From Eucalyptus grandis (Eukaryota; Streptophyta; Magnoliopsida; Myrtales; Myrtaceae): DNA of 64,000 bases. The stretch is from the NCBI RefSeq assembly GCF_016545825.1, contig NC_052618.1:6067398-6131397 (forward strand), given 5' to 3'. This document shows, in pieces, positions 1 through 64,000 of the stretch. Each line of letters starts with the position of its first letter. Position 1 is the stretch's first letter. A program made the position numbers and the translations under genes. A model generated the notes under the pieces. That model had not been told where the DNA came from. It saw only the letters and a program-made list of their open reading frames with translations, and made no database searches.

Positions 1-3000
1 TAGCTCATAACTCAAAAGAGCCCATAGCCCACAATTTAAAGAAAATAACCGCCCGGGCGCTATTTTGAGGTTACTTCTTAAAAAGAGAAAATAACATGTT
101 TCTTTCTCTTAGTGCGTAGAAGTATAGGATTGTGTATCGTAAAGGAAAAGAAGAAGAATGAAATGGTTCTCTTCTTGTGAAGAAAATTATTTCCACTTGA
201 TCTCTCTCGTGACGATGCAATAAGTGCATTTAATTTGTGGAAAATAAGATACGTTCCGTTGCATGATGTACTTTTCAGTCAGTGATACAAAGTATTCATG
301 GCCATTTTTTGTATGCAACTTGATGTTACTCGATAGTTCGAGTTTAAAATTTTGAAATTAGTTTCCTTCAAAAACAAATAACCCATCGTCCAACTTCTTG
401 AAGAATAGAGTGTGGCCTTTAACTTGGCAGTAGATGTCGATCATCTCCTCATTTGAGGGTCTGAGATGAGGCTGGAATACCAGATCTCGAAATATAGTGC
501 TCGTAGTCGTGCAATCTCCATAGTTCATCATTCACCCCCACCACTAAAATAAAACATGCAAAATAAGGAATAGAAAGTAAGGGAAAGACCTCAATAGAAA
601 TTTTAACCGTGAGAGCTTCAGGCAAAAAAGCCAACTTCTCTTTAAAATTAATGGCAATTATATCTTACCTACATAGATACTAGGAACAAACTATTACGAA
701 ACTTTATATTGAAACATAGGATTCATACGAATCAACAACTCACTCAGAAGCTCATTACTACTTTTTCAAACCAAACAACCCTTTTCAACCAAAAAAACTA
801 AAGAACCAAACAAACTTTTTTGATAAAAAAAAAAAGAAACAAAAAACAAAAGTTTGGAGCACCATTAAACAGAACCACCTCATCCACTACCACTGCCACT
901 AGATCAATTTATCCTTGCCATTCCTACTCGACAGAGGAACCAATATCCCCGCCATTCCTACTCGACAGGGGATCAATATCCCCGCAATTCCTACTCAACG
1001 GGGGACCAATACTAGGGTAGCCGCCATTTGAGGGGCCGATTGGGACCCACATTTCCCCCGAACAAGGGATTGATGTGGGGATAGCATTCATCGACCTAGT
1101 TTTACGGCCGTCTCCATATATGTGACTTCTGCCGTTGAAGGACGAGAAGTCGAAGTTTTAGAGGAAACAATGTGGAATTCCATGAGTGTTATGTTTAATT
1201 AATAACTCATTTTAGTACTTATCCGGAATCTAATAATCACAGTAAAAAATTTACTAGATAAATCTTCCTATGTCTAGAAATCGTTCTTTAGTATTCATCT
1301 TCTCCACGAGGACTCAATTCTAGAAATCCCATGCGCATTTTATTCTTTATAGCAAAGGTCAAGAATCTCATTAGAATTGTTATTATATTAAAGGAGAAAA
1401 TTGCTAATATAAATAGTAAGACAAATAGGTTTCAAGTTAATTAAAACCCTAAATTTGCTACTTATATTTCTATAGGTCTAATTGGACAGTGACTAATCCT
1501 TTAAAATGCTTTCGGCTTCTAAAATCCTACTCACTTGATACCTAAAAAATGTTCCCTCCATAGGCATATAAATAGTTAAAACACATTACATCTTTTTGGA
1601 TCCTAACAGCTATTTTTTACTAAGTAATATATTGTTGAAAAATTTAGGAGACAAGCACTATTACATATTAGTGTCAGTAGTAGTCATCCTGATATAATTC
1701 TTGTAAAATATAATTTTGAGCTCATATTCTTGATATTTGTCTTCCTAAATTGGTATATCTTAAGATGTATATTTAGAAATCAGCATAAGTTGTCCTCAAG
1801 TTTGTCCTCAATTGCCAAACCACTTGCATTCATGTGGTTTGGCAATTGAATTGGTAAGAAGAGAGGAGTAAATTGTTGATATAAATAGAGCCCGATTTAT
1901 CATATAACTTCAGATCTACATTTTTACAAAATGTCCAGCTTAAGTACTACAACAGGCCTAGGCTTGGGATTACTGAGCTCGCTACAACAACACAGCAACA
2001 CGAGTTGGATATTGCTCCCCTGCAACAACTGGCTCACGAGAGCTATTGCAAGCAGGTTCAAACTTATGATTGGAAATGAAGAAAATGTGGTTCGACTCTA
2101 GGCCTTAAAAATTAGTCCAACAACCTCAGTGGTATGAAAAGAAGAAAAGAAGACTTCCTTTTTGTCAGGGAAGAGAATATTACTTGCTTGATTTGTATAT
2201 GTATCCATCTAGGACCCCTAGTGCAGCTTTTCATGTTTGTTCGATGCATATTGCAGTGTAAGATTGGTGACTCGGATATTCACCAGATTCATGCATGTCT
2301 ATATTGATTGCATGTGCTTATTTAGTCTAAGAGCACATGATTGTGGTATTTTGTTTTCAGATTGCAAGTTGTGATTAAAGACTTTCTCATGAAGCCATTT
2401 ACACTGCTAATATAGACTGGGAACTAGCAAATACTAGCATAAATGTACATCTCGTTTGCCTTCTCTTTAGTTTGTGCTTGCATTCCTATGTCTTATCACA
2501 TATCAGCAGGTCAATTGTCTTCAAGGACAGAGCGTTCCTTGTGAATTCATAAAAACATACAGTCAAGAAAACCAGCAAGATTCTGAAGACCTCATGGACC
2601 TTGAAGATTCAGAGGGTTCTCGCCAGAAACTAAGGGCTAAATTTGCATTTACCTTCTTATCAGCCTTCCAAGATGTTGAAATCCTTTTCAATTTATGAGT
2701 TTCGTAGTACTTAAATAGCACGCTCACTGATGCGACTTTTCAATTAAATATGCTTGGAACCAAAAAGGACTAAGCTTCGAACATCAAAGAGTAATAGAAA
2801 TTCTGCCCCAAGATAATTTGGAGGCGTGACTTATCCTTTTATACGTTATGGACGTGCAGATGACATGATTCTCCTAGTCACTTTTCAAATTCTTAAGACT
2901 ACGATAGATGAGCTTTTGGTACGTTGGTTGATGGCATTGACATGGGTGGCTTGATATGAAGAGCGTGTAAAATTCGGTTTCCACGTTTACACATTTATTC

Positions 3001-4130
3001 GCAAATCATTTTGTAGTAACAAGAAAAAATTCACGTGTGCCCATGAGAATCCCCTTCTCCTTACTGCATGTGAGACCAAACAGCCTAGATGTAAAGTGAG
3101 CCCTTCTGGGCCGGTTTTCGTTATTTTACTCATCAGAGGCCTCTCACTGCCCTTGAAAAAGCTAGAGAATTTGAATTGGAGTGTCCATTTTTCAAAATGG
3201 TGATTTGGCAATATCTTGTTATGAAAGGAAAAAAAGATGTACTTGCCTTATCTCCATTCATCGCCGGTATATCTCAAATATGAAATGACATGACATGTTA
3301 CTTTTGTTTAAGTGTCTGTGGCTAATTGACCATCCTAATGACCGAGTAATGGAACTTGATAAAATGGCAAGAACGGCAACCGTAATATAACCTTTATGTC
3401 TACAGATATCGATTTAAATTATTGATGAGTGCATTTACGTCAAAAAAAATCTACTTCTCTAGTGGGGTCGTCAATTTGTCTTTTGACTACCTTTTTTAAA
3501 GTGGAAATCATGATGGCGCTTCTTGAAAACGTTCGGCCTGGAACGCAAAAGACTAAAATGTCATTTGAAGTTGCCACCGTTTAAATTGTCCTCCACACAT
3601 ATGCATGCACTGAAACACTAATAGAACTGACTTTTATTACCAAAAACAAAAACAAAAACAAAAAACAAATCGGCCTTTTCCATTTTCTCTCTCTTTCTCT
3701 TGTTTATTGTCTTCGATCTTTTCTTATTTAATGTAAACACTTCGATATCTGTTAAGAGATTCTGATTTGAAGCTTCTCACCTACTCTTCCCATTTAGAAA
3801 ATCTGTCCGTATAATTTTTTTTTTATCTAAAAAGCATCTTCGCCTTATGAAACACACCAAAAAGAAAACTGATATATTTAAAAGACTGGAGCATAAGTAT
3901 GTTCCAGAATATCAAATTATATTTGTACTTTCATTCTGTAACTTTTTCAAAATATCATATCCGAATCTCCAGTTCTCAGATTCTTTTTATTTGAACTCTT
4001 GTTACTCCGTAGAAGAGACTGTTTCCCCAAGTTAATTTGGTATGAGATTTAATGTAGATGAGTTCATATGTCTGCGAACTTAAAAATTTCTTTATTCAAA
4101 CAGTAATAGACAATGGTTTTGAGATATTAA
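1..4130. other. Intergenic DNA without a recognisable gene
   Basis: AT-rich plant intergenic sequence. I see no conserved domain on either strand. A short open stretch near 1,916-2,085 (+) and another near 2,474-2,698 (+, ending in an acidic EDLMDLEDSEG segment) look mildly protein-like, but I do not recognise them and they have no clear splice partners. They could be relics of one old gene. Nothing else in this stretch supports a call. Confidence 0.5.
917..1021. repeat. Short tandem repeat, about 38-bp unit, about 3 copies
   Basis: Three imperfect copies of a unit containing ATTCCTACTCGACAGGGG followed by ACCAATATCCCCGCC-like sequence lie head to tail. The copies differ by single substitutions. 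There is no coding meaning that I can support. Confidence 0.7.
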
Positions 4131-4389
4131 GGGCGCGTTTGTCAATGTTTATGTTCGGGAATTTTAAAAATAGTTTTTATTTATTTATTTATGTTCCATG
4201 AAACAATTTTAAAGTATAAAAACGCTCTTGGTAATTACAAAAAATTTATACTCTAGAAATAGAAATAAGTTTGGTAAACTTGTATAATTTTTTGTTTCTT
4301 TTAATTTTTAATATTTTTAATATTTTTAATATTTTTTTTCTTCTTTCTTCTTTTTTTTTTCTTTGTTTCTTCTTTCTTCCTTTTGGCTG

Positions 4390-4690
4390 GTTGCCCGGCC
4401 GGCACAAGGCTCGGCCTCACCAAGCCGGGGCGAGGCCAACCTCACGTCACTTGCATGAGGTCAAGCCTTGCCGATGACCTCGCCTAACCACCAAGGCCAC
4501 CGGTGAGGCTCGGCCTCACCGGGCCACTTGCTAGGCGACGCCGACTTGGCGGTGGCTCGGCGAGGCCAAGCCTTGCCCGGTGGCTGGCGAGCTCGGCCTC
4601 GCCTGATCTCGGCGAGCTTGAGCTCACTCAGCCAAGGTAAGGCCAAGCCTCACCAAGTACTCACGTACTTGAAATGGGCGACACCCACGT
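4390..4690. repeat. GC-rich MITE-like core
   Basis: A sharply bounded GC-rich island sits in AT-rich DNA. It is built from shuffled motifs such as GAGGCCAAGC, CTCGGCCTCACC and GGCGAGCTCG that are partly self-complementary, giving spurious open frames on both strands. Similar islands occur at about 15.6-15.8 kb and 32.39-32.67 kb, where AT-rich inverted flanks suggest they are the cores of non-autonomous DNA transposons. The flanking run near 4,133 resembles a transposon terminus, but I could not find a convincing partner end. Confidence 0.5.
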
Positions 4691-5489
4691 CAGGAGCCTG
4701 AGTAAAGACGAAAAAGAGGAACTGCCTTTAGGAGATCGTGGCTGAGAGCGAGGAGGGAGTCTAGGGTTTCCCACGTGGAGATTGGGTATATTGAATTGTG
4801 GAGTCGGGCGGGATCATCAGCTTCGAGAGGAGGCGATCGGAGGTGGTAGTGCGCCTTTGAAAGGATCGACGAGGTGGTGAAGCTCCTTGCTTCCTTCCTT
4901 CGCCGATGTCGCTCCAAAATCTCACGCATGCTTCGGGGACAAGAAGACAATAGACAAGAGAAAACTGTATGGATCCTTGCTTCCTTCCCCGCGACCCGTG
5001 ACGTCGCACCTCCACCCGTCTCCGCAGCTTGTCGCTCTCATTTTTTTCGGAACTTGGAACCTATTTTGTCATAGGTTTGAAAGTCTACCAAAGTCCCACT
5101 TATATTATTATATGAACGATTACAATTCACTAATCATAACTTATAGTTATATACATGAAAAATATGAACATTAATAAAGTAAAAGTCTTAGCCATAAAAT
5201 GGAAACTCGAACTAGTGCTTTTAGATTATACACTCATCATCGAACAACATAGAATATCTGAAGATTGCACAGAGATATGGATTTTAAAACTTGTTCCGGG
5301 TTGTAGGTACAGATTCTAGGTTCCTCTAACTATGAACCTAGAACCTAACCGTTGAAATGGGTTTCTCAGTTTTGGAACCAGGAACCTACCCTGCATACCT
5401 TAGAACTTTGAACCTACGGGTTTTCATCGATCCAGTTCTCGGGTTCCAGGTTTCTGCTGGAACCATACTCACCCCTATCTACGAGGCCA

Positions 5490-5690
5490 AACCAAAAAAC
5501 AAAAAAACAAAAGTTGATGAAAATTTTGGGAAGAAATTTTTAATTAACCTTAGGAAATGGCCTCTCAAAAATTTGCCAAGGCTAGCATTTGACTGGAGGG
5601 GGCTAAAAACAATTGGCAAACAAGCTAAGTTTTTCGCAAGGGGCTTTGGGCCAAAGCCCCTTAGAAAAGTTGTATCTTGAGAGCAAGCCA
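5490..5690 (+). repeat. Dispersed repeat, copy 1
   Basis: This stretch matches 15,420-15,600 in the same orientation. Shared landmarks are the GGCCAAACCAAAAAA start, TTAGGAAATGGCCT, GGCTAGCATTTGACT and CAAGGGGCTTT, with scattered substitutions. A transposon-derived repeat is likely. The open frame across it (5,357-5,680) does not align between the copies and is not a gene. Confidence 0.6.
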
Positions 5691-6349
5691 GATTTGGGTA
5701 AATCTAGCATCAATGTGGCTCATCAATAGCTTGAGTCCTTTGTTAGTTTGAGGTTTATTTATTTATTTATTTTTATAAAAAGCAAAATTCCTTCATAAAG
5801 TGTAATTTTTCCAAATACTATTTTAAATCAAAGTTGATCCTCAATGTACTTTCAAACTATAATTTACTAAGCACTATTTATATTTTGAAAAAACCCCTTC
5901 AACCTAAAATCCTTTATATTTTCCCAATGACATTCCCAAAAACCCAACTGAGCACAACACATGTCATTAGATTAAGCGATTTTGGAAATGCTAGTTTTGG
6001 CTCAAAAGCCTTTGATGTTATATTGCCAAGCATCTCAACTTTGGCACAAGGGTCTTTAAGTTTTCATAGGTCCAAAACCTTTTACGAATACTACTGAACC
6101 AAACACATCCTAATAAATTTTGATAGGTCAATGTTCAACTTACCACTTGTGACTTATGATATCGCCTTTTTTTGGTTTTTGGTGGCTTGTAAACAACTTG
6201 ACATCGACTCCACTCAACTCGTAATAAAAGCTGAGTCTTTATTTGGTTATGGAAAATCCAGCGATCGTATGATGTCAAAAAATTAACAAACGAGTCTAAT
6301 TTATTTGCGTGACTTGTGTTGGACTCATAAGTTAGAACTCGACTCAAAT

Positions 6350-7221
6350 ATTAATTTTTAAAATAAATGAATAAAAGATTGTGAATATCACACATGACAG
6401 ATCACTCTTATATATATATAAAAGAGTGATGCGGTGAGCAGCAAATGCGAGAGACAGTGGAGGTGCGATGTCACGAGTTGCGGGCATCGGGCGCGGGCCG
6501 AGGGCTGCAACGGTGATGATGTTGTAGCCGTTGTAGCGGTCTAGGTGGGAGGGCGGTGGCTCGGATAGCGTAGAGTAAGTAGTAGGCAGGTCGCGGACGG
6601 GAAGTGACAGCACGGCTGCAGCAACTTTGCAGCTTAGGTGAAGAGGCAAGCAAGGGTGGAGCGATGGCTGCGGCAGCGTTGTGGCTCTGGGCAGCAGGTG
6701 ACGACACGAACAGGATTGCGAGTAGCGGTGGCTCGGGGTCAGCATTCCAGCACGACATAGCGGGCGATGACGGCGGCAATCTAGCTTGGATGGAGGCGGC
6801 AAGCGCGGGGCTCGGCCACCGGTGGCGGAGCTTTTTCTTTCTCCCCTCTCCTCTTTGCTCTCCTTTTTCTCCTGCTCGATGCTCTTTCCACTCCTCTCTC
6901 GGTGTCTCGAGCTCTCTCTCTCTCTGTGCATTCTTTTCTGCTCTCCTCGATTCCCCCATTTTTCTCTGTGTTTCTCTTCGTTTCTGCCCCTGTGTTGCTG
7001 TCCTCTTTTCTCTAGGGTTTCTTGCACGAAGATGGGCCGGGCCTAAGAGGAAACGGCTTGGGCTATGTAGGGACAAAAAGAAAAGAGGCGGGTCAGGCCA
7101 AGGTTTGATGCAGCCCAACCCGACCTCTCTCAATTTCAATTTTTTAAATTAATAATTTTAATTAATTTTTTATGCATTTTTTTTTTAAATTGTGCATTTG
7201 AGGAAAAATTAGATATTAACA
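6350..7221 (-). mobile_element. Degenerate LTR of a Ty3/gypsy-like retrotransposon
   Basis: The block has a GC-rich region, a CT/GA-rich region and an AT-rich end, as do the LTRs at 36.9 and 62.1 kb. Its high-coordinate end, TTAGATATTAACA, matches the LTR end TTTAGGTGTCAACA seen at 63,914. Read on the minus strand, the bases just before that end (rc of 7,222-7,235) form a purine-rich AAAGAGAGGTAGC, a good polypurine-tract candidate. This makes it a minus-strand 3' LTR with its internal region at higher coordinates. The other LTR edge is not defined. Long open frames on both strands here are low-complexity artefacts. Confidence 0.5.
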
Positions 7222-7387
7222 GCTACCTCTCTTTGAATGTAACTTCGAATCGAAGAGATTGTATTAAAAAACATAATACACCTAAATTATATCGGTGGTA
7301 GAGAGACCTAGGTGCATAGGCACACGTTAGGTTGACGGACATGACTCATAATTATGGAAGCGTGTCTTGTCAACAAGAGGAAGAAAA

Positions 7388-7875
7388 TGACTCCGGGCTA
7401 TAGAAGCACTCTGTGTTATAGGAAGAAAGAGGGACTCCGGGCTATAAAAGCTCTCCGTGTAATAGGAAGAAGGGGAAGGACTCCAGACTACAGAAACACT
7501 TCGTGTCATAGGAAGAAGGACTTCGACCTACAAAAGCTTTTCGTGTCATAGGAAGAATGACTCTGGGTTATAAAAGTTCACCATGTCATAGGAAGAAAGG
7601 GAAGGACTCCAAGTTATAGAAGCTCTCCGTGTCATAAGAAGAAGGAGAAGGACTCTAGGCTACAGAAGCTCTCTGTGTCATACAAAGAAATAAAGACTCC
7701 GAGGTTCGAAGCTCTCCGTGCCATAAGAAGAGAAAGACTCCGGACTACGAAGCTCACCGTGTCATAGGAAGAGAGGGAGACTCCGAGCTACGAAGCTCTC
7801 CGTGTCATAAGAAGAAAGGAAGACTCTAGGCTACAAAAGCTCTCCGTGTCATAAGAAGAGTGAAAGTCTCACCGT
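7388..7875. repeat. Tandem array, about 40-48-bp unit, about 11 copies
   Basis: Each unit carries ACTCCGGGCTA, then AAGCTCTCCGTGTCATA, then a purine stretch GGAAGAAGG. Copies differ in the purine-tract length and by point changes. The array lies next to the LTR fragment on its internal side, the same place where a different array lies beside the LTR at 38.4 kb. This suggests both belong to the 3' internal region of related retrotransposons. Confidence 0.8.
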
Positions 7876-7904
7876 GTAACAACGGGTTTCAACCAGGTTG
7901 AAAA

Positions 7905-8090
7905 TACATGGTTTGAGGAAAACCCATGAACCTTTATAGATGACATGGTTTAAGGTTAATCATAAACCTTTGGAGATAGCATGATTTAAGGTTGACCATG
8001 AACCTTTGGAGATGGCATGATTCAAGGCTGACTATGAACCCTTAGAGACGGCATGGTTTAAGACTGACCATGAACCTTTGGTTTGTTAGG
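7905..8090. repeat. Tandem array, about 36-bp unit, about 5 copies
   Basis: The unit resembles GCATGGTTTAAGGTTGACC followed by ATGAACCTTTGGAGAT. About five copies follow the preceding array with a different period and sequence. It is non-coding and probably part of the same retrotransposon relic. Confidence 0.75.
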
Positions 8091-8809
8091 GAAGCACCCG
8101 CTAAGCCCTTGAAAACTACATGGCTTCACTGAGGAATCCTGTCAACTAGACTTGAGCAAATGTCATTAGGGGGGCGTCATCAAGAGATGTATTGGTAATA
8201 ATGCAACATTAATTGAACAAGTTAATCAAGTTAAGTCCGACTACTTTAAAAAAACATTCGATGTCAATCAGTATCATGTGACACAAAACTATCATCTTGC
8301 TCGAGGATATATCATTAATCATCGAATTCTCCGGGAGTCAAGTTCTTATCAGAACGGCTATAAATTGTGAAAAAAGCTCATTAAGTGTGCCAAACTAGAA
8401 CTTCTTAGTCAGAAAGGATTTCTCACACACTCTTGATAAAATGACTGCTTGATCTCATTTATTCATGTGGGAAGTAATTGATTGCTAAGGGTATCTCATA
8501 TAACCCATATCAAAGGCTTTCAGAAATATTTGCAATGAGCACAATTTGATTAATCGAAAAAGTCTTTTGAAAGGATCGTAATATAGATTTGGTCATGGGC
8601 CTATACAAAGAGATTGTTGCTTTGAGGCCAATAAATAAACATTTGTCACTATCTTCATCGGGTTTATAGGGGTCGAGGAAAACCGACGATGATGAGGAGA
8701 CAAGAGATGGAGGATGGAATGGGATGATGGCTAGCTGGAGATAGCAGTCACCGCATGAAGGAGGAAGCAGGGCAGAGGAGACTCATAGGCTTCATTGCTC
8801 ACAGGGTCT

Positions 8810-8917
<108 letters not shown>

Positions 8918-9186
8918 GAGTAGGCTAGTCTCTCGCAAGGCGCGTGATAGCGTACACCAACTTGCACCTAAGCACAACCCACAACCGAACATGCATTTAA
9001 CATCGAGCTGATGTTCAAACTCGAATAAAAGGCCTCACTATCCTTCTCTCTCCCCCAAATTGATGGTCACACTCGAATAATAGGACCTCTCTGTCCATCT
9101 CCCCCAATAGTAACACCCCAAAAATTGATGTTCATACCCGAATAGTACGACCTATCTGTCTCTCTCTGTCGCTCTCCCCCCCCGCG

Positions 9187-9745
9187 GCCCTCCCTCCCTC
9201 TCTCAATCTCTCTCTACCTCCCTCCCTCCCTCCCTCGATGACACAATTGAAAGAAGAAGTTCTTATTTTGGTCTGCACTCTTACGGGGACAAACGCATTC
9301 CAATCTTCAATCAACCCTCCGGGGTTACGTTGAGGGTAAAGCCATCATATCTGCCAAACACCCTTTAGCATACAAATATTTCTTAATTTGCAACAGCTTG
9401 TGTTATATTCTCTCCTTTAGCGTGATTCTGATCACGGCAGGTAATATGATTCTTTTAGGCAAGAAATTATTACAAAATTCTCCTGTATCCATACGGTATA
9501 GCTAAAAAGTTACGGGGTAGAATATGAAATTCAATTTATTTAGATAGATCATGAAATCGATGGTTTGTGAATTTTCGATTAATACGCAATGAAGCTCATC
9601 AACTATTATATGACCATAATAAGAAGTTCTAGAATGTGTTAGTCGCCAAAGAGTACATACTAGAATAAGAAGTTCTTCTTTAAATTGTGTCATCGAGGGA
9701 GGGAGGTAGAGAGAGATTGAGAGAGGGAGGGAGGTAGAAATAGAT
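9187..9745 (+). mobile_element. MITE-like element, copy A
   Basis: Both ends carry the inverted sequence CCCTCGATGACACAATT (left end) and AATTGTGTCATCGAGGG (right end), extended outward by CT-rich and GA-rich tracts into terminal repeats of about 100 bp. The core is AT-rich with no coding potential. A reverse-complement copy lies at 9,961-10,530. Confidence 0.6.
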
Positions 9746-9960
9746 AGAGAGGCGAGGGGGAGGGGGGCAAATTAGTTCGATTCCGGGGAAGAGAGAGAGA
9801 CGAGAGAGAGAGAGAGAGAGGTCGTTTTATTAGAGAGGGACAGAGAGGTCTACTATTCAAGTCTAAACATCAATAATACGATCCCTCTCTAATAATACAA
9901 CCTATCTTTCTCTCTCCATCGCTCTCTCTCCCTTGGAATCGAACTGCCCTCCCCCCCCGC

Positions 9961-10530
9961 CTCTCTCTCTATTTCTACCTCCCTCCCTCTCTCAATCTCT
10001 CTCTACCTCCCTCCCTCGATGACACAATTTAAAGAAGAACCTCTTATTCTAGTATGCACTCTTCGCGATTAACACATTCCAAACCTCTTATTCTGGTCAT
10101 ATAATAGTTGATAAGCTTAATTGTGTATTAATCGAAAATTCACAAACCATTAGTTTCATGATCTATTTCCAAATAAATTGAATTTCATATTCTATCTCGT
10201 AACTTTTCAGCTACTACCGTATGGATAAAGGAGAATTTTGTAATAATTTCTTGCCTAAAAAAATCATATTATCCGCCGTGATCAGAATGACGCTAAACGA
10301 GAGAATATAACATGAGCCATTGCAAATTAAGAAATATTTGTATGCTAAAGGGTGTTTGGCAGATATGATGGCTTCACCCTCGATGTAATCTCCTGAAGGG
10401 TTGATTGAAGATTGGAATGCGTTCGTCACCAGAAGAGTGCAGACCAAAATAAGAACTTCTTCTTTAAATTATGTCATCGAGGGAGGGAGGGAGGTAGAGA
10501 GAGATTGAGAGAAGGAATGAGGGGGGGGGG
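9961..10530 (-). mobile_element. MITE-like element, copy B (mirror of copy A)
   Basis: This is the reverse complement of copy A, with point changes and a short internal deletion or insertion. It is a component of the right arm of the palindrome, so it arose by the inverted duplication and not necessarily by independent insertion. Confidence 0.6.
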
Positions 10531-10714
10531 GGGGGGGGCAGAGTAGTTCAGTTATGGGGGAGAAAGCGACGAGAGAGAGACAGAGAGGTCGTACTATTCG
10601 GGTCTGAACATCAATTTTGAGGTGTTACTGTGAGAGGGATGGACAAAGAGGTCATATTATTCGAGTTTGAACATCAATTTTTGGGGTGTTACTATTGAGG
10701 GATGGACCGAGAGG

Positions 10715-11580
10715 TAGGGGTGTGCAACGGAAACCGCCCGAACTGGAACCGGACCGAACCAGACCGGCTGGTTCTAGGTAGTTCCCACGATTAGCGGTCC
10801 GGTTCCCGATTCCTAATCTTGGAACCGGCGGCGGTTAGTCCGGTTCCCGGTTCCAAGGTGGGAACCGGATCGACCGGACCGACCGGACCGAACCAAATTT
10901 TTATATATAATTTATATTCATATAATATATAAACACATATAATATATGAATATTATATATGAAACTTATTGCAATTGGAATTGCAATTTAGGTAACAACC
11001 TTTTATGTGGCCAAGAGACCACCAAAACTCTTCTTGTTACTCTTTATTTATAGAAAAAACTCTCTTCATGCTCACGCTCTCTCTTGCTCCCCTCACTTGC
11101 AAACGATAAGGCACTTCAAGCCTTAAAAAGTCTTATATCGACTAAACATTCAAAGTATAGAAAAGAGATTGTCTATAAAACCTAAGCCAAGCACAACCTT
11201 TAATCACGTTGTTCATGGGTTTTATGCTTAAAATTAAGCATGAAACACATAAACTATGATAGATATTCACACAAGTGAAGTTTGAATATTTTGCACGTGG
11301 AAACATGTGTGAGTAGTTTTATTAGATTGCTCGGAAACCGAATTTGATTGATCGGTCCAGAGCATGATTATTCTTTAGTGAATGGTCATTCTTTAGTGAA
11401 AAAAGAAAGTGCCAATTCTTTTGGACCGAACCAGATCGGACCGGAACCGATGGTCCAGTCCGGTTCTTGGTCCTAAGACCAACGGTCCGGTCCACGGTTC
11501 CCAAAATTGGGAACTGATTCTCCCGGTCCGGTTCCCGGTTCCACCTTGGAACCGGACCGAACCGGGAACGATCACCCCTA
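10715..11580. mobile_element. hAT-type non-autonomous element
   Basis: The ends are inverted (TAGGGGTG at 10,715 and CACCCCTA at 11,580) and subterminal regions are rich in GGAACCGG and CCGGTTCC motifs in opposite orientations. It is flanked by the perfect 8-bp direct repeat CCGAGAGG at 10,707-10,714 and 11,581-11,588. An 8-bp duplication with these termini is typical of the hAT superfamily. No transposase is encoded. It occurs in only one arm of the surrounding palindrome, so it inserted after that duplication. Confidence 0.88.
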
Positions 11581-11787
11581 CCGAGAGGTCCTATTATTCA
11601 GGTGTGACCATCAATTTGGGGGAGAGAGAAGGACAGAGAGGCCTATTATTCGGGTCTAAACATCAGCTCAATGTTAAACGCGTGTTCGGCTGTGGGTTGT
11701 GTTAGGGTGCGGGTCAGTGTACGCTATCACGCGCCTTGCGAGAGACTGGCCTGCTCCGCGAGAGAGAGAGAAGGAGACCCTAGAGCG

Positions 11788-12081
11788 ATGAAGCCGACGA
11801 GTCTCCTCCGCCCTGCTTCTTCCATCTTCCTCCATGCGCTGACTGCGATCTCCAGCCAGCCATCATCCCATTCCATCCTCCATCTCTTCTCTCGTCGTCG
11901 TCGTCGGTTTTCCTCGACCCCTAACCTTAATTTTGTGGCCGCTCCTCAAATATCTGCACGCATCATCAGACATGCAGGCTGCAGGAATTCTTCGATCAAA
12001 GAGGACCGCCACAAAGGCATGACTTTTAATTGGCTACAGAAATATTCCTCGGATACAGTGGCATTCCGTATGATAATATAG
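11788..12081 (+). pseudogene. Exon-like fragment with organelle-targeting-like N-terminus
   Basis: An ATG at 11,788 opens a frame beginning MKPTSLLRPASSIF, rich in Ser, Arg and Leu, with an RRRRRFSST stretch resembling a mitochondrial presequence. I do not recognise the protein. The frame runs into sequence without further coding character and I see no downstream exons on this strand. The BASS pseudogene lies beyond on the opposite strand. A decayed reverse-complement copy of the start occurs at about 8,690-8,800 in the other palindrome arm. It may be the captured or truncated first exon of an unknown gene. Confidence 0.35.
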
Positions 12082-12437
12082 AAGAAAACCTCTCGTGAAA
12101 AGGAATTGACAAAGAAAAAAATTCTAAATTGCTCCACAAGCTAACTTGACCTGTTTTCGGGGGTGTTTTATGCTGTCGGCACTCAAATGCGAAAAGGCCT
12201 AGTGTGGTCGAGCCTAAAAGTAAGAAGATCTCAAGCATATAGTTTAAAGGAACACGCAAATTACTAAAGGATTAGCTTTAGTGTGGCCCGCGAAAGGAAA
12301 GAACTTTAACTGATCATACTCTACTTTCTTCAAAAACCAATATAGAAGTTAGCTCCCATTTGCTATGAGACGAGTGACATTAATTTACTAAAAAGGATAA
12401 AGGTAAAGTTCTGTTGACAATTAATATTTTCACTTAC

Positions 12438-13937
12438 TGAGATAGCTGGAGGCACAGCCACAAGTGGATCTTGAAAGAATCTATTTCCTAGAGCGGGCGC
12501 AAGAAGGCTGCTCTGCATTCCTGCAAACGATACTTGCTATTAAGCCGGAGAAAAAAGAAAACCCTCTTCTTATGCGGATGGATAAAGGAGGCACCTGTCT
12601 CAAAGGATAGTGCTCTCCGCAATGCTTTTACAGCAGGAGCCTTCCGGAAGAAGAAACCGGGAAGGAAGTATCCAGTGACGAATGCAATCAGATGAAATGC
12701 AATTACGAGTGACAAGATCGTCAAACCAAATGAAGAAATGATGGAATCGACGTTCATCACAAGAGGTGCTCCAACGCATAGAGCCGTCACAAAGACAGAG
12801 TGGCGGCAAAAGTGGTCGTATGGCATTAGAAATCCAAGGGAAGAACCCAAAAGCAAACTATGAGATATTAAACTACTGAAACTCCTAGCAAATGTACGTA
12901 GCAAAGGCGAGTGTTTAACCTATTCAGAAGCAGCCCTGCAGCGATGGGTGTGACGACAATCTGCAAAATGCTGGAAACCATTCCTTTCACATGGACGGGC
13001 AATCTTTTGCCAATGAGAAGAAGTGACAATAAAGGGGTCACAAAAACAGCCGTAGCGGTAGATAATGATGTCATGACAATACTCAGAGGAGCCACTGATG
13101 GGTCAATCAGAGATGTAGCATAATTAGAAAGCTGAGCCGCGCTGATACAAGACAGCAGCATAATCCCAGCACCTGAGGTTCAGGTTCAGAGAAAGTCAAT
13201 TACCAGTTCACTGGCTTTAGAGAGGGAAGGGAGACTAGTACTCACCAATGGACGTTGGGAGCGAAACCATTGCTACGGACATCATGCCAAAGAAATAACC
13301 AAGAAGAGGCTTCTCGATGAACTGGTTGATAGAGCGAGCAAAAATAGCAGGCGGTCTCCTAAACGCTTCGAGAAAGTCCCTCTCGCTGGAATTAACCCTC
13401 ACAGCAAACATCCGAAACCCGAGTGCAGGTGCATAGTACCGGAAAGCAGATCCGATAGAACCCATTAAGAATTGAGATACAAATTTATAGCCCAGAAACG
13501 TATCTGGAGAAGATCTAGCAACCTGATGGTGAACCAAGTGAAGGACGGCGGATATATAAGAGCCAGCAACGTACCCGCGAGAACGACATGAGGCACAAAA
13601 CAATTTGATGTTTTTTTAAGACCTCCACGATAGAAAACTGCTCCCTAGGCACAGATGGCTGGGGGAAAAAAAAGAAAAGACACCGAGCAACTGCTGTTAA
13701 CAGTGGTTTTCCACATCTGCCTCGAAAGAACTACATAACAGAAGATCCAGGATGGAACGGGCAGTGCACATTGCTGCAATATGGGACACATTTAGAGAAC
13801 TGAATGAACCTGGATCGATTCAGCCGGGGACTCCCGGCCTGACTGTGGCTCTGGCTCGAGAGGCTCCGAGAAATCCCCTGACCTGCACTTGCTGGAGCTG
13901 TGGATTGGATCCGCAAGCGCGTCGAGATCAAACTCAT
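12438..13937 (-). pseudogene. BASS-family sodium/metabolite cotransporter pseudogene
   Basis: Related to plastid bile-acid:sodium-symporter-like (BASS) carriers, probably the BASS5/6 type, which are multi-pass transporters of the inner plastid envelope. Six exons can be traced on the minus strand: 13,740-13,937 (MSLISTRLRIQS, a transit-peptide-like start), 13,523-13,658 (LLALIYPPSFTWFTI), 13,246-13,440 (YYAPALGFRMFAV, VNSSERDF), 12,920-13,172 (GAGIMLLSC, QLSNYAT, PLSIVMTSLSTATAVFVTP), 12,595-12,827 (FVTALCVGAPL, SFETG) and 12,438-12,520 (MQSSLLAPALGNRFFQDPLV). Lesions: the acceptor before exon 3 reads CCG where AG is expected (13,441), exon 5 lacks about 2 bp around 12,807, exon 2 may be frameshifted, and the last exon is not found. 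It ends beside the palindrome, whose formation may have removed the 3' end. Confidence 0.85.
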
Positions 13938-14532
13938 GGCTGCGCCCCTCGAGAGGATTTCAGGAAACCGCCGATGGCGAGCGCGAGCGAGAAGTAGAAA
14001 CCTTAAAACTTCCGGAGAGGTCGTGGGTTTGGCTTTTGGGGTCCACTTCGTTCGACGGTTGGTACCGTCGCCGGCCTACTTATAGGAGTAACGTCCTCTT
14101 TTTTAACCGTTTTTTTTTAAAATTATTTGACCAACCTGCAGTTTCTTCTTCGGAATTTTTTTTTTTTGAAAGTATACAGACTCCTTTCCTTTCGAAATTA
14201 TAATTACCATTTTTCATTTGTTTTGATGCATCTCAAGTTGCATCTTCCGCACGTACTTCATTTCCCAAATTGTCTCATTTTATCTTACAAACTATTCTCA
14301 CCCAAAAAAATAAAAAATAAAAAATCCAACATCCACCCGCACTCTCTCTAGGCCTGAGAGGCTTGCTTGATTTGACACATCCACTACCAATAGGGTCATG
14401 CAAAGTAATCGGAAACCATTGGAAACCAGACGGGATTGGTTTGGAACTAGCAGTTCTCATGGGATTAATTTGGTTTCAATTCTAATTTACTAGAATTGGC
14501 GAGTATCGATCCAATTTCACTTCCAGCCACCA

Positions 14533-14534
14533 AT

Positions 14535-14590
<56 letters not shown>

Positions 14591-14592
14591 AT
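14533..14592. repeat. Compound microsatellite (CATA)n-(TA)n-(TG)n
   Basis: Tetranucleotide CATA repeats run into TA and then TG dinucleotide repeats without interruption. Confidence 0.95.
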
Positions 14593-15419
14593 GGTAATAT
14601 TGACTAATTTTGTCTCCTTGGTGCTTAATAGAATTTATCTCCTTACTTTTTGTTCATTCTAACAATTTATTTACCTGCTTTCTTAGTCAAAACAAAATAA
14701 ACAAACAAAGAGGATGGATGAGACCAAATGGTGATGTCCACAAATGTTGCGGCGCTTTGTCATCATGATACGAAATTAAGAGCCAATGGCTCTTTTTAAG
14801 AGCATAATTAGGTCTCTCATTAACCATCATTGTGCTTAAATTAAGTTGACATTGAAAAAAAAGACGGATCAAACGATTAATGATTTTACTTGTGTAGAGA
14901 GGCGCGAGCGGTAGGTAAGGGCGAGGGCATCCTTGCTGGCTTCGCGATTGAGCTGTGTCATCAAGCAGTGGGAGGGGTGGATTTCTTTTGTGAGCATGAG
15001 AGTATGAATGTTTTTAGACCGGAGAGATCCAAAACGGTCAAATCTAAGCTTCCTATCGGAAATTTGGATAGTTTAACGAGCGCAAATTTGGAAGAGGGAA
15101 AAATTTAACCCTTGAATTATTATTTTGAAAATGCTCAAAGCCTTGGGTAGGACTTGCATGTTGTGTTCGGGAAAATTCATTTGGGAAACAATTTTAAATT
15201 AATTAGTGTTTAGAAAATTCACACTTTATAAAGCATTTCTGCTTTTTTTCTTTTTAAAAACCTCAAAGCTGGCGAAAGGCTCAACGAATTGGTTGGCGCT
15301 CTCAAATGAGGCTGGCTAGCACCAGACTAGATTACTAGTAACCAAATTTGACCTCGTCGATTGACCTCACACAACTCTTAATGAAGCTTCACCAGAGAAG
15401 ATGAATAGTCCCTACTAGG

Positions 15420-15800
15420 GCCAAACCAAAAAAACGAGAAAATTGGTGAAAATATTTTTGGAAGAATTTTTTTTTTTTTTTAATTAACTTTAGGAAATGG
15501 CCTTTCGAAAATTTGTGAAGGCTAGCATTTGACTAGAGGGGGCCCAAAACAATTGGCCAAACAACCCAAGTTTTTTATCAAGGGGCTTTAGGCCGGCGAC
15601 CTTCGCCGAATCCGGGCGAGGGCTGCGACCCTCACCCAGATCTGGGGCGAGGGCACATAGGCCCTCGCCGCCAGTTGGCTGAGGCCGTCGGCCCTTGGCC
15701 AGGGCTTGGCGGCCTTGGCCGACACTCCCCCACCTCATAGGTGACGGAGGGGAGCCAGCGGTGAGGGCTGAGCCCTTAGCCACCGGTTGCCTCCCTCCTC
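15420..15800 (+). repeat. Dispersed repeat, copy 2, with GC-rich core
   Basis: The first about 180 bp match the repeat at 5,490-5,690 in the same orientation. They are followed by a GC-rich island of GGCGAGGG and CCCTCGCC motifs like those at 4.4 and 32.4 kb. An AT-rich stretch follows. It is probably a non-autonomous DNA transposon, but I could not fix its ends. Confidence 0.5.
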
Positions 15801-16295
15801 CTCCTCCCCACCCTTTTAATTTTTTTTTAAATTAAATAATTAAATAATTTTTTAAAATTTTAATTTAATTAATTATTATATTAAAATTCAAATGATATCA
15901 AAACGATGTCATTTTTGTGTTTGGTTTGCTGAGTCAACCTTCTAGCGAGCCACGTAAGTGAAAATATTAATAAAAAAAAAAAATGCCACGTAGGATTTCT
16001 GGTGAGGTTCGTCGGATGTGGTACTCAAGTGTCCATTTTTTCATACTTTCCGTAAGTTTTGGCACTTAACTATCCTTTTGTGCCAACTTTTGACACTTTT
16101 TTTTTTTCAATCGGTCAACTTTTGGCACTTGAAGGATTCTTTTGCCTTTGGAATTTGGTGTCTTAACAACTTTTTAATGTTGTACTTAAAATTGATTGTA
16201 AGATATTTACTTGCTGAAATGACAAAAGCAAGACTCGAAGTTTTCTCCAATAATGGCAAATAGCTTTCAAGCCATACTATTTAATTTTCGATGAT

Positions 16296-17050
16296 TATTT
16301 GAGATAATGATTTGGCAAACTTTATGGATGAAATTCATTTGAGGCAATCGGATTCTTTTATCCTGATTTTAGAAAGAAATATACAACAATATAATTTGTG
16401 TACTAATCCTAGTGCCTGTTTTCTTGAAGTTTTATGTGGATTAAGAGCTTCCTTTAATTAATTGAGTTTAATCTTCTGCAAATTGGTGGACAACTTTATT
16501 TAAGGGGGCAGGCCGTATATTATGATATTATAGTAGAATGATTGTTTTCATTTCTATTACTTCTGGAGGTGAGTTGATTGTGGAGTAATGTCTATAATTT
16601 CGGGTGATTATTTAATCTTGACATTGTAATGATTATTTTATTTTGGTTGATTATTTGGGATTGATGTTCGGCAAATTTCAAGGATGAAATTATTTGAGGC
16701 GAATATATGTTTGTGTCCAGATTCTAGGAAGAATTCTAAGGTTGATTCAAGTGTTTCGATCTCGAGTCAAAGGTTCCTCAAGGACTTAGGAGGTTGATAT
16801 TTTGCAACTTAAAGGATAATTTTATAAGGGGGGCAAAATGATTGTTGGAGCATTGATTTCTAGGACTATTGAAGGTGAGTAATAATTATGTAACTTTGGG
16901 TGATTATTTGAGCTTGGCCTCGGAATGATTTTTATTATTTTGGGTTTGAGAATTTGACATTGATGTTTGACAAATTTTTTGAGGATGCAAATTCATGTGA
17001 AATTAGTAGATGCTAGTGCCCTGTTTTAAAAGAGAAATATGGAAGGCTAA
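16296..17050. repeat. Three diverged tandem copies, about 300-bp period
   Basis: A segment containing TTTGGCAAACTTTATGGATG and GAAATTCATTTGAGGC at 16,296 recurs in altered form near 16,656 and 16,955. The intervening GTGAGT...TTTCGGGTGATTATTT segments at about 16,570 and 16,874 also match each other. It is non-coding and may be the remains of a satellite or a retrotransposon internal array. Confidence 0.55.
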
Positions 17051-18505
17051 AAGGCGGAAGTTTAAGAGATGGAAGGCTAAAAGACACTTTGTATAAAGTG
17101 CTTTCATGAAATGCACTTATTGATTGATGATCAATAATTGTTTAAGTGCTGAAAAGCGCATAGTATATGAAATATGGCAATTCTTTTAAAGATAAAATGT
17201 GTTTTGATGGATGGCACATATTAGGCATTCATTGAAAACTCCTAATGAATGCACTTATTGAAGGCATCTATCGGTAGCATATATAAAGAGTTTGGTGCTC
17301 TCTCCACCTTGAATAACAATTAAATGTTGAATTCTTTCTTCCATTAGATAAAATACATTAAGAGAAAAGTGAGTTAAGGGAGAGAAAGCAGATTTCTCCA
17401 TTAGACAATTGGACTATGATATGAACCAAGCAAAGAGAAAACAAAAATTGTGTCAGTTATGCTATCACACATGCACGCCTCTCCAAGTCTCAAAATAGGG
17501 ATTGCCTGTTTGCCACCAAATTATTTTCTTTATTCTGGCTCATACTATAAAAAATTATATAATAGCATAGTTCTGATATACGGGTTTCACATTGTGGCAA
17601 GTATAGAGCATACCACTAGAATTAATCAGAACATTTATAGTTTTTAAGAATAATAACGGCAAAGAGGCAGAATAAAAAATTTAGAAATTCATAGTTCAGA
17701 TACACTAATTTTATGAGCTTCATCCTCCCCATTAATATTTCAAACATTGCCTTATATGGGCATGAAATAAATATCAAATTATTGGTGAATTTTTGGAGAT
17801 CACAAATAATTTTACAAGGACTCCTTATGACCAACAATGACCAATAATCTTTACATATTCTTGTTTTTTACACTAACAGACTCATAACACAAATTTTCTT
17901 CTGCTACGATAGTGAATAATAGTGACTACTACAGTATTGCAATGCCCAATTATACAAGCACACTTTTTATAACATATAATCAATGAAAAATAATTATTTA
18001 GCTTCATTTGTGATCTTCAATCAAATCCTAGGGCATGGAGCCACTAGTCTTCATCAGAGCTATTAGAATTATATCAGATTTTCTCGCAATTGGCATGTTT
18101 GATGAGTCATTATACTTCAAGTTCTTTGAGTTGGCTATATTCTATAGATTCTAGTTTTTTATGAGAACTTACTAGGATGTTAGTGGAATCACTAAAAGTG
18201 CTTTTCTCAGGATTATCTCCATATTGTTGCCCATGTCATTGGATGAGATAATCCACTTCTTCATTTTCTAGAGTTAATTTATGCTTTTAATGTAGACAAC
18301 TTTTATCTTTTTGAAGACTGATGAGGACTTGTCATAGCCTTAGTGAAACTTGAAGAAATGTTTGGTTGGGGTCAATTCTCGAGCAGAAGTGACGGGCTTT
18401 CACTGTCAAGGCCTAGACTAAGTGCAAGCTGTAGTCCATTATGCTCAATTTTGTGGATAGTAACTTTCTACAAGGAAAATTAACATTCGGCCTATTAATA
18501 GTTCC

Positions 18506-18705
18506 TTGAATGGGGTGGTGTTCCTTGGAGATCACATACGAGTGGAGTTGGTAGTGGTAAGTGCGATCATAGTTAAGGCAGTGGCACATGGGGGTGAAGG
18601 GAGTGGCTCTCGGCAGTACAAGAAAAAAGACGTGCTGCGACTTTATAAGTATCTGACTCTAGATGATGATGCTTCATATTGGGAGACTGAAACTGATAAT
18701 TAGGA
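18506..18705 (+). repeat. Decayed copy of the 24.46-24.61 kb segment
   Basis: GGTGTTCCTTGG, the GAGTGGCTCTCGGC block and the GGGAGACTGAAACTGA block occur in the same order as at 24,468-24,603. Most differences are G to A or C to T at former CG sites, and there is an insertion of about 45 bp. A single open frame crosses it but is not preserved between the copies. Confidence 0.6.
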
Positions 18706-20569
18706 TATGATAAAATACGTGCGATACATATGGATATTTAAAATTGATTCCGATGTAGGGCTTAAAGGAGAATGACGGGATTTTGATTATAAAGTGATTC
18801 TTATCGGATCATTTCGATATGATGTTTTTACATGATGAAATTTTCTTTCTACTTGCAAAGAGCTCTTTTCTATGAGGAAACACAAGTTTGTCAATTTATG
18901 AAATGAGCCAGCCACATGCTGAACGGAAAAATTATTTATCTTTTAATTGACATTGGGAGAGCTATCCGCTGTCACAGGGAATGTGTTCTTCGTAAAATGA
19001 TGTGAATACTTGCAGGAAGGACAAAACTTCTTCTAACTTTTCTTTTACAGCAAAATATCAAACAATTATTTGAAGTTATTCTTTAATGACGCCACATTTT
19101 GAATCTTTTGGTCCATTGAATTTTTAATCCATTTCAATTTTGTCTAGTTTTAGCATGTGTACATTTTCCAAAGATTACGTATATAAGACCGAAACAGAGT
19201 AAAGGATAAAAAGCACAATTGGTAATTCTAGATAGAGCAACATGAATAAATTACCTAAAACTTTATATTACTTAAATCGATTTTTACTTTTAGAATCTTT
19301 AGAGTGCACTCAACAACATCACAATATTATGATACATTCCTATTGTCAAGGTGGGAGTATTGTTAGTGTCTTGTAATTATGTTAGGAATGATAAATTATA
19401 GATATGAAATTTGCTGGACATTGACTGTATTATCTTGTGATTATTGCTACAATAATTTTCCTTTTCATGTTTGCGAAATCTTATTGTAGATATGAAATTG
19501 GGGGCAACTATGCTAATCTTGAGAGTACTATCAAAGTGATTTGCTTTTTCATGTTTACTTTTGCTATTTGTGCATAAAGTTTAAAGGGTCCCCGTTGGTA
19601 GTCCTATATGACTAGTGAGTTTTGCTGGGCGAGGTGGTGCATTTTTATCCACTTTTCCAAAGAATCTTGGGCCTCAAGGACCCTTGTGCCAAAGCTAAGG
19701 CCCCAAAAGCCTTTGAACCAAATTTAGCATTTTTGAAGTCCCTTAACTCAAATAACTTCCACCTAGCATTCACATTTCCATATTTTTGGAATGCTATTGG
19801 GGGTAATGAATTTTTTTCTTCCAACTTTACCCCCGCTTATACTTTTGTGTTCTTATTTTGCCCTTATCCTATATTTCATCATCTCTCTTTGAACCAAACA
19901 AACCCATCACCACTCCAGATTTTGGTCGATGCAAACCCAAAGTCGATGGTTGTTGAGGGTCAACTGTCGCAAGTCTAAGGAGTGAGATTTGGAGAGTCAA
20001 GGGGTACATGAGGCTCGCCTACCCTCCAACCTATAATCTTTTACAATTCTTTTCATTAAGCATTTCTCAAGTTATTTCACAATTAATCAATTCACAAACT
20101 TAGGTAATGAATGCTCTATCCAAGTTTATGCAATGAATATGCTCTATATATCTCTTTTTCCTTTTTATAAATATGATGTCATTCTATGCATTTCATAACT
20201 AATAATGGACATAATCTCTGTCACTCTCCAAAGGCATAAAAGGAAATTACAATTCAAAGAAAAGATGAGCAGCACTCACGTCCGGTTGTAGTACCAACAA
20301 TGAAAGCTACTTCAAGCTGACAAACTCAACAACAAGGCTCAATTTACTAAACAACACAGTTTTCACAGTTGGAGAGACCCACGAAGCATCGTTACTGACA
20401 CGAAATGATCACTGGTCCATTGTGGACTCTCCATTAAAGGATGGGCACGCTCTTTTTTTAGGATTTAATGACGAAGAAAAGCTAACAATTTCAACTTCCC
20501 ACCCTCGAACTAACAGAAACAAAATCACTATTATACTCAAGAATGTGGACTGAATTAGAGATCAGTGGC
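18706..20569. other. Intergenic, no gene seen
   Basis: AT-rich sequence. The open frame at 19,622-19,978 (+) contains motifs (AAAAGCCTTT, GGCACAAGG-like) shared with the 5.5-6.1 kb repeats, so I treat it as transposon-derived. I see nothing else here. Confidence 0.5.
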
Positions 20570-20795
20570 CTACAAACAGAGCATTTTGGTGAAACCTCTC
20601 ATTCCACGGATAATGCATATCACTGACAACACACAAGATGACGGCATGGAACAAAAGTGGATCTCCTCCTCATCAGACAAATTACAAGTAACTGAATCTC
20701 CCAATTCATCCTCTGTGAGAGTGTTGGGCTGGTAGACTGCAGCATGGCTCTGCTGCTCCTGCTCATCCCATCTGCACCGCCTCCAGTTTTTCCAT
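20570..20795 (-). CDS. Exon-like terminal segment of an unrecognised gene
   Basis: On the minus strand an acceptor-like AAACAG at 20,796 precedes an open frame that ends at a TAG at 20,570. It has the mixed acidic character of real coding sequence (QQSHAAVYQPNTLTEDELG, then LSDEEEIHFC). It may be the last exon of a gene whose first exon is at 24.1-24.6 kb, but no intermediate exons were identified. I do not recognise the protein. Confidence 0.3.
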
Positions 20796-23700
20796 CTGTT
20801 TCATTTTATGAGGTAAGAAGATTCAGCATAAGCCCAGTAAAGTCAAAGGTTATCATGTCTTGAATTCAACAGGATACAGAATATGGTTACAAGTTTAACA
20901 AATCCAAGGATACCAATTGACACCTTTCCAAGATAAATACTAATCCATAAGAGTATCTTTGTCTGGCAGGCAAGATCAATGACCATCTGATCTTTTGCCA
21001 TCTCGGTACTGGAAAATGTCATATCAGTCAATTCGATAATAGACGAGTACTGTCAAAAAGGGCTGCTTGCCCAAGATCTAAGTAGTAGACCCTAAAGCAT
21101 AATCATGTCAACTATCCTAGAATGAAATATGAGATGGTTGATTCTTAACAACTCGAGTCACGTGAAGTAGATTGTTTTTTTTTTTGGTAAGATCTGTTTA
21201 CAGATCATCACATAAACAAATGACAAGCATCAAAGGGAGAGGAGCCACAATATCTTTTGACGGGTAGGTGGACAAATACTAAAATGATAGGAGGTTGTGC
21301 AGATCACCCAAAAATTCATGAAATCACACAAACGGGGGAACTCTCCATGCCATGTGAAATGCAAAAACAGACTTCCAAACAGGCAATTCACTACGTATTC
21401 ACATCCTACTATAAACCATGATCAAGATTAGAGTGAATAAATTTGTACACGTGTCGATTTATAGTAAAAGAAAATAGTGTACATGGGCAATAAGTCCACA
21501 AATGGAAAAAGAATCTCCTCAAGCAAGCATCAAGACTTATCCAATGTCCATCTAACACCATTAAAATGTAGATGAGAGGAAAACTTACAGAAAATATGGA
21601 AAATCTTGGCATGAACTGATCTCTGGAATTCATTTTCAAAAAGCAAAGGTCAACAACACGGACACACTTTCCTAATGAAAGAATTTTCTCTCCTCATCAA
21701 GCAATCCAATCTACAAAAATAGAGGAACAAGAGCATCAAATCAGATACTTGTATCAAAGTAAATGCATCATTATAAAAATTAAAGGAACCACAAGGTCTA
21801 GATAATCAGAAAAATCTCAAGGTGCAAGAAACATTGCAGTTAACCATATGCAGTGAGTTTACATGTCACAGACTAATAGGGTATTCATGACCAACAAGTG
21901 CCTAAAGGCATGTGTAAGGAGAAGCTTTAATCAGCTGCAGTTGGTGACATAATGAGGTAAGAGGTAGACGACGCCTTGAACCATCCATGTTCACAACGAC
22001 AACTAAAGTGTAAGCTAATAATTGACTGCTCTCTTCTGACAGATTAAAGCAAAGTTTCTCGTTGTGCATAGTTATGAGCATCGAGATTCGGAAAAAGTGT
22101 TACAGAAATTAGTTTGTAAAGACAATCTCAATAAGATGATCGTATAAAAACTTTTCTTGAGGAACCTTCAGTTCTCTCAGCCAAAAGAAGAGGAATCTTT
22201 GACTTCAGAAATCTCAAATTTCCAACACACAATGTGAGTAAAGAAGCATAATAACTGAATGCTCAAGACTGAAAAGCGAAGCCTTGTAAAGTTGTCTCAT
22301 ATCTCTCAATATCTTTAGATTCGCCAACTCTACTTCTATTTATATGTGAGGAAAGCAGTAGACTCCCTTATACCATGATAGAACACATCAACCTTGCTAT
22401 CAGGAAACTCAGTTCTTCTGAAAGAATGGAACTCTCCCAGACTTTTAATTTGGATAAAGTACAGACTCTATCATGCACCATCCGGTGTTCAGGACATGAA
22501 CACCATGTGATGTCCCATGGCAACACCAATTTTGACATGTCTACTATCAAAATTATACGTACAGTCTCCCAGACATTTCCAGTGTCAAAGGCAAAAATAA
22601 AATGTGATATTACACCTTAAACCAGAAGGAGGCACATGGTTCCTAGCTGAAGACAAACATGATGTAATGTAATCCCACTCAAAGAACGAGTAACATAAGC
22701 TTTAACAGCAGCTTTCCAGTGAAATATAGCTTAAAAATAAGAACCAACTTCTGGAACAAATGTACTTACCGTTCTTAGTGAGGAGGATTTTTGCTCCTGC
22801 AAGGAACTGATAAGATAGCCCCTAGATCTGGAGTCCATCCGAAAAATCCCTTTGACTCATTGTATATGCACTTCATAATGAAAACAGAAGATCAAGCTTA
22901 TCAAAGGATCATGCAAAACTGAGGTAAACAGGAACAAATCCATTTCAGAAAAGCCATGATTGACACAAGTAATTATAAAATTTTAATGCATGAACTGCAA
23001 TTTGCTTCATTACGCAGATTTCACAAAACTAAGAGCGACCAACCTGTCCGATCATTGACATTATAGTTTTCCAAAGAAAGAAGAAGTACAAAAGAGAAAT
23101 TACTGCATAGTTGCAGTGAGATCCATAGGGCAGATAACATGATATGTGGACCCACTCAATTGGAACTCACAATTAGGCAAGAGAAAGGCATAGGCACGTG
23201 GTGCATGTAAAAGCCCCTCGAATATGAGAGGACACCTAACAACAGGGAGACCCTGAATCCTAGATTTCTTTCTTTACTTTCTAAACATTGATCTTCTCCT
23301 TGGTTCAAACACTTTCTTCTTGCTTATTCTCTAGGGATGTACACCAAATCAACATTGTGATTGTCTTCCCGAACCAGACTAGTATATCCTTCTCAAGGCC
23401 CGAAGGCAGTATCTCCAATGCCATTTATTTAATTTCCTAAATAAGAATATCTCGAGAAGAAAGATGAAAGCGGCGCATCTATCCTACTGCAACAAGTTAC
23501 TTTGCTAAGTTTCTTTTCTTATATTTCCTCCTTTCATCAAGACCAAAAATGAACTAAGTACACTATCGTAAAACACATCGCACCTACGTAAGAAGGAATT
23601 CACGTGCTAAGCTAGAAAACTCTCGACTTTGAAAATGTCAGGTTTACTTCACATCACAAAAGAAGAAAATGAAGTAATATAACTGTACTGGCAAATGCAC

Positions 23701-24064
23701 TTATACCAGATGATGCAGCTAAGTCATCAATGCAGCCTCCCGACAAATCATAAAATCCTCCATTGTCTCGACATCCACTCATATAGAGACCAACCATTTA
23801 AAATAGAAGCAGTAACGACCATGACATTTCAGACTAATTACACCAAATTCACAAGGGCTCCTCGATGCTTCAACAATCAAATTCGCTTGCGCTTTCGCAG
23901 TCCTGAGGTATTGAAAGAGAAGACGAAATATTCATATGCTGAAGTTGGCAATACAAGACATGACTTGCTTACACTGATGCAAAGCACACAGATAGAACAT
24001 CCGAACACGAGACATGTAAACACCAAGTGAAACAATCCACAGCATTGCGTGTACGCACACTTAC
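20796..24064. other. Possible intron or intergenic DNA
   Basis: AT-rich with no recognised domain. The segments lying between the two exon-like pieces have intron-like composition, and none of the short open frames resembles a known family. If the exon-like pieces belong together, this would be one or more introns. Confidence 0.4.
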
Positions 24065-24603
24065 AGTTTGAATCCTTTGTGCGAGCACCGCCCTACCGCC
24101 AGAGTCATGCGGGGCCAAGACATTGTGCCTCAAGCACTTCCCGGTCCCTCCTTTAACGGCCGATTTCGCCTCCACGAGACCGCGCGCCACCACGAGCTCC
24201 TCTCTACCCGACCGGCTCGATGAATGAGACTCTGAATCCGAACCGCCATCGCGAGAGAGCACGCACCGAAGGACGGAAACTCGGGCCGACGGGGCGTATC
24301 GGAGCTTGCGGAGAGGCGGAGGAGCCGGAGGTGAACTTGGCGATCGTGCGGACGGCGGCGTCAGCCAACGGTCAAGCCGAGAGGACGGCGCCGTCGAATA
24401 GGAGAGGGCGACGGCGAAGTGGGAGAGGAGAGAGAGGCTATGGCTCGATCATGCGAGGATTTCGGCGGTGTTCCTTGGCGGTCGCATGCGAGCGGAGCGC
24501 GGCGGCGGCGGCGAGTGCGATCGGTGTTGAGGCGGTGGCGTGTGGGGGCGGACGGAGTGGCTCTCGGCGACGACGGTTTTTGCTGGGAGACTGAGACTGA
24601 CAA
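24065..24603 (-). CDS. GC-rich putative first exon of an unrecognised gene
   Basis: An abrupt GC-rich block ends on the minus strand in ACT followed by GTAAGT at 24,064-24,059, a strong splice donor. Several frames are open. One reads from a Met at 24,603 through basic, Pro/Ser-rich sequence; another gives SDSESHSSSRSGREELVV then LVEAKSAVKGGTGK before the donor. The correct frame and start cannot be decided by eye. It resembles the 5' exon of a small organelle-targeted protein gene, but I cannot name it. A decayed copy lies at 18,506-18,705. Confidence 0.35.
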
Positions 24604-24780
24604 TTGGGCTGATGGGCCGACCCTGGGCCAAGCCCAATTTCAAACAATCATATCTTAATGACCTGTCTTCACGTCAGAAGAGCTACATCCTGTATGGTCA
24701 AAACCGAACCAAAAAGGCCATTGGATTCTACTCAGCTGAGTTATTGTTAACAATACCATAGCGATGAAATTAGTAGCTAA

Positions 24781-27700
24781 TTAAGCTATTGGTGCTTCAT
24801 CTTGTTCATGTAAACCCCATGCAAAGAGTTTCTTCCTAATCCGGTGTAATTGATTTGCAGCTTCATTGATGCTCATCTGTCTTCCGGGTATTTGGTACGA
24901 ACAAGCAACTCCAATGTTATACATCATAACCAAGCATTCTTGAAATATGTTATCCCTTTCGGAAGACCAATGCCGACGACTATAGGGGCCTAAATGGCTC
25001 TCTCTTTCTTGAAGCGAAAGATGTCCGTGATTTCTAGCACTCGTTCGGGCAAAGCTTCGCCACAAAACTATGAATAGTCAAATAGTCTCTAAATTTGTCA
25101 TCAGTGGGTCTCAAACCTGTGAATATCTCCAATAAAAGAATGCCGTAACTATAGACATCGCCTTCTCTTGAAACCTTGCATCCCATTGCATATTCTGCCA
25201 CACATTTTGATTATAATCCAAATCATATTAAAGTGTAGATCATCAAATAAAAATGTAATGTTTGCAAGACTATAAGAGTTACCATTAGCTACCAAAATTT
25301 CCGCAAGAAGACCGATCAATAATTTTAGGTATATAAAATTTTTTGGTTTGAGGGAGAGAGAGAGAGAGAGAGAGAGTACACGGTGGAGCATAATCCATTG
25401 TCCCTCTAAGACTTATTGAGCTCATATGATTATCTACAGTTTCGAAGGATGATTCAAGAAGGAATTTTGCCAATCCAAAGTCGCCAAGATGTGCGACCTT
25501 CTCGGCATCTAAGAGGATATTGCTTGGCTTTAAATCACAATGAACAATGGGGATGTGGCACTGGTGATGTAGATAATCTAGTGCAGAAGCAACATCAATT
25601 GCAATGTTTATCCTCCAAATGAAATTCAACTTTTCGGGAGCATATTATCATGAGATGATGTCGTGTATGAGTGTAGCCACTGTTCCAAGCTTCCATTGTC
25701 CATGAATTCGTAGACTAAGGCCTTAAAATCAATTCCTTGATAATCACTACTAGAGAAAATTGTTAGCAACTTCAAAAGATTTCGATGTTTGACATTCTTA
25801 AATGCCTCGCACTCGACTATAAAGCTCTTCAAAGCACCATGACGAACTAAATGAAGCACTTTCACGGCAACAATCGTTCCATTATCCTCAAGTATCCCCT
25901 TGTAAACTGACCCAAAGCTTCCAACACCGATCAAATTTGCCGAAGAAAAACCTTCAGTTGCTTTTAAGAGTGTCCCGTAAGATACATTCATACATGAATC
26001 ATCCATTGAGCTTGAAACCGGTTCATTTACTTTCTTCTTCACCCAGCAAAGATATATAAAAGCTGCAATAAAAGCCATTCCAACAACTCCGAAATGACAG
26101 CAACAACTATCACTATATTGATCTTTCTACTTTTGTGGCTTTTGGAAAGGCGCTTAGGGAGATGAAATTCCGCAGTCCGCCACGAGGTCATTGTTCCCAA
26201 CAATAGAAGTACTTGGTAGCATTTTTAAAGACTCCTTCACATGGTAGCATGCCTTCAAACTTATTGTACGACAAATTCAAACGTTTTAAGAATCGAAATA
26301 CCGCTAAGAATTCTGGAATTTGACCTGACAAATTGTTGTGTGAAAGATCTACTTCTTCAATGCCTTTTAACGATCTAATTGATTGTGGAATCGATTTGTG
26401 GAAGAAGTTGCCCGCATCCCTAGGATTGCCAACGAAGAGCAATCACCTAAACTACTTGGGATTTCACCTACCAACAAATTGTTAGAGATGTCCAACATAG
26501 TCAAAGCTCTCAAGTTGCCAACTTCTATGGGTAGAGCCCCAGTCAGATGGTTATCAAATAAGCTCAGACTGATGGCTAATGATGAGAGACTGAAAAGCTG
26601 TGGGGGTATGGCACCACTAAGATTGTTGTAAGATAGATAAAGTAGAATGAGAGACCGACAGTTTGATAGATGTGAAGGAATTTGCCCATGAAAATTGTTC
26701 CCTTGCAAATGTACTTGAATCAACTTGGTTAGATTTCCCAAAGAAGATGGGATAGTCCCTCTAAGGTTGCTATGGCTCAATTGCAATATCACTAGATTTT
26801 GTAGATTGCCCAAATTTGAGGGGATAACCCTGAAAATTGGTTGAAACCTTAACTAATAACTCTAAGTTGACAAGATTCCCGATTTCTTCGGAATCTCACC
26901 ATATTTTGACTCCCCGAATGCATAAAAAAGTTGAGAGTGCTGGATAAATTACCTAGGCATTTAGGTAACACTCCACCAAACTTGTTCAAGCCAATATCCA
27001 CTGCATGTAATTTGGTGTTTGTTAGTCAACGAGCAAAGGAAACTCAAGTCTTCGGGTTTTCGACTTCCAAGCCGATTATCACTTATTCTAAACTTACTAA
27101 GGTTATACAAATTTTCCAACGATGGTACTTTCCTAGAAAATCTATTCGTTGAAATTGAAGCCAACCTAGCTTTGTGCAATTCGATATCGAGGGAGGAATC
27201 AGCCCCTCAAGTTGGTTTCCATGAACACTAAATTTCTCAAGATTTGGGAGTTTGAGGCCCATACTTGCTGGAAGAGTCCCTTGTATCTGGTTTAATGAAA
27301 CTTCAAAGCTAATTAGTAAAGAGAGATTGAATAAGGAAGATGGAATTTTACCCGAGAATCTGCTTTTTGTAAGGCTAATGACTTGCAGGTTTGTTCGGTG
27401 GCCTAGAACTTGGGGAATGCTACCCCCTAAGTTGTTCCAAGCTAAGGAAAGTTGTGCCAGGGAAGATAAGTTGCCAATGGAGAAAGGTATGCTCCCGCTT
27501 AAATTATTAAAATTCAAATTGACTTTCTGTAGCTTTGGCAATGAACCGAGCTCCCTAGGAATTTTTCCAGTCAGTTCATTATATGAAATAGAAAGTGCAA
27601 ACAAGTCCAAGCAACCTGATATGTTTTTGGGAATTTTACCGACCAATGAATTGTTGTCTAGCAGTAAGACATGAAGGTAGCGCAACTAGCCAACTTGCGG

Positions 27701-28057
27701 AGGGATTTCATGATCGAGACTATTGTTTTGGAGCCTCATTTCCCTTAAGAAGCTGAAATTCCCAATATGAGGAGAGATTAATCCGGAGAGTTCTTGTGAT
27801 GACAAATTCAGGATCGTGACCCTTCTATGCCTCTGGCCGCACGTAATGCCATGCCACTGGCAAAACCCAATGCTATTGTTCCATGAGTTCAACACGCCGA
27901 AAGGATCTCTGGTTATGCCAACCTTAAATGCGAGGAGCGCGAGTTTGTCTGTTTCATTGGTGGTGGAAGAGACTTGATTAAAGCACAAAGCAAGAGCAAT
28001 ACAAATAAGCAAGGGGCATGATGGAAACTCTGCAAAACTAATGCCCATGAGTTTCAT
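24781..28057 (-). pseudogene. LRR-XII receptor-like kinase pseudogene (EFR/Xa21-like)
   Basis: Family members are plasma-membrane pattern-recognition receptors. In order on the minus strand: a signal peptide (LLICIALALCFNQVSS), an N-terminal LRR cap (WHGITCGQRHRRV), about 20 leucine-rich repeats, a membrane segment near 26,050, then a kinase with GVGSFGSVYKG, VAVKVL, the non-RD loop HCDLKPSN and GDFGLAKF. Exon 2 (24,781-25,194) holds GDVYSYGILLLE and ends HEQDEAPIA. Lesions: an in-frame TAG at 27,686-27,688, a 1-bp loss near 27,130, further frameshifts near 27,000, 26,400 and 26,200, a degraded exon 1/2 junction next to a GA microsatellite (25,353-25,376), and shifts in exon 2 near 25,020-25,040. 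Together these exclude a functional receptor. Confidence 0.92.
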
Positions 28058-30696
28058 GACTTGAAGCCCCGGAAGCGGGTAGATTTGAGAAACAAAAGGC
28101 GGGATGAGTGCTATTGAAAACTTTTCTTGCTCTTGTGCTACTGGAAACTTTGAAGAGCTTTATAAGAATGTGGTGTCGATTTTGAAGCGCTATTTTTATC
28201 TTTTTATAGGAAGGTGTCGATTCTTCTTTAAATTTTTTCAGGATGGCTTTTTGAAGCGCTTTTCTTCTTTTTTTCTTTTTGACTCAGTAGCAAGTGAAGT
28301 GCTTTTCTTCTTTTTGAAGGGCCTTTCTGCCTCTAGACAAGACTTTGCTTGGCCATCTGCGTGTATTGTGGGGGCTAGAGTGAATGGAAGAAGGGAATGG
28401 TGAAAACTCACTTTAGTCAGAGGACATGGACGTGGCAATTGGAGGCCACTTAAACAAAGGTGAGAAATGGATTAGGAGTCTGAGGGCCATTTTCTTTTTT
28501 CTGATATGTGATGAGTTAGCTTTTTGCTTGGCTTGATTTTCTCTTTGAGAATGAAGACTCCGCAAGATGATCTTGAAAATGTAAATTCTTTGTATTGGGG
28601 AATGTAAATTCTTCCCATTAAAATGGCACTAGAGGCACAATTTTTTTCTTTTTCCTTTTCTTTAAAATAATTATATTAGTTAGCTACTCCCCTTGAAATT
28701 TAAACTCACTTCATCCATGCTCATTTTTCCTTTAGAAAGAAAGTAGTAAGTACAATCAATGAATTTTGTCCATTTAAAACTTTTGGACGATAATTGGTTT
28801 CAATAGAATCGCTTGAAAGGAATATTTATTGTTATGGTTAGTGGATTTTTGTTATTATAGCAATATCTTCATGTAATTTTTGGAAGCAAAATGTTACTCT
28901 CTTAGGGCATTATTGCATTCTATAATTTTCTTTCTTGGATACAAATGTTTTTCCTAATCACTTTAATCCTCAACCGTCAATATCAATTAATTATGGGAAA
29001 GCAAAAATAAAGATGCAGAAACAAACTCGATTTGATCGTAAATTATAGTGCGTATGTGTAATCTACAATATTCTATGAAAGATGACTACACTATAAGGAC
29101 GCTAACAATGAAATGACACTAATCCATAGCATCAACAACATTAGATCCAAATGTAAAAATTAAAACCTAATTGGATGTTAAAGAAATATGCCTATCCCTG
29201 TTGTCCATATAGGCAATTCTATTCACCTCTAGTATCTTACTAAGATCAACATCGACTTGTTCTTTCCAAATTACTCTTAGTTGTCCATCACCCATCTGTT
29301 TATTAATTTGGTCAAAATAGGTAGCACGTGACAAAGTCGATATGAATCGATTGGAAAATAAAAAATTATGGCATTGTAGAATTTATCATTCTTGATTGTT
29401 AATTTCATTTTCACTTGTTGAAACAAGTAAACCGCCATTACATCTAGGGGAAAAAATGACTTAAAAACAGAATATACATACCTTAGCCTTAATCTTTACT
29501 TTCATCACATTCCATGGAAAACGTAATGAAAATTTAGTTATTTAGCAAGTACAAAAAAAAAAAAAAAAAAAAATGCATTATGCACTAATGAGTCATGTGG
29601 ATCTCACAACAATCAGGGGCCAAGCAATTCTATACCTATTTTAATGAGGATTTTGTCAATAGGACATTCTTAAACACCTCATAAATATAAGTTTTGTCAT
29701 TTTTAGTATAAGTATCTCAATGCACTCGTTAACAAAACCATTTTGATAACATTCGTTTTCTTTTGGATAATCATAATGGTGGCTTTAAATATTCCTCTAG
29801 CATAAATAGAACACAAAAAGTTTAAAATAAAATCATTTCCCTTCATCCACAAACAATGAATCGAGAAATTTAATAGGTTTGGAATTGGGACTTTTACTCT
29901 CAACGATTGTTAAGAGGTGTAGAATTCTTCTAACTCTAAGATATTACAAGCATCTATATTCTTAGCCATGAACAAAACCTAGCTAGCACTTTCCAACTTA
30001 TATTCATTAAGCATTCAGTAATCATATTTATTGGCAAAACTCTATTTAATGCACATATTATATAATTGATTATTTTTCATACTATAATAATGATTAATAA
30101 AATTGATGCAATCAACACAAAATACTTATATGTAATCATATATTATACCATATTCTTTATGTAATGAGCCAAATAAAATTTCACTAATGATCATCTATTT
30201 TGTGGCGACATAGACATATGTGTCACACTACATAATGCAACCACATGAATCAATGCTCAACCACTAACACATAGAAATCACATTTTTTTAACCAAAAGAT
30301 TTCAAAGTAGTAATTATTAGTTAACATAAAAAATTATGTAAGTATTTATTATATAACATATATAATTAATTTGCAATGAATTCTTTATATATTGCATAAA
30401 CAAGCGAGAGAATTTATATATATTGCAAATCTTTTTAAAACATGTAAGGAAGAGACTTCATATACATATAACAGATAGTTTGCAAAACCCAAGCAGAAGT
30501 GGGTAGATATGATTATGAACAGAAGGTAAGAATAGACAAGAGACGGAATATTAGCTAATGCAAACAATGAAGAGGCTTATAAGAAGGTCTGACTTTTAAG
30601 ACGAGCTCTTGAAGCGCCTTTTTTCCTTATTTTTTTTAGACAAGTCACAACAATAAGTATCATTCATTCAGTGAATGAGAAACTATCAACCTTTGA
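28058..30696. other. Intergenic, no gene seen
   Basis: This is the presumed former promoter side of the receptor kinase relic, followed by AT-rich DNA. There is a poly-A run at about 29,552-29,572. No open frame resembles a known family. Confidence 0.6.
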
Positions 30697-31945
30697 TGGA
30701 GTCTCAAATGGTCACAACTTTGATATTTCCAAATGACAAGTAAAAATTATACTCCGAAATTGTAGTCAAGTTGTGTGCAAAAATCAACTCATTGCGTGAG
30801 ATAAGTTTTGCGTGAGATATGTTTTGCCATGACCAATGGTTGTGATTGTGCGTGATTCATCATGGGCCATGATCAGTAAAAACATGTCCCTTAATTTGGA
30901 GTGGGAATTTGAGAGAAGCCCGGAGGACGTTTATTTCTCAGTCAATTAGTGCTTTGCCCACCCCCTACTTTAGTATTCCATAAATTAAAGTGGAGTTTCA
31001 AATGGTCATGATTTTGATACTCTCAAATGACAAGTAAAATTACGCTGAATTGCAGTCAAGTTGTGTGCAAAAATTAGCTCTTGCATGAGATATGTTTTGC
31101 CACGATTGATGGCTATGATTGTGCATCATTCATCGTGGGCCAAAATCAGTATAAGCATGTCCTTTAATTTGGGGTGGAAATTTGAGAGCATCCTAGCTAT
31201 CAGGACATTTATTTCTAAGTCAATCAGTGCTTTGCCCACCACTACTTTAATACTTCATTAACTAAAGTTGAGTCTCAAATTGTCATGACTTTGATACTCT
31301 CAAATGACAAGTAAAAATTACGCTCCAAATTGCAGTTAAGTCATGTGCAAAAATTAGCTCTTGCATGAGATATGTTTTGCCATGATCAATGGCTATGATT
31401 GTGCGTGATTAATCATGGGCCATGATCAATATAAGCATGTCCCTTAATTTGGAGTGAAAATTTAAGAGAAGCCTGGCTGTCGGGATGTTTATCTCTTAGT
31501 CAATCAATGCGGTGCCCACATCACTACTTTAGTATTCCATAAAATAAAGTGGAGTCTCAAATGGTCACAACTTTGATACTCCCAAATGACGACGAAAATT
31601 ACGCCTTAAATTGTAGCCAGGTTGTGTGCAAAAATTAACTCTTGCATGAGATATGTTTTGCCATGATCAATGGCTATGATTGTGTGTGATTCATCATGGG
31701 CCATGATCAGCATAAGCAAGTCCCAAAATTTGGGATGGAAATTTGAGAGAAGCCTGGCAGTCGAGACATTTATTTCAAAGTCAATCAGTGCGGTGCCTAC
31801 ACTACTATTTTAGTACTTCACAAAATAAAGTGGAGTCTCAAATGGTCACGCCTTTGATACTCTCAAATGACGAGTAAAATTTTTTGCTCCAGATTGCAGC
31901 CAAATCGTGTGCAAAAATTAACTTTTACATGAGATATGTTTTGCC
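30697..31945 (+). repeat. Satellite-like tandem array, about 280-bp unit, about 4.5 copies
   Basis: Units begin near 30,697, 30,985, 31,263, 31,546 and 31,827 with AGTCTCAAATGGTCAC-like sequence. Each continues through CTCTTGCATGAGATATG, TTTTGCCATGATCAATGG, CATCATGGGCCATGATCAG and a TTAGTATTCCAT-like end. The copies are similar enough to imply recent amplification. The last copy is cut short just before a MITE, and one reverse-oriented copy lies beyond it at 33.1 kb. Confidence 0.9.
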
Positions 31946-32061
31946 AATGAAAATCCTTACTCCATTGACAAAGCATAAAAGAAAGAAAAGAAAAATGAAA
32001 GAACAAGAGACACGGTTGAAAAGTTGTTCCTTTGTGGCCCATTCATGCTACGCCTCCAAAA

Positions 32062-32977
32062 GATACTGAGGAAATTGTCCAAAAATTCTAAACCTATTGC
32101 ACTTTTGCCAATTCAGTCTAAACTATTCAATTTTGCCAATTGAGTCATGCAACCTTTCAATGTTTTGCCAATTAAGTCCATTTGGTTAATTTTGAATGGA
32201 AACCATTGGCGTGGACACCAACCATTCTACGTAACTTGGTCAAATGTGTACAATTTTAATAATATGTTAAGATTTTTCAAATTTTTGTTTATTTATTATT
32301 TTATTTTATTTTATTTCCTTTTCTCTATTTTTTCTTTTTTTTTCTTCTTTTTTTCTTTTCCTTTTTCCCTCCGCCGGCCATCACCGGCCTCATTGATGGC
32401 CGGCAAAGGTCGCCGACCACGGGCGAGGGACATCGAGCCTAGATTGGCAAGGGGCTACCCTCACTTGGGCGGCTGAGGGAGGCCCTTGCCTAGGTAGGCG
32501 AGTGTGGGCTGCCTTCACCTAGGCAAGCGAGTGCCACCCTCACCAAGGCAAAGGCTGCCCTCACCAACCTAGGCATGGGCATCCCTTGCCCAAGGTTGAT
32601 GAAGGCGGCCCTTGCTTGAGGTTAGCGGTTGTCAACCTCGTCGGCCATTAATGAGGCCCGACAATGGTCGGTGGGGAAAAAGGGGAAAAACAAAGAAAAA
32701 AAGAAATGGAAAAAAAAAAGATGAAAAGAGAAAAAGGAAAAAAAGAAATAAATAAATAAATATTAAAATATTATTAAAAATTGATTACATTAGCACCAAT
32801 CATGCCGTTGGACAGCCAATGTCCTCTTCAGTGATTTTTGACTAAAATTAGTTAGATGTACTCAATTGACAAAACATGGAAATATTTTAAGACATTGACA
32901 AAATTAAAAATTTATAACTGAATTGGCAAAAGTATAATAGGCTTAGGACTTTTTGGATAATTTTCCCACGGTATTAG
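32062..32977. mobile_element. MITE-like element with GC-rich core
   Basis: Inverted ends share GGAAATTGTCCAAAAA, CTATTGCACTTTTGCC and AATTCAG (left, about 32,070) with their complements on the right (to about 32,970). Inside these are A/T-homopolymer flanks and a GC-rich core at 32,390-32,670 containing GCCGGCCATCACCGG-type motifs. There is no coding content. Partial relatives lie at 33,830-34,026 and 35,320-35,450. Confidence 0.7.
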
Positions 32978-33114
32978 AGACTGTAGCATGAATTGATCAC
33001 AAAGGAACAACTTTTCAATACAAGGATTCTTTTGCTACCTCTACCTCTTGTTCTCCCATGTTTCTTTTCTTTCTTTTGTGCGCTGTTAATGGAGTGGGGA
33101 GTTTCTTTGGCAAA

Positions 33115-33395
33115 ACAGATCTCATGCAAGAGTAAATTTTTGTACGCAACTTACTTGCAATTCGAAGTGTAATTTTTACTCGTCATTTGGGAGTATCAAA
33201 GTCGTGACCATTTGAAACTTTACTTTATTTTATGAAGTACCGGAATAGGGTGTGGCCACCGAATTGACTGACTTAGAGATAAACATCCCAACAGCTAGGC
33301 ATCTCTCAAATTTCCATCCCAAAGTAAGGTACATACTTATGTTGACCAAGGCCCATGATGAACGATGCATAGTCATAGCCATTGAAATTTGTGGA
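33115..33395 (-). repeat. Inverted single copy of the 280-bp satellite unit
   Basis: The reverse complement of the 30.7-31.9 kb unit is recognisable by CTCATGCAAGAG, CGTCATTTGGGAGTATCAAA and GGCCCATGATGAACGA. It is more diverged than the direct copies. With the direct array it forms an interrupted inverted pair around the MITE. Confidence 0.75.
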
Positions 33396-33829
33396 ATTTG
33401 AGCGAAAATCACGTGATTGACAGCTTTGGTTGGCTGTCCATGCAGATTGTGATTGGACTGTGTCTAAGAAAAGAATCTCCTCCCCAAAATACACGCCACC
33501 TCAACATTAGTAGTGGCTCCCGCATTGTTATCGACAATCAATTAAGAGAAGAGAATTGGACATGAAAAGAAGTAACTGTTTTATATAAAAAGAATTTATT
33601 ATTGACATGAAGAGAAGTGATGATCGAACATAAAAAGCGGTAATAGGGTAGAGTACTTATTCTCGAGAAATGTGTTCTTTTTCTATTATCACATATAGTT
33701 TTTAAAAGAAAACGCTTTATCTTCTTCATAATTCTCTCTTCTTATCTTTTCATCACAAAAGGTTGATAATACATTCAAGGTAAAATTCTAAAAGGAAATT
33801 AGAAGGAAAAGAAGAGAAAAGGAAAAATG

Positions 33830-34026
33830 AAAAAAAAATTCAAAAAATATTAAAATTGTTCATGTTGGTGCCAACCATATCACATAGAACAACTGGGGTC
33901 CACGCCAGTGATTTTCGCCCAAAATTAGCCAGATTGACTTAATTGACAAAATTAAAAAATTTAATACTGAATTAACAAAAATGTAATATATTTATGACTT
34001 TGTGGACAACTTTCCCCCGGTACTAG
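33830..34026. repeat. Partial copy of the 32-kb MITE
   Basis: The right-hand portion of the 32,062-32,977 element recurs: TGGTGCCAACCAT, AGTGATTTTCGCCCAAAATT, then AATACTGAATT and a TTTCCCCCGGTACTAG end. The left end and GC-rich core are missing. Confidence 0.6.
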
Positions 34027-34029
34027 TCC

Positions 34030-36941
34030 AAAGAACCTCATATATATAAAAGATTTGCAAGAAGTGCGGAAAAATTAGATGATAAATGGAGGTTCATCTA
34101 GCTTGCTAGCATACAGTAAAGTGAATCACTACCAGTCCATTGATGCATTAAACAATGAGCATAACGGAAGTCCCCTGAACACTGTGTTAAAGCTCTCTTC
34201 CAATTGCAATGGCATCGTTAGTGAAATTGTTGATGCCTTCAATTGCTAGAGCATATCATTCCTCCTCGATGCTCCCGGCTATACTTTGTCGTCCGACAAA
34301 CCTTTGAAACTTCGAACCGTTTCAGGATGATATCCGCTCGTCATGTCCAAGGAACCGAAAAGTACATACATCGAATCAGTTGCATAGGTAAAATGTAAAA
34401 ACAAAACAGATTACAGACATGAGTTTGCGTTTAACATTTTCGAAAAGGAACTTAAAGGGTCCTCTCACCTTGTGACTTTGATGTTGCAGCGGATGAAGGC
34501 AGATTCTACATCTCCAAAACAATATCTGAAACCATGGCTTGAAAGGTGAATTAGTCAGTAACTTTTGAGGCGACTCAGGAACATGGACATGGCCTTTCAT
34601 TTTTCCGTGCCAATATCTGACCCAGGTGGTCCTGAAAGGAACATAATTTGAACTTCCGTTTTCATCTGGGAAAGTGGCTGCGGATCAAGATTCAGCTTTT
34701 AATTCAAGCATCCATGCAATATTGGAAGCACGGCGCGGCCAATGAACAAGTATGTTAACATTGGCTGTACTAACTCCTACTTATAGAGTAAAAACTTGAG
34801 TCGGAATTTGTCATGACCCATTTGCTTCCATCCTTAATTTCTTCCGTGTTGTTTTATTCCGCTACTGCTTGTCTTTGGAACAAGCGCAGTTGAGAGCTCT
34901 CGTGGACACGAATGCCAGCCTATACCTAGAAAGCAAGTACCTTTCATCATATACCCTCAATGGCGATCCTTGAGATGGGTCCACCAAGGTGTTGATTGCG
35001 ACGACAAGGGCTGCGTCACCAACATTTTGCTCCAGGGGAGAGGGCCCATTGGAAGGCCCTCTTCGGCCATTACCGGGTTTACCCACTTGAAGGAAATTAG
35101 GGGTAATTTGTGATCGCCCGACAAGGGTGCCGTCGGGCGGCCCCAATGTCGACAAGGGTCGCACAGCCTCCCTTTGTTGCCAATGAGGGTTGGCCAGCAA
35201 CCTTGTGGGCTCTCAAGCTACAAAAAAATGTAAAGAAAAGAAAAGACAAAAAAAAACCATTTTTTTTATTTGAAATATCTATCTTAGCCTCGATCGTCCC
35301 ACATAAAATGTTGATCGTCAACATCAGCAATTTTCAGTAAAAAATAGCTGGATGAATAGAATTAATACTGATGTGAAAATGTTTAGGACTAAATATATAC
35401 AATTGAAAGGTTTATGACTTAATTGGTATTAGTGTAATAGATCTTCCCAGAGATTATGCACATATGGCAAGAGCAGAATAAGTGTCTTGTGGATGTGCCT
35501 TTGTGAAACAAATAGATGCTAATCACCTATCTCATTTAAAAAGTATCACAAACCCATGCATCGAACAATAGGTAGGATGGGGAAAACTCACTTTAGGAAT
35601 TTTCAGCAGTAGGATCATACATTTTGTGCCAAATTCCTCCAATTTACTTCAGTCACTTTAACAAGAGCACATTTCTGCAGGAAGTCAACACAATGCTATT
35701 ATTGCAAGAGCATAATATTCTCATCTCCCAACCATCCTCAAATCTAGTGTAACAAATTTTTCCAGCACTGCATTTATGAGGAACAAGACATATGGGACAC
35801 ACGGTTGAATTTCTCTAAGTTAAGGTCTCTGAACACATTTGACTAGGACGAACAAAAGCATTACAGCATTAGCCGGATTATGATTTATTAAGCAAGGTAA
35901 TCACACGAGACAATGAAGAAGAAATTAGTCAGCTTGGATTTATTAACAAGGTAAAAGCAAAACATATTTTTCCAGATTTACATAAATGTCATGTTACAAT
36001 CTGAACCAGATCAACCTATTGGGAAATGAATTTTTCTTCCAAAAGAAATTGATAAGTCCACAGATGAGGCAACCAGATGATAAATCAAGACTCCAGAGAT
36101 GCATTTGAAAGAAGCCTAATGGAAAGCTACCAATCAATTGATCTATACAAACTTATCAGAGACTATGAATTAATTTCACTGTTCTGAATCGAATACATCA
36201 TATAAACCAACCCAAGGAAATCTCAAAGGCTCCAGCTTTTCCAGCATCTCTTGAATGATGATTAATTCTATATCAACGTCATCCGTCAAGGACCATGAAA
36301 CTCAACCTTCACCAGAGAGACGGCTCCTAGCATCTTGAAAACTCATGGTGATTCCTGCCAAAGGAGGGTCGTCATACAATCTGCACGTCATCATATCTAT
36401 CCTTTATAGAAGATTTAAGATGCGCAATAAGAATTCAAAGTTAGAGAATCTAATTATTTATCAGGAAAAGTTTAGAAATCTACTTAGCAGGAATGGACCC
36501 GCCAAAAAGGTCTTATTGAGTATAGTATGAGATGAAACAATACGGAATATAGGCAGAAGACCACATTAGGCACATATTGAATGTGAAGGTACCATGAAAG
36601 CTTCACAATTTTCCACGGCATTCCTCTGATGTTCTGTATATGCAGAATGCTGCAAAACACATTGTTGTATTTCCTATCACGGTCAGCGCTGCTTGAAGAG
36701 CCACCGATACCTATAGAAAATAGAGACACCTTACACTCAGTAATGATTTCAATGCTTAAACAACTCTCATTCAACATGAAAACCGAGATAATACCTCCAG
36801 GGATTCAGAGTTATAAAAGAAATGCCATGTGCATGCACAAAATGCTCCACCAAGCAACAGTATCTAAATCATCACAGCAAAAGATTTTACGATTACATGG
36901 TAAATACAGATGAAATAAGAAACGAGATTATTGCAGAAGTA
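34030..36941. other. Intergenic, no gene seen
   Basis: It contains a GC-richer patch at 34,900-35,210 whose open frames on both strands are not protein-like, and another MITE-family remnant near 35,320-35,450. The rest is AT-rich and unassigned. It ends at the target site of the large LTR retrotransposon. Confidence 0.5.
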
Positions 36942-36946
36942 AGACT
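36942..36946. repeat. Target-site duplication of the LTR retrotransposon, left
   Basis: AGACT directly abuts the LTR terminus TGTCGCGACC and is repeated after the opposite LTR terminus at 63,915-63,919. Five-base duplications are standard for Ty3/gypsy and Ty1/copia integration. Confidence 0.9.
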
Positions 36947-38407
36947 TGTCGCGACCTCTTTTTTCCGGCGCCCGCAATCGGGTACGAGCGCCTAAGGAGG
37001 CTAATGGCTCGGCTGAAATTAGTTATGCCCGGACTCTCCCAAGTCCACCAATTCACGACTTAATGGTCCAAGTTTTTAACCTGTAAATCAATTTTTAAAA
37101 TGGAGTTGTCACTAATCGATTTGGGTTGGGTTGATTAGAAACCCAAGCGAAGTATTGGGAGAAATACTCACTCTGCGTAACTGCAGAAATTAGGATCGGA
37201 GACTTGATTACACTAGTTAATCACTAATGCCCTTTTGGCACCTAATCTTGTTTAAACCTTGAGGTTTTTTGGATGCTCGAGGGATTTTCCATGCATTTTT
37301 GGAGAAAAACATCTTTTGGGTCTTTTCCTAATTTTTTTTTTTTTTTTTTACATAAAAGGGATTTTTTTTTGGATTTTTTGGTATTTTTGGAAAAATACAA
37401 GTCTTTTTTGGCTTCTTCTGAATTTTTTGCTTTTTTCATGAATTTTTGGCATTTTTTGGAAAATATGGAATATTTTTTAATTTTTTTTTAGTTTTTGGAA
37501 AATAAAATATTTTTTGTTTTTTTAAATTAAAATATTTTTAAATATTTTTCGAAAATAAATTATTTTTGATTTTTTTAAAATAAATTATTTATATATTATT
37601 TATTTAAAATATTATTTATAATTAAAAACGGCTTGCCTGGGTCGTGGGCTAGATCCAAACCGAGCCGGCGACCCGAACATGGACGGGGCCACAACGTGGG
37701 CCCGACTCGAATTTTTTTCCTTTTTCCCTTTTCTTTCTTTTTGGATGAAACGGCGTCGTGGCCGAGCGTTTGGATAAGCCCGGCCCGATCCGACGACCCG
37801 CTCCACGACCCGGATCCGACCAGCTCCGACCCAAATCGTGACCCAACTTCCGCCGCCCCGGAATTTACGGAATCCCTACCCGGTCCCCGATCCGGGTCCG
37901 ACCCAACAACCCGGGTCGCGACTCGAAAAATCGGGAACCCTAGGGTTTCCGAATTGCAGCGTCGAGGAGGGAGAGGACCGAGGTGTAGCGGCGACGGTGG
38001 CGACGGCAGCGATGACTCGGACTACGGAGAGGAGATGGCGATGGCGATGGCGACGGCGACATCATGATACCTGTTCGTGGCAGTGGTGCGATGGGGGCGG
38101 CGACGACGGCGAGACCCACGCAAACCTCCTCTGGCCTCTCTCTCTCTCTCTCGGGCTTGCCCTTCGAGCTCCCCGAAGTCTCTCGGGGACCCCTCCAAGC
38201 TCACCACGCCACGGCCAACCCCGCACTCGAGCTCCCGAAGTCTCTCGGACCCCGAGCTTCGGCTGGCCTCTCTCTTCCTCTTCCTCCCTCTATGTGTCTC
38301 TTCGGCAGAACTTCTCCCTCTCCGGCCGCGAGCCTTTGGATCTGGGCTTGCTCGTCCTCGGCTCCCCTTCTGAAGTCTCTCAGTAGGAAGCACGAAGCTT
38401 TGTAGCC
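36947..38407 (-). repeat. 3' LTR, truncated on its inner side
   Basis: It aligns from TGTCGCGACCTC through the TTTTTGG-rich AT segment, the GC-rich CCGGATCCGACC region and the CT-rich region to AGGAAGCACGAAGCTTTG. It then departs from the right LTR, which continues about 400 bp further to GGTGTCAACA. The missing part is the start of U3 in element orientation, and the polypurine tract beside it is also not visible. A deletion across the LTR/internal junction is the simplest explanation. Confidence 0.8.
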
Positions 38408-38415
38408 TTTGTCTA

Positions 38416-38705
38416 ATTGTGAATATCGAGGGCGTACTTGAGATATTCACGAAGGTCTCTCACCTTCTAGTAATGGGAATATTGAGGGCGTGCCCTGCAT
38501 ATTCGTGAAGGTCTCTCACCTCTTGGTAATTGGGAATATCGAGGGCGTACCTGAGATATTCGTGAAGGTCTCTCACCTCCTAGTAATTGGAATATTGAGG
38601 ACGTGCCTCGCATATTCACGAAGGTCTCTCACCTCCTGGTAATTGGGAATATTGAGGACGTGCCTCAAATATTCGTGAAGGTCTCTCACCTCCTGGTAAT
38701 GAGAA
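38416..38705. repeat. Tandem array, about 57-bp unit, about 5 copies
   Basis: Each unit holds GAATATCGAGGGCGTACCTG, GATATTCGTGAAGGTCTCTC and ACCTCCTGGTAATTG with minor variants. It lies in the 3' internal part of the retrotransposon, directly where the truncated LTR ends. Recombination within such repeats could have caused the truncation. Confidence 0.88.
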
Positions 38706-40458
38706 TTTGAATGTAGCACAAGGCTTACCTGGATGGCCGCAGGCACTCAAAGAGGCTGGAACACTTGGGTAGCCATAGGTGTACAAAGTACTAGAATACT
38801 TGGATGAACATAGGTATTTAATGATATGATCTGGGACCACTTAGGCTGGTCTAAGTACTAGAAAGCATACCTGGACGGCGGTGCCAAGCAAAGCAATGAA
38901 ATGCTTGAGCAGCTGCTATATTATTTGGGGACAACTCGGGCAGGTTGAGTGTCGTGAAAAGGAAGTACCTGGACAATGGTGGGTACTTGACGATATGGGG
39001 ATACCTAGACAACAGTAGATATTCCAAGAGATATTTGGTCACTCACAAGTATCAATACTGGGACAACTCGAACAAGTCGAGTGTCACGAAAAGGAGTATC
39101 CGAACGGTGGCAGGTACTCAAAGACAATAGGGATACCTAGCTAGCAGTAAACACCCAAACTCAAAGGACGACTCAAATAGGCTGAGTGCCAATCAGAGGG
39201 TACCTCGACAGTGATAGGTACTTTAAGACAAATGGGGATAGAGATATGCTTACCTAGCAATCTCTCTGATCTCTGAGAATATGTCTGCTATTTGCACAAT
39301 ATGCACACATGATTGTATATGCTGTAAATTCATGAGTTCAAATGAGATTCATGCATGATAATTTTGTCGCTTTTGCATCCTTTGATTTCCACTTTGGGAA
39401 GATTTTGAAAGACAACCTTCATTTAGAATGTAGATGTCTTGAGCATGCCAGATGAGGGACTTTCAGTCTGAAATGACTTTTCACTCACTCTCGTGGAAAA
39501 AGCTATCTTGACCATTGATGTAGGATTTATAAGGATCACATTATCTTACTGTCATCATGTCAATAGGGGTCGAGTATTCTTTCAAACAAGATTTACTTTA
39601 CCAATGTGAGAGGTCTTTGTTGAAATTGTGTTGAAGTCTTGGTCAGGCTCATCGAAGGGGACCGTCGAGGTCAAGGCTCAAAGTGCCGCATTATCATCTC
39701 TGAGTTTGCAAGTCAAGAATCCCGCAAAAAGAGATAGAGTAATCTTGCTCGTACTTTTTCGAGCGATGCTTATATACGCATGAAATCCTACGTTAATTGA
39801 AGTGCCCATAGTCTGAAGAGACTTTTATAATGGGAATGTAACGTAGACTTGGCTCACATGTAAGAGAGTGAGAGTTGGTGACTGTCTTGGCATTTATCAC
39901 TAGTCTTCCTTCTCAATGTCAGATGGAGGTTCTATCAATTTACCACAACAACAACTTTTTCTTGACTGTATTTTTGACTGGAGGGCATTGGCCTTGCTTT
40001 TACCAGGTACACTGCTTTTTTATGCCCCTATTTCTTATTCCAATTCTTCATTCATGGGCATTGACCTTGCTTTTACCAGGTACACCGCTTTTTTTTATGC
40101 CCCTGTTTTTCACTCTTGTCGTTAGAGGAACTAGCCTAGGCAAGTTCAATTACAACACTATTGTTAGACTCTTGAGTCTTCGTCTTCAGCTAGCGCTCCG
40201 AGCTATGTTGCTTAAATGGTAGTGACTTCTGTTTTGCCTCCATGTGATGGTGAAATTACAGACTCAATTGGGTTGTACAATGAATACAAGTGCCGAAAGA
40301 ATTGCTCTTCATCATTCTAGGGCACTTAAATAAATGCGAGTGTTCATATGCAATAAAGACACCCGAAGATTGATGCAAGTGTGAGCAAGAAAATTTCTAT
40401 CTCTCTTCTCACCTTATGATGCTACTTTGCCTCCGCTCTGCCCTAATGTGGGGTGGTT
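38706..40458 (-). other. Retrotransposon 3' internal region, non-coding
   Basis: It holds loosely repeated motifs (TACCTGGACAA, GATATGGGGATACCTAG, AACTCGAACAAG) and, at 39,975-40,110, two direct copies of a segment with GGGCATTGGCCTTGC and TTTTACCAGGTACAC. No pol-type domain is seen. It is interrupted at 40,459 by the MULE insertion and resumes at 57,329. Confidence 0.55.
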
Positions 40459-40467
40459 CTTGACGGG
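40459..40467. repeat. 9-bp target-site duplication of the MULE, left
   Basis: CTTGACGGG lies immediately before the inverted-repeat terminus GAGAAAATATTCAGTGG. The identical 9 bases follow the other terminus at 57,320-57,328. Nine-base duplications are diagnostic of Mutator-like elements. Confidence 0.93.
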
Positions 40468-41264
40468 GAGAAAATATTCAGTGGTATGTGCGCGCCACGT
40501 CATCTGCTGACCTGGTGCGCACTTACCAATGAAACGCCGGCACGTGTCCCCGAGCGGGACCCGCTGAAAAAGGGGGGGCGCTGGTTTTTGGTCGGCTCGG
40601 CTCGGCTTCGCGCAGAAGAAAGGACGGTCAGCGTATTCCTCCCGCTCAAAATTTTTCTCTCACTTCACTTGAATGGGCGCGGGTCTCTCTCCTCGTAAAA
40701 GAAAAAAGAACGCCGAGAGCCTTCCTCTTCCTCCTCCGCCTCCGTCTCCCGCCTCCGCCTCCGTCTCCGCCTCGGCCTCCGCCCGCCCAAAAGCCTCGCT
40801 GGTCATCTCGCTCGCATCTCGGTCTCGTTCCCGAGCGGCACCAGCTCCCGCCGCCGACCAGCGCTGTCCTCGACGCCGGCCCGCTCGATCGCGAGGGAGA
40901 TCTTGGCGGACTTTGGCGGGGTCGACGGGGGCGAAGAAGGAGAGCCCGCTGCATTTTCTCTCTCTTTTTCAACGAAGCGCGCTTTTCTTCCCGCTCTCGC
41001 CTCTCTCTTCCTCAAGCACTCCTCTCCTCTCTGTCCCGAGCCCTCTCACTCACCCCAAGTGCCCCCTCCTCTCTTTCTCGAGCCCTCTCACTCACCCTAA
41101 CCGCTTCCCTCCTCGCCTCTCTCCTCGTCGCCGTCATCGACTTTCCAGCCGCGGCTCCGAAATCGCCGTCGCCGACCGGCCTCTCGAGCTTCTTTGAAGC
41201 AAAAAAGGTTTGCGAGGCTAGATATACCGGTGGCGGTGCTAAGTTTTGGGGTTTCGCCGCGACC
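40468..41264 (+). repeat. MULE left terminal inverted repeat
   Basis: It matches the complement of 56,509-57,319 from the terminus through GTGCGCGCCACGTCATCTGC, the GGGGGGCGCTGGTTTTTGG and GTCGGCTCGGCTCGG blocks, a CTCCGCCTC-repeat zone, CTTGGCGGACTTTGGCGG, CTCACTCACCC and TTTGAAGCAAAAAAGG, up to GGGGTTTCGCCGCGAC. The two copies differ by point changes and by indels in the CTCCGC zone. GC- and CT-rich TIRs of this kind can act as promoters. The long open frames here (for example from 40,673) are shadows of this repeat. Confidence 0.92.
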
Positions 41265-41623
41265 AGTGAACTTCCAAGATCACGGTCGAGCACCGGCACC
41301 GGCACCTGCACATTGAAGAATTTACTTCTGGGTTCCAGCTCTTTTGTAACGCTTCCTCCGGACATGAATTCGCCGACCGTTTTCATCTCCGCCGTCGCAT
41401 TGGTCCCGCTGTCCAACGGTTCTCTCCGCGTGTCGTCCCGACTTCGCCGCCCAAAGACCCGTTTCTGGGATAGCTCCCGAAGGTTCGAGCCCGTCGCTTT
41501 CTTATGGGTGCCTCGTTTGTAAAGTGTTTTTATTGGACAGAGCACGCCGTAGTGGGAGGGGTGGGGTGAGGGGTTTTGACTATTTGAGGCCGTGGTTGGG
41601 TGACTGATGACACGCGTGATACC

Positions 41624-44600
41624 TGTGTGAAATGAAATATTACGCTCATCGAACAGATGAAGTGTAAGGATGGGTCGAAGAAATTCACCAGAGCCTGTGT
41701 CAATGACGATTTCTCGCGACGCCCGGATGGGACAGATGAGCCAGGTCCTTTTTGAGCCATTTTTTTTTAGCAATTAGTTTGCTGTTGTCCTTGAATTTAT
41801 TGGTTGTTCTCACGTCTTGCATTGTGTTTAGATGGATGAGTTGATACGGAAGGGAAATAAAGACAGAGATTATGAATAGGATAAATAATGGAAATAGTAC
41901 AATAAATATTTCTTTTTGGGCCATAGACCACCCTGGGGCAAAATTGGGAGGAGATGGAAGTAAATTCATGAATCATTGTCGCCCTTCTTTTCATTTTTGA
42001 TCGATGCATATGAAGAACTCCCGCTTTTCTTTCTTGCTGAACGAAGGCACGAATTGTTACCTTAAGCAATTTCACCAGATATTATGGACTTGGCAGGTAT
42101 ATTATGAGGACTTAATATTTTCCTTGGTAATTGTCATGAATAATCGGTTTTGCATCATAGATCAGAAAAAACTGATTGCTTTATTTGATATAAATGCTTT
42201 TGAAGAGCAAAAGTGTATTCGCTTTATATGGGTTGGTCCGCCAACTTCCATAACCGGGCATAGTTGAGCGATGCTCTCCATTGATATATTAGTAATGATG
42301 GTTCATCAAGAAGCTCAGCTGGACTCATGTTAGTTCAGTTGTATTGTGGTTATCACAAACCACGGGTTTCTTTTTGTTAGGCTTGTACTGGTTTTAGATA
42401 TTACTTATCCAAAAAAGACTGTTACTAATCCTTGGCTTTATTTCTTCTTATAGAAAATAGTATGTGTGCAAACACCTAGTAGTGTCCATATCTGGACCTG
42501 CTTTGATGTTTAGACTATTCTAAATGACACCATTACTCGTACCTGGCTTTGTTTCCTTCTTTAGAACATCTCATGTATGTCTGCAGATTTCTTGTAGTGT
42601 CCACCACTAGAGCTACGTACTTTTCTAATTGTAACTTCACTTTCTCTGACTCGATAATGCAGGAATATCAGCATGCCCAAATGGAAAATTTTATTGTCGG
42701 AATGCAGGACATGTTCCTGTCATTATATTTTCTTCGAGAGTAAATGATGGCATTTGTGGTAAGTAGTCCATCGGAACTTTTTCTCCATGGTCTTGGCCTT
42801 TCCAAGCGTTCATATTTCCATGGTCTTGGCCTTTCCAAGCGTACATAACACACATAAGAATATCAGATATGATATTATGAATGGCCAGGGGCAGAAGTCC
42901 TCTTTGCAGATTTTAATTGCTTCAGTGTCAAGGATATCTCTAAACTTCACTGCAATGAGATGTTCCACGCTTTAGTGTCATGGGGCACTGATTAATCATA
43001 ATTGTGCAACAACAGATTTATTTACCTGCTTTAGCAACTTCATGTCCAATGTCTTCCTCACCAACAAACATCACTGTTAAAATATTACTTTACAGACTAT
43101 TTAATGAACCCTAATACCATGAAGACAAGTAAACAAGGGTATATTTCAAGTGATGAACAGATTTGAGACTACTTTTTAGGAACTCTCCAACTTTTGAGGA
43201 CAAGGACATTGATTGTGAGATATATGCATATGGGAAATGAATGGAAACTATTTTTTCGGGTTTACATCTTAAGGATTGTTTCAAAAGCTAGACAAGAGTG
43301 GCTTCTTCAATTGAGAACAGTTTGCATGCTTGGTCTCGGTTCAATCCAAGAAAAGAAAGTGGTCAAAAAAGGTGAGATGGAGAACTGGTTTAGTTCGATT
43401 GATCTTTTCCTTAACGCTTGTCAATGAACAGTGTTTCTGAGAATACAAGAAAAATTGCAGGAAGGGGGAAAGGTTGGAGAGAAAACAAAAGGTGCATTTT
43501 TGAATGAAATCTATGTGCTTATCGTCATATGCAAGGATCTGCAGAGTGATCAATTGTTAGTAAAATGGATGATGAATGTGTGGATTAAGTAACATCATAA
43601 TATTGTAATAAGATACTAATTAATGCTTAGATTAATTTTCCCTTTTCATTGTTTAGGATTTTTGTCAATTGGACAATTACTAAATGCTAAGGTCCTATAA
43701 AAGATTTATATGCTGACATCATCTGACCTTAATAGGTTGACGGAATTACTAGATCGTTCTGGTTCTTGTAACACTGATTTTAGCCTTCGCTGGACAAAGG
43801 TTAACTAGCAGGTGGTCATTCTTTTTCTGCCTCCTCTTAATGTTTCCTCCTAACATATGTTCTTTGCCTGCTCCATGATACTCAGACTGCTGTGACGGGA
43901 GTGACGAATACAGTGATAAAGTGAAGTGCCTGAATACATGTTGGGAAACTGGAAAAGCAGCATGAGATGAGCTAAAGAAAAAAATTGCTGTGTACCAGGA
44001 GGGCGTTGCCATATGTAAACAGGAGGTGGAACAAGCTAAAGTAGCTCTTGCAAAAGACAAGGAAGAATTGTCAAAACTGAAAAGTGAGGAGAAAGTACTG
44101 AAAGTGCAATTTGAACAGCTTAAAGGTCTGGTTTTTCCTAATTTGGTGGTATCTTGGCAAAATAACTTGAATTTAGTTGTCATGATCTCATTAAACCCGA
44201 GTTTGCCCTTAAAACGTAGTTGCCGGCTACTGCACATATATATCATCTTTGTTCATACCGCATCCAAGGATAGCAGCATATTATGGTCTATGGAATTGGA
44301 AAACTCACACTGATGATAATGAACTCATCATAGTATAGCTTCGTATAGATATTTTACCGTACTAACTGTTTGGTAGTTTTACCAAACAACGAAGCATTTT
44401 CTGAATGAGTGTGGATGTTGTGACTATTAGATATTGATGTGCCAGATGTATCCCAGCCTTGTAGGTAAATGGATGGAAGATTTGGGAAGCATTTGGTTTA
44501 CCTCACTAAAGAAATCACTTCATCCTCTAAACGAGTGTCTAGTAGTATTATGATGTTTGGATGATTAGCTATATTTGGGAAAAATAGTGAAAATGGACGG

Positions 44601-45020
44601 GATAGGTGGAAAGTCAGAAGTTTGAAATTTCTGTGAGAGAGAAATAGAGGGAAAATTTGAATTTTTAGATACTCTCTCCAAATTCTGGCCCTTGGTGCTC
44701 TCAAAATAGCCTTAGTGTCATGGTCACTATTTGCTATCTCTGTTGTTGTACATGTGCTTAGACTACCCTTCTTCCATGCTTTGGCACTTTATGATGCTTA
44801 GTTTAAGATTTCTTTTACATGCGTTCGTTTTTGTGTTACTATCAATTGTTTTGTTGCTTTTTCATCTCTAAATATAGAGCGCAAAGAACAAATAGAGAAA
44901 GCAGAGGAGAAAGAATGAATGAGAAAAGAAAAAGAAGAGAGGGAAAAAGAGAAGCCGAGGGAAAGCTGGCAAAGAGAAAGCAAGTTTCAGCAGGGTTGGG
45001 TGTTGGAGATCTTGGATCAC
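41624..45020 (+). pseudogene. Glucosidase II beta-subunit fragment (N-terminal half)
   Basis: The normal protein is the ER-lumen regulatory subunit of glucosidase II in N-glycan trimming. Exons seen: about 41,624-41,744 (CKDGSKKFT then PDGTDEP); 42,663-42,758 ([24 protein letters not shown]); 43,886-44,125 (CCDGSDEY, the second LDL-receptor-A-like motif, then a coiled coil YQEGVAICKQEVEQAK); 44,878-45,020 (RKEQIEKAEEKE, charged coil). Splice phases join correctly. Lesions: the first motif lost its cysteines (FSRRPDG where FCDCPDG is usual), and stops TGA at 43,963-43,965 and 44,916-44,918 both sit where Arg is expected, consistent with CGA to TGA change. The C-terminal MRH lectin domain is absent. 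The first exon and signal peptide are not clear. Confidence 0.88.
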
Positions 45021-45615
45021 GTAAGGATGGGAGGAGGCAGGCTAGCAGAGAGGAACAAGAGAAAATCGAGGCTGAGATGAGAAAGAATGCCTACTAATTG
45101 GCCTATGCTAAAGCAGAGGAGGCATCTAGGTTACTGTGGGTGGAGCAAACAAGAAAGGGAAGAGATTCTAAGATGTTTTGCTGTTGCTTTTCTTGAATCT
45201 CTTGGGCCTACCAAAACCCGCAGTGAAAGACTGCAATTCCATTCCGCCAAAAACATACTGGTGGGACTGGATTTGTATCCGAGGACATAGCTTTGAAGTG
45301 TCGTGGAAATATTTTCAAGGGAAGAGGTGTGATTGCTTCGCTTTTAAGGTTTGTGACCTGTGGATATGGGTATCATCTTAGTGGTATCTTCGTCTTGCTA
45401 TGCAAGAAAACTGATCTCCAAAAAATAATTATGACAAATAAAAAAGGAAAATCTACATTGCATTATTATATCATTTCAGCTTTGCGCTGTAAGTGTGAGT
45501 CTAGTTATTAGTATTTTAGCTTCAATAATTCTCCATATTGCGATATATTTCATTTTTTCTATCGGTTCATTTATATCTTCCATTCTAATTGTTTTGGCCG
45601 AATTTTAATCTATAG
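45021..45615 (+). other. Unassigned stretch inside the MULE
   Basis: Short open segments at 45,087-45,381 look exon-like but are frame-broken, and I could not assign them to glucosidase II beta or to the RDR downstream. They may be a further captured fragment or intron. Confidence 0.35.
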
Positions 45616-46722
45616 CTCCCTCCTCATACAATTCATATTCGACCGTCGATGATCAAGGTTGAAAAGGACCCCAAGCTTTCAGATATCAGGACCGTTGATG
45701 CACTTGAAATAGTACAAACAAGGTACAACCAACATATTTCGCCAGCAGGCTATCATTGTTTTAATTAATTCTCTTGAGGTTCTTATGGTACCTCTGACCC
45801 CTAGTAATGTGATCACAGTGTTATCTGTGGGTTTGTTGCCTGGCTATGCTATTGATTTGTTGATTATTGTGTTAAGATTTTCCTTTGGAGTTAGCTAGTT
45901 AAAAGACCCTTACATAAACAGACTGAAAAGTTAGCGGCTTTCTTGTTCTTTCAGCAGTTTAATTTGAACATGGGACATGTTTTTCTTGTGAATTACTAAA
46001 TCCCATTGCTTTTTGTTTGAAGCTTTTTCTGCCATCAAATTTTACCTTTTCGGAAGAACTGATTAGACCTTGGTCCTCATTGATGCAGTAATAAACCAAA
46101 GCCTACATATCTTTCAAAGATTTTGATTGCACTTTTAAGCTATGGCGGGGTCCCTAATGAATTTCTTTTGGACATGGTGGAGAATGCTCTGGGAGATGCA
46201 AATAGTGTCTTCTAGGAAACGAAAGCAGCTCTAAGAGGTAGTATTCTTCCAACATTTGGACTGTTGAAATAATGTCTATTCTTAAAACAGTCCAAAAAGA
46301 GATTTTTCTCCAATTTTTTTTTCTATACTTGGATGTGCTTCTTTTTTTTTCTTGATTCAAAAAATTCATAAGTAAAAAAATGCATCTCTATTCATCTTTG
46401 CTGCTTTTACTTCCCCTGGGTGCGTATTTCCTTCAATTGCTATTTGACGTGTAAACATTTTCCCTTGTGTTTTCCTTTGTTCTTTTACCGTATGAACAGT
46501 TTTGGTGAATCATGGTGAGAAGGATGGTTTGACTGCAGCCGAATGATCTTATCTGGGATTCCTCTCGGACGAAACATACCTACAGAATCGTCTGTCCATC
46601 CTGATGAACGATGAAAAGAAGAGTTTGAAAGGAGGAAGGATTCATATTCCAGATTCTTACTATCTAATGAGGGCAGCCGATCCCACAGGAATTCTTAAAA
46701 GTGATGAAGTTTGTATTATCCT
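45616..46722 (+). pseudogene. RNA-dependent RNA polymerase fragment (RDR3/4/5-like)
   Basis: Cellular RDRs of plants make double-stranded RNA in silencing pathways. This gamma-clade type is poorly understood. Three exons: 45,616-45,722 (IHIRPSMIKVEKDPKL), 46,089-46,237 (SNKPKPTYLSKILIALLSYG, VPNEF), and 46,500-46,722 (MILSGIPL, then KSLKGGRIHIPDSYYLM and DPTGILKSDEVCIIL). Junctions rejoin in phase (ACA-AG|T). Lesions: TAG at 46,213-46,215, a 1-bp loss near 46,540 and a compensating 1-bp gain near 46,565. The fragment stops before the region carrying the catalytic DxDGD motif of the family, and the N-terminus is missing. It is a central slice of the gene. Confidence 0.85.
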
Positions 46723-49700
46723 GTATGTACTCGTAATCTCATCTTTTGTGCTTGATTTATCATTTAGCATGAGTCTCGCTAAAGAAAACTCAAGAAAAAC
46801 GGTCATTTTTGTAATTTTAATTTTAGAGTGCATCCCTTGGTTTTTAGTGGCTTGGTATGGTTATGGAATAATTTCTAACCATGCCGTAGGGTAAAATTCA
46901 AAATTTAGGTCTGCATATGATTTGGCTTATTAAGATTCAAGTATGTGCCACTTGTTGACCTAAGCATATGCCTACCCATATAAACCGTTGACTCAGCTCC
47001 TACCTTTCACAGTTTCAGAGCCAAACTTGGTAAAGCCTCTACTTGTTTCTTGTTTCCTCGTATTGCCAGTTAAGGAAACTATCAAATTGCACAAAGAAAT
47101 TTCATCTTTTTATGATTTGTTTGCAGAAATGTTTCTGGTTGTGATTTATGCAGGTCGTTTTGGTACATGCACCAATAAAGGATAATAACCAAAATAAAGA
47201 TTACAGCATCAGTGGACTTTATGGATTTTGTTTGAATGGCTTTCATCTGTGGCACCTGCAATACGCTCACAGAATCTGATTTCTCTGTAAACACAGGAAA
47301 CTTAGTAATTAACTGCTCTCTACGAGACCAAGCTAAATCTGGCAAAGCATGCAACTACTATATAAAACAAATACAACTTTGCTATTAGGAACTGTGCAGT
47401 CCCTGAATCAGCATATAGAGCAAGGCAGAAGTGCATCACGGACAAGACCCATCAGTATCCTTAACATGGACATTGCAGAGTCTGACCCTTCCCTATTCCA
47501 GAGGCTCTTCCACTAGGTGAAAAGAGATAGTAAGTTCCTGATGGCCAAAGTTAATATTTGCTCTATATAGTAGTCCCAGTTCTTTGCCAGATCTTACTCG
47601 GTTGTTACGGGGTAAGAAGCTGATTGCTTATTTTCCTCCTTGCTCTACAATGCAACCCCAAACGTAATGCAAAACTTCCATATTAGGCTCATTTGACCTG
47701 CTGATTTGGCTTGGATATGGTCATTGGTGTGCAAGAGTCGTGATATCTGCCATTTGACCATTTGGTCCACAAGTTTTGCATCGGTTTCAGTTAATGGTGC
47801 TTAAGAAATGGATATTTTCCCTTCCGTGTGCTGTACCCATCTGAACTGATTGTTTTTTTATTAGTTATGACAATAAATGCGCGGAAGAGACAGGATTTCG
47901 GCAAGATATATCTTCTTTCTTATGATGTTATTTCTTTGTATTAGGAGTATGGAGTCACAAGATAAATTATGTTGAAGCACTAATGCATCCTCTAAAACTT
48001 GCTATCAAGTTGCTGCAGCATTAAATGGTGAACTTTTTGCAGATGGCAGGGTAGAGATTAGAAGAATGACCGTAGCAGGTGATGAGACGGATCACAGGTC
48101 TGGGAAGGTGTTTGAGTGGAGAATTGAAAGCCTTTTCCCGACTGGGCTCTTCTCTCTTTTGAGCTGCCCAGACCCATTGATCACACAGTTCACCGGCAAC
48201 TTCAGTGCATATGGGATTTTCCAGTGATTCATCGAGAAGTGGATGGACAATCTCTAAATCTGGCAACTAAGGCTTCATAGGAGTATTGACTTCATAAAGG
48301 GAAAATGTCATAGCGTTTCCGGGCACTTGCTAAGGCTCTTTAGTTATGCTTTTGTTAAGTAGACTTTTCAAAAAGTTCTTCGTCTCGTACGTTAGTCCTC
48401 ATCCATTCTACTAATGGGATATATTTGCCCTTTAAAGTATTGGATACTCTTGTTTTCCTATAGAGAATATGTTGCTCTGCACATAAAATCAGATTATGCA
48501 AGCAAGTTTATCTGGTTGTGATTTTTTGCTTGTTTTCTCATTACCTATGCTGAGGTGCCTTAAGCCAGATGAAGAGTGTAAGATGTTCAGACCGTTGGGC
48601 TTTGTTTCAAATGGGTTTCGTCTACAATATCGGCACTTCCAAGTCCTAGATATGTCCAAGGGTATTATCTGGATTTTTTGGTTTCTTGGCCTGATCTTAC
48701 CTAGAATTGGTTCATATCACCATGGCAAGATAGAAAGGATCGAGTAAACCTTCATAAAGTCAGCATGCGCTTTGGGCACCTTGGATTGGCACATACTATC
48801 CACAAGTGTCCTTAGAAGGTTGTTAATGGATAAGTCTTAACTTAAAAAGGTGGTGTTTTCCTGTGTTATGGAATTTAGGGCCCATCAAACAAACTATGGA
48901 ATTCTTTCATGGGTGGGACTGGAAGCATTAGGGTGCTTTGTAGGTGGTGGCATAAATTATTTTCTTGTAGACTTTGACCGGTGGCAGTGAGTAATGAAAC
49001 CGCAAAGATAGGGACGATTAGCCAAATTTGGACACCTCTTGTGTAAAGCTTTTGTTATAGAAAATAATATTATAGTGTTAGTCGATGTACATTTGTCTTA
49101 CTCAAATGTTGCAGGTACTACATTAGCATAAAGATGAGTTAGTGCAGGCATTTAACCAGAGTGAGGTTGCTGAGTGGCTCTATCTGATACATCACCCTTA
49201 GATCAAATCAACTGGTGCATTTACCTTTCTTTTCTTCTCTTGCCTTGTTCTATCTCCCCAAGCTTTTGGAAGGTTCTTTTGTGAGACTAAAAGCTTGTAT
49301 CATATATTATATCGTCAAAACATCACAAATTTTCTATGTCGATAAGGGTTCATTTTCTGGTTGTAGTGTGATGAATTTTTGCATAATGAGCAATACTAGC
49401 AACCATGAAAAGCCATTGTTAAAACTCTACCAAGCTTTCAAGAGGACAAAGGGGAAATGCACATATAGTTTACCTGATTTGTGCATCATTTCTTATAGAT
49501 TCATATTAATCGAAATCGGGACTCTGAGATTGGATGTGTAGAATTTTATCTCTTCAAGCACAAAAAACATACCTGGTGAAATTGAGTTCTTGCCCACATT
49601 ATTTTGCGAAATTGAAGTAGTGCATTTTGTATGACACTGGTATTCAATAGTTGAGGGCCAAAAAGAACTCGAACACAGCATTTCGATGTTTGAAAAACAA

Positions 49701-49841
49701 AGTTTTCAAGATATCTTTTAACAATACAAAGAGTGAGAATTAAGAACCACCATATTCTTTATAACAAGAATTAAAAATTCAAGATTGTTTTGATTTCCAA
49801 AACTAACTTAAAGTTAACTAATGTCGATTTTGTTTGTATAT
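46723..49841. other. MULE interior, unassigned
   Basis: About 3.1 kb of AT-rich sequence between the plus-strand and minus-strand gene fragments. A minus-strand open frame at 48,021-48,266 (PDLEIVHPLLDESLENPICT, then EVAGELCDQWVWAAQKREEP) has coding-like composition but is unrecognised. No transposase signature is seen. This is where the two opposite sets of captured fragments meet. Confidence 0.4.
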
Positions 49842-50155
49842 CTACACACTCAAAAGCTGCAGAAATTCTTTAGATCCTCTTCCTTGCCATACCAACTTGG
49901 TATTTATCTTCAAAATGTGAGGATACAGATCCTTGGAGGAGTTCCTAACCAATCCCCTCGGTGACTCTAGTAGCAAGTGATATATCTGCACAAACATTCG
50001 ATTATTTATATGCATGCGTTGTTTCAAATGCCATTTACATATGCACCAATATGTCTTTAGTTGTTCAAATTGAATAGGATTGGAGAAACTAAAACCTTGA
50101 GGAGACTTCTTCTCATCGTAGAGCAGCTGCTGCAATGGATATGGGGCTCCTCCTG
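49842..50155 (-). pseudogene. Exon-like fragment, unrecognised
   Basis: The minus-strand frame begins after an acceptor-like tract with GGAPYPLQQLLYDEKKSPQG and FSFSNPIQFEQL, and continues to YPHILKINTKLVWQG. The composition is protein-like but I do not recognise the family. It may be a captured exon of the same unknown gene as the block at 50.4-51.3 kb. Confidence 0.3.
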
Positions 50156-50399
50156 CAAAATTAGAGGATAAAAACAGAGAATACGTTCAGCACTTGAAAA
50201 GGAACAACAAGAAAGCATTTGAACTAAACCTGGTAAGTAATCTTTATACACAGCAGGTCTACATTGACGAACCTTCTCAAATCACAACATCTTTCAACCT
50301 CAATAGAAGAAAGATGAAATGTTGTCAACCAAGTTTTACAGTTTTCGACTCTTCCTCCAGCTTTACCATTAAAATTCCAGCCAATGAGAGAATAACCAC

Positions 50400-51270
50400 T
50401 GAAAAACATTCAGATTGTGCAGTTTGATATCACTGTCAATGCTTATATCAACTTGTCCGTCATCAGCAAGTCCAGCCCCGTCTCCCGCATCTAAGTTGAT
50501 TTCGCCAAGTACTATGTCGATGTCTCGTCCCCGCTTCTCCGGAACAAGTAAACTAATAGACTTAAGGATGTCTACAATACATACATAAACATAAAACAAT
50601 GAACTTGCATCATTACCTCTAACACGACAGCCCACCAGCCCAAAACCCAATCAACCTGAAAAGCAGAAATGGGTCAAATGAATTAAAGATGGATTCTAAG
50701 ATCGATCACCAGAATCAAACAACAAAGTTGGTCATAAGTAGATTTACCTGCTGAAATTCACTCTGGCAGTGCCGCTTATGCACATTGGTGTATCATTCAC
50801 ATGACGGTCTCTTTTCTTTGGCTTTACTGGTGGGCTTTTCAACTCTCCAGAAAGCTTCTGCACCACAAAATCAATTTAAAATATATCATCAAGCCTCAAT
50901 AAAAGTATCTTATATATGTCTATGCGTAATATGTCGGTAATGAAAAGGCCAATGTAAAAGTATCTACCTTTTGTTTATTTGGACCATTTGAACCTTCTTT
51001 TGCTCCATTTTCTTTCATGGCAGACCATGAACCCTTGTTTACAAACGTTCTTTTTCTTAATTGTGAATTACCTATTTCAGGTATTGCAGCTTTCTTCTTT
51101 GATCCATGTCTCTTAAAAGTAGCAATAATTTGCTTGCCATCATCATTCCTGCTCTTAGAAGCAGCAATAATTTGCTTGCTGTCATCATTCCTGCTCTTAG
51201 AAGTAGCAATAATTTGCTTTCCATTGTCAGTCATGCGTTTCTTCTGAATGTCATTTTTTCTACACAAGCT
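50400..51270 (-). pseudogene. Lysine-rich, possibly chromodomain-protein fragment
   Basis: Three exon-like minus-strand blocks. About 50,960-51,267 contains three near-identical KQIIA-type repeats separated by SKSRNDD-like spacers, then GSKKKAAIPEIGN. About 50,749-50,857 reads KLSGELKSPPVKPKKRDRHV and ends ISGTARVNF before a GTAAAT donor. About 50,400-50,655 starts VDWVLGCRV after an acceptor and includes EINLDAGDGAGLADDGQVDI. The VDWVLGCRV start is reminiscent of a chromodomain in CHD3-type remodellers (CHR4/PICKLE-related), but this is a weak resemblance. No stop disrupts the individual blocks. It lies within the MULE, so it is most likely a captured fragment. Confidence 0.35.
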
Positions 51271-51709
51271 TTCTCTTCTTAGCTCTCTTTACTAGCACCA
51301 ATTCCAAGAGCAGCTTGACCATCTGGACTAATGAATCAATCAGAACATTGAGAATTTTTCTCTGATGCATTTTGCATTCCTTTTTTCAGAGCCTTCAATT
51401 TTTAATAGCATGTTTCTTGCTCATGCCAATTAGTGTTAGCAAAGCATTTGAACATTACATCTTTATTTTCCACATGCCAAACAACTGACTCACTAAAAAA
51501 GGATTAGTTTGTGTCACCATATGGTTATGCAGATCGCAGTGTCATCTCATATAAAGCCTTTTCTCCATAATGTCTTGTCCAATATTGGTAGCCCCGTGCA
51601 TTTTGTTGCATTAACTAATAGATATAAAACAAACTATCTCTCACCCATTTCCTACGTTCAACTTATGGTAACCAAGACACAGAATGGCGAAGTATCTTAT
51701 ATTACGTAC

Positions 51710-54700
51710 ATCAGGAGATTCAAGACCTTGGCCAACTATAAACATCACAGTAACCATGCAACGAACTTGGTGCCACAAAAATGCACTGCCCTTAATTTTG
51801 AAACACCACAGTTCATTACTTTCCAACCTGCATAAAAGGAAGTTCCTTAAAATCATAAAAGACACTGCAAACTAGATTGGTCTTATTAATATAATAACTT
51901 GTACATGAGAGAAACTGGCCAAAATGAAAAGGCCCTTTTTTTTGCCTTTTGATTTCTCTTTCATCATACCAACAAAAATATAGATGCATCTTTGCATCTT
52001 TTCTTAACTTATAAAGATCTCAAAAAACATCTACCGGAACCAACCTCTTATCACAAGAAGAGAGTTCAAAGGATGTTATATGACGCTTGTAGTTGTGGAC
52101 ATTAAATGCATCCATCTTACAAAATTTCTGAAATCATGATCCCCCACAAACTTTTGGCCTGCACTCTCCATTGCCTAGCATAAAAACAGAGAAAGGACTT
52201 CTATCAAATGAAATGAAATAGTCATAATATCAATATTTTGGTTCAAAATCAGCATAAAGTAGTTTATGAAATGAAGAGTTACCCTAATATCCAAATTATC
52301 TCTCCAAAAGAAATATTTGTACTCCCTGCTCATACAGCTAAACCTGCAAGATATTGAGGAAGACAAAATCATGTGAAAAGGCAAACCCCACCTACGTTTC
52401 CGCAATCATTAACATTATAAAATCAACAAATTGGAGGCATCTCTAATGCATTTCATTAACAGAATCCCATCATATCGAATCAAAATAAAGTACACCATGC
52501 CACCATGAGAAGGAAAACAACCTTGCACTAAAATCAATTGGAACAGGACACCAGCCAGTTACTCGGATATCTTTGGGTAAGACTCGATTCAACACTCTCA
52601 CATAATCAATTTCCGCGTCTAAGACTGACATATAAATGAAAGTAAGCATCATATTGAACATGATAATTTTTCATCATAAATAATTCGTTGCAGCAAATCA
52701 AATAAAGTAAGAATCTGTAATGACTGCATAATCCCAACATATATGCACTTTCCTGCAGAATACCCTGCTAACTTGGAAATGCTAACCACTTAGTCTGAAA
52801 TAAGCCACTTTTGATTAGGAAAGCAGTGTGATGTGTACACGTATGTATAGGAATATGTATATTTAATGGATGCTTTATTACCGTACCAGCAGTTTATTTC
52901 CAGCTTGACATCAGCCTTGCACAAAATACACCGATTTTTAACAATTAATGTTTTCTCTTTAATGGGTCTGTAGCAATTGAATTGAGTCACAAATTTCCAG
53001 TGAAGTTCAAACTTCATTCAAAAGCAATTTAAAGACTCATAGCAATAAAATAGAGCTCAAAACAATTAAAGATCAGTCACTTAAACAACATACCATCTCT
53101 ATCTATAGAAAGTCCCCAATTGTTTGCATCATCTGTGTTCTTAGGTCGCAGGTTTGATCGTAGAAACAGGGAAATGACCTGCATCAGAAAGCAAACCATA
53201 GCCTACTCATGATGCACCTAAGAAAAGAAGCAAACAGGAGATAATAGAACAACAACATTAATAATAAAAGAAAGAGCCTACTGCAAACATAATTATCCTA
53301 GGTAAAATGACAATTGATACTAGACACTTGTCCACGTCATAAAACCTTCTTGTATCTTGTGGTGGTATCTCTATCAACATTTCAATCATCTTGCAAAGAG
53401 ACTCCCAGCTATCAGAACTCTCGCTCTTTGGTACTTTCTCATCTCCAATTCATATCATTGCTTCTCTAACAAAAATTCACTTCAGAACTTGCACTCCAAT
53501 TACAATATTCTATGATCTAATTAACACCCAATCTCAAATTCCTTGAGAAAATCAAGCTTCACATATTGCTCCTAACCGATTCTTATACGGTAAGATTATA
53601 ATCAACAAAAGCTCTCGTGAAAGGAACATCATCATGAATATTCACAGTAATCACATCTATCACGAGGATGGAAATATATGGTTGTTATAAGGAAAACTCT
53701 GATAATTGCCCCTTGTGCCCATACTTCCACAATTGCATTTTAGTAGTTAAAAGTACTAAGTAGTACACATGCAACAGTTAACCATCTTTTTCCAGAAGCC
53801 CTTAAACATGTTTCTGAGTAGCCTTGTCATCTGTTTTTCCAAGTTTAAGAAATAATCAAAATTACAAAATACAACTGAGATTGTGCTCGTCTACTAAATA
53901 TAAGTTGACACGCGTTTTTGCAAGAAAATGCTCAACATTTAATACAGGTTGAAACAAAGACCCACATTCTCTCCGCAAGGAAATGGTGATTGCACGGAAT
54001 AGTGAGCCAAAGATAAAACCCAATCTAGCGTCTGTGAACAAAATAACAATCTACCGATCCATCAAGAAACTTAGAAGCGGAGTAGCAGTTTTTGAACTTG
54101 TCCAAAAGATGAAACTCCTTTGTCTGTTCTGCCACATCTTGAGTACTGTGACTTTTTCTTGTCACCAACTAAAAGCTTAGTCTTCTCAAGAGCTTTAAAA
54201 TTTCAGACTGCATGACACCAAAATCAGTATGATGGGATTCGGATCAAAATGAATTAGGTGTCTGCCAAGAATGTCAAAAATGCCAAAATAGAACATCTGC
54301 TGATTTTAAATTGATAGCATCCATGATTTAAACATTCGCATTGCACAATATTAAAGAACTCTTCCATGTATCTTTGATAATAAGCAGAAACTCAGTGACT
54401 TTGCTTGCATGGTACAAACTGATCTACTAGTGTACCGAAAGATAGTGTCCTTACTGAAAACATAAATTTAAATCTTATGAAGAAGTAGAACCCTCTTTTA
54501 TAGCACATATTTTCCATTAGGCCCAATGCTGAAATGAATGAAGATTTTGGGGAGAAGATGGAATGTAGGACCGACCTCGACAGTTGGATCCAATTGTGCT
54601 TCAGAGGCAAAACCATAAAACCTGTAAAATAAAGCAAAAGTGAAGCGATTTCATTGTGCCAAAGAAAAGCTAGAGTACATTCAATGGCCTAAGGCACGAC

Positions 54701-56064
54701 ACATTCAGGATTTCATATGTCTAGGAAATTAGTCAGACTTGCCATGTGGTGTAACAGAAAATTATCGAACACATTTCACGAATCACATCCACTACACATT
54801 TACTTGTGACAGATTCTGCAACTTAAGAGATTTCTGCAGTGACACCCTAGTTTTAGAACATGAATGCTTCCATAGCAGCAATATCCTCAAATTATTAATA
54901 ACAGCTAAACTTTCACAATTTCTAGAGTATTTTATATTCCATGCTGCCTCTTAAGAACAGACAAAATCAAGACAAAGGGAAAGATAATATACTATACCAG
55001 ATTAAAATCGTTTTATGATGCAACAGTTGCATTGTATGACAAACAGTACAATGGCTACAATCTGTACCTTTGTCCAAAATACATCAATCTTAGAGCAACA
55101 TATTGCCTTGGATGGTGTTCAAGAATTCCTGTTTTGAAATCTGCAGCAGGAGGTATCACAACATTCACTAAAATATGGCTGCACATTGAAAGAACTTTAG
55201 CCGAACAGCATGCTCATCTCTATGGAAGCAGGGTTGTAAGAAATTACTAACTCAAACCCTATAAAACTTAGTATTAAAAACTATTCGCACAACAATATTG
55301 ATGCTTTGATTATGTCTAGTTTTAGCGCTTAGGGTCGCTTGTTTTTCTTTAGACTGTTTGGAGTCACAACTAACACAGCCTGCTAAGCAACTCCACAAAA
55401 CTTCACCACTATAGTATCCTGTAACCTCTCAAAATTTGCAAGAAGGCCACTTAATTATTGTTTGACTTTTGAACTTAAACCGTTCCTCCTGTTCCTGAAA
55501 CAGGCTGACCTCCCAAGTCACTGAAAACCCCTCGACTGGAACTTGAAGAGCAATAAACATACAAGATCTCAGTGGTTCAGATTAAACATGCAATTGGAGC
55601 TCAAAGAGTTTGACCAGTAGCACTTTTTTTCTTCCTAGTCTTCTTGTCCAGCTTCATTGATTTGCCATTCCCATCGACCACTCCACTTCCCTCTACGACA
55701 CAACCAATCTTGTCTTCCATCTGCACAAAATGAAGCAATAAGCTCAAGTACATCGCATTCAGCACGAAACATTGAATTTCGCTTATCCCCTATATGCATG
55801 GCCAATAACAAAGAAGCGCCAACCAAAAGATGCATGCATTCACTCAAACCACCGACAAACAATGCATGCCCGACTCAAACGCACGCTCAACCCAACACCG
55901 AAACCGGCTTCGAGCTGCTACAAAGATATCAAGATTCATTCGAGAAGTCCTAAAGACAGTGAAATCCTCTCGAAAAGTGAAAAGGGAGAATCGAAATGGC
56001 TCACCTTTTGACAGCAACATCCAGAGAGTCGAGAAGAAAGGTCGGCGTTCTGCTTCTCCAACTC
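51710..56064 (-). pseudogene. tRNA pseudouridine synthase 3 (PUS3/DEG1-like) fragment
   Basis: The normal enzyme makes pseudouridine at tRNA positions 38/39. Minus-strand exons: 56,005-56,064 (QELEKQNADLSSRLSGCCCQ, N-terminal coil), about 55,640-55,720 (MEDKIGCVVEGSG, KKTRKKK), 54,576-54,621 (FYGFASEAQLDPTVE), 53,094-53,178 (LFLRSNLRPKNTDDANNWG), 52,522-52,618 (DYVRVLNRVLPKDIRV, PIDFSA), 52,283-52,343 (REYKYFFWRDNLDIR), 52,045-52,174 (ESAGQKFVGDHDF) and 51,710-51,827 (IKGSAFLWHQVRCMV, IGQGLESPD-like). The exon with the catalytic-Asp motif GRTDKGV was not found between 54.6 and 53.2 kb. A 1-bp deletion near 52,118 shifts the frame. C-terminal exons are absent. Confidence 0.88.
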
Positions 56065-56292
56065 CTGAAATGCGATGGGGGCCAAGTCGCGAAACCGACA
56101 GAGTTAGCACGCGGCAGCTCGTACAGCAATCGAAACTCCCACACACACTTGCGGGTACGAACCGCTCGATCGAGTTACAGCTTCAAGGAAATCGCAATCG
56201 AATTTTAAATAGAAAAGAAAGGAGGAAGAAGCGTTTCCAATGGCGCGCACTAGAGAGAGAGAGAGTACGTTGATTGTCGTCTCCTGGAGATA

Positions 56293-56508
56293 ATGGATCC
56301 GGGAGCGAAGGGCGTCGACGAATCTACATCGGGCGAAGTAGACATTGCCTCTCCCGCTTCGCCCGCTGCGCTCGACGTTCGCTCCGCGCTCTTACTCCGG
56401 CAAGACAGAGGCAATAGAAAAGAAAAAAAGGCAAAGGAGAAAGAGAGGTCTCACGGTACCCATACGCCTCTCTCTCCTCCACCACACATCCCTCGCGGCC
56501 GTAACGGC
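56293..56508 (+). pseudogene. Possible first exon of another captured gene
   Basis: An ATG at 56,293 opens MDPGAKGVDESTSGEVDIA, then SPASPAALDVRSALLL, with typical plant N-terminal composition and high GC. It runs head-to-head with the PUS3 5' exon (56,064, minus) and collides with the right TIR at about 56,509. I do not recognise it. It may be the start of the gene that neighboured PUS3 in the donor locus, captured together with a shared promoter region. Confidence 0.3.
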
Positions 56509-57319
56509 GTCGCGCGAAACCCCAAAACTTAGCACCGCCACCGTATATCTAGCCTCGCAAACCTTTTTTGCTTCAAAGAAGCTCGAGAGGCCGCCGGCAG
56601 CCGGCGATTTCGGAGCCGCGGCGGAAAGTCGATGACGGCGACGAGGAGAGAGGCGAGGAGGGAAGCGGTTAGGGTGAGTGAGAGGGCTCGAGAAAGAGAG
56701 GAGGGGGCGCTTGGGGTGAGTGAGAGGCTCGGGACAGAGAGGAAAGGAGTGCTTGAGGAAGAGAGAGGCAGAAGCGGGAAGAAAAGCGCGCTTCGTTGAA
56801 AAAGAGAGAGAAAATGCAGCAAAGCTCTCCTTCTTCGCCCCCGCCGTCCGACCCCGCCAAAGTCCGCCAAGATCTCCCTCGCGACCGAGCGGGCCAGCTC
56901 GTGGACAGCGCACAGTCGGGCGGCGGGGAGCTCGGTGCCGCTCGGGAACGAGACCGAGATGCCGAGCGATGACCAGCGAGGCTTTTGGGCAGGCGGAGGC
57001 CGAGGCGGAGACGGAGGCGGAGACGGAGGCAGAGCTGGAGACGGAGGCGGAGGAGGAAAGAGGAAGGCTCTCAGCGTTCTTTTTTCTTTTACGAGGAGAG
57101 AGACCCGCGCCCATTCAAGTGAAGTGAGAGAAAAATTTTGAGCGGGAGGAATACACTGACCGTCCTTTCTTCTGCGCGAAGCCGAGCCGAGCCGACCAAA
57201 AACCAGCGCCCCCCCTTTTTCAGTGGGTCCCGCTCGGGGACACGTGCCGGCGTTTCATTGATAAGTGCGCACCAGGTCAGCAGATGACGTGGCGCGCACA
57301 TACCACTGAATATTTTCTC
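56509..57319 (-). repeat. MULE right terminal inverted repeat
   Basis: It is the complement of the left TIR. The inner boundary is near GTCGCGCGAAACCCC and the outer terminus is CCACTGAATATTTTCTC. Differences from the left copy lie mainly in the GGCGGAG-repeat zone (about 56,990-57,055). The long minus-strand open frame 56,392-57,114 is a low-complexity shadow. Confidence 0.92.
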
Positions 57320-57328
57320 CTTGACGGG
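57320..57328. repeat. 9-bp target-site duplication of the MULE, right
   Basis: CTTGACGGG is identical to 40,459-40,467. Removing the element and one copy restores a continuous retrotransposon sequence GGGTGGTTCTTGACGGGGG. Confidence 0.93.
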
Positions 57329-59840
57329 GGTATGAGAGAAGCTTCACTAGTGTATGGGGCTCAATGGGGTGAGCGATGGAATGCCTCTCACTATTTTGAT
57401 TATCGTACCATTCGCGAGAGAACTCTTTACCCCGCAGCCATGGAATCTTCTGCACTCATCTCACAAGTGTATAGATGGGGGGATTGTGTGTAGGATATGG
57501 CTTGCCTTTCATCATTATGACGTGCCTCATCCAGCATGCTTAATTAATCTTGTATTCTTCACTTAGCTGTCTATTCTAATAATCCTTGATGGAATCAATG
57601 ATTTAGATAGACAAAATCATCATGCAAAAATCCATTTGGAAAAGGCATGCGGCATTTTAAACATGAGAGAGTTTGTACTCTTAAAACAAATGAATGGTTT
57701 TCGCTCAAAAAGACCTTGTTGGTAGCTTTAAGGGTCAAGAGAATGGTGTTTCCAAATATGTTCAGTTTCGAACATCAAAAAGGTTATTCACAAATGGATG
57801 TGTCGATGGTTGTCCCTATTGATTAGGGATATGACGCATGAATGATTAGCCAATGATTGTGAATCTGATCATTGATTTGACGGGTCTTTCTGTTTTTGCC
57901 CCTGCAGAAAAGAAGATGTACAAGTAGATCAATTAGTTTGGCCAAAATCAAATGTGAGTTAAGGCCCGAAGATTTTCTGTCATTTGCTTTGGCGATTACT
58001 CGGACACCATTTCGTTTATGGGAGTTTGTCATGCCTCTCATTGATTTGTTATCCTTGTTTTTGTCACCAAGTGATCCCGCAACAAGACAAGAGGGAATGT
58101 GTTAGTCATGAACTCTTTCAAGAGTCGAATAATTGGAATCGATACAACTTTACCATTCACTGGTTTGCAGATGATTGGGTGAACCTGAAGTGAGAGGGGG
58201 ACACAAAATCCTATGTCCCTTGCTTCGTAGGTCAATTATTCTCTGTATTGGCTCCTGGATGACACATCCTTTTACACGAAGCCAGGTGAATTTGATACGA
58301 GTCATTTCCATGTACTAGCTTGGCCAATATTGATTTGCCTAACCATCAAATTTGGCTCTTGAATCCTGGTGCTTCCTGCCAATAGGGGGAATATGTCAAA
58401 AGTGAATTCAAAGAGGGGGGAGTATTGGAAACGATACCAAATTACTCTTCTCCAAAGTTTGTATTTGCTGACTCTTAGGGATATTTGAATGTTGATGACA
58501 GCTTTTTCGTCTCGGCATAGTTCAATGTTTCCTTCAATTGGCCTTCCTCTCTTGTGACCAGGTATGCGTGATTATTGGTCGTTGATTCATCTTCAATGCC
58601 TTCCTTCTGTGGAATTTTCTTTTATCTTTGATTATATGACCATTAGCAGCATTGAGCAAGGTCATGTACCTCAAGCTTCTTATGAAATCTGAGATAAAAA
58701 TCTCAATCTTTCTGATGGCAATTACTCCTTGGAAGAATATGCATCTGGAGTGAAGTTTCTAGATTCCAAAGTCATTGTCTAGGGTGTAGGGCTATAGATC
58801 GCTTTGACTGTCTAGATATTCTCCCTGTTGACAGTAATTACTTTAAAGAAAGAGAAGGAACTTCTTCCTTATGCTTCTGGGCTCGTCGGAGTTGAAACTG
58901 TAACATCTAGTTGTTTGGGCGTGTCGTGCGACAAGATAGTCCTTTGGCTTAAGATGGAGTTGGGCAGGAGTGAGGCATGTCATGGATGCTTCGATTCAAC
59001 TGTATGCATGTACCTATTACGTCTCACCTTTTGTATCCTGAAAATAGAAGAGAGGCGTTGTCATTCTCAATATCATGTTAAGGGAATAAGACTTACCCTT
59101 TTTTTGAAACGAGATGCTCCTTTCTGTTTGCCTACGCTTTCTTGGAAATGTGTTCTCGAGTTTGGTTTGTTCACACGATGTGCTAGTTTCAAATGCCTTT
59201 TGTCATACTAAATCAAAGGGGATGATGTTCTGAAACATAAAGTGAGAGGGTTAGAAAGACAAACGTGCTTAAATTTATCATCTTGTTTTGACAAAAGCTT
59301 TTGAGTGATGAAATATTTTTTATTTTCAAAATACGTCTTTGGGGAGAAAAAGCATGAGGAAGCCCAGCCCTCGATTCTCCTTGGATGATATTTTTTTTTC
59401 ATGGTTGGATAACATCACTAGGCTGGTTTGGGATACCGCCTCATGCTCTCAAAATATTTTCAACTTTCTTTAATAGGTGGATTTACATTTTGGAAGAGTG
59501 TTTTCAAAAGTCAGTTCCTCAAGCGAAACTGATGTTGAAAATAAACAAGCCAGGCTTAAGAAAGATGTACAAGTTCCCACGTAGGGGAATATGAAAGGAA
59601 ATTAAAAAGGGTTCTACTCGAGTGGGCCTGTACCAATTTCCCCTTACGGTCCTTCATTGATGGTGTCCATGAAAAGGTCTTCAAACATGGTGGTCATGTC
59701 ATCTGGACCTTCTTACTCTGTTGCTAAGGGTGGCACTTCATTGCTTGAATAATACCCGGCCTTCACCAGCCCTTGATGAATGTCAGCGGTATGTGCTTCG
59801 ACATTTCTGCTCCGACTGTCTTCGTAACTGAATACCGCAT
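57329..59840 (-). other. Retrotransposon internal region downstream of gag
   Basis: Read on the minus strand this should contain pol. Near 59,640-59,840 a frame gives HQGLVKAGYYSSNEVPP and FEDLFMDTINEGP, interrupted by stops; such sequence follows gag in some plant gypsy elements. Beyond it I see no aspartic protease, YxDD or integrase motif. The plus-strand open frame at 58,828-59,211 is not recognised. It is probably degenerate or non-coding. Confidence 0.45.
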
Positions 59841-61179
59841 TTACTTTGTCGGTGTGATCAGGAGCGAATTGCTTTGGAATGAGAAAACTTTAGTGTCTAA
59901 CAGTGTTCGATTCGACTCTGAGGGTGAAGCACTCATCGCCTGAGTGCCCCACTTCTCCCATGTGATGGTCACATTTTTTGGACGGGTCATAGCTAGAGAA
60001 GCTTTCGGCGTTTGGTCGCTTTGGCTCAGTCGAGAGGAGGTTCTTATTCCGAAGGATTGCCAAAACCTGTGATGGAGACCCGGGAAGTGATGTGAATTGT
60101 CTCCTGTTGTTGTAGTGCTGGGGCGGTTGACGGCTGGTGGTCTGTTGCTGTCTTTCACTTGTCTGAATTATCGGAGAATGATTGTAGGTTGCATTGACAT
60201 CTACCAGGGGTTCTTTATCTTTCTTCATGCTGAACTTGCCCGTGGATGTAGGTTCAGTGAACCAACCATCCCTCAACCCTATCTCGATTTGCTCCCCTAC
60301 TGGAATGAGTTAATTAAATGATTCAGCGATCGTGGTTACCATTCGATTGCAGTACTCGTAAGAGAGGGTTTTGATAAACATCTTTCTCAGCTCGAAATCG
60401 GTTGGTTCATGACTGATTTGGGCGGCCAGATTCCTCCATCGGATAGTATATTCTTTGAACGATTCATGCTTTTTATTTTCAGTACGCTCAAGATCCTCAT
60501 GAGAAGGGGTAATGTCCATTATGAATTTATACTGCTTGAGGAATGCCTCACTTACTTCGCTCCATGTTTTGAGGAGATTCATATTCTTTATAATGTACCA
60601 CTTCAGGGCAGGGCCTATTAGACTTGATTGGAACAATTGGATCATTGATGGTGCATTATTAACGTATTGGGTCATTCAAACCAAGTACATTTGCAAATGA
60701 GCCCTAGGGTAAGTTGTGCCATCGTACTTCTCAAACTCGGGCATTTTGAATTTTTCCGGCATTTTGACATTGGAATAAATGGAGAGGTCCATCAAAGTAG
60801 GATCTTGGAGGCCTTGTAGTTGTTTTAGCTTCTCCTCAAGCTTTTCGAGGCGTTTGTCATGCTCAGTTTTAGACAAATTGTCTGGCCTAGCTTTCTCTAT
60901 CATGGTTGGGTGCGGATCATCTTCCAATTCGGGCATGTTATCGTCGGTATCTCCACCTTGATCACCCCTAGTAGATGATTGTGGGAACAATACCGATTGA
61001 GGCCGGGCGGGAGTGAGTTTGCCCTGGATGGAGTCTATTTGCTTTGAAAGTTGTTGAAGCACATTGAAGACTTGCTTCATTTCACTTTCCATGACCGCAA
61101 TACGGCTTGGTACATTTTCTTCGGCCATTCTTGCTCTTGCTTTTGAACGAGTCTGGATCGGCGGACGTTGATGTTCCAT
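59841..61179 (-). pseudogene. Retrotransposon gag, broken
   Basis: The frame starts MEHQRPPIQTRSKARARMA at 61,179 and has a coiled-coil region (VFNVLQQLSKQIDSIQGKL, KLEEKLKQLQGL). The retrotransposon gag domain follows (LIGPALKWYIIKN, FLKQYKFIMDITPSHEDL, FKEYTIRWRNLAAQIS) and then a degenerate zinc knuckle (KCDHHMGEVGHSGDEC). In-frame stops lie just before MTQYVNN (60,676), after TTIAESFN (60,310) and after ESNTVRH (59,890). The minus orientation sets the polarity of the element. The product would normally form the retrotransposon particle. Here it cannot be made in full. Confidence 0.88.
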
Positions 61180-62037
61180 GATTACCTAGTCATGAATAAA
61201 CAAGCGTGTGTGAATACAAGGCGTAATAGGGAGTCAATCCATGATGACAACCTAACCCTACTCATTTCGTTTATTCATGAAAAGGTAGACGATTTCCTAA
61301 GCATGGATTGAAAAGGGCATGTGAGATGTTAGCATGGGCTAAAAAGATAATTAATTTGAAAGGTGAAGAAAGCATGAATTGCAACAAATTTTGAAAAAGA
61401 TTTCTATCCCTTTTTGAGGCAAATGAAAATTCTTGCGAAAAAGAACTCTTTAACATGCTTGAGAATAAAAACATTAACTGAAAGTAATTTCTTCTACAAA
61501 AGTTTTTTTAGATGACCGTGATATTAAATCCTACACTAATCATGGACTACTCAATGTATACAGGAAGGTAAGTAAATTGCAAAGTACATGAAATAAAAAC
61601 TTACTTCACATGAGAAAATTGATGGCAATCACATAGACATGCGCATGATATGTGCGGCTCGATTTCTAACTGAGAAGGTGTGTTGAAATTAAAAGGGTAT
61701 CCGCCCGTCGCAGTCTCGCGTTAGCAGCATACCCCCTTAACCTTGGCTAAGAAATTCGGGAAAAAGAAATGCAACATCTACATCGCAGTCTTGATTCGAA
61801 GTCGTATCTTTCTTAACACCATCCTAGAAATCCTATGGCAGCCCAGGTCCGGCGGTCGGGTTGCGTGTGCCATATGTAGTGTTAAAACAATAAAGCATGC
61901 ATAGCAATTTATAATCACAAGACAATCTATTTTAAGCAAAATTAAAATAAATTTCTAAGCTTTTGACCAGCATAAAGAAAAAAACCTAAGTCAAGAAAGA
62001 ATTTAAACAAGACAAAAATGGCATAAAGTCTTCAAAG
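61180..62037 (-). other. Retrotransposon 5' leader
   Basis: About 0.86 kb of AT-rich untranslated leader between the primer-binding region and the gag start. No open frame of note. Confidence 0.6.
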
Positions 62038-62058
62038 TCCCAGGTGGAGTCGCTAAGC
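62038..62058 (-). promoter_or_regulatory. Candidate primer-binding site
   Basis: Immediately inside the 5' LTR terminus (...GGTCGCGACA on the minus strand) lies GCTTAGCGACTCCACCTGGG. A GCGACTCCAC-type core next to an LTR is seen in several plant gypsy elements as the tRNA primer site. The exact tRNA was not determined. Confidence 0.5.
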
Positions 62059-63218
62059 TGTCGCGACCTCTTTTTTCCGGCGCCCGCACCGGGTACGAGC
62101 GCCTAAAGAGGCTAATGGCTCAGCTGAAATTAGTTATGCCCGGACTCTCCCAAGTCCACCAATTCACGACTTAATGGTCCAAGTTTTTAACTTGTAAATC
62201 AATTTTTAAAATGGAGTCGCCACTAATCGATTTGGGGTGGGTTGATTAGAAACCCAAGCGAAGTATTGGGAGAAATACTCACTCTCGCGTAACCAGAGAA
62301 ATTAGGATCGGTGACTTGATTACACTAGTTAATCACTAATGCCCTTCGGCACCTAATCTTGTTTAAACCTTGAGGTTTTTTGGATGCTCAAGGGATTTTC
62401 CATGCATTTTTGGAGAAAACATCTTTTGTCTTTTCCTAATTTTTTTTGACATAAAAGTAATTTTTTTGGATTTTTTGGTATTTTTGAAAAATACAAGTCT
62501 TTTTGGTTTTTTCTGAATTTTTTGGCTTTTTCATGAATTTTTGGCATTTTTTGGAAAATATGGAATATTTTTTATTTTTCTTTTTATTTTTTGGAAAATA
62601 AAATATATTTTAATATTTTTTGTTTTTTTTTAAATTAAAATATTTTTTAATATTTTTCGAAACTAAATTATTTTTGATTTTTTAAAAATAAATTATTTAT
62701 ATATGATTTATTTAAAATATTATTTATAATTAAAAAACGGCCCGAGCCTGGTCCGCGGGCCGGATCCAACACGGGCCGGCGACTTGAACACCTGGGAGCG
62801 AGCCCAACTCGGATTTTTTTCCTTTTTCCTTTTTTTTTTCTTTTTTGGATGAAACGGCGTCGTGGCCGAGTGTTTGGATACGCCTGGCCCGACCCGACGA
62901 CCCGCTCCACGACCCGGATCCGACCTGACCGCGACCCAACTTCCGCCGCCCCCTAGAATTTACGGAATCCCTACCCGGTCCCCACTCGGTCCGACCCTAC
63001 AACCCGGGTCGCGACTTGGAAAATCGGGAACCCTAGGGTTTTCGAATCGCGGCGCCGAGGAGGGAGAGGACCGAGGCGCAGCGCAGCGACGGCAGCGATG
63101 ACCGGACTAGGGAGAGGGAGATGGCGATGGTGATGGCGACGGCGACATCACGATACCTGTTCGTGGCAACGGCGCGATGGGGGCGGCGACGATGGCGAGA
63201 CCCACACGAACCTCCTCC

Positions 63219-63260
<42 letters not shown>

Positions 63261-63914
63261 GCTTGCCCTTCGAGCTCCCCGAAGTCTCTTGGGGACCCCT
63301 CCGAGCTCACCACGCCACGGCCAACCCCGCACTCGAGCTCCCCGAAGTCTCTCGTGGACCCGAGCTTCGGCTGGCCTCTCTCTTTCCTCTTCCTCCCCTC
63401 TCGTGTGTCTCCGATAGAATTTCTCCTCTCCGCCGCAAGCCTTCTGGATCCGGGCTTGCTCGTCCTCGACTCCCCTTCGAAGTCTCTTAGTAGGAAGCAC
63501 GAAGCTTTGCAGCCTTCGATCGTTCTCGGCATGCCCTTTGCCATCGCTTCGGGGAGCCCTATATATAGGCGAGGGGGACAGAGCTTCGACCGCCGGTCCT
63601 CGTGTGCCGAACGGCCTTCGTCGGCCGAACTGACGTCCCATCCACCACCTACCCGTCCTTCAGTGCGTCGCCAGCTCCCCCATGTGCGTCGCTGTCCTCT
63701 CCTCCTTTCCGGCATCGAGCCCTCCACGCGTGTGGACGATGGAGGAAGATGAAGACCCAGCTAGGCCGGGCTGAGGCAGAAATGGGCCTCACAGCCCATG
63801 CGAGGGCTACGCTTCTTTTTCTTTTTGTTTTTTCTGCTTTTCTAAAATGACAAAATAAAATAAAAATAAAAATAAAAGAAACCTAATTAAAAACAAATAA
63901 TTTAGGTGTCAACA
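62059..63914 (-). repeat. 5' LTR, full length (1,856 bp)
   Basis: Plus-strand start TGTCGCGACC and end GGTGTCAACA, so in element orientation it reads TGTTGACACC...GGTCGCGACA. It contains an AT-rich TTTTTGG zone, a GC-rich zone and a (CT)n microsatellite at about 63,222-63,257. The last about 400 bp (63,515-63,914) have no counterpart in the left LTR. Open frames across it, including those of about 200 codons on the minus strand, are low-complexity artefacts. Confidence 0.88.
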
Positions 63915-63919
63915 AGACT
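63915..63919. repeat. Target-site duplication of the LTR retrotransposon, right
   Basis: AGACT follows the LTR end GGTGTCAACA directly and matches 36,942-36,946. The remaining sequence to the window end is ordinary AT-rich flank. Confidence 0.9.
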
Positions 63920-64000
63920 TTTTGCACAAGAGGATATGATATTCTATAGCCAGTATCCAAGCAAGTTGATTGACTGTTAAGTAGACTATTCAAGAATTTC

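Follow-up and report, generated by a model that had tools for sequence, protein, structure and literature searches.

A ~17-kb element of Eucalyptus grandis that is probably a Pack-MULE with cargo from several donor genes

How did pieces of several unrelated host genes come to lie, introns included, between one pair of long inverted repeats in Eucalyptus grandis? The locus lies on C7, in a window of 64,000 nucleotides (the whole stretch of DNA analysed), where the element occupies positions 40468–57319, i.e., 16,852 bp. Here, we argue, with a probability of roughly 0.93, that it is a ~17-kb non-autonomous Mutator-like transposon (Pack-MULE) that is mobilised in trans and carries cargo from multiple donors.

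The ends of the element agree with the original prediction, which had described inverted repeats of ~0.8 kb with matching termini and a perfect 9-bp direct repeat outside them. The left terminal inverted repeat (TIR; 40468–41263, plus strand, 796 bp, 61% GC) starts with GAGAAAATATTCAGTGG at 40468, and the right TIR (56509–57319, minus strand, 811 bp) has the tip CCACTGAATATTTTCTC at 57319. Aligned to each other, the two are 93.7% identical over 820 aligned columns, with 34 substitutions among 789 aligned positions and 12 gaps; their outermost 262 bp show 4 differences. The target-site duplication (TSD) CTTGACGGG is exact to the base on the left (40459–40467) and on the right (57320–57328). We dropped TIR divergence as a means of dating because the TIRs may differ already at insertion. 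Next to the right TIR lies a MULE subterminal sequence (56405–56508), which has 15 further genomic matches without a PUS3 match and is missing from the PUS3 donor; a candidate signal-peptide gene at this inner end (56463–56395, minus strand) was rejected, as the stretch is subterminal MULE sequence adjoining PUS3. Helitron and CACTA identities were likewise rejected. Helitrons have neither TIRs nor TSDs, and CACTA elements have a 3-bp TSD and CACTA termini; the 9-bp TSD, long TIRs and GAGAAAAT termini fit neither.

The element sits inside an LTR retrotransposon whose LTRs (36947–38409 and 62059–63516, both minus strand) differ by K 0.095 in the LTR pair alignment. This host element has a gag domain match (PF03732; 60310–60675, minus strand), and a minus-strand scan of its flanks for pol genes found none, only gag.

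Inwards from the left TIR, the cargo consists of glucosidase II beta (GIIb) and an RDR5-like fragment, and inwards from the right TIR of PUS3, a CHR4-like fragment and TFIIB, all with introns retained. The GIIb fragment (41254–44979, plus strand; ATG at 41364) has frameshifts and stops. Its match overlaps by 8 bp that of a small extra module (44972–45150, plus strand), which matches separately at six other genomic places. The RDR5-like fragment (45161–46753, plus strand) comprises a DNA module at 45161–46715 and exons at 45254–46753 that align to residues 384–628 of Syzygium RDR5 and contain in-frame stops. A module without an assigned gene follows (46940–48898); two further occurrences, bounded identically, lie at C8:62300197-62302155 and C8:62367547-62369510, and the module gave no protein match in Pfam and PDB scans. 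The TFIIB-linked module (48900–50409, minus strand) holds C-terminal TFIIB exons at ~50278–49817, and its 48900–49800 part is also present at five other genomic places. The fragment at 50747–51377 (minus strand) derives from a nuclear gene that we take to be CHR4-like; it contains a 42-bp tandem repeat, and its joined exons match the annotated E. grandis protein LOC120295421, while a Pfam search of the relatives found no PHD domain. The PUS3 fragment (51391–56404, minus strand) runs from the 5' UTR to the exon ending at 51707 and has apparent frameshifts. The predicted presence of GIIb, RDR and PUS3 fragments with introns is borne out for each by Pfam and by exon-by-exon comparison, with PDB sequences additionally matching GIIb and PUS3; one RDR exon found no match in PDB, nor did three short typed pieces (one of them TFIIB) when searched alone against Pfam. 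The at least one unknown gene that had also been proposed resolves into two pieces, the CHR4-like fragment and TFIIB. The captured genes are decayed and probably no longer encode functional versions of the original proteins.

A six-frame scan of the interior (plus strand from 41300, minus strand to 56500, with part of each TIR covered on one strand only) detected no MULE, FAR1 or SWIM domain at E<=1. The element thus appears to be non-autonomous and to share the lack of a transposase with Pack-MULEs; together with the TIRs, the 9-bp TSD and the intron-bearing host gene pieces, this agrees with the class originally proposed.

A genome search for elements with the same TIRs recovered a large family. 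We counted 204 occurrences of the terminal 17-mer across the genome (616.5 Mb) and 0 of its backwards-read control. Perfect 9-bp TSDs flank 9 of 13 convergent terminus pairs tested, most of them 14–29 kb apart, compared to 0 of 156 swapped pairs; therefore, chance is excluded. No TSD was found at the pairs of 13.4, 17.8 and 28.7 kb, and that of the 26.8-kb pair, CTCTCTCTC, is of low complexity. Donor fragments are common to seven of the eight giants fetched but are arranged otherwise. In three of the eight, matches to PF10551, FAR1 or SWIM indicate MULE/FAR1-type transposase sequence. These FAR1-type genes could be captured host FRS genes, which counts against a helper role. The three giants are 20–24 kb long, two with perfect TSDs and one with one mismatch, and contain GIIb, RDR, CHR4-like or TFIIB pieces. 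This content raises the possibility that the window element did not grow from a small one but arose by deletion from a giant MULE that carried a transposase and already contained much of the cargo. We consider such an origin tentative and somewhat less probable than not, in that GIIb and PUS3 occur together in none of the eight giants and PUS3 in only one.

In several giants, the left and right TIRs match the window TIR very unequally, e.g., in a 28.9-kb element in which one TIR is 90% identical over 754 bp and the other 76% over 168 bp, as if the ends came from different MULEs. (This 28.9-kb relative is not counted as a clean size record because it has copia-like pieces inside; in the other giants, the check for nested insertions was against copia-like pieces and the window's gag only.) Such ends would fit a composite origin, in which two MULEs flanking host DNA moved together once and the middle was later changed by deletions and captures. 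We regard this macrotransposon scenario as unlikely for the window element because its own TIRs are 93.7% identical over their full length and because one intervening stretch cannot supply two located donors that lie on different chromosomes.

Those two donors came from a search for the source loci. PUS3 has a donor locus without TIRs at C6:37715097-37720139, and the best GIIb donor candidate, also without TIRs, is C10:22027399-22031249; beyond the 5' ends of the two, no TIR match was found in 0.46 kb and 1.0 kb, respectively. The GIIb candidate is 89% identical to the captured copy in the 5' part and 95% in the remainder. Outgroups share the state of the captured copies at three positions of PUS3 where EUGRSUZ_F02671 differs; therefore, either this gene has changed since the capture or the exact donor was another sequence. 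With PUS3 from C6 and GIIb from C10, no one ancestral locus gave both, and in Corymbia GIIb (BT93_C1404) and PUS3 (BT93_F3250) carry locus tags of different chromosomes, and their contigs differ in length.

The arrangement as a whole recurs elsewhere in the genome. Full-length copies lie at C5:1147885-1164971 (17,087 bp; perfect 9-bp TSD AGTTGGGAG) and C11:5620319-5637345 (17,027 bp; perfect 9-bp TSD CTTTTGATG), with modules 95–98% and 94–96% identical, respectively, to those of the window element; in the C5 copy, two bases are missing near the tip of the left TIR. Thus, copies with common cargo have three different TSDs, and, judged from these sequences, the ~17-kb block is one that transposed as a unit after cargo acquisition, as the original prediction of a single mobile unit had it. 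The module order kept at several loci could also mean that an ancestral gene cluster spread by segmental duplication and has TIR-like ends by coincidence. However, each of the three copies has a different perfect 9-bp TSD that directly abuts its TIR tips, and the donors are on different chromosomes in E. grandis and apparently in Corymbia; these observations rule out such a cluster and leave this reading very improbable. Repeats of this kind can mislead assemblers, but an artefactual joining of unrelated contigs is scarcely credible when the assembly shows the ~17-kb block at two further loci, each within its own flanking sequence, and when annotated proteins, apparently from C10 and C11, share the CHR4-like exons, the C10 protein also spanning the TFIIB junction.

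We, therefore, return to a multi-donor Pack-MULE and suggest the following mechanism. A transposase acting in trans would recognise the ~0.8-kb TIRs and cut out or copy the element, and re-insertion would create the 9-bp target duplication. Probable helpers are the giant relatives with the same termini and FAR1/MULE-type transposase sequence. Uptake of the cargo probably took several rounds, in which template switching during gap repair copied genomic DNA into the element, as suggested by the one 8-bp module overlap and by an animal precedent in the available part of PMC8277862. The assembled block would have been amplified afterwards, and the window copy presumably inserted into an older LTR retrotransposon.

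We compare the element to known systems as far as the available parts of the sources describe them. Rice Pack-MULEs similarly have MULE TIRs, host gene fragments and no transposase, but are mostly 1–2 kb and never >7 kb (Jiang et al. 2004, via PMC6431247), while the Eucalyptus element has 16.9 kb, at least five identified donor genes, and arms that each begin at a gene's 5' end. Pack-MULE pieces from several loci are noted in PMC8903248 and PMC9168764. The exceptional size that had been predicted stands against rice, but not against the larger elements with the same termini in this genome or the grapevine MULE families of 16–18 kb (Mutavine-1, 17.7 kb; Mutavine-18, 16.2 kb; also Jitvine-2, 14.4 kb; PMC2528002). 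The grapevine elements are alike in size, in 9-bp TSDs where found, in the 710-bp TIRs of one family and in one family's cargo of host gene exons and introns; they differ in being families with transposase sequence, and the available text describes no multi-donor transposase-free 17-kb block. Because grapevine MULEs of this size are already published, the novelty lies in giant, modular, multi-donor Pack-MULEs. Tomato Pack-MULEs and tandem-TIR MULEs share long TIRs, a 9–11 bp TSD and a multi-copy Pack-MULE family, but are commonest at 1.0–1.2 kb with TIRs typically of 100–500 bp (PMC3310237). Barley Hvu_Abermu is likewise an unusually large MULE with a 9-bp TSD, but has 8.2 kb, TIRs of 138–145 bp and its own encoded transposase (PMC9168764).

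These findings have several implications. A review proposes that eukaryotic cut-and-paste elements may have a length limit, with efficiency falling above ~6 kb of cargo (PMC6431247, as available in part). A 17-kb block with three copies and three TSDs, and relatives of at least 20 kb with perfect duplications, put this limit to the test and show that such elements can far exceed the usual few kilobases. Surveys with a size cap, e.g., 20 kb between TIRs (PMC3310237, in its available part), would overlook the largest of them. Genome annotation is affected as well, in that transposon cargo is apparently annotated as genes, LOC120295421 and EUGRSUZ_I00104 appearing to be such cases. Now that two donor loci are located and several junctions and numerous members are known, one can date and test in which order and by what mechanism the genes were captured. 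Finally, we see an even chance that Eucalyptus harbours a giant MULE lineage of about 14–29 kb, some members bearing transposase, whose elements share a stock of host gene modules with introns and re-assort them among themselves. If so, gene capture would be a recombining, self-amplifying modular system rather than isolated mishaps befalling small non-autonomous elements one at a time.

On the defining features examined, the 16,852-bp element at 40468-57319 of the window (C7:6067398-6131397 in the searched genome of 616.5 Mb) is a Pack-MULE. Its two ends share the inward-facing terminus GAGAAAATATTCAGTGG and are each bordered directly by CTTGACGGG, which bears out the inverted repeats of about 0.8 kb and the perfect 9-bp direct repeat of the original prediction. 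The left TIR (40468-41263) and the right TIR (56509-57319) are 93.7% identical over 820 alignment columns, with four differing sites in the outer 262 bp. The host retrotransposon, with its gag on the minus strand, has LTRs of ∼1.46 kb (36947-38409 and 62059-63516) that flank the MULE and are 87% identical (K 0.095). At 1.3e-8 substitutions per site per year, a rate uncalibrated for eucalypts, this retrotransposon would date to ∼3.7 My ago, with the MULE arriving later. Elsewhere, the window holds on its minus strand a broken LRR receptor-like kinase gene (25629-28159; LRRNT_2, LRR and Pkinase in different frames) and a sodium/bile acid symporter family fragment (13238-13615; PF01758, E 4e-6), as well as roughly four 281-bp units in tandem (30808-31946), to which an inverted stretch at 33108-33385 is related.

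Several lines of evidence support the predicted glucosidase II beta (GIIb), RDR and PUS3 fragments. First, a six-frame Pfam scan of the interior (plus strand from 41300, minus strand up to 56500) found PRKCSH-like and RdRP domains on the plus strand and PseudoU_synth_1 on the opposite one; MULE, FAR1 and SWIM domains were all absent at E≤1. Second, PDB sequence matches identify GIIb and tRNA pseudouridine(38/39) synthase, i.e., PUS3; one RDR exon gave no PDB match. Third, exon mapping with relatives places GIIb residues 1-255 at 41364-45074 (the donor DNA match reaches only 44979), Syzygium RDR5 residues 384-628 at 45254-46753 and E. grandis PUS3 residues 1-321 at 56345-51707, and adds a CHR4-like fragment at 51377-50747 and TFIIB at about 50278-49817. 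TFIIB is named from two relatives, P0008, which matches PF00382 (E 1.1e-8) and aligns at 50409-49774, and P0003, through its NCBI name; the CHR4 label is our presumption from motifs in the relative P0005. The best protein matches of the interior come from E. grandis; one of these proteins, LOC120295421, is 100% identical to the joined window exons over 126 residues (exon-wise, 100% at 51234-50968 and 97% at 50860-50747). The CHR4-like fragment also contains a 42-bp in-frame tandem repeat (51110-51235), whose unit number varies among annotated proteins of different loci. As predicted, the cargo introns are kept, and many inspected exon edges, which are tblastn ends and in some cases inexact, lie within a few bases of GT/AG. 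The captured genes are decayed: GIIb and RDR contain in-frame stops, and PUS3 has apparent frameshifts. Read from each TIR toward the centre, the left arm carries GIIb followed by RDR, and the right arm PUS3 followed by the CHR4-like fragment and TFIIB. On either side the TIR borders a captured gene at its 5' end, and a 5'-end bias has reportedly been noted for Pack-MULEs.

The cargo has moved as a unit. End-to-end copies on C5 (1147885-1164971) and C11 (5620319-5637345) carry colinear GIIb, middle and PUS3 modules and each has its own flanking repeat, AGTTGGGAG on both flanks at C5 and CTTTTGATG on both flanks at C11, in agreement with the single mobile unit originally proposed. These copies leave 1,898 and 1,883 bp, respectively, for the 49801-51699 stretch, vs. 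1,899 bp in the window, a gap size that fits its presence in both; an annotated CHR4-like protein is apparently on C11. The module order is the same in two copies on C1 and one on C10, in which the GIIb end is shortened, and a C9 copy is rearranged. Because the GIIb search scored 40 of 48 candidates and the middle-module search 40 of 81, copy counts are lower bounds. The PUS3 segment matches over at least 4.58 of its 4.81 kb at nine genomic places; eight, including the window, carry MULE subterminal sequence and one, the C6 donor, is without it. In the E. grandis protein EUGRSUZ_I00104 (chromosome-I tag), EKIFS, the translated TIR tip, directly precedes PUS3 5' UTR-like sequence, and this motif occurs in only 1 of 248 proteins compared.

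The original prediction proposed a search for the donor loci, and two were found. The PUS3 piece (51391-56404) matches C6:37715097-37720139, where the match ends on both sides; an older annotation has a full-length PUS3, EUGRSUZ_F02671 (chromosome-F tag), which we infer to be this locus. The GIIb piece, from 41254, matches C10:22027399-22031249 at 95% over most of its length and 89% over the 5' part, with a second, weaker match at C10:22077607-22081456; no TIR match occurs on C10 within 1.0 kb beyond that start. An annotated GIIb protein labelled "low quality" is apparently on C10. The PUS3 and GIIb donor loci therefore lie on different chromosomes; in Corymbia, GIIb and PUS3 carry chromosome C and F locus tags. 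The GIIb match overlaps the next module by 8 bp (44972-44979), a single case of the trace expected if the template had been switched where the two sequences are briefly alike. C8:62300197-62302155 and 62367547-62369510 are 94-95% identical to 46940-48898, with matching boundaries, and may be its donor or else a separate repeat. At three PUS3 positions, the captured copies share outgroup residues and differ from the EUGRSUZ_F02671 protein. A PUS3-derived chimeric protein of Eucalyptus globulus (P0141, ACJRO7_016982) has the same residue as the captured copies at position 33 of PUS3, so that E. grandis and E. globulus may have split after the capture.

The tip 17-mer occurs at 204 places in the genome, 100 in forward and 104 in reverse orientation; the backwards-read control pattern gave 0 hits. 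Among 12 convergent pairs, mostly long, from the first 100 places (C1-C5) plus the window, identical 9-bp flanks were found for 9 of 13 pairs, namely the window and those of 14.1, 24.2, 14.6, 28.9, 13.9, 20.1, 26.8 (a low-complexity repeat) and 0.57 kb, and for 10 of 13 when one mismatch was allowed (21.5 kb); the 13.4-, 28.7- and 17.8-kb pairs had no TSD. Swapped pairs gave 0 of 156 with or without a mismatch. Eight giants were analysed (14.1, 24.2, 14.6, 13.9, 20.1, 28.9, 21.5 and 17.8 kb). Seven have GIIb, RDR, TFIIB, CHR4-like or PUS3 matches in varying combinations, and the 17.8-kb pair matches none of these five; where the giants match the window interior, identity is 87-97%. The 28.9-kb giant, with its perfect TSD, has copia pieces inside. 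Three of the eight contain transposase-type sequence: the 20.1-kb element has a frame of 500 aa with PF10551 (6.7e-31) and SWIM, the 24.2-kb element has FAR1 and SWIM, and the 21.5-kb element has FAR1, MULE and SWIM spread over two adjacent frames. Over the main aligned pieces, the first two proteins share 70-79% identity, and the third is 50% identical. Transposases of this type gave rise to the FRS genes of plant hosts, so the sequences could be captured host FRS genes. The 21.5-kb relative (L034-L036; C2:40564640-40586240) has inverted internal copies of its own ends and, therefore, may be nested or composite. In several giants (L009-L028), the left TIR resembles the window TIR to a very different degree than the right one does, which hints that the unlike ends come from different subfamilies.

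Size and donor number had been called exceptional. MULE TIRs are given as typically 100-500 bp (PMC3310237) or 14-500 bp (PMC6446971), with 710 bp for grapevine Mutavine-7 (PMC2528002), and grapevine MULE families reach 16.2 and 17.7 kb, similar in size to the window element; one grapevine MULE family contains host-gene introns and exons (PMC2528002). Among the best-matching titles and abstract openings on Eucalyptus Pack-MULEs or MULEs and on giant MULEs, with subscription papers mostly outside, no description of these elements was found. The element is a Pack-MULE with an unusual size, TIR length and donor number, and large size is common among its own relatives; the grapevine families speak against its being unique.
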